NCBI RefSeq assembly: GCF_016863535.1
Contig: NZ_BOPB01000002.1
Span: 124,001-188,000, forward strand
Length of the DNA stretch: 64,000 nt
Reading direction: 5' to 3'
Origin: Micromonospora lutea
GTDB lineage: Bacteria > Actinomycetota > Actinomycetes > Mycobacteriales > Micromonosporaceae
Positions within the stretch are counted from its first letter, which is position 1, and the number at the start of each line of letters is the position of its first letter. The notes under the pieces were generated by a model. It was not told the DNA's origin. It saw nothing but the letters and a program-made list of their open reading frames with translations, and did no database searches. Below are positions 1 to 64,000 of the stretch, one piece after another. The translations under genes were made by a program, and so were the position numbers.

Positions 1-2
1 GC

Positions 3-851
3 GTGCTGCCCGCCCCCGACCTGTCCGTCGGCGCGCCGACCGGTCGACTGCGCCGACGCCTTCCCGACGGGGTACGGGTCACCGACGCCGGCATGGCGGT
101 GATCACCAACCGGCGGCTGGTGCTGCTCGGCGGGCGGGGTCGACGCGACTGGGCGTACGGCAGGATGACCGGTCTGGCGCACGACCCGCACGCGTCGGTG
201 ACGCTGATCCAGGTGCTGGACCGCCGGCGGACCTCCGGGGTGCTGCTGCGCCCGGACGTGGCGGCCGAGTTCCGGTTCGTGCTCACCCTGGCCTTCGCCG
301 ACGCCATCGAGCAGCGTCAGGCGGTCATCGACCAACTCGACGAATTGATCAACGAGCACAGCCGGCTGCGCCCGTCCCGGCCCGGCATCGCCACGCCCGG
401 GCAGGCCCGGCTGTCGGCACTCATCCCCGGCGGCCGACGGACCGCCGTGGTCGCCGCCGCGCTCGCCGTGCTGGTGCCGGTGGCCCTGGCGAACTCCGGG
501 CCGTCCGACCCGACCAGCACCGAAACCGCCGTGGCCGCCACTCCCGCGCCCGCCGCAGCCAGCGCCGCGACGACACCGCGCGCCACCGGCTCAGCCAAGC
601 CACCCCCCGCCAGCCCCAGCCCCGAGCGGCGCTGCGGCGCCCCGAAAAACCCGATGGGGTACGACTTCTGCAGCGGCAAACGGATCCGTGAACCCGCCCA
701 CGAGGTGTGCGAACACTTCGACTGCGTACCCGGCTTCTGGGAGGGACGCGGCTACCTGGTGCAGTGCGACAACGGCAAGGTCAGCCTCGCCGGTGGCAGC
801 CCCCGAGCGTGTGGCCTGCACGGCGGCGTACGCCGCACCATCTGGTCCTGA
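3..851 (+). CDS. Membrane-anchored protein with extracellular DUF3761-like Cys domain (5' end probably outside window)
   Basis: The frame is open to the window edge, so the GTG at base 3 may not be the true start. Residues about 30-110 resemble a small PH-like cytoplasmic domain (TNRRLVLLG) and end in a helical stretch. One membrane helix follows near residues 147-165, then an Ala/Pro/Thr-rich linker, then a six-cysteine tail. The tail pattern YLVQCDNGKVSLAGGSPRAC with GLHGGV resembles DUF3761-type extracellular domains. Function is not known. An anchored surface protein is inferred from the helix and linker. It is followed by the convergent HxlR gene after 10 bases. Confidence 0.6.
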   Translation: MLPAPDLSVGAPTGRLRRRLPDGVRVTDAGMAVITNRRLVLLGGRGRRDWAYGRMTGLAHDPHASVTLIQVLDRRRTSGVLLRPDVAAEFRFVLTLAFADAIEQRQAVIDQLDELINEHSRLRPSRPGIATPGQARLSALIPGGRRTAVVAAALAVLVPVALANSGPSDPTSTETAVAATPAPAAASAATTPRATGSAKPPPASPSPERRCGAPKNPMGYDFCSGKRIREPAHEVCEHFDCVPGFWEGRGYLVQCDNGKVSLAGGSPRACGLHGGVRRTIWS

Positions 852-861
852 CCCGTCGTGG

Positions 862-1221
862 TCAGGCGGGGGGTGGGGTGCCCTCGGCGGCGAGGCGTTC
901 GGCCCGGCGCTGGCCCCACTCGCCCAGCGGGCCGAGTGCCTCGTTGAGTGACCTGCCGTGTTCGGTCAGGGCGTACTCCACTTTGGGCGGGACCTCGCGG
1001 TAGACCTCACGGTGGAGCAGGCCGTCCTGCTCCATCTCACGCAGATGTTGGATGAGCATCTTCTCGCTGACGCCGGGCAGGCCCCGTTTCAGCTCGCCGA
1101 ACCGGCGGGTGCCGTAGTTGGCCAGCTCCCACAGGATCAGCGACTTCCACTTGCCCGACACCACGTCCATCGCGGCGTCGATCCCGCAGATGTACGGGCC
1201 ACGCCTGTCGCTCGATGCCAC
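862..1221 (-). CDS. HxlR-family winged-helix transcriptional regulator
   Basis: This 119-residue protein has the HxlR signature: CGIDAAMDVVSGKWKSLILW, then FGELKRGLPGVSEKML as recognition region and a wing ending KVEYALTEHG. HxlR proteins are small DNA-binding repressors, often redox- or ligand-responsive. I chose GTG 1221 because GAGGAGG lies 5-12 bases upstream. The longer frame to a TTG at 1248 would start inside the perfect palindrome at 1243-1274, which is better read as the operator. The gene is divergent from the imine-reductase-like gene at 1367, so one operator probably controls both. Which signal it senses cannot be read from sequence. Confidence 0.9.
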   Translation of the reverse strand: MASSDRRGPYICGIDAAMDVVSGKWKSLILWELANYGTRRFGELKRGLPGVSEKMLIQHLREMEQDGLLHREVYREVPPKVEYALTEHGRSLNEALGPLGEWGQRRAERLAAEGTPPPA

Positions 1222-1242
1222 GCCTGCGCCTCCTCGATGGCC

Positions 1243-1274
1243 GTTCAATACTTACCTGGAGGTAAGTATTGAAC
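1243..1274. promoter_or_regulatory. Perfect 15-bp inverted repeat, probable HxlR operator
   Basis: GTTCAATACTTACCT, a 2-base GG centre, then its exact reverse complement. It is AT-rich against very GC-rich surroundings and lies between the HxlR start (1221) and the divergent oxidoreductase start (1367). This position and length fit a dimeric HxlR operator with autoregulation. Confidence 0.8.
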
Positions 1275-1366
1275 AAAATAGTGGGTACTTGCCCGGTCGG
1301 TTGTGGTCGCCAAGCATGGTGATCGGCGCGCCCGTCAGATCACCGACCAGAGCAGGGGACCATCGG

Positions 1367-2236
1367 ATGACCGTCAACACCACCTTCCTGGGGCTGGGCG
1401 CGATGGGCAGCGCGCTCGCGACGACGGCGTGGGACGCCGGCCACCGGGTCGTCGCCTGGAACCGCACCGGCCACCGGGCGCAGAGCCTGCGTGATCGGGG
1501 CGTCGCCATCGCCGACAGCGTCGAGGAGGCGGTCGCCGACGCGCGTACGGTCGTCGTCTGCCTCTTCGACGACGCCTCCGTACGCGACGTGCTCGGACCC
1601 GTGTCGACGGCCCTGTCCGGTCGCAGCGTGATCAATGTGACCACCACGACGCCGAACCAGTCCCGTGACCTCGCCCGATGGGCGGAGGAACGCGGCATCG
1701 ACCTCCTCGACGGCGCGATCATGGCCGTCCCGGAGATGATCGGCGGCCCGGGTTCGACGATCTTCTACAGCGGATCGGCAACTGCCTTCGCGAGTCACCG
1801 GCCCCTGCTCGACCTGTGGGCAGAGAGCAGCTACGTCGGGTCGGATCCGGGCATGGCGGCGCTCTACGACACGGCGATGCTCTCCGGCATGTACGCGATG
1901 TTCGCCGGCTTCCTGCACGGCGCAGCCATGGTCGGCTCCGAGGGAGTGTCGGCCGGCGAGTTCGTCCGGCGGCAGGCGCCCTTCCTCGCCGCGATGACCG
2001 AGCAGTTGGCCGGCTTCGCCGCGACGGTCGACGAGCAGGACTACCTCGGGCCGGGCCAGCAGAGCCTGCGGTTCACCGAGACGGCCCTCGCCACCGTGCG
2101 ACAGGCCAGCACCGGGCAGGGCGTCACCGACGAGGTCCTCGAACCGGTGCACGACATCATCCGTCGGCAGATCGCCGCCGGTTTCGCCGAGCACGGCACC
2201 GCCCGCATGTTCGAGGAAATGAGGAGTGCCCGATGA
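1367..2236 (+). CDS. NAD(P)-dependent imine-reductase-like / 6PGDH-type oxidoreductase
   Basis: A 289-residue protein with an N-terminal Rossmann nucleotide site (FLGLGAMGSALA, residues 6-17) of the 6-phosphogluconate/hydroxyisobutyrate dehydrogenase superfamily. The segment DGAIMAVPEMIGGPGSTIFY, and LYDTAMLSGMYA in the long helix, are typical of imine reductases/reductive aminases, which reduce cyclic imines with NADPH. ATG 1367 is preceded by AGGGGA. It is divergent from HxlR across a perfect palindrome and overlaps a broken second copy by ATGA. The substrate is unknown. Induction through HxlR is inferred. Confidence 0.85.
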   Translation: MTVNTTFLGLGAMGSALATTAWDAGHRVVAWNRTGHRAQSLRDRGVAIADSVEEAVADARTVVVCLFDDASVRDVLGPVSTALSGRSVINVTTTTPNQSRDLARWAEERGIDLLDGAIMAVPEMIGGPGSTIFYSGSATAFASHRPLLDLWAESSYVGSDPGMAALYDTAMLSGMYAMFAGFLHGAAMVGSEGVSAGEFVRRQAPFLAAMTEQLAGFAATVDEQDYLGPGQQSLRFTETALATVRQASTGQGVTDEVLEPVHDIIRRQIAAGFAEHGTARMFEEMRSAR

Positions 2237-2346
2237 GCGGAGATGGCGATCTCCGGTCGGTCACCGTCATCGGCCTCGGACCGATGGGGCGGGCGATGGC
2301 CGCCGCCTGGACCGCCCTCCATGAGGTGATCAAGGCAAGGCGGTGA
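2233..2346 (+). pseudogene. Internally deleted second Rossmann oxidoreductase (37 codons)
   Basis: ATG 2233 overlaps the upstream TGA (ATGA), as expected for a translationally coupled operon gene. The reading frame encodes a clear Rossmann start, VTVIGLGPMGRAMAAAW, and after about 26 codons passes straight into ALHEVIKARR and a stop. Such a tail looks like the end of the same enzyme family. The middle, roughly 250 residues, is missing. I read this as a paralog of the preceding enzyme that lost its interior. A functional mini-protein is unlikely. Confidence 0.7.
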
Positions 2347-2353
2347 GTCGCCG

Positions 2354-2797
2354 TCAGGGCAGCTCGGCGGCGTGCTCGGCCAGGCGGGACAGGGCGGGCA
2401 CGGCGGCGCGCAGCCGCTCCCGGTCCGCCGGGTCGAGATCGGCCAGGGCGGCGGCGAGCAGCTCCCGGCGGTGCTGCCCGTAGGCGACGATCCGCTCGCA
2501 CGCCAGCTCGGTCAACTCCAGCCGGACGGTACGCCGGTCGGCCGGGTCCCGGTTCCGGTGCAGCAGGCCGGCGGTGGTCAGCTCGCCGACCAGGGTGCTC
2601 ACCGTGTTCGCGGCGGTGCCCATCCGTTCGGCGGCCTCCCGGACGCTGATCCCGGGTTGGCGCTGCACCAGCCGCAGCACCTCGACCTGTGCGTCCGGCA
2701 GAGCGGCGCGTCCGGTCCGCAGGACAGCCCGCCGACGAAGCACCCGATGCAGGTCACTGAGGGCGGCACCGAGCTGGTCGAGCGTCTCGTCGGTCAC
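2354..2797 (-). CDS. MarR-family transcriptional regulator
   Basis: A 147-residue winged-helix protein. The recognition helix region is ISVREAAERMGTAANTVSTL, followed by a wing with the MarR motif DPADRRTVRLELT. GTG 2797 was chosen because the protein then begins at the usual dimerisation helix (TDETLDQLGAALSDLHRVL), with AAGGG upstream. The longer open frame adds an atypical extension across the intergenic palindrome. It is divergent from the Bcr/CflA exporter at 2910, the classic MarR-controlled drug-efflux layout. The ligand is unknown. Confidence 0.88.
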   Translation of the reverse strand: MTDETLDQLGAALSDLHRVLRRRAVLRTGRAALPDAQVEVLRLVQRQPGISVREAAERMGTAANTVSTLVGELTTAGLLHRNRDPADRRTVRLELTELACERIVAYGQHRRELLAAALADLDPADRERLRAAVPALSRLAEHAAELP

Positions 2798-2820
2798 AGT
2801 GCCGCCCTTCCACGCTGCAA

Positions 2821-2840
2821 TACCTCTGTAGGCAGAGCTA
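2821..2840. promoter_or_regulatory. Imperfect palindrome between MarR and exporter genes
   Basis: TACCTCTG-TAGG-CAGAGCTA matches at 7 of 8 paired positions. It lies 24 bases from the MarR GTG and 70 from the exporter ATG, so it is a plausible MarR operator for both promoters. The binding itself is inferred. Confidence 0.5.
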
Positions 2841-2909
2841 TCGTAGCCGGACGCCACCGGCGGCCCCGGCCACGCCGTGGTGACGCCGACCGCCGAGGAG
2901 AACCACCCG

Positions 2910-4139
2910 ATGCCGCAGACCGACGTGCCCGTACGCCCGCCGGAGCGCATCACCCCACCCACCGGCCGCGCCGCACTCGCGCTGCTGGTGCTGCTCGGAT
3001 GCCTCACCGCGATCGGTCCGCTGTCGCTGGACACCTACCTGCCGGCGTTTCCCGGGATGACCCGCGATCTGGCCGCCAGCCAGGCACAGATCCAGCTCTC
3101 CCTGACCACCTGTCTGATCGGCATGGCCCTGGGTCAGCTCGTCACCGGCCCGCTCAGCGACCGCTGGGGCCGGCGTCTGCCGGTGCTGGTCGGTGTCGCC
3201 GCGTACGCCCTGTTGTCGCTGGTCTGCGCCGTCGCGCCGTCGGCGGAGACCCTCGCGGTGGCCCGCTTCGCGCAGGGTTTCGCTGGTGGCATGGGCACGG
3301 TCGTCGCCCGCGCCGTCGTGCGGGACCTGTATTCCGGCCGGGCCGCCGCGAAGTACTTCTCCCGGTTGGTCCTGATCTTCGGCATCGCGCCGATGGTCGC
3401 TCCCGCCCTCGGCAGCCTGGTGCTCAACATCGGCGACTGGCGTACCATCTTCGTCGCTCTCGCGCTGGTCGGCGTCCTGCTCGCCACCGCCGTCGCGTGG
3501 CGGCTGCCGGAGACCCTGCCCGCCGGGCGACGCCACACCGGTGGTCTGGCCGCGACCGCCACCGCCGGCCGCGTCCTGCTCGCCGACCGCGTCTACCTCG
3601 GGTACGCGTTGACCCAGGGCCTCGCCTTCGCCGGACTCTTCGCCTATCTCTCCGGTTCCCCGTTCGTCCTGCAGGACGTCTTCGGCCTCTCCGCCGGCAT
3701 GTTCAGCATCCTGTTCGGTCTCAACGCGCTCGGCTTCGTCGCGGTCGGCCAACTCAACGCCCGGCTGCTCGACCGCTACGATCCCCGCCCACTGCTGGTC
3801 AGCGGCCTCGGTCTCAGCCTGCTCGCCGCCCTCGGTGTGCTCGCCGGGTCCCTGCTGGACAGCCTGCCGATGGTGATCGTCGCGCTCTTCGTCTTCCTCG
3901 GCTCGCTCGGCCTGGTGATGCCCAATGGCACCGCCCTCGCCCTGGACCGGCACGCCGCCCACGCCGGCACCGCCGCCGCGCTGCTCGGCGGCATTCAGTC
4001 CGTGGTCGCGGCCAGCGCCGCACCACTGGTCGGGCTCGGTGGGGAGGGCAGCGCGATTCCGATGGCCGTGGTGCTCAGCGGCGCGGCCGCCGCCTCCCTG
4101 CTGACCCTGCTCACCCTCGCCCGCCCGGCCCGCGCCTGA
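2910..4139 (+). CDS. Bcr/CflA-family MFS multidrug exporter
   Basis: A 409-residue major facilitator with about 12 hydrophobic segments. The N-terminal LDTYLPAFPGM following helix 1 and the loop GPLSDRWGRRLPVL between helices 2 and 3 (motif A of the DHA1 family) are typical of Bcr/CflA proton-coupled exporters. ATG 2910 has GAGGAG 9-14 bases upstream and is preferred to the upstream GTG pair at 2877/2880. Bcr/CflA members export bicyclomycin, chloramphenicol or sulfonamides. The substrate here is unknown. The divergent MarR protein is the likely repressor. Confidence 0.88.
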   Translation: MPQTDVPVRPPERITPPTGRAALALLVLLGCLTAIGPLSLDTYLPAFPGMTRDLAASQAQIQLSLTTCLIGMALGQLVTGPLSDRWGRRLPVLVGVAAYALLSLVCAVAPSAETLAVARFAQGFAGGMGTVVARAVVRDLYSGRAAAKYFSRLVLIFGIAPMVAPALGSLVLNIGDWRTIFVALALVGVLLATAVAWRLPETLPAGRRHTGGLAATATAGRVLLADRVYLGYALTQGLAFAGLFAYLSGSPFVLQDVFGLSAGMFSILFGLNALGFVAVGQLNARLLDRYDPRPLLVSGLGLSLLAALGVLAGSLLDSLPMVIVALFVFLGSLGLVMPNGTALALDRHAAHAGTAAALLGGIQSVVAASAAPLVGLGGEGSAIPMAVVLSGAAAASLLTLLTLARPARA

Positions 4140-4140
4140 C

Positions 4141-4262
4141 AGCCGTGGCTGCGTCGGCTGTTCGGGCTGCGGCTGCTCGACCTGCGCCGGCTACTCGGGC
4201 TGTGCGGGCCGCGCCGCCTACTCGGGCTGCGGCTGTTCGGGCTGCTCCGGCTCGTTGGCGAG
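4141..4262. repeat. Imperfect reiteration of a CGGCTGTTCGGGCTG-like unit
   Basis: The convergent gene ends and the gap between them are built from repeated CTACTCGGGCTG and CGGCTGTTCGGGCTG words. On the minus strand the last part encodes the EPEQPEQPQPE tail of the next gene. No clean hairpin terminator is visible in the 78-base gap. Confidence 0.45.
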
Positions 4263-4988
4263 AGTGGCGGCGAGCCGCTCCAGGAAGGCGTCGACTTGCC
4301 CCATGTCGTAACCGCGCAGCGCGACGGTGAGCGTCCTGGGGTCCAACTCCGCCCTGACCGCCTGACGCTGCGCCGCCGTCCCCGAGGCGAGCGCGTCCAA
4401 GCCCCGCTTGACCAGGTCGTCCACCGTCCGCTTCTCATAGCCGCGCAACGCCAAGTCGAAGACCGGCCCGGAGACACCCTGCTCACCTCGTCGGGCGTCG
4501 ATTCGATCTTGCCGGGCATCGGTGAAGCGACCACCGCTGACCCGGTGCAACTCGGCGGCCACCTCGTCGGCCGTCTCCCGCACGTCGGCGAGGTCGAGCA
4601 GGGCCAGAGCGGGCCGGCCGTCGACCGGGCTGTGACTGGTGAGCGGCCTGTCGATCGTCGACCCGACGCCCGGAACCAGCAGCAACGACAGGGTGGGGAG
4701 TGCCGCGCCAGCGGCGCGCGTCGGCTGGCCCAGCACTATCGCGTCGATTTCAGCCCACGGCACCAGCCGGTTGAGCCCGGCGACCCGCAGGTCCAGCCCG
4801 TCGACGCCGATCCGGAACCGGAACGGCCGGAGCGACCGGGCGGTGATCCAACCACCCGTCAGTAGTGCGGCTCCGGCGACGATCCAGACACCGGTCCCGG
4901 GGGATTCCTTGCCCAGCAGTAGCGACACCCCGAACGCGAGCAGCAGGACCCCGAGGGCCAGCGAACGCCGATTCCTGCGCAGCTCCAT
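4218..4988 (-). CDS. Two-helix membrane protein with PH-like core and DivIVA-like repeats
   Basis: 256 residues. Two membrane helices lie near residues 9-27 and 33-50. A beta-rich PH-like segment follows (RFRIGVDGLDLRVAGLNRLV, then PWAEIDAIVL). The C-terminal part carries two copies of a DivIVA-type motif: LALRGYEKRTVDDLVKRGLD and VALRGYDMGQVDAFLERL. DivIVA motifs recognise curved membrane and act in polar growth, so a role at the membrane is likely. The exact job is unknown. ATG 4988 follows GAGGTG. A decayed paralog lies immediately upstream on the same strand (5087-5637). Confidence 0.7.
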   Translation of the reverse strand: MELRRNRRSLALGVLLLAFGVSLLLGKESPGTGVWIVAGAALLTGGWITARSLRPFRFRIGVDGLDLRVAGLNRLVPWAEIDAIVLGQPTRAAGAALPTLSLLLVPGVGSTIDRPLTSHSPVDGRPALALLDLADVRETADEVAAELHRVSGGRFTDARQDRIDARRGEQGVSGPVFDLALRGYEKRTVDDLVKRGLDALASGTAAQRQAVRAELDPRTLTVALRGYDMGQVDAFLERLAATLANEPEQPEQPQPE

Positions 4989-5086
4989 AGCGACACCTCG
5001 ATCATTTGAGCGGCCGTGCAGAGCATGGCACGCCGACGCAACCGGTGCTGACCTCACCGGCCCCGACCATCGCTGATCGCTCCCGC

Positions 5087-5637
5087 TCAGCCGGATTCGG
5101 TGACCTGGCTGCCCTGGTCGGGCGGGGTGCCGTGGTCGGGTGGGTTGTCCTGGTGGCGTGGGGTGTCCAGGTCAAACCAGCGGACGATCAGGGCCGCGAG
5201 CTCGTCGAGTGCCGCGTCCACAGCGGTGCGGTCGTAGCCCAGCTCATGGGTGGGCAACTCGGCCGCCCGTCGAGTGGGCTCTGCCCCTTGAACGGTCCGT
5301 CGATCGTCGAACCCGCCGCCGGCACCAGCAACAGACAGGAGGAGATGGACTTTTTCACCTCGATCGTCGGCACCTGCTGGTCGAGGATGATCGCGTCGAT
5401 CTCGGCCCACGGCACCGCCCGGTTGAACCCGGCCACCCGGGCGGCCAGCCCGTTGGGCCCAATCTTGAATGTGAACGGCCGGCGTTCGGCGAAGACGATC
5501 CCGCCGCCCAGCAGCAGGGCGATGAGGCCGATGATCCACCCCAGCACGGTGAGCTCGAAGCACCCCAGCAGGACCACGCCGGCCACGAAGAAGAACAGGC
5601 CGAGCACCAACGGGCCACGGCTTCTGTGCAGCTCCAC
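5087..5637 (-). pseudogene. Decayed paralog of the PH/DivIVA membrane protein (deletion plus frameshift)
   Basis: GTG 5637, after GAGGGGG, opens a frame closely parallel to the neighbouring gene: MELHRSRGPLVLGL, two helices, then RVAGFNRAVPWAEIDAIIL. Sense in this frame runs to SPLDGRP, near base 5260. From there the alternative frame gives AELPTHELGYDRTAVDAAL, the DivIVA-type motif, and runs to a stop at 5087. Roughly 60 residues present in the intact paralog are absent at the junction. I read this as an internal deletion that also shifted the frame. An assembly error would explain the shift but not the missing residues. Confidence 0.65.
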
Positions 5638-5730
5638 ATCGACCCCCTCGAATCAGCGAGTCGTCGGAGAGAGCATGACACGGCCAGCGCCTCGTCGGTT
5701 GCCCCGGCGGCGGGCACCGGTGCCGGTGGG

Positions 5731-6165
5731 TCAGGGCGTGCCGAAGTCGGGGATGGTGATGGTGCCGTCCGCAGCGATCGGAAAGCCCGGATTCCAGGCG
5801 ATCTCCCAGAGGTGACCGTCCGGGTCGGTGAAGTAGCCGGCGTACCCGCCGTAGGAGGTGTCGCGGGCCGGTCGGGTGACCGTGGCCCCGGCCTGGGCGG
5901 CGGCGGCCATCAACCGATCCACCTCGGCGCGCTCGCGTACGTTCTGCGCCAGCGCGACCCCGGCGAACCCGCCCACACCCCGGTCCTCGACACCGGCGTC
6001 CTCGGCCAGCGACTGCCGCGCCCACAGCACCACGACGAGCCCGCCGGCCTGGAAGAACACGGTCTGCTCGACTTCCTGGCCGTGCCAGCCGAGCTGCCCG
6101 TAGAAGTCGCGGGACCGGGCCAGGTCGGCGACGCCGAGCGTGATCAGACTGAGTCGCTGTTCCAT
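5731..6165 (-). CDS. VOC-superfamily (glyoxalase/bleomycin-resistance fold) protein
   Basis: A 144-residue single VOC unit of two beta-alpha-beta-beta-beta modules. It begins LSLITLGVADLARSRDFYGQ, the usual module 1 signature, and ends GYAGYFTDPDGHLWEIAWNP, with the metal-ligand glutamate typical of the family in WEIAW. VOC proteins are small metal-dependent lyases, dioxygenases or drug-binding proteins, and the class cannot be fixed here. The gene stands alone, with a terminator for the next minus-strand gene behind its start. Confidence 0.88.
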   Translation of the reverse strand: MEQRLSLITLGVADLARSRDFYGQLGWHGQEVEQTVFFQAGGLVVVLWARQSLAEDAGVEDRGVGGFAGVALAQNVRERAEVDRLMAAAAQAGATVTRPARDTSYGGYAGYFTDPDGHLWEIAWNPGFPIAADGTITIPDFGTP

Positions 6166-6283
6166 CGCAGCACGGTAAACCGGATCTGCGACAACTACCC
6201 GAGGGGGACCCGGACGGCGACGTCGTGTTTCGGGGCGGCGCCGCTCCGCGTCGCCGGATCCGGCAGCTTCGCCAGGAAACAGC

Positions 6284-6319
6284 GAACTCCCGGTGCCGCG
6301 AGCGCGACACCGGGAGTTC
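6284..6319 (-). terminator. Hairpin terminator of the secreted protease gene
   Basis: GAACTCCCGGTG, a 12-base loop, then CACCGGGAGTTC: a perfect 12-bp stem that begins 10 bases beyond the protease stop codon (6329-6331). There is no strong T-run, as is common in high-GC actinomycetes. Confidence 0.75.
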
Positions 6320-6328
6320 CTGCTCAGG

Positions 6329-8542
6329 TCAGCTCAGCGGCGCGCCGCCGGGCTGGACCACGTTGTTCACCGTCAGGGTGTACGGCGCGTACTGCGTGAC
6401 CTGCTCGGTCGGCTCGTCGTAGGCGACGATGGCGACCACCTTCGGGAAGGCGGTCAGCAACGCCGTCTGGATCAGACCGAGGGTGAAGCCGGACTTGCCG
6501 TCGACCTCGACCTGGTAGGCCAGCTTGAGCTTCTCGTCGATGCCGACGAACCGGAGGTTCCAGTTCGCCACCGGCGTCGGGTTGAGCTCCGACGGCGAGT
6601 CGAACGGCTCCAGGCTCGAACCGTCGCTGACCAGCGTGCCGCCGACCGCGACGTCGTCGATCAGCAGACCGCCCTCGTTGACCCCGCCGTCGCTGACGTA
6701 CCGGAAGCTGACCAGCACGTCCTGCCCGGCGTACGCGGACAGGTCGAACGAGTGCGGCTCGAAGCCCTCGGTGGTGCCGTTCAGCGCCGGGCCGAGCGGA
6801 CCGGCGACCGTCTCCTCACCGGGGATGACGGTGTAGGTCTTGCCGCCGTCGGTGGAGACACTGACGTAGCCGTAGTCGTAGCCGGCCTCGGCGCCGTACT
6901 TCGCCAGGAAGGTCAGCGTCGGGTCGGCGGCCGGCACGGACACCTCGGTGACTGCGGCGACGTCCAGGCTGTTGCCGTTGCCGGACCACAGCACCGGGTT
7001 ACCGCTGCGGTCCGGGTCGTTGCTGACGACCTGCCAGGCCAACGGAACCGCCGGCAGCGTCTTCGCGCCCTGGAACTTGATCGAGCGCAGGTCACCCCGA
7101 CTCAGTGGCTTGCCGTTGGCCTTCTGCAGCAGGACGTAGTCGGCACCGTTGGGTGCCGCGCCGGCAGTCTCGTACGAGGCGGGGTTGACCAGGTTCACCG
7201 TGGCGTTCAGGCTGGGCGAGGTGACCCGACGCTTGTCCACCCCGAGCGTGACGCCCAGCTTGGAGTTGCCGACGATCCGGTCCACCAGGTTCATCGTCTG
7301 GTAGTCGTGGATCACCTTGTACATGTCCTTGACGCCTTCGGCCTTCAACGCCGCCTCAAGGCTGGCGAAGCCCTGACGCTCGCCGTCGCGGTGCAGCCGT
7401 GAGATGAAGTCCAGGCCGTAGCGGTCGTACAGGAACAGGATGAACGAGTAGGCGTTGCCGTAGTCGGCGAGCACCCCGCTGGAGGTCTTGCCCTCGTTCC
7501 ACAAGTTGATCGAATTCTCTGGGCCGCCGCAGTCGCGTGGATTCGTGTTGTAGTCCGTCTGGACGATGCCGAAGCCCTGGAAGCAGTGGATGTGGCTGTC
7601 CGTGCCGGGCTGGTCGACCCGGGCCCTGGCGTCGACGTACCCGGCGAGCGTCTGCACGAAGTCGGAGAGACCCTCGTTCAGCCAGACCGTCTCGAACGGG
7701 TCGGCGTAGTAGTGCGCCAGGTGCTGCCACTCGTGGATGAACGTGGCCTCGTACAGGTTCGGGCGGGCCGGCCGGCTGGTGCACAGGTCGTCGGTCGGCT
7801 CGTTCGGCGGGTTGACGCCGGTGCGGTGCGCCCAGTCGAACGCGTCGACCGTCATGATGTTGCGGTCGAGCAGCTCGTTGAAGAGCGAGAAGTGGAAACC
7901 GGCGACGTAGCTGGGGGCGGCCGGGAAGTCGTAGAAGTTGTCGTCGCGTACGTTGTCGACGAGGGTGACGGTCCGGTTGCCGGCGCCGGTGAAGTCCCCG
8001 TCGATCTGCGCGTTGCTGCCGTCCCGCTCCGGCGGGGTGCTGAAGGCGGCCGTCGACTTCGGGTACATGTTGGTGTCGAACTCGTTGACCAGGTGCGCGA
8101 CCTGCTCGTCGGTGACGACCGTCGAGTTCGGGATCTGCCGGCGGCAGTCGCCCTCAGGGAACTCCGTGTCGTTGGCGACCCACACCTCGATGTTGTCGCC
8201 CACGCCGCGCAGCGTGTAGTCCTTCAGGTAGATCACACCCTGGTAGTCGTCCAGGGCGAGCCACTGCCGCACCGTACCGACCGGCGGCGTCTCGGCCGCC
8301 GCCTTCGACCGGGCCTGGGTGCGGGGCTGGTACCGGGTGGGCGCCTCCAGGCGCTGCCCGTTGAAGGTGAAGTCCTTGCGGCTCAGCTCGCGGACATCGC
8401 TGGCGACCCCGGTGGCCGGCGCCGGCACCGGCTTCACGGTCGCGGCTTCCGTGGTGGCCGAGGCCGGAGACGGCGCGGCGATGACGAGTAACGGTAGGAC
8501 GATGGCGCTGGCTGCTATCCCCGCGAAGCGGCGTCGTGCCAC
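6329..8542 (-). CDS. Secreted zinc metalloprotease (gluzincin, M30/immune-inhibitor-A-like)
   Basis: 737 residues. A Sec signal peptide (MARRRFAGIAASAIVLPLL, cleavage after SPASA near residue 28) is followed by a prodomain-like region. The catalytic signature FIHEWQHLAHYY lies near residues 267-278, with the third zinc ligand glutamate in VWLNEGLSDF near 290. The HExxH plus NEGLSDF spacing is gluzincin-like, closest in feel to M30/hyicolysin. The C-terminal half is beta-rich with AGQDVLVSFRYVSDGG and LLIDDVAVGG, as in the MAM-like domain behind immune-inhibitor-A proteases. GTG 8542 has AGGAGG 5 bases upstream. Family assignment between M30 and M6 is uncertain; the protease call is firm. Confidence 0.82.
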   Translation of the reverse strand: MARRRFAGIAASAIVLPLLVIAAPSPASATTEAATVKPVPAPATGVASDVRELSRKDFTFNGQRLEAPTRYQPRTQARSKAAAETPPVGTVRQWLALDDYQGVIYLKDYTLRGVGDNIEVWVANDTEFPEGDCRRQIPNSTVVTDEQVAHLVNEFDTNMYPKSTAAFSTPPERDGSNAQIDGDFTGAGNRTVTLVDNVRDDNFYDFPAAPSYVAGFHFSLFNELLDRNIMTVDAFDWAHRTGVNPPNEPTDDLCTSRPARPNLYEATFIHEWQHLAHYYADPFETVWLNEGLSDFVQTLAGYVDARARVDQPGTDSHIHCFQGFGIVQTDYNTNPRDCGGPENSINLWNEGKTSSGVLADYGNAYSFILFLYDRYGLDFISRLHRDGERQGFASLEAALKAEGVKDMYKVIHDYQTMNLVDRIVGNSKLGVTLGVDKRRVTSPSLNATVNLVNPASYETAGAAPNGADYVLLQKANGKPLSRGDLRSIKFQGAKTLPAVPLAWQVVSNDPDRSGNPVLWSGNGNSLDVAAVTEVSVPAADPTLTFLAKYGAEAGYDYGYVSVSTDGGKTYTVIPGEETVAGPLGPALNGTTEGFEPHSFDLSAYAGQDVLVSFRYVSDGGVNEGGLLIDDVAVGGTLVSDGSSLEPFDSPSELNPTPVANWNLRFVGIDEKLKLAYQVEVDGKSGFTLGLIQTALLTAFPKVVAIVAYDEPTEQVTQYAPYTLTVNNVVQPGGAPLS

Positions 8543-8651
8543 GAAACCTCCTCATAGGTCAGGGACTCGCCCGGGGCAGGCGTGGCCGGATGTCGTGGAT
8601 CCGTACCCGCCGCCCCGGGCGTCCGCTGTCCCTCGTATCCTTTGCACACGA

Positions 8652-10838
8652 TCATCGATCAAACAACCCCCGGACGGATCGAGGTCGATGATCAAGCATC
8701 GCAGCCACCCGCACAGTCCGGTCCCCGCCCGATCCGACGCCACCCGTGTCGGTCGGCGCCGGCCGTGGTGCCGGTTTGGCCAGGGCGCTCGGCCACCAGG
8801 TGCGGCGGCCCAGGTCCAGCGTCAGCGCCGGGACGAGCAGGCTGCGCACCAGGAACGTGTCGAGCAGCACACCGACGCTGAGGATGACCGCCATCTGCAC
8901 CGTCGGCACCATCGGCAGTACGCCGAGCGCGGCGAACGTGGCAGCCAGCACCACACCCGCGCTGGTGATCACGCCACCGGTGACGGTCAGCGCGTGCAGC
9001 ACACCCTGCCGGTGGCCGAGCCGCACGGTCTCCTCCCGAGCCCGGGTGGCGAGGAAAATGGTGTAGTCGACGCCGAGCGCCACCAGGAACAGGAACATCT
9101 GCAACGGGGTGGCGACGAAGAGCTCCGGATAGCCCATCGCGTCGAGGATCAGCCCGGCCACCCCCAGCGCGGCCACGTAGGACAGCAGCACGCTGGCCAG
9201 CAGCAGCAACGGCGCGACCAGCGCACGCAGCAGCAGCACCAGGATGGCGAAGACCACCGCCAGGACCAGCGGCACCACCGTGCGATTGTCCCGGTCGATC
9301 GTCCGCTCCTCGTCGAGCAGGTACGCCGTGTCTCCGCCGACGAGCGCCTGCGCCTGCGGAACGGTGTGCAGCGTGTCGCGCAGCCGCTGCACGGTGGCCA
9401 GCGCCGCGTCGCTGTCCGGCGAGTCGGCCAGGACCGCGGCGAAGCGTACCCACCGGTCGTCCGGCGACAGTTCCGCCGCGCCCACCTCGGCCACCCCCGG
9501 CACGGTACGCGCAGCGGCGCTCACCTGGTCGGCGGTAGCGGCGGTGGCGAGGATCTCTGCCGGGGCGACAGTACCGCTCGGATAGTGCGCCTCGATGATC
9601 CGCTGGCCGGTGATCGAGCCGACCTCGGTGGTGAAGGTCTTCTCCCCGGGCAGGCCGATGCTCAGGTTGCCGATGCCGAAGCAGAGGACCACCAGCACCG
9701 CTGCCGTACCCAGCCACACCGGCCGAGGCCGCCGGCCGACGAAAGCGGCGATGCGACGCCACAACCCATGCTGGGCCGCCACGTCGAGCCCGGCCGCATC
9801 GGGTGAGTAACGCGGCACGAACGGCCAGAACAACCACCGCCCGAGGATGACCAGCACGGCCGGCAGCAACGTGGTCATGGCCAGGAAGGCGGCCACGATC
9901 CCCACCGCCGCGACCGGACCGAGCCCCCGGGTTGCGGGCAGGTCCGCGGCGAGCAGGCAGAGCAGGCTCAGGGCGACGGTGGCAGCCGAAGCGACGATCG
10001 CACCGTACGACCGGCGCAGCGCGACCGCCATCGCCACGTGCCGGTCGGCGTGCCGGCGCAACTCCTCCCGGTAGCGGGCGATGAGCAGCAGCGCGTAGTC
10101 CACGCCGACACCGAAGACGAGCACGGTCATGATGCTCTGGCTCTGGAAGTCCACGGCCAGGTCGGCGTGCTCGGCCAGCAGGTACACCGCCGCGCTGGCG
10201 AGCTGGTTGGCCAGCGCGACCGTGATCAGCGGGATCAGCCACAGCACCGGGCTGCGGTAGGTGATGAGCAGCAGCAACGCCACGGCTGTCGCGGTCGCCA
10301 GTAGCAGTGCCCCGTCCATGCCCTCGAACGCCTCGGAGACGTCGTTCTCGGTGGCGGCCGGGCCGGTCAGGACGGTCGTCAATCCGGCCGGTGTCTCGCC
10401 GACCAGGTGGTCCTTGACCGCCGTGACCGCCTCAGCGCGCTGCTCCGCGTCCCCGGCGACCGGGAAGGCGAGCAGCACCGCCTGGCCGTCCTCGCTGGGC
10501 GCCGGTGGGGGCACCTGGCCGCCCTCGGCGTACCGGGAGAACTTCGCCCGGTCGGCCTCGACCCTGGCCCGGTCGGCGTCGGTGATCCCGCTTTCGCGCA
10601 GATAGACGGCGACGGCGACCGCGTGTGGATCATGCGACTGCGGGAACGCCTGCTGCGTCCGCTGGATCGCCCGGCTGGTCTCGGCGCTGGTCGGCAGCGC
10701 GCCGAGGGTGTCGTTCTCCTGCGCCTCGGTCAGCTTGGCGGCCAGCGGCCCGGCGGCGACGACCAGGAGGAGCCAGAGGAGCAGCAGCGCGTACTTGCTG
10801 CGGCGTCCCGGCGTCAGCACGGTTCTCTCGGTGATCAT
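8652..10838 (-). CDS. MMPL/RND-superfamily transporter
   Basis: 728 residues with a cytoplasmic start, helix 1 near residues 18-36, a large extracytoplasmic domain, five further helices, and the same pattern repeated in the second half, as in MmpL/actinorhodin-type RND exporters. Typical segments are FGVGVDYALLLIARYREELR and FLVALGVDYTIFLATRAREE, each with the conserved GVDY of helices 4 and 10 that carries the proton relay. ATG 10838 was preferred to upstream starts because the family begins at this helix. It is divergent from the histidine kinase at 10949, so the two-component pair may control it. Likely cargo is a lipid or hydrophobic metabolite. Confidence 0.88.
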   Translation of the reverse strand: MITERTVLTPGRRSKYALLLLWLLLVVAAGPLAAKLTEAQENDTLGALPTSAETSRAIQRTQQAFPQSHDPHAVAVAVYLRESGITDADRARVEADRAKFSRYAEGGQVPPPAPSEDGQAVLLAFPVAGDAEQRAEAVTAVKDHLVGETPAGLTTVLTGPAATENDVSEAFEGMDGALLLATATAVALLLLITYRSPVLWLIPLITVALANQLASAAVYLLAEHADLAVDFQSQSIMTVLVFGVGVDYALLLIARYREELRRHADRHVAMAVALRRSYGAIVASAATVALSLLCLLAADLPATRGLGPVAAVGIVAAFLAMTTLLPAVLVILGRWLFWPFVPRYSPDAAGLDVAAQHGLWRRIAAFVGRRPRPVWLGTAAVLVVLCFGIGNLSIGLPGEKTFTTEVGSITGQRIIEAHYPSGTVAPAEILATAATADQVSAAARTVPGVAEVGAAELSPDDRWVRFAAVLADSPDSDAALATVQRLRDTLHTVPQAQALVGGDTAYLLDEERTIDRDNRTVVPLVLAVVFAILVLLLRALVAPLLLLASVLLSYVAALGVAGLILDAMGYPELFVATPLQMFLFLVALGVDYTIFLATRAREETVRLGHRQGVLHALTVTGGVITSAGVVLAATFAALGVLPMVPTVQMAVILSVGVLLDTFLVRSLLVPALTLDLGRRTWWPSALAKPAPRPAPTDTGGVGSGGDRTVRVAAMLDHRPRSVRGLFDR

Positions 10839-10948
10839 GCCTTCGATCCTCGGTCGGCCACCGCCCACGGTCAGGAATGCCTGCTCCCGTACCCGAGGTG
10901 GTGACAGCACCACCGATCCGGCCGCGCCGGTGCCGGAGAATGAGCGTC

Positions 10949-12253
10949 GTGGACAGCTCCGTACCGGCCCGGATGTGGCGATGGATGCGACCCGGCGTGC
11001 TCGCCGCGGTGCAGGGCATCGTCGTGGCGTCACTCTGCCTGACCCTCAACGTGGCGCTGTTCGTGCTGTCGGTGGTGTCGCTGGCGCTGGTCCCGGTGCT
11101 CGGCATCGGGATCGTGCTCTTCCCGGCGGTGACCATGCTGGTGCGCTGGGCACTGTGGGGGCAGCGCCGGCTGAGCCGGTGGAGCCCGACGCCGATCGCG
11201 TCGCCGTACCAACCGATGCCGACCGGCGTCCGCCTCGGCACCTGGCGGTGGTTCCGGTGGGTGATCTCCGACGCGGCGACCTGGCGGGACCTGGCCTGGC
11301 TGCTTCCCGGCACGGTCACCGGCCTGCTCTGCCTGCTGGCGGCCGGGATGCAGGCGTACGGCGTCGAAGGCGTCCTGCTGGTGCCGGTGCTGCTGTACTC
11401 CCTCCTCGACTGGTACGGCTACGGCGTCTTCTGGCCGATGGAGAACCTCGCGCAGGCCTGGCTTTCCGCACCGCAGGGGTGGCTGCTCCTGCTCGGCGGG
11501 CTGACCGTTGCGCCGTGGCTGGTGCGGGCGCACTTCCGGGTCGCCGCCTACTTCCTCGCCCCGACCCGGGCGCAGGAGCTGGCGTTGCGGGTACGGCACC
11601 TCGCCGCCACCCGCGCCGACACCATCGACACCCAGGCCGCCGAGCTGCGGCGCATCGAACGTGACCTGCACGACGGGGCGCAGGCCCGGCTGGTGGCGCT
11701 GCGGATGAGCATCGGCCTCGCCGAGGAACTCATGGCCGACGACCCGGCGCGGGCGGCGCGGCTGCTCAGCGAGGCACAGGAGGCCAGCGGTCAGGCCCTG
11801 GTCGAGCTCCGTGATCTCGTACGCGGGATCTACCCACCGGTGCTCGCCGAACGCGGCCTCGACGGCGCGGTGCGGGCCCTCGCCCTGACCGTCGCCCTGC
11901 CCGTGGAGCTCGAGGTGGAGCTGCCCGGTGGCCCGCCGGCGGCGGTCGAGTCCGCGGTGTACTTCGCGGTGGCCGAGCTGCTGACGAATGTGGTCAAGCA
12001 CAGCGGTGCCGGACGGGCCTGGATCCGGCTGACCCACTCGGCGGGACGGCTTCGGGCGGAGGTCGGTGACGATGGGCGGGGCGGGGCCACGGTCGGCGGG
12101 GGAAGCGGGCTGGCGGGTGTGCGCCGCCGGCTGGCGGCCTTCGATGGCACGATGACCGTCACGAGTCCGCCCGGCGGACCGACCGTCGTCACCATGGAGC
12201 TGCCGTGCGCGTTGTCATCGCCGAGGATCTCGCCCTCCTCCGGGACGGGTTGA
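10949..12253 (+). CDS. NarL-type sensor histidine kinase
   Basis: 434 residues. The N-terminal half holds four to five membrane helices in a putative sensor domain (LVPVLGIGIVLFPAVTMLV is typical). The HisKA_3 dimerisation segment follows, with the phospho-acceptor His near residue 239 in IERDLHDGAQARLVALRM. The HATPase domain has the N box AELLTNVVKHSGAG and G boxes DDGRGG and GSGLAGVRRRL. GTG 10949 has GGAG 10 bases upstream; ATG 10940 is the alternative but sits too close to it. It overlaps the response regulator by 49 bases, so the pair is co-translated. The signal is unknown. Confidence 0.9.
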   Translation: MDSSVPARMWRWMRPGVLAAVQGIVVASLCLTLNVALFVLSVVSLALVPVLGIGIVLFPAVTMLVRWALWGQRRLSRWSPTPIASPYQPMPTGVRLGTWRWFRWVISDAATWRDLAWLLPGTVTGLLCLLAAGMQAYGVEGVLLVPVLLYSLLDWYGYGVFWPMENLAQAWLSAPQGWLLLLGGLTVAPWLVRAHFRVAAYFLAPTRAQELALRVRHLAATRADTIDTQAAELRRIERDLHDGAQARLVALRMSIGLAEELMADDPARAARLLSEAQEASGQALVELRDLVRGIYPPVLAERGLDGAVRALALTVALPVELEVELPGGPPAAVESAVYFAVAELLTNVVKHSGAGRAWIRLTHSAGRLRAEVGDDGRGGATVGGGSGLAGVRRRLAAFDGTMTVTSPPGGPTVVTMELPCALSSPRISPSSGTG

Positions 12254-12849
12254 CCCGCCTCCTCGACGCGTACGGCTGCCAGGTCGTCGAGGCCGTCGCC
12301 GACGGGCCGTCGGTGCTGCCGGCGCTGATCCGGCACCGGCCCGACGTGGCGGTGCTCGACGTACGGCTGCCGCCCACCTTCACCGACGAGGGCCTGCAGG
12401 CGGCGCTCGCCGCCCGTCAACAGCTGCCCGGCCTGCCGGTCCTGGTGCTGTCGCAGCACGTCGAGCAGTTGTACGCGCGCGAGTTGCTCGCCGACCGGGG
12501 CGGCGGAGTCGGATACCTGCTCAAGGACCGGGTGTCGAACGTGGGGCAGTTCGTCGACGCGGTCCGCCGTGTCGCCGACGGCGGCATGGTGATGGACCCG
12601 GACGTGGTGTCGCAGTTGCTGGCGCGTAACGCGGGCGCGGACCGGCTGGGGGTGCTCACCGCCCGGGAGCGGGAGGTGCTGGGACTGATGGCGCAGGGTC
12701 GGTCGAACGCGGCGATCGCCGGGCGGCTCTTCGTGACCGAGAAGGCGGTCAGCAAGCACATCAACAACATCTTCAGCAAACTGGGACTACCGCAGTCGGG
12801 GGACGACAACCGGCGGGTGTTGGCGGTGCTCGCGTACCTGGACGGCTGA
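12205..12849 (+). CDS. LuxR/NarL-type response regulator
   Basis: 214 residues. The receiver domain carries the acidic pair in VVIAEDLALLRDGL, the phospho-acceptor Asp near residue 52 in VAVLDVRLP, and the Lys in GYLLKDRV. The C-terminal LuxR helix-turn-helix reads LTAREREVLGLMAQGRSNAA then TEKAVSKHINNIFSKL. GTG 12205 lies 5 bases after GGAG and inside the kinase frame, indicating translational coupling. The nearest candidate target is the divergent MMPL promoter between 10838 and 10949. Confidence 0.93.
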   Translation: MRVVIAEDLALLRDGLTRLLDAYGCQVVEAVADGPSVLPALIRHRPDVAVLDVRLPPTFTDEGLQAALAARQQLPGLPVLVLSQHVEQLYARELLADRGGGVGYLLKDRVSNVGQFVDAVRRVADGGMVMDPDVVSQLLARNAGADRLGVLTAREREVLGLMAQGRSNAAIAGRLFVTEKAVSKHINNIFSKLGLPQSGDDNRRVLAVLAYLDG

Positions 12850-12896
12850 GGTAGGGCCCCGGCCGTCGGGTGGCGCGGGTAGCCGAAGATGTCGCC

Positions 12897-13256
12897 ATGA
12901 TGATGGCGAAAAGCCGCCGGAAGAAGCGGGGCTCCTGTCGTGACGCCGGCTGCGACGGCCTGTCCGCCTGCGACTGCTCCCTGTTCACCACCCTGCTGCT
13001 GGCCGGTGCCACCCTCGCGCAGGTCGTCCCGCCACGGCTCGCCGACAGCGCCGGCCGGGCGGCCATTCTCGGGTACCGCCGGTGGCTCTCCCCCCGCTGG
13101 CCGGGGCAGTGCCGGTACGTCCCCACCTGCAGCACCTACGGCCTCGCCGCCGTCGAGCAGCACGGCCTCGCCGTGGGTGGACGGATCGCGGCGGCGCGGA
13201 TCAGCAGCTGCACCGCAGACCTGCCGCCGGCCAACCCACCCCGACCCGGAAGCTGA
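12897..13256 (+). CDS. yidD: YidD-type membrane protein insertion efficiency factor
   Basis: 119 residues. The core matches YidD: AILGYRRWLSPRWPGQCRYV followed by PTCSTYGLAAVEQHG, the CR(Y/F)xPTCS motif of the family. YidD is a small peripheral membrane protein that assists Sec/YidC insertion. It usually sits between rnpA and yidC. This copy is away from that cluster, so it may be a second copy. Three consecutive ATG codons make the start uncertain, and 12897 is the first. The extension before the core, KKRGSCRDAGCDGLSACDC, is Cys-rich and unusual. Confidence 0.8.
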   Translation: MMMAKSRRKKRGSCRDAGCDGLSACDCSLFTTLLLAGATLAQVVPPRLADSAGRAAILGYRRWLSPRWPGQCRYVPTCSTYGLAAVEQHGLAVGGRIAAARISSCTADLPPANPPRPGS

Positions 13257-13264
13257 CCCGCCGC

Positions 13265-13283
13265 CGGTCGGTCCACCCGACCG
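13265..13283. terminator. Hairpin between convergent yidD and kinase genes
   Basis: CGGTCGG-TCCAC-CCGACCG, a 7-bp stem in the 27-base gap between the two stops. It is flanked by a direct repeat of AGCTGACCCGCCG (13250 and 13287). A bidirectional terminator is likely. Confidence 0.5.
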
Positions 13284-14294
13284 TCAGCTGACCCGCCGCG
13301 TCGACCCGTCGAGGCAGGACAGCGCCGTCTCCAGGTGGGCGCTGGCCTGCTGTCGGATCGGCGCGTACTCCTCCACCGGATAGCAGCGGGTGGCGTCCTC
13401 GGTGAGCAGGATCAGGTCCAGGTACATCTGGTACAGCCGCAGCCGACCGTGTTCCGCGTCGGTGAGGTGATCCCGGCCCAGGTAACCGGGAAGCAGACCG
13501 GGCACCTCCGCCGGGTCGATGAAGAGCGCCAGCGACACCAGCTCGGCGAGCGGGTCACCGTAGAAGGCCCGCTCGCCGTCGATGATCCCCTCGACGGCGA
13601 AGCCGTCGCCGTCCGGCTGGACGAAGATGTTGCCGTCCCACAGGTCGAAGTGGACCAGTGCCGGGCGGGTCACCTCGTCGAGCAGGTCGGCGTGCCGGTG
13701 GATGAGCCGGCCGATCGTCTCCGCCGGTGCCGGCAACTCCCGGTCGTAGGTCACGGCATCGGCGAGGATGTCGTCGATGATGGCCAGGAACGACGTCCGC
13801 CAGCTCGCCGAACGGGTACGCCCGTCCCGGCGCGGATAGCCGAAAAGCTGCCCGGTCACCGTGTTCAACCGGGCCGCGAGCGCGCCGATCTGGTGGCGCA
13901 GCGCCGTCACCTGCGCCGGGCTCATCGCCTCCTTGGCGGTTTCGAACGACTCGCCACGTAACCGGTCCACGATGAGGTACCCGACATCCGGGTCCGCGGC
14001 GCGCAGCGCCGGCAGCGGCAGCCCGACCTCCGCCGCCCGCCGGTAGAACTCCACCTCGGTACGCATCAACTCGACCTCGTACCGCAGCAGCGGCAGCTCC
14101 GGCGAAGGCGCGACCTTCATCACCAGCTCGCGACCGTCGGCGAGGGTCACCCCGTACGTGGCGTTGAAGTAGCCGTCCGTGAACTCCATGACGTCGCGCA
14201 GCTCGACCTGCGCCCCCAGGGCCTGCCGCAGCAGACCGGCGATCTCGTCCCGGGACAGATCGCGCTTGGTGATGCTCCGCACGCGGGGGAGCAT
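13284..14294 (-). CDS. Phosphotransferase (aminoglycoside/choline-kinase fold)
   Basis: 336 residues of the APH superfamily. The catalytic loop is ALVHFDLWDGNIFVQ near residues 212-226, with the HxDxxxxN Asp and Asn. The metal Asp lies in VEGIIDGERAFYGDPLAEL. Glu replaces the more common Trp or Phe after IIDG, which is seen in many uncharacterised actinomycete homologs. It probably phosphorylates a small hydroxyl substrate; antibiotic resistance cannot be claimed. ATG 14294 is chosen, and a GTG at 14282 is possible. A second Tat-exported hydrolase gene follows upstream on the same strand, 45 bases away. Confidence 0.82.
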   Translation of the reverse strand: MLPRVRSITKRDLSRDEIAGLLRQALGAQVELRDVMEFTDGYFNATYGVTLADGRELVMKVAPSPELPLLRYEVELMRTEVEFYRRAAEVGLPLPALRAADPDVGYLIVDRLRGESFETAKEAMSPAQVTALRHQIGALAARLNTVTGQLFGYPRRDGRTRSASWRTSFLAIIDDILADAVTYDRELPAPAETIGRLIHRHADLLDEVTRPALVHFDLWDGNIFVQPDGDGFAVEGIIDGERAFYGDPLAELVSLALFIDPAEVPGLLPGYLGRDHLTDAEHGRLRLYQMYLDLILLTEDATRCYPVEEYAPIRQQASAHLETALSCLDGSTRRVS

Positions 14295-14338
14295 CCCACC
14301 CGTGGAAAGACTTCCACAACCACCGATAAGTCTGTTGC

Positions 14339-15364
14339 TCAGCGGAGTGCGACGAAGGGGCGGTTGAGGTGCGCGGTGGCGAGCACCGCGCGCTCGCGGC
14401 GGGCCGCGTCGAGCAGGCGGTGACGGGTCAGCCGGGCCAGGTCCTGGTCCGCCTCGTACCGGTAGGCGACATCCGGGGCGGCGAGTTGGACGGCGTGGAC
14501 GAGCACGTCGCCGGTGACCACCACCTGGTCGTGGCGACCCCCCTCCACCAGCACCGACTGGTGTCCCGGCGTGTGGCCGGGGGTGGGCACCACCCGGATG
14601 AGATCGCCGTGGCGGGCGGCCGGGCTGCGGCGGGCGGGGTCGCCGTTCAGCACCACCGCACCGTCCACCGGGTGCAGTCGCCCCGCCGCCCGCAACGGTC
14701 GCACCACGTACCCCAGCATCTCGCTGCCGGCCGCTTCCAGCGCGTCGATCTCGCGCTGCTGCACCACGTACCGCGCGTTGGGGAACATCGGCACCCCCTG
14801 GGCCGTGACCGTCCAGCCGGCGTGGTCCTCGTGCAGGTGCGTCAGCACCACCGTGTCCACCTGCCGTAGGTCGATGCCGCTGCTGGCCAGCAGGTGCGGT
14901 AGGGCCCCCGGCACGGGTGCCCACGCCGCGGCCGGGCTGCCCTCCGGCCCGATGCCGGTGTCCACCAGCGTGTACCGGTCGCCGGGACGGCGGATGGCGT
15001 AGCAGCGGAAGTCCAGGTGCCACGCCCGGTCCGGCCCGAACGCGGCCGGGTCGATGCGCCGCGCCGCCGCCCAGTCCCGCTCCGACGCCCCGGAGAAGGC
15101 GTCGTCGTAGGTGAGGAAGAACGGGCCGGCGGCGTCGCGCAGCGCGAGAACCTCGAAGCAACCCACCGACCGGACAGCCGGCCGCTCGGGCTGGACCTGC
15201 GCGGGTCGGGTCGCTGCGGTGCGGGCCTGCGCGGGTCGGCCTTGCGCGGGCGGGGCCTGCGCGGGTCGGCCCTGCGCGGGCGGGGCGGTGAGGACCGCGC
15301 CGCCCACCGCCGCCGCCCCGAGCAGCAGCGTCCGCCGCCCCACCGATCCATTCTGGTACGACAC
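14339..15364 (-). CDS. Tat-exported metallo-beta-lactamase-fold hydrolase (lactonase-like)
   Basis: 341 residues. A twin-arginine signal (GSVGRRTLLLGAAAVGG) leads into a repetitive Ala/Pro/Gln segment made of PAQGRPAQ-type units (residues about 30-58). The catalytic motif THLHEDHAG lies near residue 175, with GHTPGHQS and TGDVLVHAVQ supplying the further zinc ligands. The arrangement resembles AiiA/AttM lactonases and related hydrolases. GTG 15364 has AGGAGG 6 bases upstream. It is divergent from a winged-helix gene at 15530, with a large perfect stem-loop between them. The substrate is unknown. Confidence 0.85.
   Translation of the reverse strand: MSYQNGSVGRRTLLLGAAAVGGAVLTAPPAQGRPAQAPPAQGRPAQARTAATRPAQVQPERPAVRSVGCFEVLALRDAAGPFFLTYDDAFSGASERDWAAARRIDPAAFGPDRAWHLDFRCYAIRRPGDRYTLVDTGIGPEGSPAAAWAPVPGALPHLLASSGIDLRQVDTVVLTHLHEDHAGWTVTAQGVPMFPNARYVVQQREIDALEAAGSEMLGYVVRPLRAAGRLHPVDGAVVLNGDPARRSPAARHGDLIRVVPTPGHTPGHQSVLVEGGRHDQVVVTGDVLVHAVQLAAPDVAYRYEADQDLARLTRHRLLDAARRERAVLATAHLNRPFVALR
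15205..15290. repeat. Tandem GC-rich repeat encoding Pro-Ala-Gln-Gly-Arg units
   Basis: The word CCTGCGCGGGTCGG and close variants recur about six times in tandem. On the minus strand they encode the PAQGRPAQ linker between the Tat signal and the hydrolase domain. Copy number may vary between strains by slippage. Confidence 0.6.
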
Positions 15365-15406
15365 AGAGCCCTCCTTCGTCCACGGTCGCGTACGACGACC
15401 GGCTGG

Positions 15407-15470
15407 TGGCAACTTCAGGGAAGGTGTCCCTTCGTCGCGGCGGGAGGCCGCTTCTTCCCTGAAGTTGCCA
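15407..15470. repeat. 64-bp perfect stem-loop, REP-like or regulatory
   Basis: TGGCAACTTCAGGGAAG, a 30-base loop, then the exact reverse complement: a 17-bp perfect stem. It lies in the divergent promoter region between the hydrolase (15364) and the winged-helix gene (15530), so it is not a terminator. It resembles the 71-bp elements at 47377 and 55886 in design but not in sequence. Confidence 0.7.
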
Positions 15471-15516
15471 GCAGATCAGCGGGGCGAGGGCGGGTGCCAA
15501 GCATTCGAGAGGCTTC

Positions 15517-15529
15517 TAATGTTGGCGCT
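15517..15529 (+). promoter_or_regulatory. Possible -10 of a leaderless transcript
   Basis: TAATGT at 15517-15522 sits exactly 7 bases before GTG 15530, and no ribosome site lies within 15 bases of that GTG. This fits a -10 element whose transcript begins at the start codon, common in actinomycetes. No clear -35 is seen. Confidence 0.45.
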
Positions 15530-16573
15530 GTGCTGACCCTGCACGTCGACGCGGACCGGCTCGTCCGGTCACGGTTCGCGCTGTCGCGGCTGGCGGAGGT
15601 CACCAACGCCCTGGAGGTGCTCGCCCACCCCGAGCGGGCACCGTACGCCCGCGACTGGGTGACCCACGCCCGGCGAGCCCTCGACCCCGACTCGGTCGAC
15701 GTGCTGTTCGCGCTGGTCAACGCCGCCACCGGGTACATTCCCGACTTCCTGTCCCCGCTGCCCGGCAGCTACCAGCCCACCCTCGACGCGGAACTCGCCG
15801 CCGTGGCGGCCACCACCGCCGAGGACGTCCACCGGCAACTGCGGACGGCGTTCCGGATCGGCCCACCCCCGCCGGACCTGCTGGAGCGCAGCCCGACCGG
15901 ACGCGACCCGCGGCCCCCACTGCCGGCCACGGTCGCCGATCTCCTCGCCCGACGTGGCGAGACGGCGCTGCTCACCCGCGTCGTCGACCAGCTCGCCCGC
16001 TTCTGGCGGCACACGCAGGCCGACCTGTGGCCGACCCTGCACCGGGTGCTCGACGACGATGTCCGCCACCGCGCCACCCGGGCCACCCGGACCGGGCTCG
16101 CCGACATCGTCCGTACCCTCGACCCGAGGCTCACCTGGGACGGCCGTCAGCTCACCCTCGACTCGCCCGCCGACCTGTCCCTCGACGCGGCGCAGGGGCT
16201 CATCCTGTCCCCGTCGGCGTTCCTGCCCCGCCCAGCGGTGTATCTCGGCGCACCCGGCCTGGTCATGGTCGGCTACCCGGCGCGGGGGCGGGGCCAGGTA
16301 TGGTCGCGGCCCGCCCCGGTCGACGAGAAGACCGGCATGCTCGGCGCCCGGCGCGCCGCGCTCCTGACCGACCTGAACATGCCGCTGACCACCACCGAAC
16401 TGGCGGCGCGACACCGGATCAGTCCGGCGACCGCCTCGTACCACCTGGGGCGGCTGCGCCGCGCCGGCCTCGTGGTGTCCCGGCGGGAAGGACATGAGGT
16501 GCGGTACGAGCGGACCCGCTCGGCGGTGCAACTGCTGCGAGCACTGCGCGCCGGCGACGACCGCCGCGCCTGA
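15530..16573 (+). CDS. Winged-helix (ArsR-like, DUF5937-type) transcriptional regulator
   Basis: 347 residues. The N-terminal 250 residues form an all-helical then beta-rich sensor-like region beginning LTLHVDADRLVRSRFALS, common to actinomycete ArsR-like regulators with DUF5937. The C-terminal winged helix reads MPLTTTELAARHRISPATAS, YHLGRLRRAGLV, then a short wing. GTG 15530 is used, and TAATGT upstream suggests leaderless translation. It is divergent from the Tat-exported hydrolase, which is a possible target. The ligand is unknown. Confidence 0.82.
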   Translation: MLTLHVDADRLVRSRFALSRLAEVTNALEVLAHPERAPYARDWVTHARRALDPDSVDVLFALVNAATGYIPDFLSPLPGSYQPTLDAELAAVAATTAEDVHRQLRTAFRIGPPPPDLLERSPTGRDPRPPLPATVADLLARRGETALLTRVVDQLARFWRHTQADLWPTLHRVLDDDVRHRATRATRTGLADIVRTLDPRLTWDGRQLTLDSPADLSLDAAQGLILSPSAFLPRPAVYLGAPGLVMVGYPARGRGQVWSRPAPVDEKTGMLGARRAALLTDLNMPLTTTELAARHRISPATASYHLGRLRRAGLVVSRREGHEVRYERTRSAVQLLRALRAGDDRRA

Positions 16574-16704
16574 CCTGCGCTGACGCCTGCTCAGTGCCCA
16601 CCCGGGATTGTCGGAGTTCCGTTCTCGACGCTTCGATCGCGGGACGGGTGTCGCCCGGCAACCTGAAAACTGCGGTTGCCTGAGGATTGGGCGGACAACG
16701 GTGA

Positions 16705-16881
16705 ACTCTGCTTATAGCATCAGTGCTATGGCCTGGGGTAGCGTGTCGGAGGATCATCCTGCTGACGGCGTTCCGGAAGACCACGATGCGAGAGGACCGT
16801 GAGGTTGAGCGAGCTCGCCGGGCGCTCGAGCGTTGCTTGGCTGAACGGCACACCGTGGTCGAGGGGGCAGAGTATGAATGA
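16705..16881 (+). pseudogene. C-terminal remnant of a RelE/HigB (Gp49-like) toxin
   Basis: The 58 open codons after a TGA at 16702 encode RRIILLTAFRKTTMREDRE and VERARRALERC, the typical end of phage-derived Gp49-like RelE/HigB mRNA interferases. The first half of the toxin (about 55 residues) is absent, and none of the three frames upstream to 16573 resembles it. The stop overlaps the antitoxin start, the normal toxin-antitoxin layout. GTG 16723 could start a short product, but it would lack the N-terminal half of the fold. Confidence 0.7.
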
Positions 16882-17173
16882 TCGAGTGGACTGGAATGAC
16901 CTGCGGGAACGCCGGATGGCCGAGCCCGGTGTGGCGGAGGCATACGAGGCGACCCGCCTAGCTTTCGAGCTCGGTCAGGAGGTGCGGCACCTCCGGGAGC
17001 GCAATGGCTGGAGCCAGAGTCAGTTGGCTCGGGCCGCAAGCATGACGCAGTCGGCGGTAGCCCGCTTCGAAGCTGGCGGCACCGTGCCGACCTTGGCGGT
17101 CCTCGAACGTCTCGCCCGTGCCCTCGACCGGAAGCTGGATGTGAAGTTCAACCCGAAGGCTGACGCCGCCTGA
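16874..17173 (+). CDS. XRE-family antitoxin (HigA-like), orphaned
   Basis: 99 residues. The N-terminal helix RERRMAEPGVAEAYEATRLA is a typical antitoxin start. The helix-turn-helix follows at residues 38-67 (LRERNGWSQSQLARAASM, TQSAVARFEAGG) and the tail ends LDRKLDVKFNP. It overlaps the toxin remnant by 8 bases. ATG 16874 is chosen because the longer frame from 16799 runs through the toxin sequence. With its partner broken, it may survive as a DNA-binding regulator or immunity against related toxins. Confidence 0.85.
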   Translation: MNDRVDWNDLRERRMAEPGVAEAYEATRLAFELGQEVRHLRERNGWSQSQLARAASMTQSAVARFEAGGTVPTLAVLERLARALDRKLDVKFNPKADAA

Positions 17174-17236
17174 TCAGGTAAAACTGCGGCCTCGGCGCGG
17201 TGAACCATGCGTCCATCGAGCGGTGGTGGGGTACGA

Positions 17237-17253
17237 CCTGGCCTGATGCCAGG
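17237..17253. terminator. Weak hairpin after the antitoxin
   Basis: CCTGGC-CTGAT-GCCAGG lies 64 bases after the antitoxin stop and before a minus-strand gene remnant. A 6-bp stem without a T-run, so only a possible terminator. Confidence 0.3.
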
Positions 17254-17256
17254 CTG

Positions 17257-17349
17257 TCAGGCGGCGATGGCGCGGGCCAGCAGGTCGAGCCGATCCGGGT
17301 CGTCCAGGTGCAGCATCCGCCCGATGGCCCGGCCCAACTCGCGGTCGTT
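17257..17349 (-). pseudogene. Fragment of a DUF3427-type helicase gene
   Basis: The minus strand encodes DRELGRAIGRMLHLDDPDRL then DLLARAIAA and a stop. The same segment occurs inside the intact helicase at about 22530-22600, with about 75 bases nearly identical. The last codons, ARAIAA-stop, match the intact gene's own end at 21850. An internal stretch has therefore been joined to the C-terminus. Both parents share CGGGC at the joint, so a 5-base microhomology deletion is likely. It lies directly downstream of the NB-ARC gene. Confidence 0.75.
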
Positions 17350-17405
17350 CCGCCCGGCAAGGCTCTCGCCCGGCGAGCAAGGCAGCAACCGTGGACGTCG
17401 CTGGA

Positions 17406-19835
17406 TCAGTGGCCCGGGGCGGCCGTGGAGGAGTGGATCACCAGCGGCGGCCGTCGCGGGGCGGTGGGCTCGACGGCGGCGGATGCCTGGCAACGCTCCC
17501 GGAGGCCGGACGCGGCCGGGTGGCGCAGGTCGTCGAAGATGTCCAGCGCCTGTCGCCAGGCGGCCAGCGCGGCCTCGCCGGCCCCGGCCAGCTGCTGGCA
17601 GTCGCCGAGGTGCACCAGCGTGTCAGCCTCGTTGTAGCGGTCGCCGACCTCCTGGTAAAGCTCGACGGCCCGCTGGTAGGTCGAAGCGGCCTCGGCATAC
17701 CGGCCGAGCTTGTGGTAGGCGAAGCCGAGGCTGTCCAGGGTGTATGGCGATTCGTGGTGGCCGCCGAGCTCGGACTGCAACGCCACCGCGCGGCGGCAGT
17801 GGTCGAGGGCGCGGTGGTACTCGCCGAGCTGGGCGTGGTACCAGCCGACGATGCCCAGCGACGAGGCGTACCCGGGACGGTGGCCCGCCGCCCGGAACAG
17901 ATCCAGCGCCCGCCGCGCGTGCTCCAAGGCCGCCGGATACCGGCCGCACAACTCCAGGGTCAGCGACAGGTTGAGGTGGCAGCGGGCCTCGACCGCCGGG
18001 TAGCCGAGTCGCTGGCACAGCTCGATCGCTGCCGCCAGATGAGCGCGGGCCTTGCCGTACGCACCGAGCCGGTTCTCCGCCCGCGCCAGCAGGCGGCGGG
18101 CGTGTACCTGTCCGAGCTGGTCGCCGGCCCGGGTCGCGGCGACCAGCGCTACGCCCTGTACGGCGGCCAGATCCGGCCAGTGCCCGCGCCAGTCGAGGTA
18201 GGAGGCGAGCGTCCAGGCCAGCTGCCAGGCGTGCCGGGCGAAGCCGTGGGCGGCGGCCTGCTCCACCGCGCCAACGAGCACCCGATGCTCGCTTTCCAGC
18301 CAGCGTAGGGCCTGGTCCCGGTCGGTCAGCCGCTCCGGGGTGACGTCCGGCGCGGTCGGCACCAGCGTGATCGGGTCGTCGGCGGGGTAGAGCCGCACAG
18401 CCGCCGCATACGCCGTGCTCAGGTAGTGGTCCAGGCCGCGGCGAACCGCTGCTCGCCGGATCGCCTGGCTGTCGACCCGGCGGGCCTGTTCGGTGGCGAA
18501 GATCCGCAGCAGGTCGTGCATCGTGTACCGGCCGGGCAGATGCTCGACGAGCAGGTGCGCACGGGTTAGTTCGGCCAGCGCGGACCGTACCGCCGGGACG
18601 GCGACGCCGGTGAGGCTCGCCGCGACCGCTGCAGTGAGGTCCGGGCCGGGATGGCCGCCGACGCGCCGGAACAGCTCCGCCGCCGCCGGGCGAAGCCGAC
18701 GGTACGAGCCGGCGAAGGCCGCTCGCGGGTCGGCCGAGCCCGTCTCCCCGGTGAACGGGTCGAGGGTGTCCTGGGCGTCGCGGAGTTCCTCGGCGAGCGT
18801 CGACAGCGCGAAGCCCGGTCGGGCGCTCGCCCGAGCCGCCACGACGGCCAGGGCCAACGGCAGCCGGGCGCAGCGGTGGATCAGCTCGTCGACGGTCTCC
18901 GGCTCGGCCGCAACCCGCCGGTCGCCCAGCCGGCGGGCCAGCAGGTCGCGCGCCTCGCCGACCGGCAGCACGTCGAGTACGACGTGGTGCGCTCCCTCCA
19001 CGGTCACCAGGCCGGTCAGCTGATCCCGGCTGGTCACCAGAGTGAAGCAGTCGGCCGAACCGGGCAGCAGCGGTCGGACCTGGTCGACGTCGCGCGCGTC
19101 GTCCAGAACGATCAGCATTCGCCGGCCGGAGACAAGGCTGCGGTACAGGCCCACCTGCGCGGCGTCACTCGGTGGCATGGTCCGCGCGGTCACCCCCAGC
19201 GCGGCGAGCAGGTCCCGCACCACCTCGGTCGGGCTGACCGGTGGCCGGTGGGGGTCGAACCCCCGAAGGCTCACGAAGAAGTGGCCGTCCGGGAAACGGT
19301 CGGCCACCCGGTGGGCCCAGTGGACGGCGAGGGACGTCTTACCGACTCCGGCGCTGCCCGACAGCACGGCGACGGTCCCGCTCGGGCCGGGTTCGGCCGA
19401 CCGGGTCCGGCCGGCCCGGCACCGGACCAGATCGTCCAGTTCAGCCAGCTCCCGGCTGCGGCCGGCGAACGGGAAGCAGGCCATCGGGAGCTGTCGCGGT
19501 ACCGGGGAGTCCAGGGTCCGCTTGGGGCGCCGACGGTTCTCGTGTGCGCGGTCCCGAGCGGTGGCGAGGGGGCCGCGTTCGGCCGGCGTCGCGCCGAGCA
19601 GGCTGACCAGGACGTCGAAGCGGTCTGTCGGCGGCAGGATCCGGCCACCGAAGTAGCCGGCGAGCGTACCGATCGACCAGCCGGTCCGGGCGGCCAGTTC
19701 GCGGTAGGTGAGCTCGGACCGGCCGCACTGGCGGGCCTGACGGCGGCGTAGCTGACGGAGCAACTGGGCCACCTGCTCGGTCGAGGCCGCCGTGCCGAGG
19801 TCCAGGTCCGTGACCGGGGATGGCTCTTGCGTCAT
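17406..19835 (-). CDS. XRE-NB-ARC-TPR regulator (AfsR-like STAND protein)
   Basis: 809 residues. An N-terminal helix-turn-helix (LTYRELAARTGWSIGTLAGY, residues about 42-62) is followed by an NB-ARC ATPase: Walker A SGSAGVGKTSLAVHW, Walker B MLIVLDDARD, sensor TLVTSRDQL, GLPLAL-type box RLPLALAVV, and MHDLLRIFA. The C-terminal third is a run of tetratricopeptide repeats, for example LGEYHRALDHCRRAVALQ. These STAND proteins bind DNA or partners after ATP-driven assembly and often regulate secondary metabolism. ATG 19835 has GGAGG 10 bases upstream. It is divergent from a secreted protein gene, with three direct repeats between them. Confidence 0.88.
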   Translation of the reverse strand: MTQEPSPVTDLDLGTAASTEQVAQLLRQLRRRQARQCGRSELTYRELAARTGWSIGTLAGYFGGRILPPTDRFDVLVSLLGATPAERGPLATARDRAHENRRRPKRTLDSPVPRQLPMACFPFAGRSRELAELDDLVRCRAGRTRSAEPGPSGTVAVLSGSAGVGKTSLAVHWAHRVADRFPDGHFFVSLRGFDPHRPPVSPTEVVRDLLAALGVTARTMPPSDAAQVGLYRSLVSGRRMLIVLDDARDVDQVRPLLPGSADCFTLVTSRDQLTGLVTVEGAHHVVLDVLPVGEARDLLARRLGDRRVAAEPETVDELIHRCARLPLALAVVAARASARPGFALSTLAEELRDAQDTLDPFTGETGSADPRAAFAGSYRRLRPAAAELFRRVGGHPGPDLTAAVAASLTGVAVPAVRSALAELTRAHLLVEHLPGRYTMHDLLRIFATEQARRVDSQAIRRAAVRRGLDHYLSTAYAAAVRLYPADDPITLVPTAPDVTPERLTDRDQALRWLESEHRVLVGAVEQAAAHGFARHAWQLAWTLASYLDWRGHWPDLAAVQGVALVAATRAGDQLGQVHARRLLARAENRLGAYGKARAHLAAAIELCQRLGYPAVEARCHLNLSLTLELCGRYPAALEHARRALDLFRAAGHRPGYASSLGIVGWYHAQLGEYHRALDHCRRAVALQSELGGHHESPYTLDSLGFAYHKLGRYAEAASTYQRAVELYQEVGDRYNEADTLVHLGDCQQLAGAGEAALAAWRQALDIFDDLRHPAASGLRERCQASAAVEPTAPRRPPLVIHSSTAAPGH

Positions 19836-20018
19836 GTGTCAAGACCTCCGCAGGTAGGTCCCGGTGCCCACACCGAGCCGGCCACCACTCGCTGCGAACG
19901 CCGCCATGACACTACGCAATCCTGCCGGTACGGCGAGATACCTTCTCGCCCATTGGTCAGTCCCGATCGCATCAGGACGATCGATGGGGGCCGCGGCCCG
20001 GACGCCGTCCCGAGCAAC

Positions 20019-20048
20019 GGTGTTCAACGGTGTTCAGCGGCGTTCAGG
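20019..20048. promoter_or_regulatory. Three tandem 10-bp direct repeats (GGYGTTCARS)
   Basis: GGTGTTCAAC, GGTGTTCAGC and GGCGTTCAGG follow each other with no gap, in the 311-base region between the NB-ARC regulator (19835) and the secreted protein (20147). One-turn direct repeats are the usual target form of SARP/AfsR-type activators. Use by the neighbouring regulator is inference. The rest of this gap shows no other clear element. Confidence 0.5.
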
Positions 20049-20146
20049 ATTTGAGGCGGGCGGTGTCCGGCAGGGCCATCATCTGGAACGGCACGCCGGC
20101 GCGCCCTACGCCGTGCGGCTGATGAGGTTCCCAGAAGGGGGAGACC

Positions 20147-21796
20147 GTGAGGATGGCTGTTCGCATCCCCGGCCGGACAGGCTGGTCAGCAATACCGGCC
20201 CTGGTGGCACTCCTCGGCGTGGCGCTGGTGGCCACGACCGTAGCCAGTCCCGCCCAGGCCGAATCGAAGCCGGCCGCGCCAGCGGCCGCACTGCCGCCCA
20301 CACTCGAGGTCCAGATTCATTCCCGGCTGCAGAATCTGCTGAACCCGGTGCTGTCCGTAGCTGCCGACACGCAGGTGCGCACGCTGGTCCGCAATGCCGC
20401 AGCCCGCCAGTTCGACGGCGACACCAACGCCCTCTGGTCCACCGTGATTCGGGAGGCCGAGGAGAGCCGCATCGTCAACCCGAACGCTTCGAACTGGCTG
20501 GCGTTGAAGAACGCCGTGGCGCAGTTCCAGAGCATCAACGGATACGCGTACGACCCGCAGGTCTACATCCCGAACCTCGATGAGGTCATCATTCCGACGT
20601 CGAGTGTGACGCTGGCGGTGGCCCCTGCGGACGAGGCGGCGACCTCGGCCACGGGTTACCGGGTGGACCAGTACGGCAACGTCGAGATCCTGGCCACCCC
20701 GATCAACGAAGCGTACGTAGAGACCAACGAGGTCTGGGTGCTCTCGGTCAACGAGCGGATCACCCTTGGCGGCCCGCCGGTACACCTCCGTGAGGTGCCC
20801 GAGGAGAAGGAGGCGGACGGCAAGGAGGCCGAGCGGTTCGATCAGAACGTCCCCGCCGCCGGAGCTGTTGAGGCGCCGCAGGCCCAGCCGATGGCCGTCT
20901 GCAGCCCGACCGGCCTGCGCAACAATCAGGGTGAGGAGTATCTCCAGCGGTGGCGGGTGCCGGACAAGAACTCGTTCGGCGGGCTCTTCGAGGGCAAGCG
21001 GGAGATGCGGCTGTTGGTGGTCACCAGCACCGGGATTCAGGTCAAGAACTACCTGTTCCCGAAGGTGAAGCGGAAGCACATCGACTCGTGGCAGAACTCG
21101 AACGTGTTCATCACGACCTGGGACCGGGCTGTCTGGGGCGAGGTGCTGGGCTACCAGTGGTACGAACTGGACGGCGGCGACACGGTCAGCAGTACGATCA
21201 GCATTCCGGTCCAGGGCGGCGGATCGATCAGCACGACGGTGACGTCGCAGGAACGGGACGACGACGGCGGTAGCGCGGCGGTGCTGTTCTCCGAGTCGAC
21301 CTACCGCGAGTACGACACCGGACGGGTCCGCTTCAACCTGTGCAGCCAGGGTGGCGACGGTGGTACCGGCACCGACAACTTCGCCTGCGGCGCGATCGCT
21401 TCGGCGTCCAGCACCTACTCGGGCTACGCGCCCGGGCGGGTGACCGACTGCAATCGGGACACCCGGCTCGGTGGCGCTTACAGCTGGGCCAACGCGCTCG
21501 GGACGTGGCCGCCGGGGAACCCCGAGTGGGTACAGGCCGACTTCGGCGTCAACCGGACGATCCGAAGGGTGGTCGTCTATACCAGTGAGGGTTATCCGAT
21601 CCGCGACTTCGACGTGCAGGTGTGGAACGGCGTCACCTACGTGACGGTGGCCTCGGTGACCGGCAACACCCAGTTGGCCGTCACCGTGAACTTCTCCGCT
21701 CGGACGACGCGGATCGTCCGGATTCTTGGCCGGAGCGGGCCGAACCATCAGCAGACCTACGTACGGGTCAACGAACTGGAGGCGTACGCGGTCTAG
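20147..21796 (+). CDS. Secreted protein with C-terminal discoidin (F5/8 type C) domain
   Basis: 549 residues with a Sec signal peptide (VRMAVRIPGRTGWSAIPALV, hydrophobic core VALLGVALVATTVA, cleavage after SPAQA). The middle 350 residues are not recognised. They hold a beta-rich segment with SSTISIPVQGGGSISTTVTS. The C-terminal 145 residues form an F5/8 type C-like carbohydrate-binding domain: SASSTYSGYAPGRVTDCNRD, WVQADFGVNRTIRRVVVY, RIVRILGR. GTG 20147 follows AGAAGGGGGAG; ATG 20153 is possible. It probably acts outside the cell on glycans. Its control may involve the repeats at 20019. Confidence 0.8.
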   Translation: MRMAVRIPGRTGWSAIPALVALLGVALVATTVASPAQAESKPAAPAAALPPTLEVQIHSRLQNLLNPVLSVAADTQVRTLVRNAAARQFDGDTNALWSTVIREAEESRIVNPNASNWLALKNAVAQFQSINGYAYDPQVYIPNLDEVIIPTSSVTLAVAPADEAATSATGYRVDQYGNVEILATPINEAYVETNEVWVLSVNERITLGGPPVHLREVPEEKEADGKEAERFDQNVPAAGAVEAPQAQPMAVCSPTGLRNNQGEEYLQRWRVPDKNSFGGLFEGKREMRLLVVTSTGIQVKNYLFPKVKRKHIDSWQNSNVFITTWDRAVWGEVLGYQWYELDGGDTVSSTISIPVQGGGSISTTVTSQERDDDGGSAAVLFSESTYREYDTGRVRFNLCSQGGDGGTGTDNFACGAIASASSTYSGYAPGRVTDCNRDTRLGGAYSWANALGTWPPGNPEWVQADFGVNRTIRRVVVYTSEGYPIRDFDVQVWNGVTYVTVASVTGNTQLAVTVNFSARTTRIVRILGRSGPNHQQTYVRVNELEAYAV

Positions 21797-21849
21797 GTGA
21801 ACCGGAGCGGCGCGGGCGGGGGTGGGCCGTGGTGGCCCACCCCCCGAGC

Positions 21850-24800
21850 TCAAGCGGCGATGGCGCGGGCGGCGGCGTACATGTCGGCGGGCAGCGGGTG
21901 CCTCAGCTCCCAGATGATCCGCATCGGACGGTCGCCGCTGTGCTTCTGGTACGTCATCGGCCCGGCGTACAGGTAGGCCGGCGCGCCCAGGTCACGGTCC
22001 GGAATCCTCGTCTCCCGGACGAAGAGGTGCACCGTCGAGCCTTGCTTCTCATGGTTGATGTAGCGCTGCCCGGTCGGCGACGCCGATGACGTGGTGCTCT
22101 GCGACTCCCACTGGAACAGCGACTCGGTGATGGCCCGGTCGGCGTACATCGTGGTGGGGGAGTAGTGCTGCTCGGACTTGACCAGGGTGACGAAGAAGAT
22201 GTCGGCCTGCGCGTCGGGCAGCCACTTCACGCCTTCGCGCAACGAGCCGGGGTTCGGCATGCCGAAGGCGGCGCATGCCTCATTGCGGCTGTACCGGGCG
22301 TGCACCCGCAGCGGCAGCCCGTCGACGGGCTGGGTGACCCGGTGGATGCGGTCCCGCAGCACCTCGGCCACCTGCCGCAGCTCCGCGCAGCGGGCCGGCT
22401 CGGCGAGCAGCCGCGCCAGCCGGGCCTCGCGCTCGGTGAGCGGCGCGTTCGGCCCCCAGAGGTCGAAGTGCAGCATGTCCCACAACCGCCCGGCCTCCGG
22501 CCGCTCGCCCGCCGCAACCCGGGCCAGCAGGTCGAGCCGGTCCGGGTCGTCCAGGTGCAGCATCCGCCCGATGGCCCGGCCCAACTCGCGGTCGTCCGGC
22601 CCGCCCGGTGAGGCTTCCAGCCCGGCGAGCCGCCGCAGCCCGGTCCACCCGCCGACGCTCGCCGACCGGTAGACGTCCTCGATCTCCACGCCGGCCTCGT
22701 GCAGGAAATCGGCCAGGCTGACGTCCCCGAGCAGCCGCAACTCCTTCGTCAGCCCGGTCTTCGAGGTCGGTACCGCCGAGCGCAGGTTGGCCAGCACGAT
22801 CTCCTTGGCCACCCGGTCGAGCTGGATGTGGCAGCCGCTGGGCAGGGACGGGAAGTCGTCGCGTACCGCTTCGGTTGTCGCGCGGCGGCTGACCCCGGTC
22901 AGAGCGCGCCAGCGGAGGTCGAAGCGGAAGTTGGCGTGCTGCCCGCCGATGAAGTCGAGCACGGTCAGGCAGGGCTTGTCGTCGTCCAGGCGCAGCCCAC
23001 GACCGAGCTGCTGGAGGAAGATGGTGGCGCTCTCGGTGGGCCGCAGCATCAGGATCGTGTCGACCATCGGCAGGTCGACACCCTCGTTGAACAGGTCAAC
23101 GGTGAACAGCACCCTGAGCGTGCCGTCCTTGAACTGCTTGAGCAGGGCCTGCCGATCTGTGGTCCGCGACGTCACCGCCGCCGACGGCACGCCGTGCCAG
23201 CTGAACCAGTCCGCCATGAACTCGGCGTGCCCGATGCTCACGCAGAACCCGAGCGCCCGCATCCGGTCGACGTCGACGGTGTCACGTACCGCCCGCAGCA
23301 CCATCCGTGCCCGCGCGTCGTTGCCGGTGTAGACGCCGTCCAACTCCGTCGGGTCGTACCCCTGCCCGCGCTTCCAGCGCAACTGCGACAGGTCCACGTC
23401 GTCGTGCAGCCCGAAATACTGGAACGGCGCCAGCAACTGTCGTTCGAGGGCCTCCCACAGGTGCAGCTCAACGGCGGCGCGGCCATCGAACCACCGCCGC
23501 ACGTCGCCGCCGTCACTGCGGTCGGGGGTTGCGGTCAATCCCAGCAGTACGCGCGGCTTCAGCCGGTTCAGCAGTCGGGCGTACGTCGGCGCTTCCGCGT
23601 GATGGAACTCGTCGACGATCACCATGTCGTACGCCTCGGGGTCGATCTCCCGTCGGTGCAGTGACTGGATGGAGGCGAAGACGTGCCGCCAGTGCTGCGG
23701 CGCCCGGCCCCCGACGAGCGTCTCGCCGAAGCTGCCGTCCCCCATGACCTGCCGGAACGTCGCCAAACTCTGCCGCAGGATCTGCTCCTGATGCGCGACG
23801 AAGAGCAGCGAGTCGACGGACTTCTCCCGGTGCAGCCGGCGGTAGTCGAGCGCCGCCACGATCGTCTTGCCCGTACCGGTGGCCATGACCACCAGGTTGC
23901 GCCAGCGGCCGTGGACCTTACGCTCGGCGTCGAGGTCGGCCAGGATCTCCGCCTGGTACGGGTACGGCCGCACATCCAGGTTGGCGATCTCGATCGGTGC
24001 CTCGCCGTCGCGGCGCTCCCCGCGCAGCGCTGTGCGGAGTCGGTCGGCGTCCCTGCCGGGGTGGTAGTCCTCAAACGCCGGATCGTGCCAGTAGTCCTCG
24101 AAGGTCGCGGTGAACGTGTCGATGACGTACGGCTGCTCCATGTTGGAGATCCGGACGTTCCACTCCACGCCGTCGACCAACGCAGTCTTGGACAGGTTCG
24201 ACGAGCCGACGTACGCGGTGGTGGTGCCGTTGTTGCGGCGGAACAGCCACGCTTTGGCGTGCAGGCGGGTGGTACGGGTCTCGTAGGAGACCTTGATGTC
24301 GGCGCCCAGCTCGGCGAGCCGGTCCAGGGCACGCTGGTCGGTGGCGCCTAGGTACGTCGTGGTGATGACGCGGAGCCGGCCACCACGGTCGATCAGGTCG
24401 CGGATGGCGGGCTCGATGAGACGCAGGCCGTGCCACTTGATGAACGCGCAGAGCAGGTCGACCTGGTCGGCGGAGGCCATCTCGTGGGTGACCTCGTGAC
24501 CGATGCGGGGCTGGTGCCGGCCGTTGACCAGCAGCGCGCCGGTGGAGAGCGGGGTGGTGGGGCGTGACGGGAAGGCGGGGGCGGCCGGTGGGATTGGCGG
24601 GGCGGCGATGGCGTGCAGGAGGCGCTTGGCGTCGGCGACCTGGTCTCGTTCTGTTGCTGCCTGCGGGTTGAGAGTGGCGATCGCCTCGGCGATACGGTTG
24701 GCCAACTCGACCTGGTGGTGGAGCTTGTCGTCGCCGCCGACGGCGTGCAGGGCGCGGTGGGCCAGGGTGGCGATGTGCCGGGCGAGCGCATCCGGGGCGG

Positions 24801-24912
24801 CAGCCGGGTCGAGGTTCGCGTGCTGGATCAGCGCGGAGTCGACGTGCTGGAGCCGGTCGGCCAGGTCGCGCGTGACGATGTGCTCGTAGACGCCCCGTTC
24901 AAGATCCGTCAC
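21850..24912 (-). CDS. PLD-nuclease/SF2 helicase/DUF3427 protein
   Basis: 1020 residues. A helical start is followed by a phospholipase-D-type nuclease half (RLHAKAWLF near residue 217, then YVGSSNLSKTAL), an SF2 helicase (VVMATGTGKTIVA near 344, MVIVDEFHHAEAP near 432, LGLTATPDR, FLQQLGRGLR) and a C-terminal DUF3427 region of about 300 residues. Such proteins occur in phage-defence and mobile regions; one PLD HxK motif implies a dimeric active site. GTG 24912 was chosen over an upstream TTG at 24972. It lies 77 bases after darG, probably in the same operon. An internal piece of a near-identical gene occurs at 17257. Confidence 0.87.
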   Translation of the reverse strand: MTDLERGVYEHIVTRDLADRLQHVDSALIQHANLDPAAAPDALARHIATLAHRALHAVGGDDKLHHQVELANRIAEAIATLNPQAATERDQVADAKRLLHAIAAPPIPPAAPAFPSRPTTPLSTGALLVNGRHQPRIGHEVTHEMASADQVDLLCAFIKWHGLRLIEPAIRDLIDRGGRLRVITTTYLGATDQRALDRLAELGADIKVSYETRTTRLHAKAWLFRRNNGTTTAYVGSSNLSKTALVDGVEWNVRISNMEQPYVIDTFTATFEDYWHDPAFEDYHPGRDADRLRTALRGERRDGEAPIEIANLDVRPYPYQAEILADLDAERKVHGRWRNLVVMATGTGKTIVAALDYRRLHREKSVDSLLFVAHQEQILRQSLATFRQVMGDGSFGETLVGGRAPQHWRHVFASIQSLHRREIDPEAYDMVIVDEFHHAEAPTYARLLNRLKPRVLLGLTATPDRSDGGDVRRWFDGRAAVELHLWEALERQLLAPFQYFGLHDDVDLSQLRWKRGQGYDPTELDGVYTGNDARARMVLRAVRDTVDVDRMRALGFCVSIGHAEFMADWFSWHGVPSAAVTSRTTDRQALLKQFKDGTLRVLFTVDLFNEGVDLPMVDTILMLRPTESATIFLQQLGRGLRLDDDKPCLTVLDFIGGQHANFRFDLRWRALTGVSRRATTEAVRDDFPSLPSGCHIQLDRVAKEIVLANLRSAVPTSKTGLTKELRLLGDVSLADFLHEAGVEIEDVYRSASVGGWTGLRRLAGLEASPGGPDDRELGRAIGRMLHLDDPDRLDLLARVAAGERPEAGRLWDMLHFDLWGPNAPLTEREARLARLLAEPARCAELRQVAEVLRDRIHRVTQPVDGLPLRVHARYSRNEACAAFGMPNPGSLREGVKWLPDAQADIFFVTLVKSEQHYSPTTMYADRAITESLFQWESQSTTSSASPTGQRYINHEKQGSTVHLFVRETRIPDRDLGAPAYLYAGPMTYQKHSGDRPMRIIWELRHPLPADMYAAARAIAA

Positions 24913-24989
24913 CTGGGAACCTGACCACTTCTCGTCATTCCTACTGCTTTCAGATATCGGCCGGGCAGGCAATTAGACACCGCAGACGA

Positions 24990-26069
24990 TCACGCAGGGT
25001 CCAACGCCGGCAGCAAGCCGGCTGACTGCAGTCGGTTGTAGGCCAGCTTGATATGCGGGGGTGTGAAGAGGCGTGCCTTGCGGCCACTCCACCTACGAAC
25101 CCGCTCGGTCAACTCGGCGAGGTCGCTGGTCGGCGGGTGCAACGTAGCCGCGTAGTGCACTGTGGCCAGCAGCTCAAGGCTGTAGGGGGCCTCGAAGCCG
25201 TCGACTAGACGGGCCAACTGGTCTAGCGCGTCAAACGATGGCGTGCCGTGGGCCGCGCACCAGTTTGCGATGGCCTCGGGGGTGCCGGCGGTGAGCCGGA
25301 TCGGCTGGAGCTCCTCCACCCGTGCGGACCGGTCACCGAAGCCGGTGAGGTAGTGCCCTTCCAACCGGTCGAGGACGTGGTTGAGGTTGTCGGCGTACGG
25401 GCCGTATCGGCCGCGTCCGAATTCCAGACGTAACGGCTGCCCCAGGACCTGGAGGAAATAGGCGATCTTCTGAATTTCCAAAAGGGTTACACCGTCGCGC
25501 GGTTCGAGTGCCTGTGCTCGTTGCAGATAACGCTCGATAGCGCGCAGCAGGGTGGCGCGTCCTTCTGTCAGTCGGGGCTTCTCAGTGGCTACCGGCATGT
25601 CAGCCGGGTGCGGTGCCCCTTCCGGAGGAAAAAGCAGCACTTGCACGTCGGGTAGCGCGGCGAAGGCATGCTCGATCGCGGGCCTGACCTCGTCCCAGTC
25701 GAGCCCGCCGTTGCCGCAGCCCAGAGCGGGAATAGCTACGGACGTGATCCGGCGTTCACGCACCACGCGGACGAGATCAGCGAGCCCTGCCTGGATGTCA
25801 GACAGCTTCGAGTCGGCCCGCCAGTGCCCCTTGGTGGGGAAGTTAATTACATATCTACGGTAGCCTAGGCGGGCTGAATCAAAAACGAACATCTCGCCTA
25901 GTTTGACTCTATTTGCAGCGCACGCTGCTCGGTAAGCTGCATAATTCGCTGGGTAGGCTCGCTTGAACTGAAGGGCGATTCCCTTGCCCATCACGCCTAC
26001 CGTGTTAACCGTGTTGACCAATGCTTCAGCGTCAGCGGTCAGGAGGTTGCCGTGGCCGATGATGATCAT
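24990..26069 (-). CDS. darG: DarG-type macrodomain ADP-ribosylglycohydrolase antitoxin
   Basis: 359 residues. The N-terminal macrodomain (residues 1-150) has the ADP-ribose loop NTVNTVGVMGKGIALQFK, FPTKGHWR and VAIPALGCGNGGLDW. DarG removes ADP-ribose from thymidine bases and also binds DarT through its C-terminal domain, here residues about 185-359 (EIQKIAYFLQVLGQPL, FGRGRYGPYADNL). ATG 26069 overlaps the darT stop (ATGA), so toxin and antitoxin are coupled. Bases about 25840-25960 are noticeably AT-richer than the surroundings, suggesting acquisition. Confidence 0.93.
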   Translation of the reverse strand: MIIIGHGNLLTADAEALVNTVNTVGVMGKGIALQFKRAYPANYAAYRAACAANRVKLGEMFVFDSARLGYRRYVINFPTKGHWRADSKLSDIQAGLADLVRVVRERRITSVAIPALGCGNGGLDWDEVRPAIEHAFAALPDVQVLLFPPEGAPHPADMPVATEKPRLTEGRATLLRAIERYLQRAQALEPRDGVTLLEIQKIAYFLQVLGQPLRLEFGRGRYGPYADNLNHVLDRLEGHYLTGFGDRSARVEELQPIRLTAGTPEAIANWCAAHGTPSFDALDQLARLVDGFEAPYSLELLATVHYAATLHPPTSDLAELTERVRRWSGRKARLFTPPHIKLAYNRLQSAGLLPALDPA

Positions 26070-26755
26070 TCCTCTGCCCCCTTCCGCTTGTACCCGTAGT
26101 ACCAGTTCGGTCTGACACGAACGTACGGGTCGATGATGCCAGCTGTCTGTAGGACGCACCTCAGCTGTGCTGCCCGCTGTGATGTCCGTACGGCGTAGCC
26201 GACGAGCAGGTCCAGCGGGAACTCGCGGTGGACCAGGAACTCGGCCATGCGTCGCCTGATCCGATCCTGGTCGTCGGGAAGGTTCTTCCAGATCCGCTCT
26301 CGCATCAGCGGCCAGTCCACGAGCTCCGCAAGCTCGTCCAGGGAACGACTGAAGTTGGTCAGGTGATGTGCACAGTTGCCGTCGCTCGCGACCCAGCTGA
26401 GACGGGCCTCGTGCACTCTCTCCACGGTGCTGACGAGATACACGAGTGGATCGTCCCCGTCTGGGTAGCATCCCGTCTTGCCGTCCCGGTGCTCACAGGC
26501 GATCCGGTACATCATTGGCGAGCGTTCCGCGAAGTAGAAGGGCACGTAGTCAGCCACCACACCGCCCGGTTGACAGGTGATGATGCGGTCGCGACGGCTC
26601 GCCTTGATGTCGGCGGCGCCGACGTTCGTGGCAAGTCGCGTTCCTACAACGTTGTCTGGAAACAGCCGGCCCGCTGCCAGGATGGCCGGCAGGTTGTCGA
26701 TGTGCGTGAAGTGCATGATCAGGGTCGCACCAGGTCGGCTGACGTCGGTCGCCAT
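26066..26755 (-). CDS. darT: DarT-type DNA thymidine ADP-ribosyltransferase toxin
   Basis: 229 residues of the DarT (DUF4433) family: FTHIDNLPAILAAGRLFPDN, the NAD-binding region with Arg in GTRLATNVG, then VPFYFAERSPMMY, and the catalytic Glu in RRMAEFLVHREFPLDLL near residue 170. DarT attaches ADP-ribose to thymidine in single-stranded DNA, blocking phage replication, and DarG reverses it. All expected motifs are present, so the toxin looks intact. ATG 26755 lies 3 bases after the endonuclease stop; ATG 26716 (MHFTHID) is an alternative nearer the family start. Expression is probably from the promoter above 28357. Confidence 0.94.
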   Translation of the reverse strand: MATDVSRPGATLIMHFTHIDNLPAILAAGRLFPDNVVGTRLATNVGAADIKASRRDRIITCQPGGVVADYVPFYFAERSPMMYRIACEHRDGKTGCYPDGDDPLVYLVSTVERVHEARLSWVASDGNCAHHLTNFSRSLDELAELVDWPLMRERIWKNLPDDQDRIRRRMAEFLVHREFPLDLLVGYAVRTSQRAAQLRCVLQTAGIIDPYVRVRPNWYYGYKRKGAEE

Positions 26756-26758
26756 CGA

Positions 26759-28357
26759 TCAGTCCAGCTCGCTCGGGTCGATGCGGGCCTTCACCTCCGC
26801 GTGTTCAGCGAGCAGGTAGATCAGGTTGGAGCCGTCGATCAGCTCCAGCGGCTTGCCGGAGGCGAACTCGTACGACGCGGGCCCGTAACCACTGGTGGTC
26901 ACCAGGATGCCTTTGGAAGCGCCCTCGTTCTGCACTGTGCCGAAGAGGTCTCGGACCGACGAGACGTCGACGGTGTTGCGGTAGCGCTTGGCCTGGATGA
27001 CCACCTTGCCGCCGAAGATGGGCCGAGGGTCGAAGGCGACGCAGTCGACTCCGCCATCACGGGAGGGGCGGGTCTGCTTGGTGTCCAGTCCCATCTTCGC
27101 GAACAGGTTCTGGATCAGGCTCTCGAACTCGGTGGGGCTCAACTTGAGCAGGTTCGGCCGCTGGTCGAGGTCGGCCAGCACGTCGACCTCGTCGACGAAG
27201 CGTTTGTCGACCATGTCGAACTCCAGCACCGGGCGGACGGGTGCCAGCTCGGCCGGGCGCTTCGACACCGAGGCGTTGAGATGCTGCAGGCAGGAGTTGG
27301 GATCCACCATGCCGAGGTTCAGCCCGCCGAACACTTCGCGGGTGGTCCGGAGCGTCACCAGGCAGGGCTGCACGGACGCCCCGGTGCGTGGATCGGTGGT
27401 GTCGACGATGCCGTTGAAGACGATCGTGTCCACAAGCCCAGAGCGGTCGGCTTCGAAGAGTTCGTGCACGGTACGCAGCGTGAGCTGAGCCACGAGGTTC
27501 GCGTACCGCTCCTTGATTTCCTTCGCCGGCCGGGCGGCCGACGTGATCTCGTCGCGGACCTTGACGTAGCGGTACTCCCGAACCGGTGGGACGACATCAA
27601 GCGTCGGCAGGTGATACTCCACGACCAGCTGGCGGGACTCCGGGACGTACGCCAGGCGGTACTGCTGCGGGAAGTCGTCGGGGTAGACCGAGTTGCCGAG
27701 CACCATGCTGAAGTACTCGACGACCACCGCAGGCTCACCGGCGGTGAACGCGGCGGCGAATTGGTCGATCTCGGCGTTGTGCGCGGCAGCGTCCGCGTCA
27801 GCCTTGGCGCAGCGGCGCTGGTACGCCTGGTGCATCGAGGCGAGTTTGCGCTGGCGCCCGGCTTCGGCGGTCGCGTGCTCCGCCTGCGCCTGAGTAAACG
27901 CGTGCTGCGCGACGGACAGCCGCTGCTGGTATCTCGCTTCTCCCCCGAACATCTTGGCCAAGCCCCCCGGCGGTGATGGTTCGAAGCGGCGCCAATCCGG
28001 CGACGGCAGAGGGACGCCGAGCTTTCCAGGTTTGAACGGCTGATGGGTGACGCTTTTCTTCAACCGGCTGAAGTCGATGTGATCGTCAACTTCGAGAGTC
28101 GCGGCCAAGAGGTCGTCCAGCGCGTCAAGGCGAAGCTGGAGGTCCGAGTTCATGGCTGCCACCTCTGCGGCACGCGCTTCGGCGTACAGCCGCTTGCGTT
28201 CGCGTTCATTCGCAGCGGCAACGCGCTGAGCTGCCTTCTTGGCTCTCTCCGCCTCTCGCAGCAACTGCTGGTGGTGCCGGTAGGCCGCAGCCTGAGCCTG
28301 CCGCTGGGCACGCACCTGTCGTGCATGCGCCCGCTGCATCTCCTTGAGGATTCCCAC
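26759..28357 (-). CDS. Mrr-like restriction endonuclease with coiled-coil N-terminus
   Basis: 532 residues. The first 90 residues are a charged coiled coil (QRVAAANERERKRLYAEARA). A middle region of about 300 residues is not recognised. The C-terminal Mrr_cat nuclease has LSPTEFESLIQNLFAKMGL near 405, then GGVDCVAF and the catalytic QAKRYRNTV near 453, the PD-(D/E)xK pattern (E, D, QxK). Mrr-type enzymes cut foreign or modified DNA. GTG 28357 gives a start consistent with the coiled coil, with AGGAC upstream. It is the first gene of the operon with darT and darG; the 3-base gap to darT implies co-translation. Confidence 0.85.
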   Translation of the reverse strand: MGILKEMQRAHARQVRAQRQAQAAAYRHHQQLLREAERAKKAAQRVAAANERERKRLYAEARAAEVAAMNSDLQLRLDALDDLLAATLEVDDHIDFSRLKKSVTHQPFKPGKLGVPLPSPDWRRFEPSPPGGLAKMFGGEARYQQRLSVAQHAFTQAQAEHATAEAGRQRKLASMHQAYQRRCAKADADAAAHNAEIDQFAAAFTAGEPAVVVEYFSMVLGNSVYPDDFPQQYRLAYVPESRQLVVEYHLPTLDVVPPVREYRYVKVRDEITSAARPAKEIKERYANLVAQLTLRTVHELFEADRSGLVDTIVFNGIVDTTDPRTGASVQPCLVTLRTTREVFGGLNLGMVDPNSCLQHLNASVSKRPAELAPVRPVLEFDMVDKRFVDEVDVLADLDQRPNLLKLSPTEFESLIQNLFAKMGLDTKQTRPSRDGGVDCVAFDPRPIFGGKVVIQAKRYRNTVDVSSVRDLFGTVQNEGASKGILVTTSGYGPASYEFASGKPLELIDGSNLIYLLAEHAEVKARIDPSELD

Positions 28358-28706
28358 GTCTGTCCTAAGGGGTAGGAAGGTGCGGAGCCGCACCCGGCCA
28401 GCAAATCAGGAGGGCGCATCCACTCGGCTGGCAGCCACACCCTCTCGCGGTGAAGCATCCGTTCATACCCGGCGACCGAGGCGCTGCTCTGTCGCGTGCC
28501 GGACAGTTCCTTCGATCTTGTCGGAGCTGTTGAGATCAACCACCTAAACGGACAGATCGCCTGCGGCTAACCGGTCGAAAACCTAATCGAGTGGGGAGCG
28601 GTGGCGGCCCGTACGGGGTTCACATCTGGGTATCACCGACAGTAGTGTTCCCGGTATCAACAATCCTGCATGTGGGGGATTGCTGGCAAACACTGGAACT
28701 TGTAGC
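28358..28706. other. 349-base divergent intergenic region between defence operons
   Basis: Holds the palindrome at 28379 and a second short repeat, GGTATCA at 28635 and 28654. Otherwise no gene, RNA or promoter could be supported. It must contain the promoters of the minus-strand Mrr-darTG operon and the plus-strand 28707 operon. Confidence 0.6.
28379..28394. promoter_or_regulatory. Palindrome upstream of the endonuclease-darTG operon
   Basis: GGTGCGG-AG-CCGCACC, a perfect 7-bp inverted repeat 22 bases before GTG 28357. It may be the operator of the defence operon or a leader hairpin. Confidence 0.45.
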
Positions 28707-29516
28707 GTGCCCGTCGTGGTGGAGCCCATCGAAGACCTCGAAGGTCGGATCGACGACCTACGGGCTGCGGTGCGACGAGCGGTGGTAGCGCGGGACACGG
28801 CTCGCGCGAAGGCGCTGCGGGCCGAGCTGCGCGCTGCCGAGCATGACTGGGAGCTGGCCATCATCGACCTCGCCGACAACGCCGAGGCTGACCTCCAGCC
28901 CGTACGTGTCGAGGCTCCCCTGGTGTCGATGCGCGACCAGGTTCACCACGCCCTCACCCTGCTCTCCGCCCCGGCCGCACCGAAGCTGATCGCCGAGGTG
29001 CACAACGCCTTCTTCGGTGCCGCTGGCCAGAGCATCGTCCCGGGCAGGCTGACCCACCTGCGTCGCGACGAGGAGCGCTCGTTCCGCACTGCCCCGCACT
29101 CCCGGCCGTACCATCTCTGCTCGGCGCTCACCGCCGAGCACCTTGTGCCGGCGCGCGGCCTGCTGGCCGTCTCGACCTGGCCGCTGGAGCGGCGCATCAT
29201 CGGCCCGCTCAGCCTCCGGGTGGATTTCCTGACCGCCGCCATCAACGTCGCCGAGCAGGTGGCGCGGCTGCCCGAGCAAACCCTCACGGTGGCCCGCCTG
29301 CTCCGCCGGTTCGCCACCAGCATTCCCGGAGCCGTCGGCGGGCACGAGGCCGTAGAACCGGCGATCGTCGTCAAGGCCGCCCACGCGGAGCTGGTGATCC
29401 ACGCCGACGCCGACCGGTCGCAGCGCACCGCGGCGGCTGACCGGGCCCGAGAGCAGCTCGACGAGGCGGAGCAGCTCTTCGGCAACCGGCTACGGGGCGC
29501 CCGGGGGTCGGCATGA
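28707..29516 (+). CDS. Coiled-coil protein of unknown function, first gene of defence operon
   Basis: 269 residues, not recognised. The N-terminus is a coiled coil (DLEGRIDDLRAAVRRAVVAR). The middle (MRDQVHHALTLLSAPAAPKL, GRLTHLRRDEERSF) looks like a winged helix that may bind DNA. The C-terminus is helical and charged (RAREQLDEAEQLFGNRLR). GTG 28707 gives the most sensible N-terminus. The stop overlaps the next ATG (ATGA), so it is coupled to the remnant gene at 29513. A regulatory or scaffolding role in the operon is inferred only. Confidence 0.6.
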   Translation: MPVVVEPIEDLEGRIDDLRAAVRRAVVARDTARAKALRAELRAAEHDWELAIIDLADNAEADLQPVRVEAPLVSMRDQVHHALTLLSAPAAPKLIAEVHNAFFGAAGQSIVPGRLTHLRRDEERSFRTAPHSRPYHLCSALTAEHLVPARGLLAVSTWPLERRIIGPLSLRVDFLTAAINVAEQVARLPEQTLTVARLLRRFATSIPGAVGGHEAVEPAIVVKAAHAELVIHADADRSQRTAAADRAREQLDEAEQLFGNRLRGARGSA

Positions 29517-29775
29517 ACCTCGCCCAGCGGCTGGCTGCCATCCGAACCAGCAGCGTCGGCACCGCGATCGGCGGCGTCGCCCCGGCCCGACACAACGCCC
29601 GCACTTTCACGGCCCTCACTAGAAACTCGGGCTGCGGCTGGCGAGCAGTGTTCGACTGCGCCGGCGTCGACAATCAGCCCTTCGCCGCGTACACCGACCA
29701 TCCGGCGCGGTGCGGCCCGCGCCGTACGACGACCGCGTCCCGACCGCCGAGGACGCCCAGGAGGAATGCTCGTGA
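29513..29775 (+). pseudogene. Internally deleted operon gene (both ends kept)
   Basis: ATG 29513 overlaps the previous stop, and about 64 codons read sensibly (MNLAQRLAAIRTSS, PARHNARTFTALTRN, AVFDCAGVD). After about 29704 the good sequence continues in another frame as VRPAPYDDRVPTAEDAQEEC and a stop at 29773-29775. That stop overlaps the GTG of the next gene (GTGA), as expected for an authentic gene end. The original frame runs on to a meaningless Arg/Thr/Pro tail ending at 29779. The middle of the gene appears to have been deleted. From memory, the N-terminus resembles longer actinomycete proteins that may be PD-(D/E)xK-like, but I cannot verify this. Confidence 0.6.
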
Positions 29776-30827
29776 CTGATTCGACCAGCGAGATGATCCT
29801 CTACCGAACGGGTGACGGCCGTACCCAGATCCAGCTGCGAGCGGTCGACGGGACGGTCTGGCTGACCCAGGCGGATATCGCGACGCTCTTCGATACGACA
29901 CCACAGAACATTACGCAGCACATCCGAACCATCTACGCAGACGGGGAGCATCAGGAGGAACGAACCTGTAAGCAGCTCTTACAAGTTCGCCAGGAGGGCT
30001 CTCGCCAGGTACGGCGGACAGTCCAGGCCTACAACCTCGACATGATTCTGGCCGTCGGCTACCGGGTCCGGTCGCCACGTGCCGTTCAGTTCCGGCAGTG
30101 GGCGACGACGGTGCTGCGTGAATACCTGGTCAAGGGGTTCGCGCTCAACGACGAGCGGCTCAAGGAGCCGGGCGGCCATGACTACTTCGATGAGCTGCTC
30201 GCCCGCATCCGCGACATCCGGGCCTCGGAGAAGCGGTTCTACCAGAAGGTGCGGGACGTGTTCGCGCAAACCAGCGTCGACTACGACGGCAGCAGCGAGA
30301 TGGCGCGGAGGTTCTTCGCGACCATCCAGAACAAGCTGGTCTACGCGGTCACCGGCCGTACCGCAGCCGAGCTCATCGTGATGCGAGCCGACGCGGAAGC
30401 ACCGAACATGGGCCTCACCAACTGGGCCGGGGCGCGCGTGCGTAAGAGCGACGTGACGATCTCGAAGAACTATCTGAACGCCGAAGAGATCGACGAGCTG
30501 AACCGCCTGACCACTATGTTCCTGGACTACGCAGAGGACCGGACACGGCGGCGCCAGCAGATCCGGATGGCGGAGTGGGTGACCCAGACCGACCGGTTTC
30601 TCGACTTCAACGAGCGCCAGGTGCTCAACAACGCCGGACGGGTCTCCCAGGCCGACATGCAGCGCATCGCTCACGAACGCTTCGACGCCTTCGACGATCA
30701 ACGCCGAGCCCGTGAGCTCGCTGAGGCGGACCGGGAGGCAGCCGAGGAGTTCGCCGCGCTGGAGGCGGAGGCCCGGCGGCTGCTGGAGCCAGGGGAGGCA
30801 GATCACGTGGACGACTGGAAACCGTGA
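29772..30827 (+). CDS. RhuM-family protein
   Basis: 351 residues of the RhuM (virulence protein) family: ILYRTGDGRTQIQLRAVDGT, VWLTQADIATLFDTTPQNIT (helix-turn-helix), then the hallmark VQAYNLDMILAVGYRVRSPR and AVQFRQWATTVLREYLVKGF. The biochemical role of RhuM is not established; family members are common in genomic islands beside restriction genes. GTG 29772 has AGGAGG 7 bases upstream and overlaps the previous stop, so it is preferred to ATG 29766, which is too close to the ribosome site. A DUF262 gene follows 99 bases on. Confidence 0.88.
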   Translation: MTDSTSEMILYRTGDGRTQIQLRAVDGTVWLTQADIATLFDTTPQNITQHIRTIYADGEHQEERTCKQLLQVRQEGSRQVRRTVQAYNLDMILAVGYRVRSPRAVQFRQWATTVLREYLVKGFALNDERLKEPGGHDYFDELLARIRDIRASEKRFYQKVRDVFAQTSVDYDGSSEMARRFFATIQNKLVYAVTGRTAAELIVMRADAEAPNMGLTNWAGARVRKSDVTISKNYLNAEEIDELNRLTTMFLDYAEDRTRRRQQIRMAEWVTQTDRFLDFNERQVLNNAGRVSQADMQRIAHERFDAFDDQRRARELAEADREAAEEFAALEAEARRLLEPGEADHVDDWKP

Positions 30828-30926
30828 TGCCGACGGCGGCACCGCGATCACCGGAGACACCACGAAGCGCTGATCCGACTGCCGTGCCACCCACCAACAG
30901 ACGTTCAGATCCGTGAGGGAGCTGAT

Positions 30927-33257
30927 ATGAGCAAGTTGGGCACGATCCTCGACCAGATCGACTCCGGCACCGTGCTGCTGCCCGAGTTCCAGCGCGGCTA
31001 CGTGTGGAACCGGGACCAGGTCCGTGGCCTGATGCGCTCGCTCTACCTCGGTTATCCGGTCGGTGCGCTGCTGGTCTGGGAGACCGAAGCCGACCACGGG
31101 TCGGTGCGCGGCACCAGCAAGGCTGGCGGCGGAATCAAGCAGCTGCTTCTGGACGGTCAGCAGCGGATCACCTCCCTCTACGGGGTGGTGCGCGGCAAGC
31201 CGCCGGCGTTCTTCGAGGGCGACTCGGCGGCCTTCACCGGCCTGCGGTTCAACGTCGACGAGGAGACGTTCGAGTTCTACGCGCCGGCCAAGATGAGGGA
31301 CGACCCGACCTGGGTCGACGTCACCGAACTCTTCGTCAACGGCATCGAGCCGCACATCGGCAAGCTCTCGGCCGACCCGGCCACCATGCCGCACTTCGCC
31401 ACCTACATGGGCCGGCTCATCCGGCTGCGCAACATCCTCGAGCGCGAGTTCCACCAGGAGAAAATCACCGGGGCCGACAAGCGCGTCGAGGTCGTCGTCG
31501 ACATCTTCAACCGCGTCAACTCCGGCGGCACCAAGCTCTCCAAAGGCGACCTGGCGCTGGCGAAGATCTGTGCCGACTGGCCCGAAGCCCGCTCCACGAT
31601 GCGCAAGCACCTCAGCACCTGGTCGACTGCGGGATTCCAGTTCAACCTCGACTGGCTGCTGCGCAACGTCAACGCGGTGGCCACCGGCCGAGCCCAGTTC
31701 GAGGCCCTGGAAGGGGTCGGTTCGGCCGACTTCGCCCAGGCGTTGAGCTCCAGCGAGCGCTACATCAGCGGGTTCCTCGACGTGACTTCCGGACGCCTCG
31801 GGCTCGACCACGACCGGGTGCTGATGGGCCGCTACGCCTTCCCGGTGATCTCCCGCTTCCTGCACCTCAACGGCGGCTCGTTCACCGACGCCACCCAGCG
31901 TGACCGGATGCTCTTCTGGTACGTGCACGCCGCGCTGTGGGGACGCTTCGCCGGTTCGACCGAGACGATCCTGACCCAGGACTACGAGACTGTCGCGCGC
32001 AGCGGCATCGACGGCCTGATCGCCAGCCTCAGTCGGTGGCGCGGCGGCAACCTCGTCATCGATGGTCAGGACTTCGAGGGATTTGGCCGCGGTTCGCGCT
32101 TCTACCCGCTGCTCTACCTGCTCACCCGCGTGCTCGGCGCCCGCGACTTCGGCTCCGGGCTCGAGCTCAGAGCCGAGATGCTGGGCCACCTCACGTCGCT
32201 GCAGGTGCACCACATCTTTCCGAAGGCGCTGCTCTACAAGCACGGCTACGGCCGCTCCGAGGTCAACGCCGTCGCGAACTTCTCCTTCCTGACCCAGCAA
32301 ACCAACCTGGCGATCGGCAAGCGGGCGCCGGAGGACTACTTCGCCGAGACCCAGCAGAAGCACCCGGGCGCGCTCGAGTCGCAGTGGATTCCCACCGACC
32401 CGCAGCTCTGGCGCCTCGACCGCTACCGCGAGTTCCTGGCCGCCCGCCGAGAACTGTTGGCCGAGGCCGCCAACGGCTTCCTCGCCAGCCTGCGTGACGG
32501 GACCAAGCTGGCGGCCGAGCCGCTGCGGCCGGTGGTCGTGGTGGCCGAGGAGGACGACGACATCCGCGCCCGCCAGATTAAGGCGCTGGTCGAGGAGCTG
32601 ACCGCGGCCGGCTGCGCCGAACCCGCGCTGGACAGCGAAATCGCCGACCCGGCGACGGGACGTGTCCTGGGGGTGGCCGAGGCGTACTGGCCGGACGGTC
32701 TCCAACCAGGGCTCGGCAACCCGGTGATATTGGAACTCGACGCCAACCCCGACCTGCCCCGCATGGAGGAGCTCGGGTACGAGGTGTTCACCTCGGTGGA
32801 TGCGCTCCTCGGCTACGTGGCCCGGCGCAACGAGCAGGCCGCCGGACGGTCAGAGGACGACGACCACGTCGGCCCCGACGGCTCGACCGCCGAGGATGCG
32901 GCGCCGACGCATGATCCGGCGTCGGCGACCGTGCCGGCGCAGGCCGCGCCCGGCGGCACCGGCGCCGACTTCGACCGGGCAATGCGGCACCTGTACGTGG
33001 CGGCGCGCGACGAGGCCGGCTACAACGCCACGCTCTTCCTCAGCATGCTCGCCGAGCATGGCAGCATCTCCACCGCAAAGAAGCTGCTCGCCAGCCCGGT
33101 CGTGTCCGACGGGTTCGTGGCGCTGTGGGAACGCGGCCGCCTCGACCTGACGGTCGAGGCCCTGGTGACCAGGCCGGAGTTCGAGTGGCTGTTCGATCCC
33201 GCCGAGCTGGAGGTCGCGCGCACCCGCCTGCAGCAGTTCGAGTACGAGACGCGGTGA
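30927..33257 (+). CDS. GmrSD-type DUF262/HNH restriction protein
   Basis: 776 residues. The DUF262 (ParB-like nucleotide hydrolase) part has LLPEFQRGYVWNRDQVRGLM, LLLDGQQRITSLYGV and FNRVNSGGTKLSKGDLALAK. The HNH nuclease part has SLQVHHIFPKALLYK near residue 428, then FSFLTQQTNLAIGKRAPEDY. GmrSD enzymes are NTP-dependent type IV restriction systems that cut glucosylated or other modified DNA. The C-terminal 250 residues (nucleic-acid-metabolism unrelated, with DDDIRARQIKALVEELTAAG and a late helical domain) are an unusual extension. ATG 30927 is preceded by GTGAGGGAG. Confidence 0.88.
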   Translation: MSKLGTILDQIDSGTVLLPEFQRGYVWNRDQVRGLMRSLYLGYPVGALLVWETEADHGSVRGTSKAGGGIKQLLLDGQQRITSLYGVVRGKPPAFFEGDSAAFTGLRFNVDEETFEFYAPAKMRDDPTWVDVTELFVNGIEPHIGKLSADPATMPHFATYMGRLIRLRNILEREFHQEKITGADKRVEVVVDIFNRVNSGGTKLSKGDLALAKICADWPEARSTMRKHLSTWSTAGFQFNLDWLLRNVNAVATGRAQFEALEGVGSADFAQALSSSERYISGFLDVTSGRLGLDHDRVLMGRYAFPVISRFLHLNGGSFTDATQRDRMLFWYVHAALWGRFAGSTETILTQDYETVARSGIDGLIASLSRWRGGNLVIDGQDFEGFGRGSRFYPLLYLLTRVLGARDFGSGLELRAEMLGHLTSLQVHHIFPKALLYKHGYGRSEVNAVANFSFLTQQTNLAIGKRAPEDYFAETQQKHPGALESQWIPTDPQLWRLDRYREFLAARRELLAEAANGFLASLRDGTKLAAEPLRPVVVVAEEDDDIRARQIKALVEELTAAGCAEPALDSEIADPATGRVLGVAEAYWPDGLQPGLGNPVILELDANPDLPRMEELGYEVFTSVDALLGYVARRNEQAAGRSEDDDHVGPDGSTAEDAAPTHDPASATVPAQAAPGGTGADFDRAMRHLYVAARDEAGYNATLFLSMLAEHGSISTAKKLLASPVVSDGFVALWERGRLDLTVEALVTRPEFEWLFDPAELEVARTRLQQFEYETR

Positions 33258-33262
33258 CGCCC

Positions 33263-34557
33263 ATGACCGTCAGCAACCTGCTGCTTCCCCGACAGCCGGC
33301 GCCATCGCCGTCGGCTCAGGCCGAGCAGGTCATCACTGCGGTCCTGGCCGACCTGCGTTCCGGCAAGCATCGTGGCGTGGTGGCCGACTCGCCGCCCGAC
33401 GCCGGCAAGTCGACCCTGGTGGTCCGCGCCGCCATCGAGCTGGCCCGCACCGGCGAGCCACTGATCGTCATCGCGCAAACAACGAGCGCCGCCTTTCGGC
33501 GAACGACTACACCGCCACCGAGCGAATCAGGCGGTACGGGACGGTCCGGGTGGCCGCCAAGGTCGCCGACCTCGGTGGTCCCTCCGTCATCATCGGTACG
33601 GCAGCCAAGTGGTCGATGATGTCGGAAGGCTCCTGGCCCTGGGCGACCGTCGACGAGGCGTACCAGATGCGGTCGGACGCGCTGCTGCGCGTGGCCGGCC
33701 GGTTCGAGGGGGCGCTGTTCGTCGGCGACCCCGGCCAGCTCGACCCGTTCTCCACCGTCGAGACCGAACGCTGGGTCGGCCTCACCTGGGACTCGATGCA
33801 GTCCGCGGCCGCCGCGCTGCTGCGGCACAACCCGGATCTGCCGGTACACCGCCTGCCAGTGTCGTGGCGCCTGCCGCCGTCCGCCGCGCCGGTAGTCGCC
33901 GAGACGTTCTACCCGTTCACCGGCTTCCAGGCCGGCACGACCCTCGGCGAACGTTCACTCTCGTTCACCAGGGCCGGCTTCCGACACGGCAAGATCGACG
34001 CGGTGCTGGAAACGGCGGCGGCGACCGGCTGGGCACTCCACGAACTGCCCGCCCGGCACACGCTACGCACCGACGCCGAAGCCGCCGCCGCGTGCGCCGC
34101 CCTGGCCCGCCGGCTACTGGAACGCGGAGCGATCGCCGTCCCCGAACGCGAGCCCGGCGGAGCGCCGGTCACCCCCGACCGGATCGCCATCGGCGCCGCC
34201 CACCGCGACCAGGTCGCCGCCATCCGCGCCCACCTCGGTGAGGCCGAATCCGGCGTCACCGTCGACACCGCCAACCGCCTGCAAGGCCGGGAGTACGACG
34301 TGACGATCGTGCTGCACCCGCTGTCGGGGCGGCGGGATGCGACCGCGTTCCACCTGGAGTCGGGGCGGCTCTGCGTGCTCACGTCCCGGCACCGACAGGC
34401 TTGCATCGTGGTGGCGCGGGCGGGCATTGCTGAGCTGCTGGACGCCCACCCGTCGGCCGAGCCGGTGCACCTAAACGTGCCGGTCAAGTTTCCCGATGGC
34501 TGGGAGGCGAACCAAGCCGTCCTTGCCCGTCTCTCGCCCAATCGAGTAGGCCGGTGA
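33263..34557 (+). pseudogene. SF1-type AAA helicase with a -1 frameshift
   Basis: ATG 33263 opens a frame with Walker A region VVADSPPDAGKSTLVVRAA and IELARTGEPLIVIAQT. Just after, at about 33480, sense moves to another frame: NERRLSANDYTATERIRRYG, VADLGGPSVIIGTAAKW, Walker B TVDEAYQMRSDALL, FVGDPGQLDPFS, VSWRLPPSAAPVV and TANRLQGREYDVTIVLHPLS. A single lost base in CAAACAACG would restore IAQTNE, a conserved-looking SF1 stretch. No slippery heptamer is present, so programmed shifting is unlikely. Asp replaces the usual Gly before AGKS. It starts 5 bases after the DUF262 stop, so it was part of that operon. Sequencing error remains possible. Confidence 0.7.
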
Positions 34558-34566
34558 CTAAGGTTT

Positions 34567-34585
34567 GGCTTTGCTCATCAAAGCC
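34567..34585 (+). terminator. Hairpin terminator of the plus-strand defence operon
   Basis: GGCTTTG-CTCAT-CAAAGCC, a 7-bp stem 9 bases after the helicase stop, followed by a T-rich stretch (GTCTTTGTTTTGTC). This is the clearest intrinsic terminator in the window. Confidence 0.65.
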
Positions 34586-34663
34586 GCAAGAGTCTTTGTT
34601 TTGTCGGGTTCCGGACATTCTGTGGTGCTGATGGAGGCAGGAAGATAAATTCTTGGTCCGTCT

Positions 34664-35230
34664 GTGCTGCTTCGCGATCGGGCTCCAATGGAGACAATCG
34701 GATGTCGGGCACCGCTAAGCGGATCCACTGGAGTGGCTAGGGAAAGTGGGGCGTGGATATTGCCATCGAGCTGGAATTCGGCTTTGGTGTCAGGAAGCCT
34801 CGCGCTCCTACTTGTTCTGGTTGGATTGATCGCATTTATGATGGCAATGTACTTGCTTGGCTCTGCCCGAGGTGGTCAAAATCCGAATGAAGAGCAGCTG
34901 CGAGTCGCATGCATGCGTGATCACTCAAGGGACCTCGAACGATCTCTGAATCTTGCGCTTGGTGAATGCCGGTATCGAGCTGGAAGCAGCGCGGCGCCTC
35001 AAGTGCGACTGGATGCCGCTTGGCGCGTTAGGCCCAAGGATTTCCAGGGTGCAACTCGCGATATCGCCGAGGTGATTAAGTCTCGTCGCGTCGTGTCCAT
35101 TGATCTATCGCTGATGCAGCCTTACGAGGCAGCCCGGCTAATCGACTACTGCCATGGGTTGGCTGCTTGCTCGGAGGCGTGGATTTTCCGCTTGGCGGAA
35201 AGTGTAATCGTCATCTCTCATGATTCCTGA
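34664..35230 (+). CDS. Membrane-anchored SepF-like protein
   Basis: 188 residues. One membrane helix (SLALLLVLVGLIAFMMAMYL, residues about 46-65) precedes a linker, then a C-terminal domain that follows SepF closely: RPKDFQGATRDIAEVIKSRR, VVSIDLSLMQPYEAARLIDY, CHGLAACSEAWIFRLAE, VIVIS. SepF polymerises and tethers FtsZ to the membrane through an amphipathic helix; here a real membrane helix replaces it. Composition is far less GC-rich than neighbours. GTG 34664 is the first start; ATG 34688 and GTG 34732 are possible, and no strong ribosome site decides. It overlaps the next gene, so the two form a unit. Function is inferred to be conflict-related. Confidence 0.6.
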   Translation: MLLRDRAPMETIGCRAPLSGSTGVARESGAWILPSSWNSALVSGSLALLLVLVGLIAFMMAMYLLGSARGGQNPNEEQLRVACMRDHSRDLERSLNLALGECRYRAGSSAAPQVRLDAAWRVRPKDFQGATRDIAEVIKSRRVVSIDLSLMQPYEAARLIDYCHGLAACSEAWIFRLAESVIVISHDS

Positions 35231-35240
35231 CGGAGGCATT

Positions 35241-36071
35241 TTGCCAGCCGCAAGCCAGCAAGAAAACTTGTTGCTACTGAATCACAGGATTCGACAGACG
35301 GAGCAGGCGCTGGAGTACGCGCGCCGGCGGCGAAAGCTGTCTTATGTGAGCATGGCTTTCGGGCCGATCTTGATCGCTGCTGTCTACGCAGCCATATGGC
35401 TGCCGTGGTGGGGCGGTGAGTCGAAGAAGATTGTCCTGATACCCACTTTCTTCGTGGCGCTGTGTTTTGGTGTGGCTGCTTTTAGGCTGACCAAAGATCC
35501 GGGTGGGCCTATCGATAAAGAGCGGTCCGATAAGCGGCCGTCCGAGCCGGAACTGGAACTTGCGCTTGCTCGGCTTCGGGATGAACGGAAGCTCGTAGTT
35601 GCCGGAATTCAAGGCGACTTGAAGGTGCGCCGCGTGGCGTATAAGGAGGACGCCTATTCTGATATCGACCAGCTAAGAACGGAGAGTAGGAAATACAGGG
35701 TAGTAAATAACGCCCTCCAGGGCTTCTTGATCATCGGATCCCTCGCGGCCACGGGGATTGCCGGAATTGCGGATAGAATGACCTGGGATCGATGGACGAT
35801 CCTCGGGCTCACTTTCCTTGTGGGTGTCACTAGCGGCTTCATGGGTTACTTTAAATATAAGGAGCGGAGTTTCTACCTACAGCAAACCGCTGATGCCATT
35901 GAGTCGGAGTGGGAAGCTGTCGAGGTTGGAGTGGGGAGATACAAGAGAATTCCCAACGAGGAGGATCAGCTTGCTGAATTTGTCGAGGAGGTGCATCGAC
36001 TGAAGACTGAGCAGAAAAAGCGGCAGCAGAACCTCGAGCAACCGCCGGAATCCCGGAACTCTGGTGATTAA
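35241..36071 (+). CDS. Four-helix SLATT/DUF4231-like membrane protein
   Basis: 276 residues from TTG 35241, which has GGAGG 4 bases upstream. ATG 35220, overlapping the previous gene by 11 bases, would add 7 residues but lacks a ribosome site. Two helix pairs are visible: about 38-58 and 65-82 (FGPILIAAVYAAIWLPWW, IPTFFVALCFGVAAF), then 160-178 and 186-204 (GFLIIGSLAATGIAGIA, ILGLTFLVGVTSGFMGYF). A charged coiled coil lies between, and FYLQQTADAIESEWEAVEVG with a Gly-Arg-Tyr-Lys follows the last helix. This is the pattern of SLATT/DUF4231 2TM effectors thought to permeabilise membranes in conflict systems. GC is about 50% at 35461-35520 (30 of 60 bases). Confidence 0.6.
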   Translation: MPAASQQENLLLLNHRIRQTEQALEYARRRRKLSYVSMAFGPILIAAVYAAIWLPWWGGESKKIVLIPTFFVALCFGVAAFRLTKDPGGPIDKERSDKRPSEPELELALARLRDERKLVVAGIQGDLKVRRVAYKEDAYSDIDQLRTESRKYRVVNNALQGFLIIGSLAATGIAGIADRMTWDRWTILGLTFLVGVTSGFMGYFKYKERSFYLQQTADAIESEWEAVEVGVGRYKRIPNEEDQLAEFVEEVHRLKTEQKKRQQNLEQPPESRNSGD

Positions 36072-36393
36072 TTTTGGTCAATGGCGAGTCTCCGGCGCCT
36101 GTGTAAAGACATGGCAGCTCGAACTCTTCCGAGGCGGAGTGCACCTCACTGACGTTCGCCTACCTCGACATCCTCACCTGGAAGCATGGGGGTGGCGGAC
36201 GGCTCGATCAACCCTTGCCGTCGCATGCAACTGCCCGGCCTGAGTCCTTTTGTTGCGGCCGTCGCCGGGGGACCAAGGTCCCGTGGTCCAGTGACATGGA
36301 CCCTGCCGGCGACGGTCCGGGCAGGAGCAGGCTGAAGATGACCGGTTCGGCCCCCGTGAGCCGTACCGCTGGTGCCGTCGTCAGGAGGGCACG
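36072..36393. other. 322-base intergenic region with possible DosR-type box
   Basis: Contains the GGGACC-AA-GGTCCC box at 36269 and a second inverted repeat, GGTCCA-GTGACA-TGGACC (36284-36301). It also holds a plus-strand stretch encoding LTFAYLDILTWKHGGGG, which may be gene debris. Nothing else could be supported. Confidence 0.5.
36269..36282. promoter_or_regulatory. GGGACC-AA-GGTCCC box, DosR/DevR-like
   Basis: A 6-2-6 inverted repeat resembling the DosR consensus core GGGACT(N)2AGTCCC of actinomycetes, 112 bases before the next start. If real, the downstream membrane protein would be induced by hypoxia or nitric oxide. Confidence 0.45.
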
Positions 36394-37308
36394 ATGACCG
36401 CGCAGCTTGCTACCCGCGCACCGCAGCGACCGCCGATTCACCGGCAGTCGCGTCTGCTCGCCTGGGCCCTGGCCGCCACGGCCGGTGCGATCGCGGCAGC
36501 GGCGCTCGTCGGCCCGCTGGGGCTGGGTTTGATGCGGTACCGCACCTCGGACACCACCCTCAACCAGCTGCTGGGCAGCGACGCGGCCGCGCTCTTCGTC
36601 GTCGCTCCGCTGGCGCTCGTGGCGGCACTGCTCGCCGCCCGCCGGCACCCGGTGGCGCCGCTGCTGGCGACCGGCGTCGGCGGGTACGCCGTCTACACGT
36701 ACGCTCAGGTCATCATCGGTCAGGAGTACCTGCGCCTGCCCGGCAACGTCGAGCGTTTCTTCCCGCTGCTGCTCACCGTGTTCCTGCTCGCCGAGGCGTT
36801 GCTGGTCCTCGGCTGGCGGGGGACGCCTGCCCACCTGCCGCCACCGTCACCGCGGCTGGCTCGTACGGCCGGCGTGACGCTGCTGGTGTTGGCGGCCTTC
36901 CTGGTGTTCGGCCAGCACCTGCGTCCGATGCTGATCGCCTGGCAGGACCCGTCCCGGCTGACCGAGTACGCCTCCAGCCCCACCCCGTTCTGGATGGTCA
37001 AGCTGATGGACCTCGGCATCATCGTCCCGGCCGCCGTCGCCACCGGCATCGGCGTGCTGCGGCACGCCCCTTGGGCGCGTCGAATGATGTACGCGCTGCT
37101 CACCGGCTACAGCTGCCTCGCTGTCTCGGTCGCGGCGATGGCGGTGGTGATGATCGCCAACGGCGACCCGGACGCGTCCCCCGCGCTGGCGGTGGGGTTC
37201 GGGCTCTTCGCCCTGCTCTTCGTCACGCTGACTGCAATGCTGTACCGCCCCCTGCTCCGGCGGAGAGTAGACGACTACGACGGGCCGTATGCAGCCGCCG
37301 ACGAGTAG
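36394..37308 (+). CDS. Polytopic membrane protein of unknown function
   Basis: 304 residues with about eight membrane helices, for example LLAWALAATAGAIAAAALVG, ALFVVAPLALVAALLAA, LLTVFLLAEALLVLGW and LAVSVAAMAVVMIANGD. No catalytic motif is seen. ATG 36394 has AGGAGG 6 bases upstream, a strong site. A possible DosR-type box lies upstream, which would link it to low-oxygen survival. The GIY-YIG gene starts 10 bases after its stop, so the two may be co-transcribed. Function unknown. Confidence 0.75.
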   Translation: MTAQLATRAPQRPPIHRQSRLLAWALAATAGAIAAAALVGPLGLGLMRYRTSDTTLNQLLGSDAAALFVVAPLALVAALLAARRHPVAPLLATGVGGYAVYTYAQVIIGQEYLRLPGNVERFFPLLLTVFLLAEALLVLGWRGTPAHLPPPSPRLARTAGVTLLVLAAFLVFGQHLRPMLIAWQDPSRLTEYASSPTPFWMVKLMDLGIIVPAAVATGIGVLRHAPWARRMMYALLTGYSCLAVSVAAMAVVMIANGDPDASPALAVGFGLFALLFVTLTAMLYRPLLRRRVDDYDGPYAAADE

Positions 37309-37318
37309 CCTCCCGTGC

Positions 37319-37705
37319 ATGCCTGACTCCATGGTCGACAGTTTGCTGGCCGGCTTCACCGCGCCGCGGCCCTACACCAAAGAGGTCGTCGCCGACGCTC
37401 CTCGCGCGCCTGGTGTGCACGTGGTGATCGATGGCGGCGCCGTCCTCTACGTCGGCCGGACGGGAAACCTGCGCAGGCGACTCCAGCAGCACCTGACCGG
37501 CAACCGCGAGTCGTCGGTGCTGCACCTCCAGGTCGGCGAGTTGCTCGACCGGCAGGGGCCGGCGGCCACGGCGGAGGGCATCGCCGGCTGGCTGGGCCGC
37601 CGCGAGGTCCGCTGGCTGGAAACCGACAACCCGGAGGGTACGAAGGACGCCCTGGTCCTGGCTCTCAAGCCCCGCTTCAACCGTCAGGTGCCGAAACCCC
37701 GGTGA
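37319..37705 (+). CDS. GIY-YIG nuclease-fold protein
   Basis: 128 residues. The GIY-YIG core reads GVHVVIDGGAVLYVGRTGNL, then RRRLQQHLTG, with the catalytic Arg in RTGNL/RRRL and a later Glu in VRWLETDNPEG. The two motif tyrosines are replaced in part (GVHVV for GIY, LYVG for YIG), which is tolerated in this family. The final segment LALKPRFNRQVPKPR resembles small bacterial GIY-YIG proteins. ATG 37319 is chosen; ATG 37331 is possible. DNA or RNA cutting is presumed, the target unknown. Confidence 0.78.
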   Translation: MPDSMVDSLLAGFTAPRPYTKEVVADAPRAPGVHVVIDGGAVLYVGRTGNLRRRLQQHLTGNRESSVLHLQVGELLDRQGPAATAEGIAGWLGRREVRWLETDNPEGTKDALVLALKPRFNRQVPKPR

Positions 37706-37981
37706 CGGGCGGGATCAGCCTCCGTGGAGTTAGCCGAGCTGCTGGTTGCCGTCGGGCCCGGTCGCTCATTGGCAGCAACCGGGCCTCCTCCGTCCACAAG
37801 CCAGGTGTTTTCGGGAATGCCGCCTGGGTACCACATCCTCCGATCGGTAACAGATCTTGTACGCAAGGCGGCATCCACGGCACGGCACCTTGCGGTTAGC
37901 GTCGTTGTTCGCACACCCGATCCTGGCCCCCGGAGTCATGTTGGTGACGAGCCGGCCGGCGGCCTGTCTGGAGGTCTGTGT
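37706..37981. other. 276-base intergenic region
   Basis: No gene or hairpin could be supported. The open frame upstream of GTG/ATG choices in this stretch is not protein-like. It probably holds the promoter of the helicase at 37982. Confidence 0.4.
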
Positions 37982-40885
37982 ATGGCCAGCGGCCAGCCCA
38001 GGAGACTCGTCAATGCCGTCCAGCGGGCGTTGCAGGCGGGGCCGGTGTCCCAGGACGAGCTGATCACGAGCTTGCATCAGGCTGGAATTCGAGTGGACGT
38101 GGGCGTGCTGTGGGAGACGTGCCGTACTCACGGCTTGGCCGATCTTCACGGCGACCAATGGGTGCCGAGGGGGTGGGCGGCAGCCATCAACGAACGTCGC
38201 GACACCGCTGGGTCGGCTTCGGCGGGTGGCCTGGGGCCGGGATTGCCGGCGCAACGAACCAGGGCGGGTCCGCCTACGCAGGATCGCCTGGCACGGCGCG
38301 CGGACGCGCAGGTACGACGGCTGGCGGACTCGGTCGGACTGGGGATGCCGGAACCCGTACCGCCGGTCGGGCCGGTGCCGGCCGGCTGGAACGAGGTGGC
38401 GCGGGGTGCATGCCGGGCGCTGGCCGACGAGCTGGCGAAGGTCACCAGCCGGCGCACCGAGACGGATGTGCCGCTCATGGATGGCCAAGAGACGGGCCAG
38501 ACCGCCACGCGACGGTTGGTGCGATTCGAGGCGCAGAGCGAGATCGGCACGGCCGAGGGAACCCGCGGCCTGCTGGTCGTGCAGGAATTGCAGATCGAGG
38601 TCGAGGTGATCTCAGTCTTCGGCGCGGTTGTCACCCTCTCGTTGCCGTCCGACGCTCCGGTGACACGCGAGGCGACGCTCCGGCTCGACATGTCATGGCT
38701 GTTGAACGTCCAGAGCAGGCGGCTGCGGGAGCTGATCGACGGAGGTCCCGGCTTTGATGCTGCGGCTGCCCTGGCGGTTGTCACGCCCGAGAAATCGGCC
38801 GCCACGCCGACCTCGCCACCTGCTGGGGCACGGCTTCGGTCCGCCGAGGTTGAGGGCCTCAACGAGGGCCAGCGCCGAGCCGTCGAACTGGCCCTGACGC
38901 ATGGAGTCACGTGGTTGTGGGGACCACCTGGTACGGGCAAGACCACGACGGTCTCTGCCCTGGTAGCTGCCTTGGCGGCACGGGGCAAGCGGGTGCTGCT
39001 GGCTGCACCCACGAACGCGGCGCTGGACGTGGCGGTCACGTCCCTGTTCGAACGTGCGCCGCAGCTTGCCGAGAACGGAACACTCGTCCGGCTGGGCCAA
39101 CCCACCGACAGGCTTCTAAGTCATCGCGCCGGCAACGCAGTCCTGGTTGATGTTGTCGCCGCGCAACGCGGCGCCCTGCTTGCCGCCGAGCGTGTGGACG
39201 TCGGGCGTCGGCTGCAACAGGCTCGGCACGATCTGGCCGAGCTGCGGCGCGTCAAGGGACCGCTCACCGATGAGCAGCAGCAGAGGCGTTCCGAGCTGGA
39301 GAGCGAGGCGGCTGAACTCGCGTCGGTGGCAGAAGGGCTGGATCGCCTCCTAGCGCAGTTTCGCCGCAAGATCTGCCGGGAGGCGACGATCGTGGCCGCC
39401 ACCGCTCACCAGACCGTGCTCGAGACGCTCAAGGAATTGACGTTCGACGTGGTGGTGCTCGACGAGGCGAGTATGACCACCGCTGTGCTGGCCATGCTGG
39501 TGGCCGGCGCCGGGCGAGGGCACACCGTCATCGCCGGCGACTTCCGGCAACTTCCGCCGGTAGCCGTCGCCGATACGCCCGCTGCCAGGGAGTGGCTGCA
39601 CAAGAGTCCCTTCGAGAAGGCCGGCGTGGCACGCGCCGTCAAGGAGGGTCGTCTCCCAGATCGGCTCGCGGCGCTGACCACCCAGTACCGGATGCGCCCC
39701 GCCATCGGCCACGTCGTCAGCACAGCCTTCTATCGGGAAAGCCCTCTCATCACTGGCGACTCGGTCCCCGGACGCAAACGGGGCAGCCGGATTCGCTGGG
39801 CCAGCGGCGAGTTGCTGGTGCTGGATACCTCACGGCTTGCCGCCCGCACCGCCCGCCGGCAGGGCAGCACCTCGCGGTACAACCTCATGCATGCTCAGGT
39901 GATCGCCGCATTACTTGGCAGCGCCACCACCCAGACCCGCGACCTGGCGATGATCACCCCGTTCACAGCGCAGGCGCGGCTGCTGGAGTCGCTACTGATC
40001 GACTTTGGCCTAGACGGGTGGGCATCCTCAACGGTGCACCGCTTTCAGGGCGGCGAGCGCGACATCGTCATCTACGACACGGTGGACACCGGACGCGGCG
40101 TGGCCAAGCTCCATTCCTGGTTCACCGATCTTGATCCGGACAGTACCGGCAACCGTCTGCTCAACGTGGCGGCGAGCAGGGCGAAGGATCACCTCGTCGT
40201 GGTGGGCGCGTTCGATCAGCTTCACCGCACTGGCTCGTCCGTCGATCCGCTGTGGCGGTTCTTCGCTCACCTGCTCGACCAGGCGGTCCACTTGTCGTGG
40301 CAGGAGGCCATCGATCTTTCTGACGGGACCACGGAGCACGTCCCGTCCACGGATGTGTTGCCGCGGCTTCGCGAGGACATCGCCGACGCGACCGCAGTCG
40401 ACATGTGGCTACCTTCCGCTCCGCTGGTCGGTCTGCCGAAACTGCTGCCGGCCCTGCGATCGCTACCGACACCCCACGGCGAAATTCAGTCCAACACGAT
40501 CTGGGTGGGGCCAGACGGAGACGGGTACCTCCCAGCGGAGGCGCTCCATGCCCGGCGTGAAGGCGTCAACGTGCGTCCCTGCACACCGATCCTGGAGTCC
40601 AGCGCTGTGGTAGGCGACGTCGTCTGGTCGGCCGGGTCGTCACTCCTTGGTCCCGACCCAGGGGTGGTCCTGCGCACGGAGAGCCCCGGGTTCGCCGACC
40701 TGGTGCGTCGCACCCAGCGTCGGAGACGATCGGCGGCGGTACCGGGCACCGGCCAGCTCGGCGACGAATGCGGGCGCTGCCAACGGATGCTCGTCCGCCT
40801 GGAGCTGCCTCGCCGAGGCGCGCCGGACGTGCGCTACGAGTGCATGTTGTGCGACCGGTCGCCCAGACGAGAAAGAAGACGGTGA
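37982..40885 (+). CDS. SF1B (UPF1-like) helicase with N-terminal winged helix and C-terminal zinc ribbon
   Basis: 967 residues. A short helix-rich start (VSQDELITSLHQAGIRVDVG) looks like a winged helix. The helicase core has Walker A LWGPPGTGKTTTVSAL near 315, VVVLDEASMTTAVLAML near 493, IAGDFRQLPPVAVAD, LTTQYRMRPAIGHVV near 568, TVHRFQGGERDIVIYDTVD and LLNVAASRAKDHLVVVG. A coiled coil splits motifs I and II. The tail holds a zinc ribbon, CGRCQRML and CMLCDRS. ATG 37982 has GGAGG 7 bases upstream. Such helicases act on DNA or RNA and are frequent in defence islands. No partner is obvious here. Confidence 0.88.
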   Translation: MASGQPRRLVNAVQRALQAGPVSQDELITSLHQAGIRVDVGVLWETCRTHGLADLHGDQWVPRGWAAAINERRDTAGSASAGGLGPGLPAQRTRAGPPTQDRLARRADAQVRRLADSVGLGMPEPVPPVGPVPAGWNEVARGACRALADELAKVTSRRTETDVPLMDGQETGQTATRRLVRFEAQSEIGTAEGTRGLLVVQELQIEVEVISVFGAVVTLSLPSDAPVTREATLRLDMSWLLNVQSRRLRELIDGGPGFDAAAALAVVTPEKSAATPTSPPAGARLRSAEVEGLNEGQRRAVELALTHGVTWLWGPPGTGKTTTVSALVAALAARGKRVLLAAPTNAALDVAVTSLFERAPQLAENGTLVRLGQPTDRLLSHRAGNAVLVDVVAAQRGALLAAERVDVGRRLQQARHDLAELRRVKGPLTDEQQQRRSELESEAAELASVAEGLDRLLAQFRRKICREATIVAATAHQTVLETLKELTFDVVVLDEASMTTAVLAMLVAGAGRGHTVIAGDFRQLPPVAVADTPAAREWLHKSPFEKAGVARAVKEGRLPDRLAALTTQYRMRPAIGHVVSTAFYRESPLITGDSVPGRKRGSRIRWASGELLVLDTSRLAARTARRQGSTSRYNLMHAQVIAALLGSATTQTRDLAMITPFTAQARLLESLLIDFGLDGWASSTVHRFQGGERDIVIYDTVDTGRGVAKLHSWFTDLDPDSTGNRLLNVAASRAKDHLVVVGAFDQLHRTGSSVDPLWRFFAHLLDQAVHLSWQEAIDLSDGTTEHVPSTDVLPRLREDIADATAVDMWLPSAPLVGLPKLLPALRSLPTPHGEIQSNTIWVGPDGDGYLPAEALHARREGVNVRPCTPILESSAVVGDVVWSAGSSLLGPDPGVVLRTESPGFADLVRRTQRRRRSAAVPGTGQLGDECGRCQRMLVRLELPRRGAPDVRYECMLCDRSPRRERRR

Positions 40886-41087
40886 CAGCCAGGACGGTCC
40901 GGATCGCGCGAGGACGGCTGGATAGGTTCAGACGGGACTGCCCGAGCGTCGCCGCCGGCAGCGGTCACCGGTCTGGTTGACCCCCGGCTGAATTCAAGAC
41001 CATCATGACCCAGCGGCCAGGCAGGCCGCATGACTACACCTGACACCTAGCGGTGCAGGAGACAAGTCCGTCCCGAAGGCAGGTGGC

Positions 41088-41450
41088 ATGAGATCACGTC
41101 GCGTGAGCCTGACGTCTGGCGAACTTATAGACAGGTCGGACTTGCGCACTCCCCGTGATCCTCTTGGCAGTTCGTCCTCTCGCACCTCTCTGCCTACGAA
41201 AGAGAGCGAGATCCGGTACCGCTTGGATGTGAACCTGACGAACCTCGTCGCCGCGATGCAGGCCGGCAGAGAGTCATCCGCACGGGAGCTGCTACGGGAG
41301 GCGCGAGCCCTGGTTGCTCGGCTTCCCCGAGGCTCTTGCGCACCTCAACGCCGCAAGATCGAGGCCGCTGCCCTTGTACTTCGCTCCCCCGTTTGGCGCC
41401 AGGAGGCCGCCGCTAGAAGACACGGCCAAAGTAGGTGGCAAAACACTTAG
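41088..41450 (+). CDS. Hypothetical protein, 120 residues
   Basis: ATG 41088 follows AGGCAGGTGG. The middle is helical (RYRLDVNLTNLVAAMQAGRE, ELLREARALVARLP), and both ends are basic and low in structure. No family is recognised. The stop overlaps the end of the convergent kinase gene by 4 bases. Codon use is only partly like the neighbours, so the coding call is tentative. Confidence 0.4.
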   Translation: MRSRRVSLTSGELIDRSDLRTPRDPLGSSSSRTSLPTKESEIRYRLDVNLTNLVAAMQAGRESSARELLREARALVARLPRGSCAPQRRKIEAAALVLRSPVWRQEAAARRHGQSRWQNT

Positions 41451-42451
41451 GCGCTGTCTGAGGGAGGTTTCGCCGGCTGCAGCCGGGGGCCGAGGCGCCG
41501 ATGAGGCAGCGGCGTCACTGTCCGCCGATTTGTCGTTGGCTGTGTCAGCTCGACGAAGGGCGTCCACTGGGCGTCAGGCTCGTCGCTCTTGATCGATCGG
41601 AGTCGGGTCGCGAATTCAGCCGCCACGGCCTCCGAGCTGGCTAGGAGCGGTGCGGCAGCGGCGATCATCTTTAGCTCCCGTGCTTCGCGCAGTAGTGGCC
41701 AGTCCGGGTCGGTGGTGACGTCGTGGCCGTATGCGGCTGCCAACGCCGCATGCAATCCGCTCCCGCCGAAGCGAGCTTCACCGACGGCGACCGCAGCGAG
41801 GTCGACCTGCCAGGGGCCGACACACGTGGCGTCAAAATCGCAGAGCACAACCAGACCGGACGGGTCGCGTAGCAGGTTGCCCACGTGGGCATCGCCGTGG
41901 ACGAGCCCTCCTGCGGCACGCTGTCTGAGATCGCTAACCCGTGGTTCGAGGCGGTTGCACCAGTCGAGCAGGTAATCACGATCGTTCTCGGCGAGTCCTT
42001 CGGCGTCGGCGATCCGCCGGCGAGCGTCTCCTACCGGGTCCCATGGCGCTAGCGGAAGCGGGGGAGTGCCGTGGGCGTGGAACTCCCGTAAAACCTGGCC
42101 GAGTTCGTTGACGGTTGGAGCTGGGGGCGTGGGTGGGATGTAGGTCCACACGGAGGCGAGCAGGTCACCCACGACCAGTGGTTCCGAAGCTGCCGGGGCG
42201 AGCCGGATCGTGGGGGCGTTGATCAGCGCAAACCAGCGTGCCAGTTCGATGACCTTTGCCACCCGGTCGTGGAGCCGATGGGTCCGCGCAATCCGGATGA
42301 CCAGTTGCGCCTCGGGAAGGGCGAATACGGCGTTGTTCGTGAGCTGTAGCAGTCGGGCATCGCCGGCCGGGACGGCAAGATGGGCGGCAATCTGCCGCAT
42401 GGCGTCGGTCATCGCCTCCTCGGTGAACCGGCCTGTGGCCCGCATACTCAC
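41447..42451 (-). CDS. Phosphotransferase (APH fold), coupled to XRE regulator
   Basis: 334 residues. The catalytic loop GLVHGDAHVGNLLRD lies near residues 177-191 and the metal segment VLCDFDATCVGPWQVDLA about 20 residues later. These are complete APH signatures. GTG 42451 overlaps the upstream TGA (GTGA), so translation is coupled to the regulator gene. The ATG at 42445 would lose this overlap. Substrate unknown. The 270-residue kinase at 44611 suggests two related enzymes around the same regulator. Confidence 0.82.
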   Translation of the reverse strand: MSMRATGRFTEEAMTDAMRQIAAHLAVPAGDARLLQLTNNAVFALPEAQLVIRIARTHRLHDRVAKVIELARWFALINAPTIRLAPAASEPLVVGDLLASVWTYIPPTPPAPTVNELGQVLREFHAHGTPPLPLAPWDPVGDARRRIADAEGLAENDRDYLLDWCNRLEPRVSDLRQRAAGGLVHGDAHVGNLLRDPSGLVVLCDFDATCVGPWQVDLAAVAVGEARFGGSGLHAALAAAYGHDVTTDPDWPLLREARELKMIAAAAPLLASSEAVAAEFATRLRSIKSDEPDAQWTPFVELTQPTTNRRTVTPLPHRRLGPRLQPAKPPSDSA

Positions 42452-43896
42452 GCCCCGAGTTTGAAAGTGGCGAGGTCCTGCGCAAACCTGGCGACTTCTG
42501 GGAGGTCCCGGTGCCATACCAGATCACGGCGCAGGTTGGCGACCCGGTCGATTACCCGCGCCGATCGGATGCTCTGGGCTCGCCGCAACACGCGGTGCCC
42601 AACGGTCAGCGCCTGCTCAGGCTCGTCGGCGAGGAAGAGCGCGCTGCACAGCCCGACCTCGTTGAGCATGCTGCTACGCACGTTTCCGGGACGGAAGGCG
42701 TCGATCGCGTCGGTCACGAAGCGCACCGCTGCCGGCCCGTGCTTCTTGTCCTGCCGAGCCTTGTCCCGGTATACACGGCCGTACTGGGCGAGCAGCTCGC
42801 CACGGTCGTAGAACGCCATCCAACTCGGTTCTCGCTCTGGGCAGATTCGCTCGAACTGCGAACTGGCCTCGCCCAGCGTTCGCTCCGCAGCTCGCTGATC
42901 GCCGACTGCCGCGAGCGAGGCTGCTTCCGCGCCCAGTAGCAGTGCTTCGACTGCTGGCGTGGCCTGCGATCCGAGCTGCCCACGAGCGAGCTGCAAGGCT
43001 GCCAGGGCGTCGCGATTGTGTCGCAGGTGTTGCAGCTGCTTGGCCTGCGAGTACCGGATCATGGCGGTCAAAGGGCGGTCGTCGGCGGCCAGCGCGGCTC
43101 GTTCACCGGCGACGAAATGCCGCTGGGCCTCCGAGTGTCGGCCCGCGTCCAAGGCGGTCCAGCCAGCCAGCTGTCGAGCCGCAGCTACGGCGGCGACAAG
43201 CTGCGGTGTCAAGCTGGCAGGGTGCGACCAGTCGAGCATCCGGTAGACCGACTCTGCGAACCGGGTCACCTCCTGGTACAGCACGCCGCCGCCGCACTCG
43301 TAGTCGACCGACCGGTACAGCTCGAGCACGGCGTTCAAGCGCGCGACATCAGCGGTGCCGATACGTCGGGACTGTAAGCCGGTGCTGCCGCAGAAAAATC
43401 CCGCGCCGGCAGCGACAGCAGCGATACCGGCCAGCAGCGTCCGCCGGCTCTCATCAGGACCCTTCGCCGCCATGGCGGTTCGAGGAGCCGATCTACTCAC
43501 GGTACGGCGTTCCCCTCCCACCATGTCGAACCACAGGTGCTCTGACGGAACACGCAACAGTGTCGCCCAATGCGAGAGCCGGTCGAGGTGGACCAGCGGC
43601 GGGCCGTTTTCGACCCGGCTGAGCTGTGCTTGCGTGATGCCCAGCCACCCCGCCACCACGGCTTGCGGCAACGCGGCCCGTCCGTGGTAGGGGTGGTGCC
43701 GGTACGCCCGGATGACGCGCCCGAGATGGCGCTCGACCAGGGCCGCCCGCAGCGGCGGGTGCGACCAGAACGACGCCGGTACGTCCGGCGGCGCGCTCAG
43801 GCGGTCGCGTTCGGCGGACTGGCAGGGCGTGCAGCGTCCGCTGTCGTTGTCACGGGCCAGGCGGCCCCCGCAGCGGGGGCAGTTCGCAGGTGTCAC
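42448..43896 (-). CDS. XRE-family regulator with N-terminal zinc ribbon and TPR-like tail
   Basis: 482 residues. The start has a zinc ribbon, CPRCGGRL and CTPCQ. A helix-turn-helix follows (LPQAVVAGWLGITQAQLSRV), then a hydrophobic ridge RRTLLAGIAAVAAGAGFFCG and helical repeats such as LTPQLVAAVAAARQLAGWTA and RHNRDALAALQLARG. This is the common large XRE regulator of Streptomyces and Micromonospora that often pairs with small partner genes. GTG 43896 has GAGG 7-10 bases upstream, better than TTG 43902. A perfect palindrome in the divergent gap (43979) is its probable operator. Confidence 0.85.
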   Translation of the reverse strand: MTPANCPRCGGRLARDNDSGRCTPCQSAERDRLSAPPDVPASFWSHPPLRAALVERHLGRVIRAYRHHPYHGRAALPQAVVAGWLGITQAQLSRVENGPPLVHLDRLSHWATLLRVPSEHLWFDMVGGERRTVSRSAPRTAMAAKGPDESRRTLLAGIAAVAAGAGFFCGSTGLQSRRIGTADVARLNAVLELYRSVDYECGGGVLYQEVTRFAESVYRMLDWSHPASLTPQLVAAVAAARQLAGWTALDAGRHSEAQRHFVAGERAALAADDRPLTAMIRYSQAKQLQHLRHNRDALAALQLARGQLGSQATPAVEALLLGAEAASLAAVGDQRAAERTLGEASSQFERICPEREPSWMAFYDRGELLAQYGRVYRDKARQDKKHGPAAVRFVTDAIDAFRPGNVRSSMLNEVGLCSALFLADEPEQALTVGHRVLRRAQSIRSARVIDRVANLRRDLVWHRDLPEVARFAQDLATFKLGA

Positions 43897-43978
43897 CGGC
43901 AACCTCGCCGTTCGCGGGTGGCTGTGTCCGTCGCGCTCCGTCGAGCGTATCCATTCAAGCCGTTACGCGGGCTCGCGG

Positions 43979-43995
43979 TATACGTGCCACGTATA
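43979..43995. promoter_or_regulatory. Perfect palindrome TATACGTG-C-CACGTATA
   Basis: An 8-1-8 inverted repeat, AT-rich, between the XRE gene (43896) and the divergent Cys-tailed protein (44078). A symmetric site of this size fits a dimeric regulator. Confidence 0.6.
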
Positions 43996-44077
43996 TCGAC
44001 GATTCTCGTGGCGTCATTCGGGCCGAGCGCGGCCGGGCGCAGCCTGCGGTGAGGGACCATCCGACGAAAGGATCAGG

Positions 44078-44548
44078 ATGCTCACCATCGACCGGGTCAG
44101 CACCGGCCGGGCGCTCGTCTCCGACGAGCTGTTCGCCCAGCTGACCGCCCGCATCGCCCGCGACCATCCCGAGCTGGCCAGCGATCTGCCGGCCAGGATC
44201 ATGGACCAGGCGCTCGCCTTCCTCGCCGCCTGCGCCACCGCCGCCGAGCCGCTCGGCCCGAGCGACCTGGTGGACATCGGCTGGCACACGTTCATCCTGC
44301 ACACCCGCGAGTACGCCAACTTCTGCCAGCGGATCGCCGGCCGGTTCATCCACCACCAGCCCGATCCGCCGCCCGACGAGACCGGCCCCGCCGCTCCGGA
44401 ACCGCTCGGGGTGCCGATCTCCCGGGCAGTAGCCGCGATCCGCGCCGCCGGCTTCGCCATCGACCAGGCGCTGTGGGGCGGCGCGGCGCAATGCCAGTCA
44501 AAGTGCAACCAGTGCCACGCCGGCTGCCACGACAGCCCGACGCGCTGA
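44078..44548 (+). CDS. GRDP-like protein with C-terminal Cys cluster
   Basis: 156 residues. The core VDIGWHTFILHTREYANFCQ and RIAGRFIHHQPD resembles the repeated WH-x-Y-FC-G-H segment of glycine-rich-domain (GRDP/DUF1399) proteins. The tail has CQSKCNQCHAGCHDSP, four cysteines and a histidine in a CxxxCxxCxxxC arrangement that could bind metal or be modified. Function is unknown. ATG 44078 follows AAAGG. It is divergent from the XRE regulator over a perfect palindrome and followed by a kinase gene, which hints at a regulated small-molecule or peptide locus. Confidence 0.65.
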   Translation: MLTIDRVSTGRALVSDELFAQLTARIARDHPELASDLPARIMDQALAFLAACATAAEPLGPSDLVDIGWHTFILHTREYANFCQRIAGRFIHHQPDPPPDETGPAAPEPLGVPISRAVAAIRAAGFAIDQALWGGAAQCQSKCNQCHAGCHDSPTR

Positions 44549-44610
44549 CCCCTTCGGACGGCGGTCCCGGGCATACGCTTGCCGGGATCGCCGTCCGGAA
44601 GGGCTCACCG

Positions 44611-45423
44611 ATGCCGCCCCACCGCCACCATTGGCACGACCTTCCCCGGGCGGTGCGTCACGAGGTCGAACAGCACACCGGCGGGATCATCCGGGCCGAG
44701 TCGCTGCCGGACGGGGCTTCCTGCGAACTCGCCCTCACCCTGCACACCGCCACCGGCCCGGTCTTCTGCAAGGGCGGGCAGTCGGATGGCCGGACCGCCT
44801 GGCTCTACCGCAAGGAGGCCAGGGCCAACCGGTGGCTGCCCGACGCCGTACCCCGCCTCCGCTGGACCGTCGAGCGCGACGGCTGGCTCCTGCTCGGCTT
44901 CGAGCACGCGCCCGGCCGCCATCCGCGCCTGGAACCCGGCTCCCCGGACCTCGACGCCGTCGCCGACCTGCTGGCCACGCTCGCCCGGAAGCTGACACCC
45001 TGTCCGCCGGTCGAGGTGCAGCCGTTCACCGAGCGCTGGCGTGGGCTCATCGCCCCTGAGCTGGTCGACGGGGACACCTTGCTGCACACCGACATGACGC
45101 CCCGGAACTTCCTGCTCGGCGACCGGCTCCGGCTGGTCGACTGGTCCGCCCCTTGCCGGGGCGTCGCCTGGATCGACACCGCGTTCATGCTGGTCCGGCT
45201 TGTCCGTGCCGGACACAGCCCGGCCGAGGCCGAGCGCTGGGCCGCCCGCATCCCCGCCTTCGCCGCAGCCGACCACGAGGCGGTCACTGCTTTCGCCGAC
45301 GCCCTGGTCCGCCTTTGGGAGCGGAGGCAACGCCGCGCCCCGGCACCACATCGCGAACCGCTCCTCGACGCCGCCCGTCAGTGGCACACCCACCGCCTGA
45401 ACCGGCAGCCAAGCGCCACCTGA
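44611..45423 (+). CDS. Phosphotransferase (APH fold), short form
   Basis: 270 residues. The catalytic loop is TLLHTDMTPRNFLLGD near residue 159 and the second metal segment LRLVDWSAPCRGVAWIDTA follows. The HTDMTPRN loop is the HxDxxxxN type and should be active. ATG 44611 has GGAAGGG upstream. It lies 62 bases after the Cys-tailed GRDP-like gene and may share its transcript. Substrate unknown. An inverted repeat follows the stop at 45439. Confidence 0.8.
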   Translation: MPPHRHHWHDLPRAVRHEVEQHTGGIIRAESLPDGASCELALTLHTATGPVFCKGGQSDGRTAWLYRKEARANRWLPDAVPRLRWTVERDGWLLLGFEHAPGRHPRLEPGSPDLDAVADLLATLARKLTPCPPVEVQPFTERWRGLIAPELVDGDTLLHTDMTPRNFLLGDRLRLVDWSAPCRGVAWIDTAFMLVRLVRAGHSPAEAERWAARIPAFAAADHEAVTAFADALVRLWERRQRRAPAPHREPLLDAARQWHTHRLNRQPSAT

Positions 45424-45438
45424 CCAGCGTCCGGGCGT

Positions 45439-45459
45439 ATACGGATCGTGCATCCGTAT
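45439..45459. terminator. Inverted repeat ATACGGAT-CGTGC-ATCCGTAT
   Basis: A perfect 8-bp stem 15 bases after the kinase stop and 150 bases before the next gene. It could be a terminator or, because it is AT-rich and symmetric, an operator for the next genes. Confidence 0.5.
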
Positions 45460-45609
45460 CACGATCATCGCGGCATACCGGCACCTCCGCTCCGGGTCGA
45501 CCGTGGACGCAAGGCCCGGGGCGGGTGCTGGGCTCCGGTGGGCGTCGACCGGTGAGACGTGTCGCCGTCCCCGCCCGTCTCGGTGCCGCAACCGAGCCAG
45601 GGAGGGGAC

Positions 45610-45744
45610 ATGGACGCGATCGACCAGGTGCTCGGCGAGTTGCCGTTGCCGCCGTACGTGACCGCCGAGGACGTCGGCTTCGCCGTCAAGGCGCTGACCG
45701 TGCACGCCGCCGAGCAGGAGGTGACGCAGCGATGCTCTATCTGA
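45610..45744 (+). CDS. Small hypothetical protein, 44 residues
   Basis: ATG 45610 follows AGGGAGGGG, a good ribosome site. The protein is acidic and helical (MDAIDQVLGELPLPPYVTAE, FAVKALTVHAAEQE) with no known family. It overlaps the DivIVA-domain gene by 13 bases, and the spacing suggests co-translation with it. Confidence 0.6.
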   Translation: MDAIDQVLGELPLPPYVTAEDVGFAVKALTVHAAEQEVTQRCSI

Positions 45745-45986
45745 CCGGGGAACGGCTGCATCCGCACCACGTCCGGGCCGCCACCTTCGACCGTCGCTGG
45801 CGGGGGATCGACCCCGCCCAGGTGTACGACTACCTGAGCCGGGTCGCCGACGAGATGGACCGCCTGCACCGGGAGCTGATCACGGCGAACACCGAGGCCG
45901 AGCGGATCCGGCAGGCGTTGCGGCAGTGGCAGGCCCGGCAGCACAACAGTCGCCCCGCGGGGCGGCCGGCGGGGGAGCGTCGGTGA
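45732..45986 (+). CDS. DivIVA-domain small protein
   Basis: 84 residues. The DivIVA N-terminal motif reads TGERLHPHHVRAATFDRRWR, then GIDPAQVYDYLSRVADEM, followed by a coiled coil. DivIVA domains bind curved membranes. The pair with a flavohemoglobin-type enzyme (GTGA overlap, next gene) is conserved-looking in this phylum but has no explained role. ATG 45732 overlaps the previous frame by 13 bases. Confidence 0.8.
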   Translation: MLYLTGERLHPHHVRAATFDRRWRGIDPAQVYDYLSRVADEMDRLHRELITANTEAERIRQALRQWQARQHNSRPAGRPAGERR

Positions 45987-47320
45987 GCGTGGAGGCGGTG
46001 ACCCGGTGGCTGCGCCTGATCGAGGAGGACGCGGAGCTGTCGCCGTACCTCATCGGGGTTGATCTGGATCGGCTCACCGCGCACCTGACCCGGCAGCTCG
46101 CGGCCGGCGGCCCGGTGTTGGACGGATGGCCGGGGCTGCCGGAGGCGCAGCGACGGCGGGCGGCCGACTACCTGATCGGGGTCCTCGCCACGGACGGCCA
46201 GGGGGTGATCGATGGGGCCGCCGCCGAGTTCCGGGCGGGCTTGGCGGGACGCTGCCCGCTGCCGGCACCGGTGACGGCGCTCGTCGTCGCCGCGCTGGCC
46301 CGGCTGGTTGGCGGTGGTACCGACCGGGCCGGGCGGTTGGCGTTGCTGGCGGTGCTCGGCCGGGTCCACCGCCGGTACCGGCTGCGACCCGAGCATGGCC
46401 CGCTGATCGGTGCCGCGCTGGCACCGGTCGCGCCGCGACTGTGCCCGCCACAGGTCGGCTGGGAGCGACGGTGGCGGCGGACCTGGGCGCTCATCGAGCG
46501 GGCCGCCGGGCTCGTCGGCGACGGGCCGGCGTTCTGGCCGGCCGAGGTGGTCGGCCGCGACCTGCCCGCCGAGGGCATCGCCATTCTGACGGTACGCCCC
46601 TGGCGGCGGCTGCCGTTCCGTCCCGGTCAGGCGGTGCCGCTCTGCCTGCCGCAGCACCCGGGCCGGTGGCGCTGGTACTGCCCGGCCAACGCCCCGCGCC
46701 CCGACGGCACCGTCGAGCTGCACGTCCGCGCGGTGGCCGCCGGCACCGTCTCCCGCACCCTCGTCCACGAGGTACGCCCCGGCGACCTGCTCCACCTCGG
46801 CCCACCCGTCGACGTCGGCCTGTGCCTGCCGTCCAACCCGGAACGTGCCGGGTGGCCCGCCGTCGCGCGGCCGGCCGGTGCGACTCCGGTCGGCTCGGGC
46901 ACCACCCCGGTCGACTCGGGCGCGGTCGGCGGGCGGGATCTGCTGCTGGTGGCCGGCGGGACCGGGCTGGCGCCGCTGCGGGCCCTGGTCGAGCAGGTCG
47001 CCGCCGCGCCGGACGGCCGCCGGGTGACGCTGGTCGTCGGCGTACGCACCTTCGCCGACCTGTACGACGCGATCACCCTCGACAAGCTCGACCGGGCCCA
47101 TCGCTGGCTGACCGTGGTGCCGGCGTTCTCCCACGACCGGTGCGTCGCCCCCGCCGAGCAGGGCGACGCGCTCACCCTCGCGCTCTACCACCACCGCCCC
47201 GGCCAGAACGTGCACGTCTGCGGCCCACCCGCGATGCTCGACGTTGCCCGACACCGACTCCCCGCCGCCGGAATACCCGCCAACCGCATCCACCTGCCGG
47301 ACCGGATCCCCTGGCGATAA
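45983..47320 (+). CDS. Flavohemoglobin-type oxidoreductase (globin plus FAD/NAD domains)
   Basis: 445 residues, longer than typical Hmp. An N-terminal globin-like half has RVHRRYRLRPEHGPLIG; by alignment with Hmp the His of VHRRY (near residue 128) is the proximal heme ligand. The reductase half has the FAD motif RWRWYCPANAP (RxYS-like, Cys for Ser), then GGTGLAPLRALVEQ for NAD(P) and VCGPPAMLDVARHRL. Hmp-type enzymes detoxify nitric oxide. The distal pocket residues were not assigned, so NO dioxygenase activity is inferred. GTG 45983 overlaps the DivIVA stop (GTGA). Confidence 0.82.
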   Translation: MSVEAVTRWLRLIEEDAELSPYLIGVDLDRLTAHLTRQLAAGGPVLDGWPGLPEAQRRRAADYLIGVLATDGQGVIDGAAAEFRAGLAGRCPLPAPVTALVVAALARLVGGGTDRAGRLALLAVLGRVHRRYRLRPEHGPLIGAALAPVAPRLCPPQVGWERRWRRTWALIERAAGLVGDGPAFWPAEVVGRDLPAEGIAILTVRPWRRLPFRPGQAVPLCLPQHPGRWRWYCPANAPRPDGTVELHVRAVAAGTVSRTLVHEVRPGDLLHLGPPVDVGLCLPSNPERAGWPAVARPAGATPVGSGTTPVDSGAVGGRDLLLVAGGTGLAPLRALVEQVAAAPDGRRVTLVVGVRTFADLYDAITLDKLDRAHRWLTVVPAFSHDRCVAPAEQGDALTLALYHHRPGQNVHVCGPPAMLDVARHRLPAAGIPANRIHLPDRIPWR

Positions 47321-47328
47321 CCGCCCCC

Positions 47329-47376
47329 CGAGTCCCCACTCCCCCGAGTCCCCACTCCCCCGAGTCCCCACTCCCG
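47329..47376. repeat. 16-bp tandem repeat CGAGTCCCCACTCCCC
   Basis: Units begin at 47329, 47345 and 47361 and run directly into the 71-bp palindromic element. The tract is almost pure pyrimidine on this strand. It may be prone to slippage. Confidence 0.75.
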
Positions 47377-47447
47377 CGATCATGCAGTTGTGGCTCCTGA
47401 AACGAGGTGTTGTGTCCTGTTTGTTTGGTGCCACAACTGCATGATCG
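47377..47447. repeat. 71-bp palindromic element, copy 1
   Basis: Arms CGATCATGCAGTTGTGGC and its exact reverse complement (18 bp) around a 35-base loop. An identical pair of arms occurs at 55886. The loop here resembles that copy's loop read in reverse complement at 26 of 35 positions. It lies between the flavohemoglobin and F420-type oxidoreductase genes. Confidence 0.85.
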
Positions 47448-47519
47448 ACGAGGGCGCGGGGGCGGGGCGGGGGCGCGGGGGCGGGCGCGGGGGAGGGGGA
47501 GGGGGCGTAGGTTGGGGGT

Positions 47520-47966
47520 ATGGGATTGACGGGTGATTACGAGCCGAGTGCGTTGGAGTGGGTCCGCGAGCAGGTCGAGCAGATCGTGCGTACCGGCACC
47601 ACCGACGGCGTCACCATCGCCGGCCGGCCCATCGTGCTGATGACCTACCGGGGTGCCAAGACCGGCAAGCTGCGCAAGACGCCGGTGATGCGGGTCGAGC
47701 ATGAGGGACAGTACGCCGCTGTCGCATCCATGGGTGGCGCACCCAAGAACCCCCAGTGGTACGCCGGCCTGGTCGCCGATCCAGTCATCGAACTGCAGGA
47801 CGGCACGGTGACCGGGGAGTACCGGGCCCGTGAGGTGTTCGGAGACGAGAAGGCGCTCTGGTGGGGCCGGGCGGTCGAGGCGTACCCGGACTACGCCGAC
47901 TACCAGCGCAAGACCGACCGCCAGATCCCGGTCTTCGTCCTCGAACCGATTGCAGCGACACCCTGA
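47520..47966 (+). CDS. F420/FMN split-barrel deazaflavin-dependent oxidoreductase (DDN family)
   Basis: 148 residues. The pattern follows the DDN/Rv3547 family: [39 protein letters not shown] and a strand ending [12 protein letters not shown]. These proteins use F420 to reduce quinones or nitro-compounds. ATG 47520 follows a G-rich run that continues the flank of the palindromic element. It stands alone between mobile-looking repeats and gene debris. Confidence 0.85.
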
Positions 47967-47993
47967 CCCGTCGCACGAAATCAGGCATCCCGG

Positions 47994-48364
47994 ATGCGTG
48001 ACCTGCTACGAACGGGAGCCGGCCAGCGACTGAGCCTGCCCGAGTACGAGGCAGACTTCTATGTCACGGTCGAGTCCGTGGATGGACCGATTCTCAAGAC
48101 GGAGCGGATGCAGACCTTCCGTGCGCCGGGCAGCCCGAGTTGGGGGGCGTTCGCGGTCGGCAGCCGGGCGGTTTACGAGGTCCGCTACGACGAAACCAGG
48201 CTCGCGCTCGGAGCGGACAAGTTCGTCGCCGAGCGGTGGTGGACGTGTGCCGGCCAGATCACTTCCAGCACGCGATCTTGGTCACCGAGCGCCCCTCCGG
48301 GGGCCTCGCGCGTCCAAGGTCTAGTTCGGTGGGGGTGACTTTCGGGATATATCGGGCGAGGTAA
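47994..48364 (+). pseudogene. Frameshifted hypothetical gene
   Basis: The first frame gives MRDLLRTGAGQRLSLPEYEA, VTVESVDGPILKTERMQTFR and RLALGADKFVAERWW. Around 48245 the protein-like sequence moves to another frame, CRPDHFQHAILVTERPSGG, and ends at 48364. The two pieces read as one protein with a frameshift. Family unknown. It lies in a stretch of gene remnants. Confidence 0.4.
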
Positions 48365-48391
48365 TCGGTCTAACGGTCAGATCGCCGTGGA

Positions 48392-48685
48392 ATGGTGGGG
48401 TGCGCGATCCCAGCCCCAGCCCTACAGGAGGGTCTCTGCCGGGCTCTAGCATGGGCGGCGCTCAACGAGCGGCTCGGCGCCGGCACCTACCTCGCCCTGC
48501 CCCCGATGTCGGCCACCGTTGCGGTCTTCGGCGGCGGCTACGCGGTACGTGCCCTGGCCCCGCTGTCCTGGCTGCACGAACGTGAGCTGAGGTGCTGGGG
48601 TGACATCGGCACCCACGGTTTCGCGATTCTCGATCGGCTTCGCCAGGTGTTTCCGCATACCGCTCCGTCGTGGAGAAGATGCTGA
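48392..48685 (+). pseudogene. Fragment of a JetD-like (Wadjet, DUF2220-type) gene
   Basis: The frame encodes TVAVFGGGYAVRALAPLSWL, HERELRCWGDIGTHGFAILD and RLRQVFPHT, which matches the core of JetD-type (DUF3322/DUF2220, topoisomerase-VI-like) Wadjet subunits, including the conserved WGDI(D)THGFAIL. It lacks both ends of that 400-residue protein, and the last codons turn into nonsense (PSWRRC). The alternative frame RSVVEKMLTG may be the broken continuation. No other Jet gene is near. Treated as debris. Confidence 0.6.
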
Positions 48686-48722
48686 CAGGTTGACCCGCTA
48701 CTCGCCGACGCGGGTCGAGGGC

Positions 48723-49628
48723 CTACGCGTTCGTGTCGCCGTACTCGCGGACGCCGTCGACGTCGAGGGTGATCCGGCTGTTGTCGGCCCACCCGCCGGT
48801 GGCCTGCTGCCAACTCCTGTCGTCGCGTTCGTCGATGGCCGACCAGTTCGGGCGGTGGTGACGGAGGTAGATGGGGCCGGTCGACTCGCCGGGGGCCAGG
48901 TACCTGCCGGCGAAGGTCAGCTCGATCCAGCCGGGAATCGGTGTTCCGGGCGGTGGGAAGACGGTCGGCGTGGGCGTCGGGGTCGGTGGTGGCGAGACCG
49001 GCGGCGGTCCCGGTGGCAGGGGTGGCGGGAAGAACTGGATGTGCCGCTGCACCCTGGCGCAACCGATCGCCGCCCAGTCACAGTTGGTGACCAGCGACGT
49101 GTTCCCACCCTCGAACGTCAGGTGGTAGCGCACCCGCACGTAGGCCAGATCCAGCGGCGCGGTCCCGGTGTTGACGACTTCGAGGGCATGCTGAATCTGG
49201 CTGTCGGTCGGCGACCAGCTCAGGTTGAGGTAGCTCACCCGCGCCTTCCCGTACGCGGTGCGGACCGGAGTCACGGGCGAGTCGAGAGAGTATCCGCCGT
49301 TGACGTACGCCCAGACGGTGAGCCGGTACTCGGTGCCCGGCGCGAGGTCGGTCAACGTCAGGCTGGTGCCGGTGGTGGTGCCGAGGCTGCGGTAGACGTT
49401 GGGGCCGATCCACGCCCGGACCTCGTGCCGGATCGGCGGCGTGCCCGGCTCACCGATCCAGTCCGACGGCGTCCAGGTCAGGCTGAGCAGGTGCGGCTCG
49501 TTTGTCACCACCACCGGCACGCCCGGGGTGGTCAGGACCGGGTCGTCGGCCGCGTGAGCGACAGCCGTTCCGGAAAGCCCGAGCGTGGCGGCGAGAAGCA
49601 GGACGAGAGTGACGCGACGAGCACTCAT
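48723..49628 (-). CDS. Secreted FN3-CBM-like protein
   Basis: 301 residues. A Sec signal (VTLVLLLAATLGLSGTAVAH) precedes a fibronectin type III module (VTNEPHLLSLTWTPSDWIGE, LTDLAPGTEYRLTVWAYV). Next comes a CBM3-like beta sandwich (QIQHALEVVNTGTAPLDLAY, VRYHLTFEGG). A Pro-rich linker (FFPPPLPPGPPPVSPPPTP) and a second beta region complete it. It probably binds polysaccharide outside the cell. ATG 49628 is preferred to ATG 49637; neither has a strong ribosome site. A single CBM-like protein without a catalytic domain could be a lectin or adhesin. Confidence 0.75.
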   Translation of the reverse strand: MSARRVTLVLLLAATLGLSGTAVAHAADDPVLTTPGVPVVVTNEPHLLSLTWTPSDWIGEPGTPPIRHEVRAWIGPNVYRSLGTTTGTSLTLTDLAPGTEYRLTVWAYVNGGYSLDSPVTPVRTAYGKARVSYLNLSWSPTDSQIQHALEVVNTGTAPLDLAYVRVRYHLTFEGGNTSLVTNCDWAAIGCARVQRHIQFFPPPLPPGPPPVSPPPTPTPTPTVFPPPGTPIPGWIELTFAGRYLAPGESTGPIYLRHHRPNWSAIDERDDRSWQQATGGWADNSRITLDVDGVREYGDTNA

Positions 49629-49801
49629 GGTGCGCATGTTAATGGGAACATGCACCCTGATCAATGACCGAAGGTCCTTGTTGTATGCGGTCCGAACGGT
49701 CCCGGCCGGCCGTTGCTCGGCAGTGACTTCCCGTCGCCGGGATATCCGCTAACCGGGCCTGTTTGTCGAGAATCGTGTGGTGATGGTCGAGGACTTGCAT
49801 T

Positions 49802-49838
49802 TCGGCAATTGCTTGGAGGTCGGCAATTGAGGCAATTT
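49802..49838. repeat. Direct repeats TCGGCAATTG with 18-bp period
   Basis: TCGGCAATTG at 49802 and 49820, then GGCAATTT at 49831, within the 366-base divergent gap 49629-49994. They may be a regulator site for the inhibitor gene at 49995 or the FN3 gene at 49628. Confidence 0.45.
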
Positions 49839-49912
49839 GAGAATGGTGATGAGCTGATCGGAGGGCGACTCCTGGTGATCTGAGCTGGCCGTTTCCTACG
49901 CTGGATTGGGGT

Positions 49913-49943
49913 AGCCGACATCTCCGTGAGTGGGACGTCGGCT
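49913..49943 (+). promoter_or_regulatory. AGCCGAC/GTCGGCT inverted repeat in the leader of the inhibitor gene
   Basis: A 7-bp stem with a 17-base loop, 52 bases before the ATG at 49995. It may be an operator or a leader hairpin. Confidence 0.4.
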
Positions 49944-49994
49944 CGCTTATCCGGACTGAGATCCGGCGTCGAAGCTACGCTGCGGGGGGTTCAG

Positions 49995-50504
49995 ATGTCG
50001 ATCACCTTTCCTTTTCGGGTGCTGTTTGCGCCGATTGTTGCCGTGCTCGTCGTCGGGGGGACGCTGCCCGCGCCGGCCCTGGCCGGGACGCCGGCGCGGG
50101 TGGCGGTGCGCGAGGAGCTGACGCGGTACCTCGCAGCCCACCCAGGTGGCACAGTGCTCAACGACAACGAGATCAGCTACCAGGGCGGTGAGGTGATCGT
50201 CACCCTCGACGCTCCGGTGGGCACCTACGGGGTGGCCGACTGCCCCTCGGGGTGGTTCTGCTTCTACGAATGGCCGCACTACGGTTACCCGCGCGGCAAA
50301 CTCTCTTCCTGCGGCTGGCAGAATCTCTCCAACTGGAGCTGGCAGTTCCGGGTGGAGTCGGCGCACTACAACCTCGGCAGCGGTCATGTCGGCTTCTACT
50401 ACCACGACCAGGAGCTCTTCCGGGTCAATCCGAGCAAGCGGGTCCACAGTGATGCCGGCCAGTGGCGCAACTGGGCGAACCGCGTCTACCGGTCCTGTCT
50501 TTAG
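49995..50504 (+). CDS. Secreted peptidase inhibitor family I36 protein
   Basis: 169 residues with a Sec signal (FAPIVAVLVVGGTLPAPALA). The mature part has the crystallin-like I36 pattern: CPSGWFCFYEWPHYGYPRGK, LSSCGWQNLSNWSW, and ends NWANRVYRSCL. I36 proteins (Streptomyces metalloproteinase inhibitor SMI) inhibit zinc proteases outside the cell. ATG 49995 has a GGGGGG site upstream. A preceding domain (VREELTRYLAAHPGGTVLND, GGEVIVTLD) precedes the inhibitor fold, as in many I36 proteins. It could in principle act on the window's own gluzincin protease, but that is speculation. Confidence 0.8.
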   Translation: MSITFPFRVLFAPIVAVLVVGGTLPAPALAGTPARVAVREELTRYLAAHPGGTVLNDNEISYQGGEVIVTLDAPVGTYGVADCPSGWFCFYEWPHYGYPRGKLSSCGWQNLSNWSWQFRVESAHYNLGSGHVGFYYHDQELFRVNPSKRVHSDAGQWRNWANRVYRSCL

Positions 50505-50513
50505 AACGATCCG

Positions 50514-52979
50514 CTAAAGGCAGGGTTCGTCCATCGTGTCCGTTCGGGTGGCGTGGATCAGGTGATGTCGGCTGAGAAGCAGGTCGCCTTGGGTGAGGTC
50601 GTGCCGGAGTAGTCGGCCGTTGCTGTCGAACAACAGCGTGTCCCGCCGGCCATCCCGGTCCTCCGCCTGGAAGGCCACGCCAGGCTCACCCTCGTCATCC
50701 GTGTAACTGCCCGCGAACTCGATTCCCGACATCGCGGCGAGTTCCTCCAGCAGGACGGCGCTCTGCGCGGGGGTGAGCGGGTGATGCAGGAAGATCCGGG
50801 CGACGATCTGCAGCATGCCGTTGGTGGTACGCAACTCGGGCACCAGTTTGTCCCACTCCCGCCACAGTTGGACGCGCAGGGTCTCCGGGTTCTCCTTCGG
50901 CACCGGGCTGACCTCGGTCATCTTGCCCGAGGTGAACGTCGTGGTGACGGCACGTCTCGATCCGGTCGGGCCGAACTCGGTCACCACTCTTCTGCCCGCA
51001 CGCTCGGCCGTGAACCACAGCTCGTAACGGTGGCGGGTGAGCTTTGACCGGCCCTCACCGTGCTCCCAGGACAACACCTCGTAGCGGGTGCACGCGTACC
51101 TGCCTGGCGGTGTCTCTCCGACCAGGTTGGCGACGTACTCGGCGAATTCGCCGAGGTCGTTGGGGAGCACCGGGTCGCGTTCGGCGCTGCGTCCGGGGGC
51201 CGACGGGACGTCTCGCGTGGGGGTCACCGTGACGGTCCGGGTCGGCGCGGTCAGCTCATCCCGTCGTTCGGGCAGCATGACGAGATACGCACTTCCGACC
51301 AGTCCCATACCGGCCAGGGCGGCGGCCACCACCGTGCGTAGGCGGACCGACGGCAGGCGCAGTCGATTCCCACCTGCCCGGCCCAGGTTCGCGGAGTCGT
51401 CGTGTAATGAGTTACGGCGGTGGGCTGCCCGGCCACGCTCCTCCGGCCTGTCGGCGACCGGTGTCACGTTGGCAGGCCAAGGGGAGGGCGCGTCACGCCG
51501 GGTCTCGGCCGCGGCGTCAGGGGGGCGGGTTGCCGGGTCACTGGCTGGTGAGAGGGGGACGCTCCAGAGGTGACGACGCGACCAGGGGGTCAGCCACCGC
51601 TGGTCGAAGCGGGCACCCGGATCGTTGGTGTGCCGGCGATCGGCACCCGGCGTGGAGGACGCGATCAGCGGCGGTCGCAGGGCCAGCATCACCGTGTCGT
51701 CCGCCCGTGACAGCGGTGGTCGCGGCGTCGGCAGCGTTGCGGTCTCCGCCCGCGACGGCGGTGGCTCAGGGGCCAGCGCCGCAGGGCTTGCATTGACCAG
51801 CCTCAGGTACGCCTCCCACGCCTTCGCCGCCAACCGCAGACACCAGCGGTGTCCGGCTTCGCCGATGTCGTCGAAGGTGAGGTAGACAAGGGCCTGGCTG
51901 GCCACTTCGAGGCACCACTGCTGGCGCCAATCCGACCCGTAGTTGGCCTTCTTGGCGTGGTTCAGCCCGGCGCGGTGTACACGCTCGATGAGTTGGGCGA
52001 GACCCGGCAGCAGCTTGCCCGGTCGCCGGGTGTCCGGATCGACGAGGCAGCAGATGATGGCGTCGGCCTGATCGTGCGGAAGCACCTCGGCCGGGCCTCC
52101 GACGGGCGAGCGCGGTGCGACCGTCCTGAGTAGCGTGCTCAGCAGCACGAAGACCGCGTCTCGGGTGAGCGGACCGTCAGACTGGTAGCCGCCGAGATCG
52201 ACGAGCAGGAAGGCCCCGTAGCAGGGTTTGCCCCGCTCGTAGGGGATGAGGACGTTGCCGCCGTTGAGGTCCCCGTGGGTGTGACCGACGAGGCAGTCCA
52301 TGGTGCGCCGGGCCAGCCGCGAGTCGCAGTGGGTAAGGAGAGCGAGGAGATTTGGTACGCCGTCGAGGTCCGGCACCGGACCGACGTTGTCGGTGACGCC
52401 GAGCCGGGCGGCGGCGGCCAGCACCGAGCCCACGGAGGCCAGCTGCGCGACCTCCTGCTGTACGAACTCGCCGACGGTGGTCTCCCGGGTTCGCAGGCGG
52501 ACGCCGCGTCGACCGGTGTCGGGGGTGTTCCAGTCGTTGATGAGCGCGTCGACGATCCGTGGGATGGCGTCCTGCCGGTCGTCGTCGCTCAACGCGGCCA
52601 GGCTCACGACCGCGTCACCGCCGTTGGCGACCTGCTGGATCAGCAGCCGGCGGTGGCTGTCCACCCGGTACCAGTCCGGCTGCTTGACGATGTGCCGATC
52701 GGCGAATCCGGGCGGCTGGGAACGCTGCGCCCTTTCATGCCCGGCGATGAGTTCGTCTGCGGTCTCCGCCGGAACCACCTTGACGATGTACTTCTGCTTG
52801 GTCGACCCGTCGTCGTCCCGCCAGGTGACTGACACGCAGTAGAGCTGGGCGTCCGACTTGTGTGGGTCGGGAGCGAACTCCGGCACGATCTGGACGTCGG
52901 TCGCGTTGGCCCACTCGCGTACGGCCGAGAGGACGACGGTGTCCGGTGCCGGGTGCCCATTGGCGACTCTGTAGCCCAT
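50514..52979 (-). CDS. Membrane-anchored kinase-like protein
   Basis: 821 residues. An N-terminal kinase-fold domain carries VGHTHGDLNGGNVLIPYERG near residue 236 and FLLVDLGGYQSDGPL near 260, the HGDxxxxN catalytic loop and a DLG metal motif. A long disordered linker follows, then one membrane helix (LRTVVAAALAGMGLVGSAYL) near residue 555, and about 240 residues outside. The outer part (RTVTVTPTRDVPSAPG, then a beta region) is not recognised. ATG 52979 has a close AAGGAC; the longer frame to 53096 is unsupported. Divergent from the S-4TM effector, it may sense or regulate it. The arrangement is unusual for APH-like kinases. Confidence 0.7.
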   Translation of the reverse strand: MGYRVANGHPAPDTVVLSAVREWANATDVQIVPEFAPDPHKSDAQLYCVSVTWRDDDGSTKQKYIVKVVPAETADELIAGHERAQRSQPPGFADRHIVKQPDWYRVDSHRRLLIQQVANGGDAVVSLAALSDDDRQDAIPRIVDALINDWNTPDTGRRGVRLRTRETTVGEFVQQEVAQLASVGSVLAAAARLGVTDNVGPVPDLDGVPNLLALLTHCDSRLARRTMDCLVGHTHGDLNGGNVLIPYERGKPCYGAFLLVDLGGYQSDGPLTRDAVFVLLSTLLRTVAPRSPVGGPAEVLPHDQADAIICCLVDPDTRRPGKLLPGLAQLIERVHRAGLNHAKKANYGSDWRQQWCLEVASQALVYLTFDDIGEAGHRWCLRLAAKAWEAYLRLVNASPAALAPEPPPSRAETATLPTPRPPLSRADDTVMLALRPPLIASSTPGADRRHTNDPGARFDQRWLTPWSRRHLWSVPLSPASDPATRPPDAAAETRRDAPSPWPANVTPVADRPEERGRAAHRRNSLHDDSANLGRAGGNRLRLPSVRLRTVVAAALAGMGLVGSAYLVMLPERRDELTAPTRTVTVTPTRDVPSAPGRSAERDPVLPNDLGEFAEYVANLVGETPPGRYACTRYEVLSWEHGEGRSKLTRHRYELWFTAERAGRRVVTEFGPTGSRRAVTTTFTSGKMTEVSPVPKENPETLRVQLWREWDKLVPELRTTNGMLQIVARIFLHHPLTPAQSAVLLEELAAMSGIEFAGSYTDDEGEPGVAFQAEDRDGRRDTLLFDSNGRLLRHDLTQGDLLLSRHHLIHATRTDTMDEPCL

Positions 52980-53181
52980 GTCCTTCGTTGGACCTTCCAA
53001 AGGGGTGCAAGCGGACGGGCCACCCACAGATCGCCCGCCCAGAGGGGTGGCACGCTTGCTTGTGCGCCGGCTCAATCTAGCTGACTGTTGGACCAATCAG
53101 TGAGTCTTTCCTATGTCGCCATAAGAGCTACCAAAAGGTAACTCGCGTAGCTTGCTGCCCGTGTGCGTGATGCAGCCGAGA

Positions 53182-53209
53182 GTGACAATTGGTGATCTTG
53201 ATTTAGAAT
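53182..53209 (+). promoter_or_regulatory. Sigma70-like promoter for the S-4TM gene
   Basis: GTGACA, a 16-base spacer, TAGAAT, ending 25 bases before GTG 53235, with GGGAGG in between. This is among the better -35/-10 pairs in the window. Confidence 0.5.
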
Positions 53210-53234
53210 CGGTTACCGGACCCGGGAGGCCGTA

Positions 53235-54176
53235 GTGACCGATCCCGCCACGTCCCTGCTCAGCCGACAGACCGAGCCCGAGATGATGACCCTGCTGCGG
53301 GCCATGTCCGTCTGCCATTCGCGGGCGCAACGACTCGACAACCTGCGGATGATCCTGTCGATCCTGCTCGGCGTCGCCGGCGCGGCGGTAGCCCTCACCG
53401 GCGTGTCGTCCACACTGGTCACCGCGCTCGGAGCGCTCTGGGCACTGATGAACGCGGTCGGACTGGGCACCTGGTCGCGTGGCCAACTCAGTCGTGGCGC
53501 CGTGCTCCAGGAAATGTTCGACGTCCGGCTTTTCGGTCTGCCGTGGAACGCTGTGGCTGCCGGGGCCGAGGTGAGCGCAGCTGAGGTCAGCCGTCTGGAC
53601 CGGGCCTATCGGGGCGACGAGCGGTACCTGCGCGACTACTACGAGGTGCCACCCCTGCCCACCCCGTACGACGTGCTCGCCTGCCAGCAGCAGAACCTCG
53701 GCTGGGGTGCCCGGGTGCGCCGCCGTTACGCCTATGTGGTGCTCGGCGGCACGGCGGCCTGGAGTCTGCTCGGTGTCGTCTTCGGTATCAGTGCCGGGCT
53801 GACCGTCCTGCAGCTACTGCTTCAGTGGTACGTCCCGTCGCTCGGCGCGCTTCTGCTGGGCATGGAGATCTACCGCAGTCAGCGGGACGTCGCGAACGAC
53901 CGGGAGCGCGCACTGGCGGTGATGCAGGAGCGGATTACCGCTGCGGTCGAGCGGCATGGTGTGGACGCCTCGGCTGAGCTGCTCGCCCTGGCCCGGCAGG
54001 TCCAGGACCTGATCTTCCGTAGTCGGCAACGGCAGTCCCGCGTACCCGACTGGTTCTTCCGGCGGTTCCACGCGGCGGACCGACACGATTTCCAGGTCGC
54101 CATGGCCGCTCTCACCCGCATCCTTCAGGATGCCCGGCTCGTGGCCCCCGCTCCCAGGGAGGGGCCGGTCACCTGA
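53235..54176 (+). CDS. S-4TM family putative pore-forming effector
   Basis: 313 residues. Two helix pairs (ILSILLGVAGAAVALTGV with LVTALGALWALMNAVGL, and VLGGTAAWSLLGVVFGISAG with LQLLLQWYVPSLGALLLG) flank a cytoplasmic block. The block has LQEMFDVRLFGLPWNA, DYYEVPPLPTPYDVLACQQQ and LGWGARVRRRYAYVV, which matches the S-4TM family (EMFD, LPWN, CQ...N.W...RRRYA). These proteins are predicted pore-forming effectors of immune conflict systems. GTG 53235 has GGGAGG upstream. It is divergent from a membrane-anchored kinase-like protein, a possible sensor or immunity partner. Confidence 0.82.
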   Translation: MTDPATSLLSRQTEPEMMTLLRAMSVCHSRAQRLDNLRMILSILLGVAGAAVALTGVSSTLVTALGALWALMNAVGLGTWSRGQLSRGAVLQEMFDVRLFGLPWNAVAAGAEVSAAEVSRLDRAYRGDERYLRDYYEVPPLPTPYDVLACQQQNLGWGARVRRRYAYVVLGGTAAWSLLGVVFGISAGLTVLQLLLQWYVPSLGALLLGMEIYRSQRDVANDRERALAVMQERITAAVERHGVDASAELLALARQVQDLIFRSRQRQSRVPDWFFRRFHAADRHDFQVAMAALTRILQDARLVAPAPREGPVT

Positions 54177-54180
54177 CTCG

Positions 54181-54203
54181 ACCTCGGCGACGAACGCCGA
54201 GGT
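54181..54203. terminator. Bidirectional terminator
   Basis: ACCTCGGCG-ACGAA-CGCCGAGGT, a perfect 9-bp stem in the 55-base gap between the convergent stops of the S-4TM gene and the hydrolase. Confidence 0.75.
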
Positions 54204-54231
54204 GAGGCAGGGGAGCCGATGGTGGGATTAC

Positions 54232-55134
54232 TCAGCGGGACTCGATCCGGCCCAGCGAACCCGGATCCACCTGCGACCAGGCTGGGTCGTCCGGGTTGAA
54301 CACGCTGCGCAGGTACGCCGTGGTGACGTGCTGGATCAGGGCCACGCGGTCCGGGCTCTCGTCGGTGGTCTCGGTGACGCCGTGGCCGGGGACGCCGCCC
54401 AGGGAGTGCTCGCCGCCGAAGACGGTGAGCAGGCTCTTCGGCCCAGGGCTCAGGTGGTACGGGTCGGTGAACCAGTCTGGTCCCCGTACCGACAGCGGTG
54501 ACGTGTCCTGGTCGCCCGCGACGACCAGGGCGGGCGTCGTCATCTCCGCGAAGCTCGGACTCATGAACGGGAAGTGCTCGGCGGCGAACGGCGTCAGGTC
54601 GGCGCCGCCGGTGCCGGTGGTGGCGAGCAGCACGCCTGCGGTGACCCGGGGGTCGGACAGATCCTCGCCCGGGGTGCCGTCGGCGTCGAGTACCCGGGCG
54701 CCGAGCAGCAGGCTCGCCGTCTGGCCGCCCCACGAGTGACCGGCCACCGCGACCCGCTCGTGATCGATCCGCCCGGCGAGTCCGGGGACGTACGCCTCGA
54801 TCGTCTCCATCGAGTCGAGGAGTTGTGTCAGGTCGGCGGCTCGGATGCGCCAGATCACCGGGTACCGAGGATCGTCCGGGCCGACGGCCAGGGTCCGCGA
54901 GTCGAGATGGGTGGGCTGAAGCACCGTGAAGCCGTGGGCTGCCCAGTGCTCGACCAGGGGCGCGTACATGTCCATGTTTCCGCCGAAACCGTGCGCGAAG
55001 ACGACGACTGGCAGCTCGGTGCCGGAGACCGGGGCGGTGACCCGCACCTGCAGGTCCGTGCCACGCGTCGGCGCGGGCAGCACCACCGGCCGCACCGAGA
55101 TGACCGGGCTGGGCTGTTGCTCTGGGACGCTCAT
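54232..55134 (-). CDS. Alpha/beta hydrolase (lipase/cutinase-like)
   Basis: 300 residues. The nucleophile elbow VAVAGHSWGGQTASLL gives Ser near residue 130. The oxyanion region VVVFAHGFGGNMDM lies early, an acid fits LVVAGDQDTSPLS, and the catalytic His fits TVFGGEHSLGG. The lack of a signal peptide suggests an intracellular esterase. ATG 55134 has GAGGAG upstream. It is divergent from a TetR repressor with two identical operator types between them, so it is probably TetR-controlled. The substrate, perhaps an ester or lactone, is unknown. Confidence 0.85.
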   Translation of the reverse strand: MSVPEQQPSPVISVRPVVLPAPTRGTDLQVRVTAPVSGTELPVVVFAHGFGGNMDMYAPLVEHWAAHGFTVLQPTHLDSRTLAVGPDDPRYPVIWRIRAADLTQLLDSMETIEAYVPGLAGRIDHERVAVAGHSWGGQTASLLLGARVLDADGTPGEDLSDPRVTAGVLLATTGTGGADLTPFAAEHFPFMSPSFAEMTTPALVVAGDQDTSPLSVRGPDWFTDPYHLSPGPKSLLTVFGGEHSLGGVPGHGVTETTDESPDRVALIQHVTTAYLRSVFNPDDPAWSQVDPGSLGRIESR

Positions 55135-55172
55135 TACTGTTGCTCCTCGATGAGGGAAGACAGACGATAGAA

Positions 55173-55189
55173 GCGGAACCGCGTTCCGC
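55173..55189. promoter_or_regulatory. TetR operator O1, GCGGAAC-CGC-GTTCCGC
   Basis: A perfect 7-3-7 palindrome. Its centre is 26 bp from O2 (55199-55215). Both lie in the divergent gap between the hydrolase and TetR starts. Confidence 0.85.
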
Positions 55190-55198
55190 CTAGACGAT

Positions 55199-55215
55199 AC
55201 GGAACCTGGTTCCGT
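55199..55215. promoter_or_regulatory. TetR operator O2, ACGGAAC-CTG-GTTCCGT
   Basis: A perfect 7-3-7 palindrome with the same CGGAAC core as O1. Each operator is preceded by AGACGATA, so the whole unit seems duplicated. Confidence 0.85.
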
Positions 55216-55247
55216 TTAGCATCCATTGTGACGGAGGCCACAGGAAC

Positions 55248-55832
55248 GTGCCGGCTCGTGACACCGACCCACCAGCTCCTCGGAAGAGGGCCGACGCCGA
55301 GCGCAACAAGCAGGCGCTGCTTGAGGCCGCCGCCGCAGCCTTCGTCGACTCCGGCGTCGATGCTCCGGTGCGTGACATCGCCGTCCGGGCCGGCGTGGGC
55401 GTCGGTACGATCTACCGCCATTTCCCGACTCGCGCCGACCTGATCGTCGCCGTCTACCGGCACCAGGTGCAGTCCTGTGCGCAGGCCGCACCGGCGCTGC
55501 TGGCGAGCAGCCAGACCCCGCACCACGCGCTCACCGCGTGGATCGACCTGTTCGTCGACTTCCTCATCACCAAGCACGGCCTGGCCGAGGCGATGCACTC
55601 CGACGCCGCCGCCTTCGAGCCGCTGCACGCCTACTTCCTGGACCACCTGCTCCCGGCGGTCACGCTGCTGTTGGACGCTGCCGTCGATGCCGGCCAGATC
55701 AACCCGATCGACCCGCTGACCCTGCTGCAGGGCGTCGGCAACCTCTGCATCGGCGCCTCAGCCAACTCCCCCTACAACCCCCGCCCCCTGGCCGCCCTCC
55801 TAATCCGAGGCCTCCAAACCACCCCCTCCTAA
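55248..55832 (+). CDS. TetR-family transcriptional repressor
   Basis: 194 residues. The N-terminal helix-turn-helix reads LLEAAAAAFVDSGVDAPVRD, IAVRAGVGVGTIYRHFPTRA, DLIVAVYR. The C-terminal half is an all-helical ligand domain (SDAAAFEPLHAYFLDHLLPA). GTG 55248 has GGAGG upstream. It represses itself and the divergent hydrolase through O1/O2, by analogy with TetR pairs; the inducer could be the hydrolase substrate. The palindromic element at 55886 follows its stop. Confidence 0.93.
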   Translation: MPARDTDPPAPRKRADAERNKQALLEAAAAAFVDSGVDAPVRDIAVRAGVGVGTIYRHFPTRADLIVAVYRHQVQSCAQAAPALLASSQTPHHALTAWIDLFVDFLITKHGLAEAMHSDAAAFEPLHAYFLDHLLPAVTLLLDAAVDAGQINPIDPLTLLQGVGNLCIGASANSPYNPRPLAALLIRGLQTTPS

Positions 55833-55885
55833 CAGCTCCTAACCCACCCCCCGCCCCCAGCTCCCCCCACCCCCCCCAGCTCCCG

Positions 55886-55956
55886 CGATCATGCAGTTGT
55901 GGCACCGAACAAAGAGGACATAGCGCTCCGTATCGGGAGCCACAACTGCATGATCG
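55886..55956. repeat. 71-bp palindromic element, copy 2 (inverted)
   Basis: The same 18-bp arms CGATCATGCAGTTGTGGC/reverse complement as copy 1, with a 35-base loop that matches copy 1 only when reverse-complemented (26 of 35). It is preceded by a C-rich tract and followed by G-rich pentamers. Confidence 0.85.
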
Positions 55957-56010
55957 GCGAGGCGAGGCGAGGCGAGGCGGGGCGGGGCGGGGCGGGGCGG
56001 GGTGGGGTGG
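55956..56010 (+). repeat. GGYGR pentanucleotide tract with G4 potential
   Basis: Eleven GGCGA, GGCGG and GGTGG pentamers in a row beside the palindromic element and 100 bases before the acylase start. Four or more GGGG runs could form a quadruplex. Its mirror is the C-rich tract at 55840-55880. Confidence 0.6.
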
Positions 56011-56108
56011 GAGTAGGGGTTATCCCGGATTGTGGTGTGGGTTGATGTCGTTAGCCTCGGTGGGTGCGAATTGACCGGGCACAGTCGACACCACGGGGAG
56101 AACGTCGC

Positions 56109-56129
56109 ATGAACAGAGCTGTCCGATGA
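56109..56129 (+). CDS. Six-codon upstream ORF coupled to the acylase
   Basis: ATG 56109 with GGAG 8 bases upstream reads MNRAVR and its TGA overlaps the ATG of the acylase (ATGA). The acylase ATG itself lacks a good ribosome site. The mini-ORF may load ribosomes by coupling, or reflect an N-terminal frameshift. Confidence 0.4.
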   Translation: MNRAVR

Positions 56130-58561
56130 GGATGCGACGGGTTGTCGCGGCGTCGATCACCACCGTCCTGGTCGCGGCGGGTCTCGCCGTCACCGGCGGG
56201 AGCGCCGTCGCGCACGGCAGGGGCTACTCGGCGCTGATCCAGCGCGCATCCCACGGCGTACCGCACATCACCGCTCGCGACTTCGCCAGCCTCGGCTACG
56301 GCGTCGGGTTCGCGCAGGCAGAGGACAACATCTGCCTGATCGCCGAGCAGATAGTCACCGTCCGCGCTGAGCGGTCCCGCTGGTTCGGTGCCGACATCGC
56401 GAACATCAGCAGCGACCTGTTCCACCAGAAGTCGCTCGACGGCCGGGCCGCCGAGCGCTGGCTGGTCGGCCCGCGCGACGGCGTCCGCGCGCCCTCCAAC
56501 GAGGTACGCGACCAACTGCGCGGCTTCGCCGCCGGATACAACGCCTACCTGCGGGACGGAAAGAAGAAGATCAACGACCCGGCCTGCGTCGGGAAGGAGT
56601 GGGTGCGTCCGGTTACCGAGCTGGACCTGTGGCGGGTCAACTGGGCCAGGATGGTCCGGGCCAGCTCCGGCGCGCTCGCCGACGGCATCGTGGCCGCCGC
56701 ACCCCCTGCCGGCGCCGCACCAGACGCGCGTACCTCGAAGGTCGACGTGAGCCCGGTGGGGACCGAATCGACGCGGGGCCGCGCCGGGGAGCTGACCGGG
56801 TCGGCGGGGGAGCTGACCGGGACACTGCCGGCGCCCGGGGCGGCGGCCGTGGTCGAAGCCCGCGACGGCGCGCCGGCCGGGGTGGGCAGCAACGCGTACG
56901 GTCTCGGGCGCGACGCCACCACCAGCGGCGCGGGCATGCTGCTGGCGAACCCGCACTTCCCGTGGGACGGCGACGAGCGCTTCTACCGGATGCGGCTGAA
57001 GGTGCCCGGGCGGTACGACGTGGAGGGTGCGGCTCTGGTCGGTGACCCGCTCATCGAGATCGGACACAACGGCAAGGTCGCCTGGTCACACACCGTCTCC
57101 ACCGCCCGACGTTTCGTCTGGCACCGGCTCTCGCTGGTGCCCGGGGACCCCACCAGCTACCGCTACGACGGGCGGACCCGGAAGATGACCGTCCGCACGG
57201 TCACCGTCGGGACTCCCGGCGGGCCGGTCAGCCGTGCCTTCTACGACACCCACTTCGGCCCGGTCGTGGTGGTGCCGGGCCGCTTCGACTGGACCACCGA
57301 CACGGCGTACGCGATCACCGATGTCAACGCCACCAACAACCGTGCGTTGGACGGCTGGCTCGCCATGGGGCGGGCGACGTCCGTGCGTGACCTGCGGTCG
57401 GTGCTGGACCGGCGGCAGTTCCTGCCCTGGGTCAACGTGATCGCCGCCGACCGGGACGGGCGGGCGCTCTATGCCGACCACTCCGTCGTGCCCCGGGTCA
57501 CCGACTCCCTCGCGGCCGCGTGCATTCCGGCTCCCTTCCAGAGTTTGTACGCGACCAGCGGCCAGGCCGTCCTCGACGGCTCCCGCTCCGCCTGCGAGCT
57601 GGGCCGGGATCGCGATGCCGCGGTACCCGGCATTCTCGGGCCGGCGAACCTGCCCACGCTGGTCCGCGACGACTACGTGACCAACTCCAACGACAGCTAC
57701 TGGCTGGCCAACCCGGACCGCCCGCTCGTGGGGTATCCGCGCATCATCGGCGACGAACGGACGGTCCGCAGCCTGCGGACCCGGGTCGGCGTGCATCAGG
57801 TGCGGCAGCGCCTCGCCGGCACCGACGGACTGCCCGGTCGGGGGTTCACCACCGGCAGGCTGTGGGACGTGACGCTCGGCAACCGGGTGTACGGCGGCGA
57901 ACTGGTCCGTGACGACCTGGTACGGCTCTGCGAGGCTCAGCCGATGGCCACCGCCTCGGACGGCACCACCGTCGACCTGACGGCTGCCTGCGCGGCGCTG
58001 CGTCGCTGGGACCTCCGGGTCAACCTGGGCAGTCGGGGCTCCCACGTGTTCACCGAGTTCGCCCGGGCCGGTGGCATGCGTTTCGCCGATCCGTTCGACC
58101 CGGCTGCCCCGCTGACCACGCCGAGTCGACTCGCCATCGACGATCCGGCGGTACGCACGGCACTCGCCGACGCCGTTCGACTGCTCGACGGCATCCCGCT
58201 GAACGCCCGACTCGGTGACATCCAGACCGAACCGCGCGGCACCGCACGCATCCCCATCCACGGTGGCTGGCCGGAGACCGGTGTCTTCAACATGATCATC
58301 AACCAGGTGCAGCCGGGCGTCGGCTACCCGAAGGTTCGGCACGGCACGTCGTACCTGATGGCAGTCGAGCTGGGCCGCGGCGGGCCGTCGGGTCGGCAGC
58401 TGCTCACCTACTCGCAGTCGGCCAATCCGAACTCACCCTGGTATGCCGACCAGACCCGGCTGTACTCAGCCAAGGGCTGGGACACGGTCAAGTTCACCCC
58501 GAAGCAGCTGCGGAGCGACCCGAACCTGGTCACCTACCGGGTAGGGGAGCGTCATAGCTGA
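56126..58561 (+). CDS. Secreted Ntn-hydrolase acylase (aculeacin/AHL-acylase-like)
   Basis: 811 residues. A Sec signal (RVVAASITTVLVAAGLAVTG) is followed by the alpha subunit (ALIQRASHGVPHITARDFAS, GYGVGFAQAEDNICLIAEQ), a spacer, and the autocatalytic cleavage site GVGSNAYGLGRDA, the new N-terminal Ser near residue 255. The beta subunit has MLLANPHFPWDGDERFYRM, AWSHTVSTARRFVWHRL and NDSYWLANPDRPLVGYPRI. Penicillin-acylase-family enzymes of this type, such as aculeacin A acylase, remove lipid acyl chains from lipopeptides or homoserine lactones. Substrate unknown. A possible 6-codon leader precedes it. Confidence 0.88.
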   Translation: MRMRRVVAASITTVLVAAGLAVTGGSAVAHGRGYSALIQRASHGVPHITARDFASLGYGVGFAQAEDNICLIAEQIVTVRAERSRWFGADIANISSDLFHQKSLDGRAAERWLVGPRDGVRAPSNEVRDQLRGFAAGYNAYLRDGKKKINDPACVGKEWVRPVTELDLWRVNWARMVRASSGALADGIVAAAPPAGAAPDARTSKVDVSPVGTESTRGRAGELTGSAGELTGTLPAPGAAAVVEARDGAPAGVGSNAYGLGRDATTSGAGMLLANPHFPWDGDERFYRMRLKVPGRYDVEGAALVGDPLIEIGHNGKVAWSHTVSTARRFVWHRLSLVPGDPTSYRYDGRTRKMTVRTVTVGTPGGPVSRAFYDTHFGPVVVVPGRFDWTTDTAYAITDVNATNNRALDGWLAMGRATSVRDLRSVLDRRQFLPWVNVIAADRDGRALYADHSVVPRVTDSLAAACIPAPFQSLYATSGQAVLDGSRSACELGRDRDAAVPGILGPANLPTLVRDDYVTNSNDSYWLANPDRPLVGYPRIIGDERTVRSLRTRVGVHQVRQRLAGTDGLPGRGFTTGRLWDVTLGNRVYGGELVRDDLVRLCEAQPMATASDGTTVDLTAACAALRRWDLRVNLGSRGSHVFTEFARAGGMRFADPFDPAAPLTTPSRLAIDDPAVRTALADAVRLLDGIPLNARLGDIQTEPRGTARIPIHGGWPETGVFNMIINQVQPGVGYPKVRHGTSYLMAVELGRGGPSGRQLLTYSQSANPNSPWYADQTRLYSAKGWDTVKFTPKQLRSDPNLVTYRVGERHS

Positions 58562-58579
58562 CGGTCCAGCCCGACCGGG

Positions 58580-58900
58580 TCACGGAGCCGGCGGGTGGTA
58601 GGAGATGGGTAGCCGGACGGCGGCGTCGATCTCCGCTGCGGTCAGCAGCGGCACGATACGGGCATCGACGCCGCCTGCCGCCCGTACGGCGATGCCGAGT
58701 GCGGCAGCGGTCAGGTTGTCCGGCACCTCGCAGAGCACGTACAGGTCGACCTCGCCGAACGCGTAGTAGACGGCCTCCACCTGCCCACCGGTGTTCTCGA
58801 TGAGGGACTTGATCACCTCGGCCCGGGCCGTCCCGCCGTCCTTGGCCAGCCCGGCCATTCCCGGAATTGTGTAGGACGCCGTGACCAGGAACTTTGCCAC
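58580..58900 (-). CDS. GYD-domain protein
   Basis: 106 residues. The fold reads MAKFLVTASYTIPGMAGLAK, then YYAFGEVDLYVLCEVPDNLT and AAALGIAVRAAG, the GYD-family ferredoxin-like pattern. Function is unknown. It is convergent with the acylase after an 18-base gap, and followed upstream by a tandem repeat region and the DHA2 exporter gene. Confidence 0.75.
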   Translation of the reverse strand: MAKFLVTASYTIPGMAGLAKDGGTARAEVIKSLIENTGGQVEAVYYAFGEVDLYVLCEVPDNLTAAALGIAVRAAGGVDARIVPLLTAAEIDAAVRLPISYHPPAP

Positions 58901-58951
58901 GCTGGCACCGCCTTCCCCACCTCAGCCCCAAACCTTGACCGCGCGTACCCG

Positions 58952-58993
58952 TTTACGGCCCTGGCAAGCCTCTTTACGGCCCTGGCACGCCTC
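58952..58993. repeat. Tandem 21-bp repeat TTTACGGCCCTGGCANGCCTC
   Basis: Two head-to-tail copies differing at one base, in the gap between the divergent GYD and DHA2 genes. A possible regulator site. Confidence 0.6.
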
Positions 58994-59176
58994 GCGTGGC
59001 AGAGCCACCGTGGGCGTGCTCACACAATGCTCTGCTGATGGCAAAACGGGCGGCGAAGTGTCCTTGCCGGGGGCTACTGTGCCGTGCGGGCTTGACCGCC
59101 GCGTCGCGCCGATCATTGGGCGCCATGTCGGCCACCACCGCTCGTCCTTCGGACAGATCCGACAACGGGAGACCTC

Positions 59177-60775
59177 GTGACACAGCCACCTGTGGCGGCA
59201 TCTCAGCCTGTGCCGACCTCGGACAAGCTCGACGCTGCGGTGCTCAAGGTGGCCGGCGTTGTCGTGCTCGGCGCGCTCATGTCGATCCTCGACGTGACGG
59301 TGGTCAGCGTCGCCCTGCCGACGTTCCAGAGCGAGTTCGACGCGTCGTACGCCCGCGTCGCCTGGACGATGACCGGTTACACGCTCGCCCTGGCCACGGT
59401 CATCCCGCTCAGCGGGTGGGCCGCCGACCGGTTCGGCACCAAACGCCTCTACATGATGGCTCTGGCGCTGTTCACCATCGGCTCGGGCCTGTGCGCCACC
59501 GCCGACACGATCGGTGAGCTGATCACCTACCGGGTGTTGCAGGGGCTCGGCGGCGGCATGCTCATGCCGATCGGCATGGCGATCATGACCCGGGCGGCCG
59601 GACCGAACCGGATCGGCCGGCTGATGGCCGTGCTCGGCATCCCGATGCTGCTGGGCCCGATCGGCGGTCCGATCCTGGGCGGCTGGCTGATCGACGTGGC
59701 GAGTTGGCACTGGATCTTCCTGATCAACCTGCCGATCGGCGTCGTCGCGCTGGTCTACGCCCAACTCGCCCTGCCGAAGGACAGCCCGCAGCCGTCCGAG
59801 TCGTTCGATTTCCTCGGCATGCTGATGCTCTCACCAGGTCTGGCCCTCTTCCTGTACGGCGTTTCCACGCTGCCCGAGGCCGGCACCTTCGCCGACTCCG
59901 AGGTGTGGGGGCCGATGCTGATCGGTGCCGTGCTTGTGGTGTCGTTCGTCCTGTACTCGTTCAAGCCCCAGCACCCGCTGCTCGACCTGCGGCTGTTCCG
60001 TAACCGCAGGCTGACCATCGCGGCGTTGACGCTGTTCGTCTTCATCATCGCCTTCATGGGCGCCGGGCTGCTGTTTCCGAGTTACTTCCTCCAGGTGCGT
60101 GGTGAGTCGACGCTGCACGCCGGCCTGCTCATGGCCCCGCAGGGCATCGGTGCCATGGTCACGATGCCGATCGCCGGCATGCTCGCCGACAAGGTGCCGG
60201 TCGGCCGGACGGTGCCGTTCGCGCTGCTGTTCATCCTCGCCGGGTTCTTCACCTTCACCCAGCTCGACGCGGACACCTCGTACGTGCTGCTCTGCGGCTC
60301 GCTGTTCGTGATGGGCCTGGGCATGGGCGGCACCATGATGCCGATCATGACCTCGGCGCTGAAGACGCTGAGCGGGCCCGAGGTGGCCCGAGGTTCCACG
60401 TTGGTGAACATCCTCCAGCAGATCGGCGGTTCCGTCGGCGCCGCGGTGATGTCAGTGATCCTCACCAACGAGCTGAACAGCTCCCGGCCGATCCCCGGCC
60501 TCACCGACGAGAGCGGCAATCCGATCACCGAGGCCGGCCTGGCGATCGCCGCCCAGCAGCGGCCGGAGCTGGCGCAGCAGGTTCCCGATCCGTCGCTCAT
60601 CGAGCGCGGGCTGGACTTCGCCGCCAACTCCTTCGCCACCACGTTCTGGGTGGCCTTCGCCCTGGTGGCGGCGACGCTCATCCCGGCGGCGTTCCTGCCG
60701 AGGCGGCGGGAACGGTCGCACCTGCTCGACGACCAGCCGGGAGACCAGCCGAGGACGCCGGTCATCGTGCACTGA
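59177..60775 (+). CDS. DHA2-family (14-helix) MFS drug exporter
   Basis: 532 residues with about 14 membrane helices. SILDVTVVSVALPTFQ is the DHA2 motif D1, and WAADRFGTKRLYMM is motif A. The C-terminal tail is hydrophilic. DHA2 (EmrB/QacA) proteins export hydrophobic cations or antibiotics with protons. GTG 59177 follows GGGAGACC. No regulator of its own is next to it, but the tandem repeat at 58952 lies in its promoter region. Confidence 0.9.
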   Translation: MTQPPVAASQPVPTSDKLDAAVLKVAGVVVLGALMSILDVTVVSVALPTFQSEFDASYARVAWTMTGYTLALATVIPLSGWAADRFGTKRLYMMALALFTIGSGLCATADTIGELITYRVLQGLGGGMLMPIGMAIMTRAAGPNRIGRLMAVLGIPMLLGPIGGPILGGWLIDVASWHWIFLINLPIGVVALVYAQLALPKDSPQPSESFDFLGMLMLSPGLALFLYGVSTLPEAGTFADSEVWGPMLIGAVLVVSFVLYSFKPQHPLLDLRLFRNRRLTIAALTLFVFIIAFMGAGLLFPSYFLQVRGESTLHAGLLMAPQGIGAMVTMPIAGMLADKVPVGRTVPFALLFILAGFFTFTQLDADTSYVLLCGSLFVMGLGMGGTMMPIMTSALKTLSGPEVARGSTLVNILQQIGGSVGAAVMSVILTNELNSSRPIPGLTDESGNPITEAGLAIAAQQRPELAQQVPDPSLIERGLDFAANSFATTFWVAFALVAATLIPAAFLPRRRERSHLLDDQPGDQPRTPVIVH

Positions 60776-60870
60776 CCCGGCCCGGTCCGGTCGACTCGGC
60801 TGGCAGCACCGCTGGGCGCCGCTGAATCGCGCGGAAACGGTGTCAGCCCGGTCCGCTACCGTCGGTGGCT

Positions 60871-63800
60871 ATGAGGGGGCAGGCGGGCGGATTCATGATC
60901 GGACGGGATCATCCGGCCAGTCTGTTGCGGGCCGAGGTCGACCGGGCCAGCGCCAGCCACGGCGGCTTGATGCTGGTCGCGGGGGAACCCGGGATCGGGA
61001 AGACGATGCTGGTGACCGCCGCCGCCGACGAGGCCCGCCGACAGGGCGCGCTGGTGCTCAGCGGTGCCTGCTGGGATTCGGCGAGTGCCCCCGGCTACTG
61101 GCCGTGGACGCAGGTGCTGCGCCGGCTGCGCCGGTCACCGGAGGACTGGGCGGTGGCTCGGGAGTCCGCCGAACCGGCGCTGGCCCTGCTGCTCGGCGAG
61201 GGTAGCGCTCCGACGCCGGCCGCCACCCACGGTGAGGGCAGTCTGCTGGCATCGGCCGCCACCCACGGTGAGGGCAGTCTGCTGGCATCGGCCGCCTCCC
61301 GCAGTGGCGGCGACGCCGAGCAGGAGGCGTTCGCCCTCTATGACGCGGTCACCACCGCGCTGGTCGCCGTCTCGCAGCGTCGGCCGGTCATGGTTGTCCT
61401 CGACGACCTGCACTGGGCTGACGCGGCGTCGATGCGACTACTGCGGTTCGCCGCCCAGCACACCTGGTTCGAGCGGCTGTTGCTCGTCGGCACGTACCGC
61501 GACGCCGAGGTGGAGGCCGTCGATCACCCGCTCCGGCCGCTGCTGATGTCGCTGGTGGCCAAGGCCACCACGATCAGCCTCGCTGGTCTGACCCGGGACG
61601 AGGTCGGCGCGCTGATGACCCGCACCGCCGGTAAGGCGCCCGATCCGAACTGCGTCGACGATGTTTACCGGCGCACCGGCGGCAACCCCTTCTTCGTGGA
61701 GCAGACCGCCCGGCTGTGGCACGCCGACGGCGCGCTCGCCACCATCCCTCCCGGCGTACGGGAGGTGGTACGGCGGCGACTGGACCACCTGCCCGCCATG
61801 GTGACGGACGCGCTCACTGTCGCCGCGGTGCTGGGGCGGGAGTTCCACGGTGAGGTTCTCGCGGCCGGTGCGGGGCTGCCGCCCGCCCGGGTCGGCGAGT
61901 TGCTGGATGTCGCGGTCACCGCGCGACTGCTGCTCAGCCTCGGCGACGGCCGGTACGCCTTCGTGCACGACCTGGTCCGCGAGACGCTCTATGACGCGCT
62001 GACCGACGACGACCGGAGGGCTCGGCACGCCGCCGTGGTGCGGGCCGTCGAGGAGCACGACGCGCTGGACCAGTTGCTGATCCCAGCCGACGTGGCCCGC
62101 CACGCCTGGCTGGCCGGCGCACAGCTGGACGCGTTCCGCGTCACCGAGTTGCTGCTCGAAGCCGCGCAGGACGCGAGGTGCCGGCTGGCGCTCGAAGAGT
62201 CCACCGTCCACCTCAGACGGGCGTTGGAGGTGGCACGGGACGACGTCCAGCGGATCAAAATCATGACCGCGTTGACCGACCAGCTCTTTCACGCCGGTGG
62301 CCGGGAGGAGGCGCGTCGACTGCTCAGCGACGCCACCGCGCTGGCTCTGGCGGGCGACGATCCGGCGGTGCTGGCCAGGTTCGCGCTCAACGTGCGTCGT
62401 CACTGGCAGCTCGAACCCGTACCCGGCATCGACGGCGAGGGACTCCTGCGTGAGGCGTACCGGCGACTCATCGGCGAACCGGACGACAGTGTCGGGCTGA
62501 CCGTCCTCGAAGCGGATCTGGTCACCGCCACCGAGACGCTGGCCCGGTCGATGCGGGACGACGAGGCGCTCACCATCAGTCTGTGGGTGCGACACGACTC
62601 CACCTGGGGGCTGGGTACCGCTCCCGAACGAGCCGCCCTCACCGGCGAGATCCGCGATGTCGCGCGCCGCAACGGCGACCGGGAGACAGAGCTGTGGTCC
62701 ACCTCGCTGCGCTGGGTCGCGTTGCTTGAACTCGGCGATCCGCACTATTTCGACGAACTCACCGCCTTCGTCACCGGGGGCCGACAGACCGGCAAGCCCC
62801 GGCATCGGATGGCGGCAGCCATCGACGGCGGCATCGTCGGCGCTTTCCGCGGCGACTTCGCCGGCGCTGAGGTCTGCTACGCCGAGCTCGGCGAGCTGGA
62901 CGACTGGGACCAGGCCGATCATGCCTTCCTCGGTCGCCACCTACGCTGGGCGTTGCTGTTGCTGCACGGTCGACTTGACGAAGCCGCCGCCCTGCTCGAC
63001 GAGCTCACCGCAGCTGACCATCCGCATCTCAGCCTGCTGCGGGCGATCACCGCTGCCGAAGGCGGTGATCACCGCACGGCGGCCCGTCTCGCTGCGGACC
63101 TCGAAGCCGCGGGCACCCGGTTCACCGGGTCGATCTCGCCGATGTGGTTGCGGTTGCAGGCCCAGGCCTCGATCGCCGATCCGACCCGCTGCGCGGAGGT
63201 CCGTCAGGCCCTGTCGCCGTACCGGGGCCAGTGGCTCGTCTCGCTGTACGGCTGTGACCTCGGCGGCCCGGTTGATCACTGGCTTGCGGTGGTCGACGCC
63301 GTCGAACAGCGTTGGGACGACGCCGTCGCCGGTTTCTCCGCCGCTCGCGCCGCCGCTGACCGGATGGGTGCCCGGCCGTGGTCGCTGATCGCTCGGGCCG
63401 CGCTCGTCGACGCGCTGACCGCGCGTGGTCGCCCGGGTGACGTTACGAGCGCCGCCGCTCTGCGCGCCGATGCCGACCGGGAGGCGCGCGAACTCGACAT
63501 GCCGCAGGTCCTGGCCCGACTCGCCGCCGCTCCGATCACCGACGCGCCGGAGGGGTCCGTCGAGACCGGCTCGGCGTACGAGTTCCGGCGCGATGGTGCT
63601 GTCTGGCGACTCACCTTCGATGGCAGCACCGCCCACCTGCCCGACGCCAAAGGGCTCCACGATCTGCGTCTGCTGCTCAGTCGACCGGGCGTCGACGTGC
63701 CGGCGGTCGAGTTGCTCGACCCGGCAGCCGGGCCAGAACTGGTCGCCGCCCGTCGGATGGGCGGCGACCAGGTGCTCGACGACGAGGCGAAGAGCCGCTA

Positions 63801-64000
63801 CCGGCGTCACCTTGATCGACTCGACGACGAGATCGACCTCGCGGCCGGGCGTGAGGACGGGGTCAAGGTGGCGGCGCTGGACGCCGAGCGGCAGGCGCTG
63901 ATCGACCAGCTCCGAGCCGCCGCCGGGCTGGCTGGACGTACCCGTCGGCTCGGTGACGAGGCGGAGCGGGCTCGCAAGACGGTCACCGCCCGCATCCGCG
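60871..64000 (+). CDS. Large AAA_16/LuxR-type ATPase regulator (3' end outside window)
   Basis: The frame is open from ATG 60871 to the window edge (over 1040 codons). The P-loop LVAGEPGIGKTMLVTA lies near residue 45, Walker B VMVVLDDLHWADAASM near 177, and VYRRTGGNPFFVEQTARLW follows. A long helical middle resembles tetratricopeptide repeats. After that come AYEFRRDGAVWRLTFDGST and HLPDAKGLHDLRLLLSRPGV, a C-terminal effector motif seen in such proteins. ATG 60895 is an alternative start. A 36-bp tandem duplication inside it (61219) adds AATHGEGSLLAS twice. Confidence 0.78.
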   Translation, partial: MRGQAGGFMIGRDHPASLLRAEVDRASASHGGLMLVAGEPGIGKTMLVTAAADEARRQGALVLSGACWDSASAPGYWPWTQVLRRLRRSPEDWAVARESAEPALALLLGEGSAPTPAATHGEGSLLASAATHGEGSLLASAASRSGGDAEQEAFALYDAVTTALVAVSQRRPVMVVLDDLHWADAASMRLLRFAAQHTWFERLLLVGTYRDAEVEAVDHPLRPLLMSLVAKATTISLAGLTRDEVGALMTRTAGKAPDPNCVDDVYRRTGGNPFFVEQTARLWHADGALATIPPGVREVVRRRLDHLPAMVTDALTVAAVLGREFHGEVLAAGAGLPPARVGELLDVAVTARLLLSLGDGRYAFVHDLVRETLYDALTDDDRRARHAAVVRAVEEHDALDQLLIPADVARHAWLAGAQLDAFRVTELLLEAAQDARCRLALEESTVHLRRALEVARDDVQRIKIMTALTDQLFHAGGREEARRLLSDATALALAGDDPAVLARFALNVRRHWQLEPVPGIDGEGLLREAYRRLIGEPDDSVGLTVLEADLVTATETLARSMRDDEALTISLWVRHDSTWGLGTAPERAALTGEIRDVARRNGDRETELWSTSLRWVALLELGDPHYFDELTAFVTGGRQTGKPRHRMAAAIDGGIVGAFRGDFAGAEVCYAELGELDDWDQADHAFLGRHLRWALLLLHGRLDEAAALLDELTAADHPHLSLLRAITAAEGGDHRTAARLAADLEAAGTRFTGSISPMWLRLQAQASIADPTRCAEVRQALSPYRGQWLVSLYGCDLGGPVDHWLAVVDAVEQRWDDAVAGFSAARAAADRMGARPWSLIARAALVDALTARGRPGDVTSAAALRADADREARELDMPQVLARLAAAPITDAPEGSVETGSAYEFRRDGAVWRLTFDGSTAHLPDAKGLHDLRLLLSRPGVDVPAVELLDPAAGPELVAARRMGGDQVLDDEAKSRYRRHLDRLDDEIDLAAGREDGVKVAALDAERQALIDQLRAAAGLAGRTRRLGDEAERARKTVTARIR
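61219..61290 (+). repeat. In-frame 36-bp tandem duplication in the AAA regulator
   Basis: The unit GCCGCCACCCACGGTGAGGG... (36 bases) occurs twice, exactly, encoding AATHGEGSLLAS repeated. It lies in a loop between the P-loop and Walker B regions. The identity suggests recent slippage. Confidence 0.85.

Follow-up and report, generated by a model that had tools for sequence, protein, structure and literature searches.

A SepF-domain protein predicted to be membrane-anchored and an adjoining SLATT protein as a candidate mobile defence module in Actinomycetota

Two small adjoining genes in a 64,000-nucleotide stretch of a Micromonospora lutea contig (positions 124001-188000; hereafter the window) encode a SepF-domain protein with a predicted membrane helix and a SLATT-domain protein. 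The genome comprises 6.1 Mb, and its nearest named relatives belong to Micromonospora. Together they probably form a small mobile module for defence or self-destruction. Both domains were identified directly by sequence; strict adjacency, low G+C content, a patchy occurrence across genomes, an unoccupied site in relatives and a defence island around the pair in this genome were likewise obtained directly. With regard to how the pair acts, we tentatively favour, at somewhat below an even chance, a mobile defence module in which a SepF domain, by forming polymers, would act as scaffold and restraint for a SLATT pore that opens upon infection.

Gene boundaries and predicted proteins

Both genes lie on the forward strand. 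A listing of open reading frames with the earliest possible starts gives ORF 1 as 34664-35230 (from a GTG) and ORF 2 as 35220-36071 (from an ATG). We placed the start of ORF 1 at TTG 34760 on the basis of homologue lengths (146 amino acids for P0002 and P0004) and a purine-rich stretch upstream, which yields a gene at 34760-35230 encoding 156 amino acids. Similarly, the N-termini of homologues (e.g., P0006 and P0008) and a probable ribosome-binding site, GGAGG at 35232-35236, place the start of ORF 2 at TTG 35241 (35241-36071, 276 amino acids). With these starts, the genes are probably separated by 10 nucleotides. The first-pass annotation, which described the second gene as overlapping or directly abutting the first, was right about adjacency but probably not about overlap. 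At other loci, the first possible start codon of the SLATT gene (for locus L038, the second) falls between 23 nucleotides ahead of the point where the SepF stop codon ends and 54 nucleotides beyond it. A TTG start after GGAGG (35232-35243 in the window) is apparently used by the window SLATT gene and by at least the L020 homologue.

The SepF-like character initially proposed for the C-terminal part of ORF 1 is borne out by a match to Pfam SepF (E = 3.2e-7; 30.9 bits against a cut-off of 27; residues 122-184). The predicted structure has the SepF fold and lies within 0.8 Å of Corynebacterium glutamicum SepF over 70 residues. In the 156-amino-acid form, the SepF-fold domain covers residues 83-156 (35006-35227) and stops right after the last strand, without helix α3. 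The membrane helix proposed for this protein corresponds to one hydrophobic helix-like stretch at approximately residues 14-32 (34799-34855), with a hydropathy of 2.72 across 19 residues; the model places a helix at 6-37. Hydrophobic stretches of the transmembrane type are present in all 26 SepF-like sequences included in the hydropathy comparison, against a value of at most 0.92 for the ordinary SepF that the same genome also encodes. The SepF domain is predicted to lie on the cytoplasmic side. The charge rule for topology is followed in 26 of 28 membrane-anchored SepF-like proteins (hereafter membrane SepFs), with one tie and the opposite result only in the window's own protein (0 versus -1).

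ORF 2 matches NCBIfam SLATT_1 at 69.4 bits (cut-off 41) over residues 143-271 (35646-36032; residues of this protein are numbered in a 283-amino-acid form). Its earlier description as SLATT/DUF4231-like thus holds for SLATT but not for DUF4231 (Pfam PF14015), to which the window protein scores 20.4 bits, below the cut-off of 24.7; precomputed PF14015 tags are present on many of its listed relatives. The string FYLQQTADAIESEWEAVEVG, quoted in that description, is present and falls within the best conserved part of the SLATT family. AlphaFold, run on single chains, yields an all-helical model (pLDDT 88.4). Four hydrophobic segments form the two helix pairs anticipated by the first reading. An N-terminal hairpin (35247-35495) has predicted helices at residues 10-60 and 66-92 with hydrophobic segments at 43-61 and 70-88, and a second hydrophobic hairpin (165-183 and 193-211) lies within the SLATT_1 domain. 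Like the SepF fold, the membrane helix and the cytoplasmic location of the SepF domain, these hairpins are predictions. Among 43 relatives, 24 have four hydrophobic segments, 17 have three and two have two. No PDB chain matched ORF 2 by sequence, and its structural matches are helical arrangements with no clear relative among them. PADLOC assigned neither protein of the pair to any family at E-values up to 10.

Departures from division SepF proteins

To define how the membrane SepFs depart from true SepF, 28 of them (alignment A3, window protein included) were compared with 19 other SepFs, comprising L001 and 18 lower-scoring loci of the Micromonosporaceae SepF search. The glycine at the dimer interface, which the accessible text of PMC8178401 places, as Gly114, in a buried position in the middle of the dimer interface of bacterial SepF, is retained in 27 of the 28. 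Two FtsZ-contact positions were compared. In the accessible passages of PMC7118173, K125 and F131 of C. glutamicum SepF touch the FtsZ tail, the F131A mutation weakens binding from a Kd of 15 µM to one of 340 µM, and a double mutant is without detectable FtsZ binding. At the K125 position, 22 of the 28 membrane SepFs carry R or K (the others H in two, Q in three and E in one); at the F131 position, 26 carry I, L, V or M and two carry Phe. In contrast, the other SepFs, as read from alignment rows, have R and Phe at these respective positions in 19 of 19. Given the replaced phenylalanine, direct FtsZ binding by membrane SepFs appears doubtful.

Further differences lie near the C-terminus and around the glycine. 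Every membrane SepF stops 1-12 residues past the last strand and has no C-terminal helix α3, whereas 18 of the 19 other SepFs continue for 18-22 residues. According to the same passages of PMC7118173, SepF without α3 forms linear polymers via its β-sheet in crystals, and the FtsZ tail reverses this polymerisation only partly. From the absence of α3 and the replacement of F131, we infer that membrane SepFs resemble laboratory variants with ready polymerisation and weak FtsZ binding. A cysteine two residues before the glycine is present in 27 of 28 membrane SepFs and in none of the 19 others, which have Ala or Ser instead, and 22 of the 28 carry an extra conserved tryptophan.

These comparisons do not bear out the initial idea that the pair targets or monitors the division machinery, although the basic residue at the K125 position is largely kept. 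In its fuller form, this idea holds that membrane SepF joins host SepF at the septum, where the pair would either monitor the divisome and fire SLATT upon phage disturbance, or poison septation as a dominant-negative. We regard this as fairly unlikely. The SepF fold of the model, the retained dimer glycine and the basic residue at the K125 position are in its favour, as is a description in the accessible part of PMC7118173 that C. glutamicum SepF unable to bind FtsZ still enters host SepF rings, with multiple rings per cell. Contact with the host's own SepF is possible. The division-directed reading is opposed by the replaced FtsZ-contact phenylalanine and by the family-specific cysteine, with which the interface may differ. 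It seems improbable that this membrane-pinned, FtsZ-blind, polymer-forming SepF is a domesticated immune guard that joins host SepF, reads the division machinery and opens the SLATT pore upon phage disruption. A second SepF-type paralogue in Micromonospora (L067, genome G013) has a 12-amino-acid tail and the FtsZ-contact phenylalanine, with no SLATT match in the locus sequence examined.

Pairing, distribution and genomic setting

Scanning the genome collection with the SLATT alignment yielded 30 loci. A SepF-like ORF lies directly upstream in all 22 with 48-75% SLATT identity (L020-L041) and in none of the eight with 36-40%. SLATT genes without SepF therefore exist, and not all SLATT proteins require this partner. 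Among 151 Micromonospora genomes, 17 SLATT matches were found. All seven full-length matches are accompanied by SepF, and none of the remaining ten, which comprise the SLATT domain only (one, L018, starts at a contig end), has this partner. The SepF profile matches 350 of 354 Micromonosporaceae genomes, and its scores are split: 12 places reach 146-184 bits, and none of the others exceeds 64. These 12 are the membrane-SepF genes, and each has a SLATT gene directly downstream. An order-wide draw of 397 genomes gave five matches above threshold, two of them new relative to the other draws and both with SLATT, and a phylum draw of 396 genomes gave a full SLATT match in the window's own genome only, plus one partial match. 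These genome sets overlap and hold approximately 28 non-redundant pairs in total; L020 and G142 are near-identical. The co-occurrence check proposed in the first-pass annotation thus found the two genes together in every case checked.

Genera carrying the pair include Micromonospora, Salinispora, Actinoplanes, Nocardiopsis, Marinitenerispora, Saccharopolyspora, Saccharomonospora, Prescottella, Amycolatopsis, Glycomyces, Actinorhabdospora, Saccharothrix, Pseudonocardia, Actinomadura, Nocardia, Kutzneria and Sciscionella. Some of the proteins are named separately by NCBI as 'cell division protein SepF' and 'SLATT domain-containing protein'. The SepF and SLATT trees correlate (25 pairs; Pearson 0.46; none of 10000 permutations as high) but have only 6 of 22 splits in common, and a correlation would also arise from common descent by itself. 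Another SLATT subfamily (L010-L017) is encoded by single genes of approximately 290 amino acids; in several of these loci the gene sits, by eye, between integrase-like and purine-nucleoside-phosphorylase-like genes, apparently a second recurrent insertion site.

At 55.0% G+C, the pair is well below the window average of 69.3%, and only one of 627 segments of its length, taken at 100-base steps and in part possibly overlapping the pair, is as low. The low G+C reported at first is thereby confirmed, including the count of 30 G+C in 60 bases at 35461-35520 (recounted by eye). At each of the 22 loci compared, the pair has a lower G+C content than its flanks, by a mean of 14.2 points. Relative to L088 (genome G075), L118 is missing approximately 2.0 kb, where it has 5 bp instead, and L120 approximately 1.9 kb, where it has 73 bp; the flanks of both are 82-96% identical to those of L088. 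L122 and L127 are also empty at this site. The extra piece in L088 has 56.3% G+C against 68.1% and carries both genes; no further gene was called in it by a simple gene caller that also missed the SepF gene.

Several loci place the pair among ordinary metabolic or core-type genes, and a comparison of six copies from Micromonospora shows most synonymous sites at saturation in both genes. The dN/dS ratio could be computed for 4 of 15 pairs of SepF copies (0.11-0.25) and for 1 of 15 pairs of SLATT copies (no nonsynonymous change); other SLATT comparisons give pN of 0.13-0.20 beside pS of 0.75-0.82. Such core-type settings and low nonsynonymous beside saturated synonymous change would suit a housekeeping membrane or envelope function unrelated to conflict, such as septum-linked mechanosensing. 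However, the occurrence in only 12 of the 354 family genomes and five of the 397 in the order draw, the G+C deficit at every locus and the empty sites in relatives make this improbable.

Elsewhere, the pair sits between unrelated genes, for example beside a ClpB-like gene in L023 (by eye). This placement, together with the low G+C and patchy occurrence, would also be expected of a toxin-antitoxin-like addiction cassette, in which a SLATT toxin and a membrane-anchored SepF-like antitoxin spread since their loss harms the cell, without a specific phage role. The order of the two small adjoining genes, with the putative antitoxin first, agrees with such an arrangement. We nonetheless consider it unlikely, given the single-gene SLATT relatives found without any SepF and the result that Pfam and NCBIfam detect no DNA-binding or other antitoxin-type domain in the SepF-like protein.

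Flanking genes match a phage integrase in 4 of 98 cases and PADLOC families in at most 28 of 98, with single genes matching Pgl/BREX-type and restriction models. At 4 of 10 other sites, all four belonging to the six same-genus sites of the ten compared, the pair is right beside a type IV restriction gene with 79-83% identity to its counterpart in the window, which lies approximately 10 kb from the pair. This restriction gene is present in 40 of 81 genomes, and one of 30 of its loci compared (the G075 copy, L112) has the pair inside its 1.5 kb flank. The same restriction gene, of the ResIII-PLD-DUF3427 type (21850-24972, reverse strand, in the window; also L088, L090, L091 and L092) marks a Micromonospora defence hotspot with varied genes beside it, including DarG-like, Mrr, GmrSD-type and SepF-SLATT genes.

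Within the window, the island runs from an NB-ARC ATPase with HTH and TPR repeats at its edge (17406-19835, reverse strand) through the type IV restriction helicase to a DarG-like macro-domain gene (24990-26471), an Mrr nuclease (26759-28393), a RhuM-family gene (29766-30827), a GmrSD_N gene (30927-33257) and part of a helicase (33550-34557). The helicase-like gene directly before the pair occupies two reading frames on the forward strand (33125-33619 and 33550-34557), and this split gives it the appearance of being frame-broken or wrongly sequenced. The first-pass annotation placed the pair at the end of a defence island. The island is present, but the pair is not at its very end, as it is followed by a GIY-YIG gene (37289-37705), which scores 22.8 bits where the cut-off is 22.6, and by a gene for an MkoA-like helicase (37724-40885).

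A possible mechanism and comparison with known systems

SLATT proteins are regarded as effectors that act at the membrane in conflict systems and are controlled by nucleotide or nucleic-acid signals. Under the favoured reading of a defence module, the SepF-like protein would combine membrane anchoring, dimerisation and polymerisation, and its membrane-bound polymers would array SLATT subunits, presumably by touching them, and hold them closed. By analogy with published SepF biochemistry, the lack of α3 may free the β-face for polymerisation or partner docking, and loss of the FtsZ-contact phenylalanine may weaken FtsZ binding. A putative trigger would alter the SepF polymer and allow SLATT to open as a toxic membrane pore, which might collapse the membrane potential and result in abortive infection. 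We favour infection as the trigger because of SLATT precedent and the defence island; the divisome is a possible sensor via host SepF. Weighing against the favoured reading are the loci among ordinary metabolic genes, the SLATT genes that lack a SepF neighbour, the few splits common to both trees, the lack of a PADLOC match for either protein, the window protein's exception to the charge rule and the largely retained basic residue at the K125 position. At only ~1.4 kb, the pair can feasibly be cloned and tested directly.

The first-pass annotation knew of no described system joining SepF to a pore-forming effector, and among open-licence papers we likewise found none linking SLATT to SepF, or SepF to phage or abortive infection. 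No SepF is among the matches listed for anti-phage, defence-island and SLATT literature, and the accessible text for DUF4231 with SepF is one pneumococcal proteomics paper in which both are separate list entries. If true, a strict SepF partner would be the first divisome fold controlling a SLATT protein, as far as the literature was searched, and division-protein polymers could act as immune scaffolds.

The SepF-like protein of the window has the predicted fold, core sequence and dimer-interface glycine of SepF (PF04472) from Actinobacteria and Bacillus, but differs in carrying a transmembrane-type helix where SepF has an amphipathic one, in lacking α3, in its replaced FtsZ-contact phenylalanine, in its extra cysteine and tryptophan, and in the SLATT gene alongside. 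DRT10 (UG17 reverse transcriptase, SLATT and ncRNA) is likewise a small operon in a defence-island context with SLATT as presumed membrane effector. In the accessible portions of the respective papers, the SLATT type beside UG17 is SLATT_5 (PMC8934634), and SLATT proteins are predicted pores whose gene deletion abolishes DRT10 phage defence (PMC12632851). The window pair, in contrast, has no reverse transcriptase among ten neighbours (Pfam, PADLOC) and no Rfam match at 33000-37500. As a clear member of SLATT_1 (NF033634), the window SLATT protein has the same C-terminal hairpin and helices as its single-gene relatives. However, the SLATT partners described in the accessible literature are reverse transcriptases, GTPase systems and nucleotide-related domains, whereas its partner is a SepF-domain protein.
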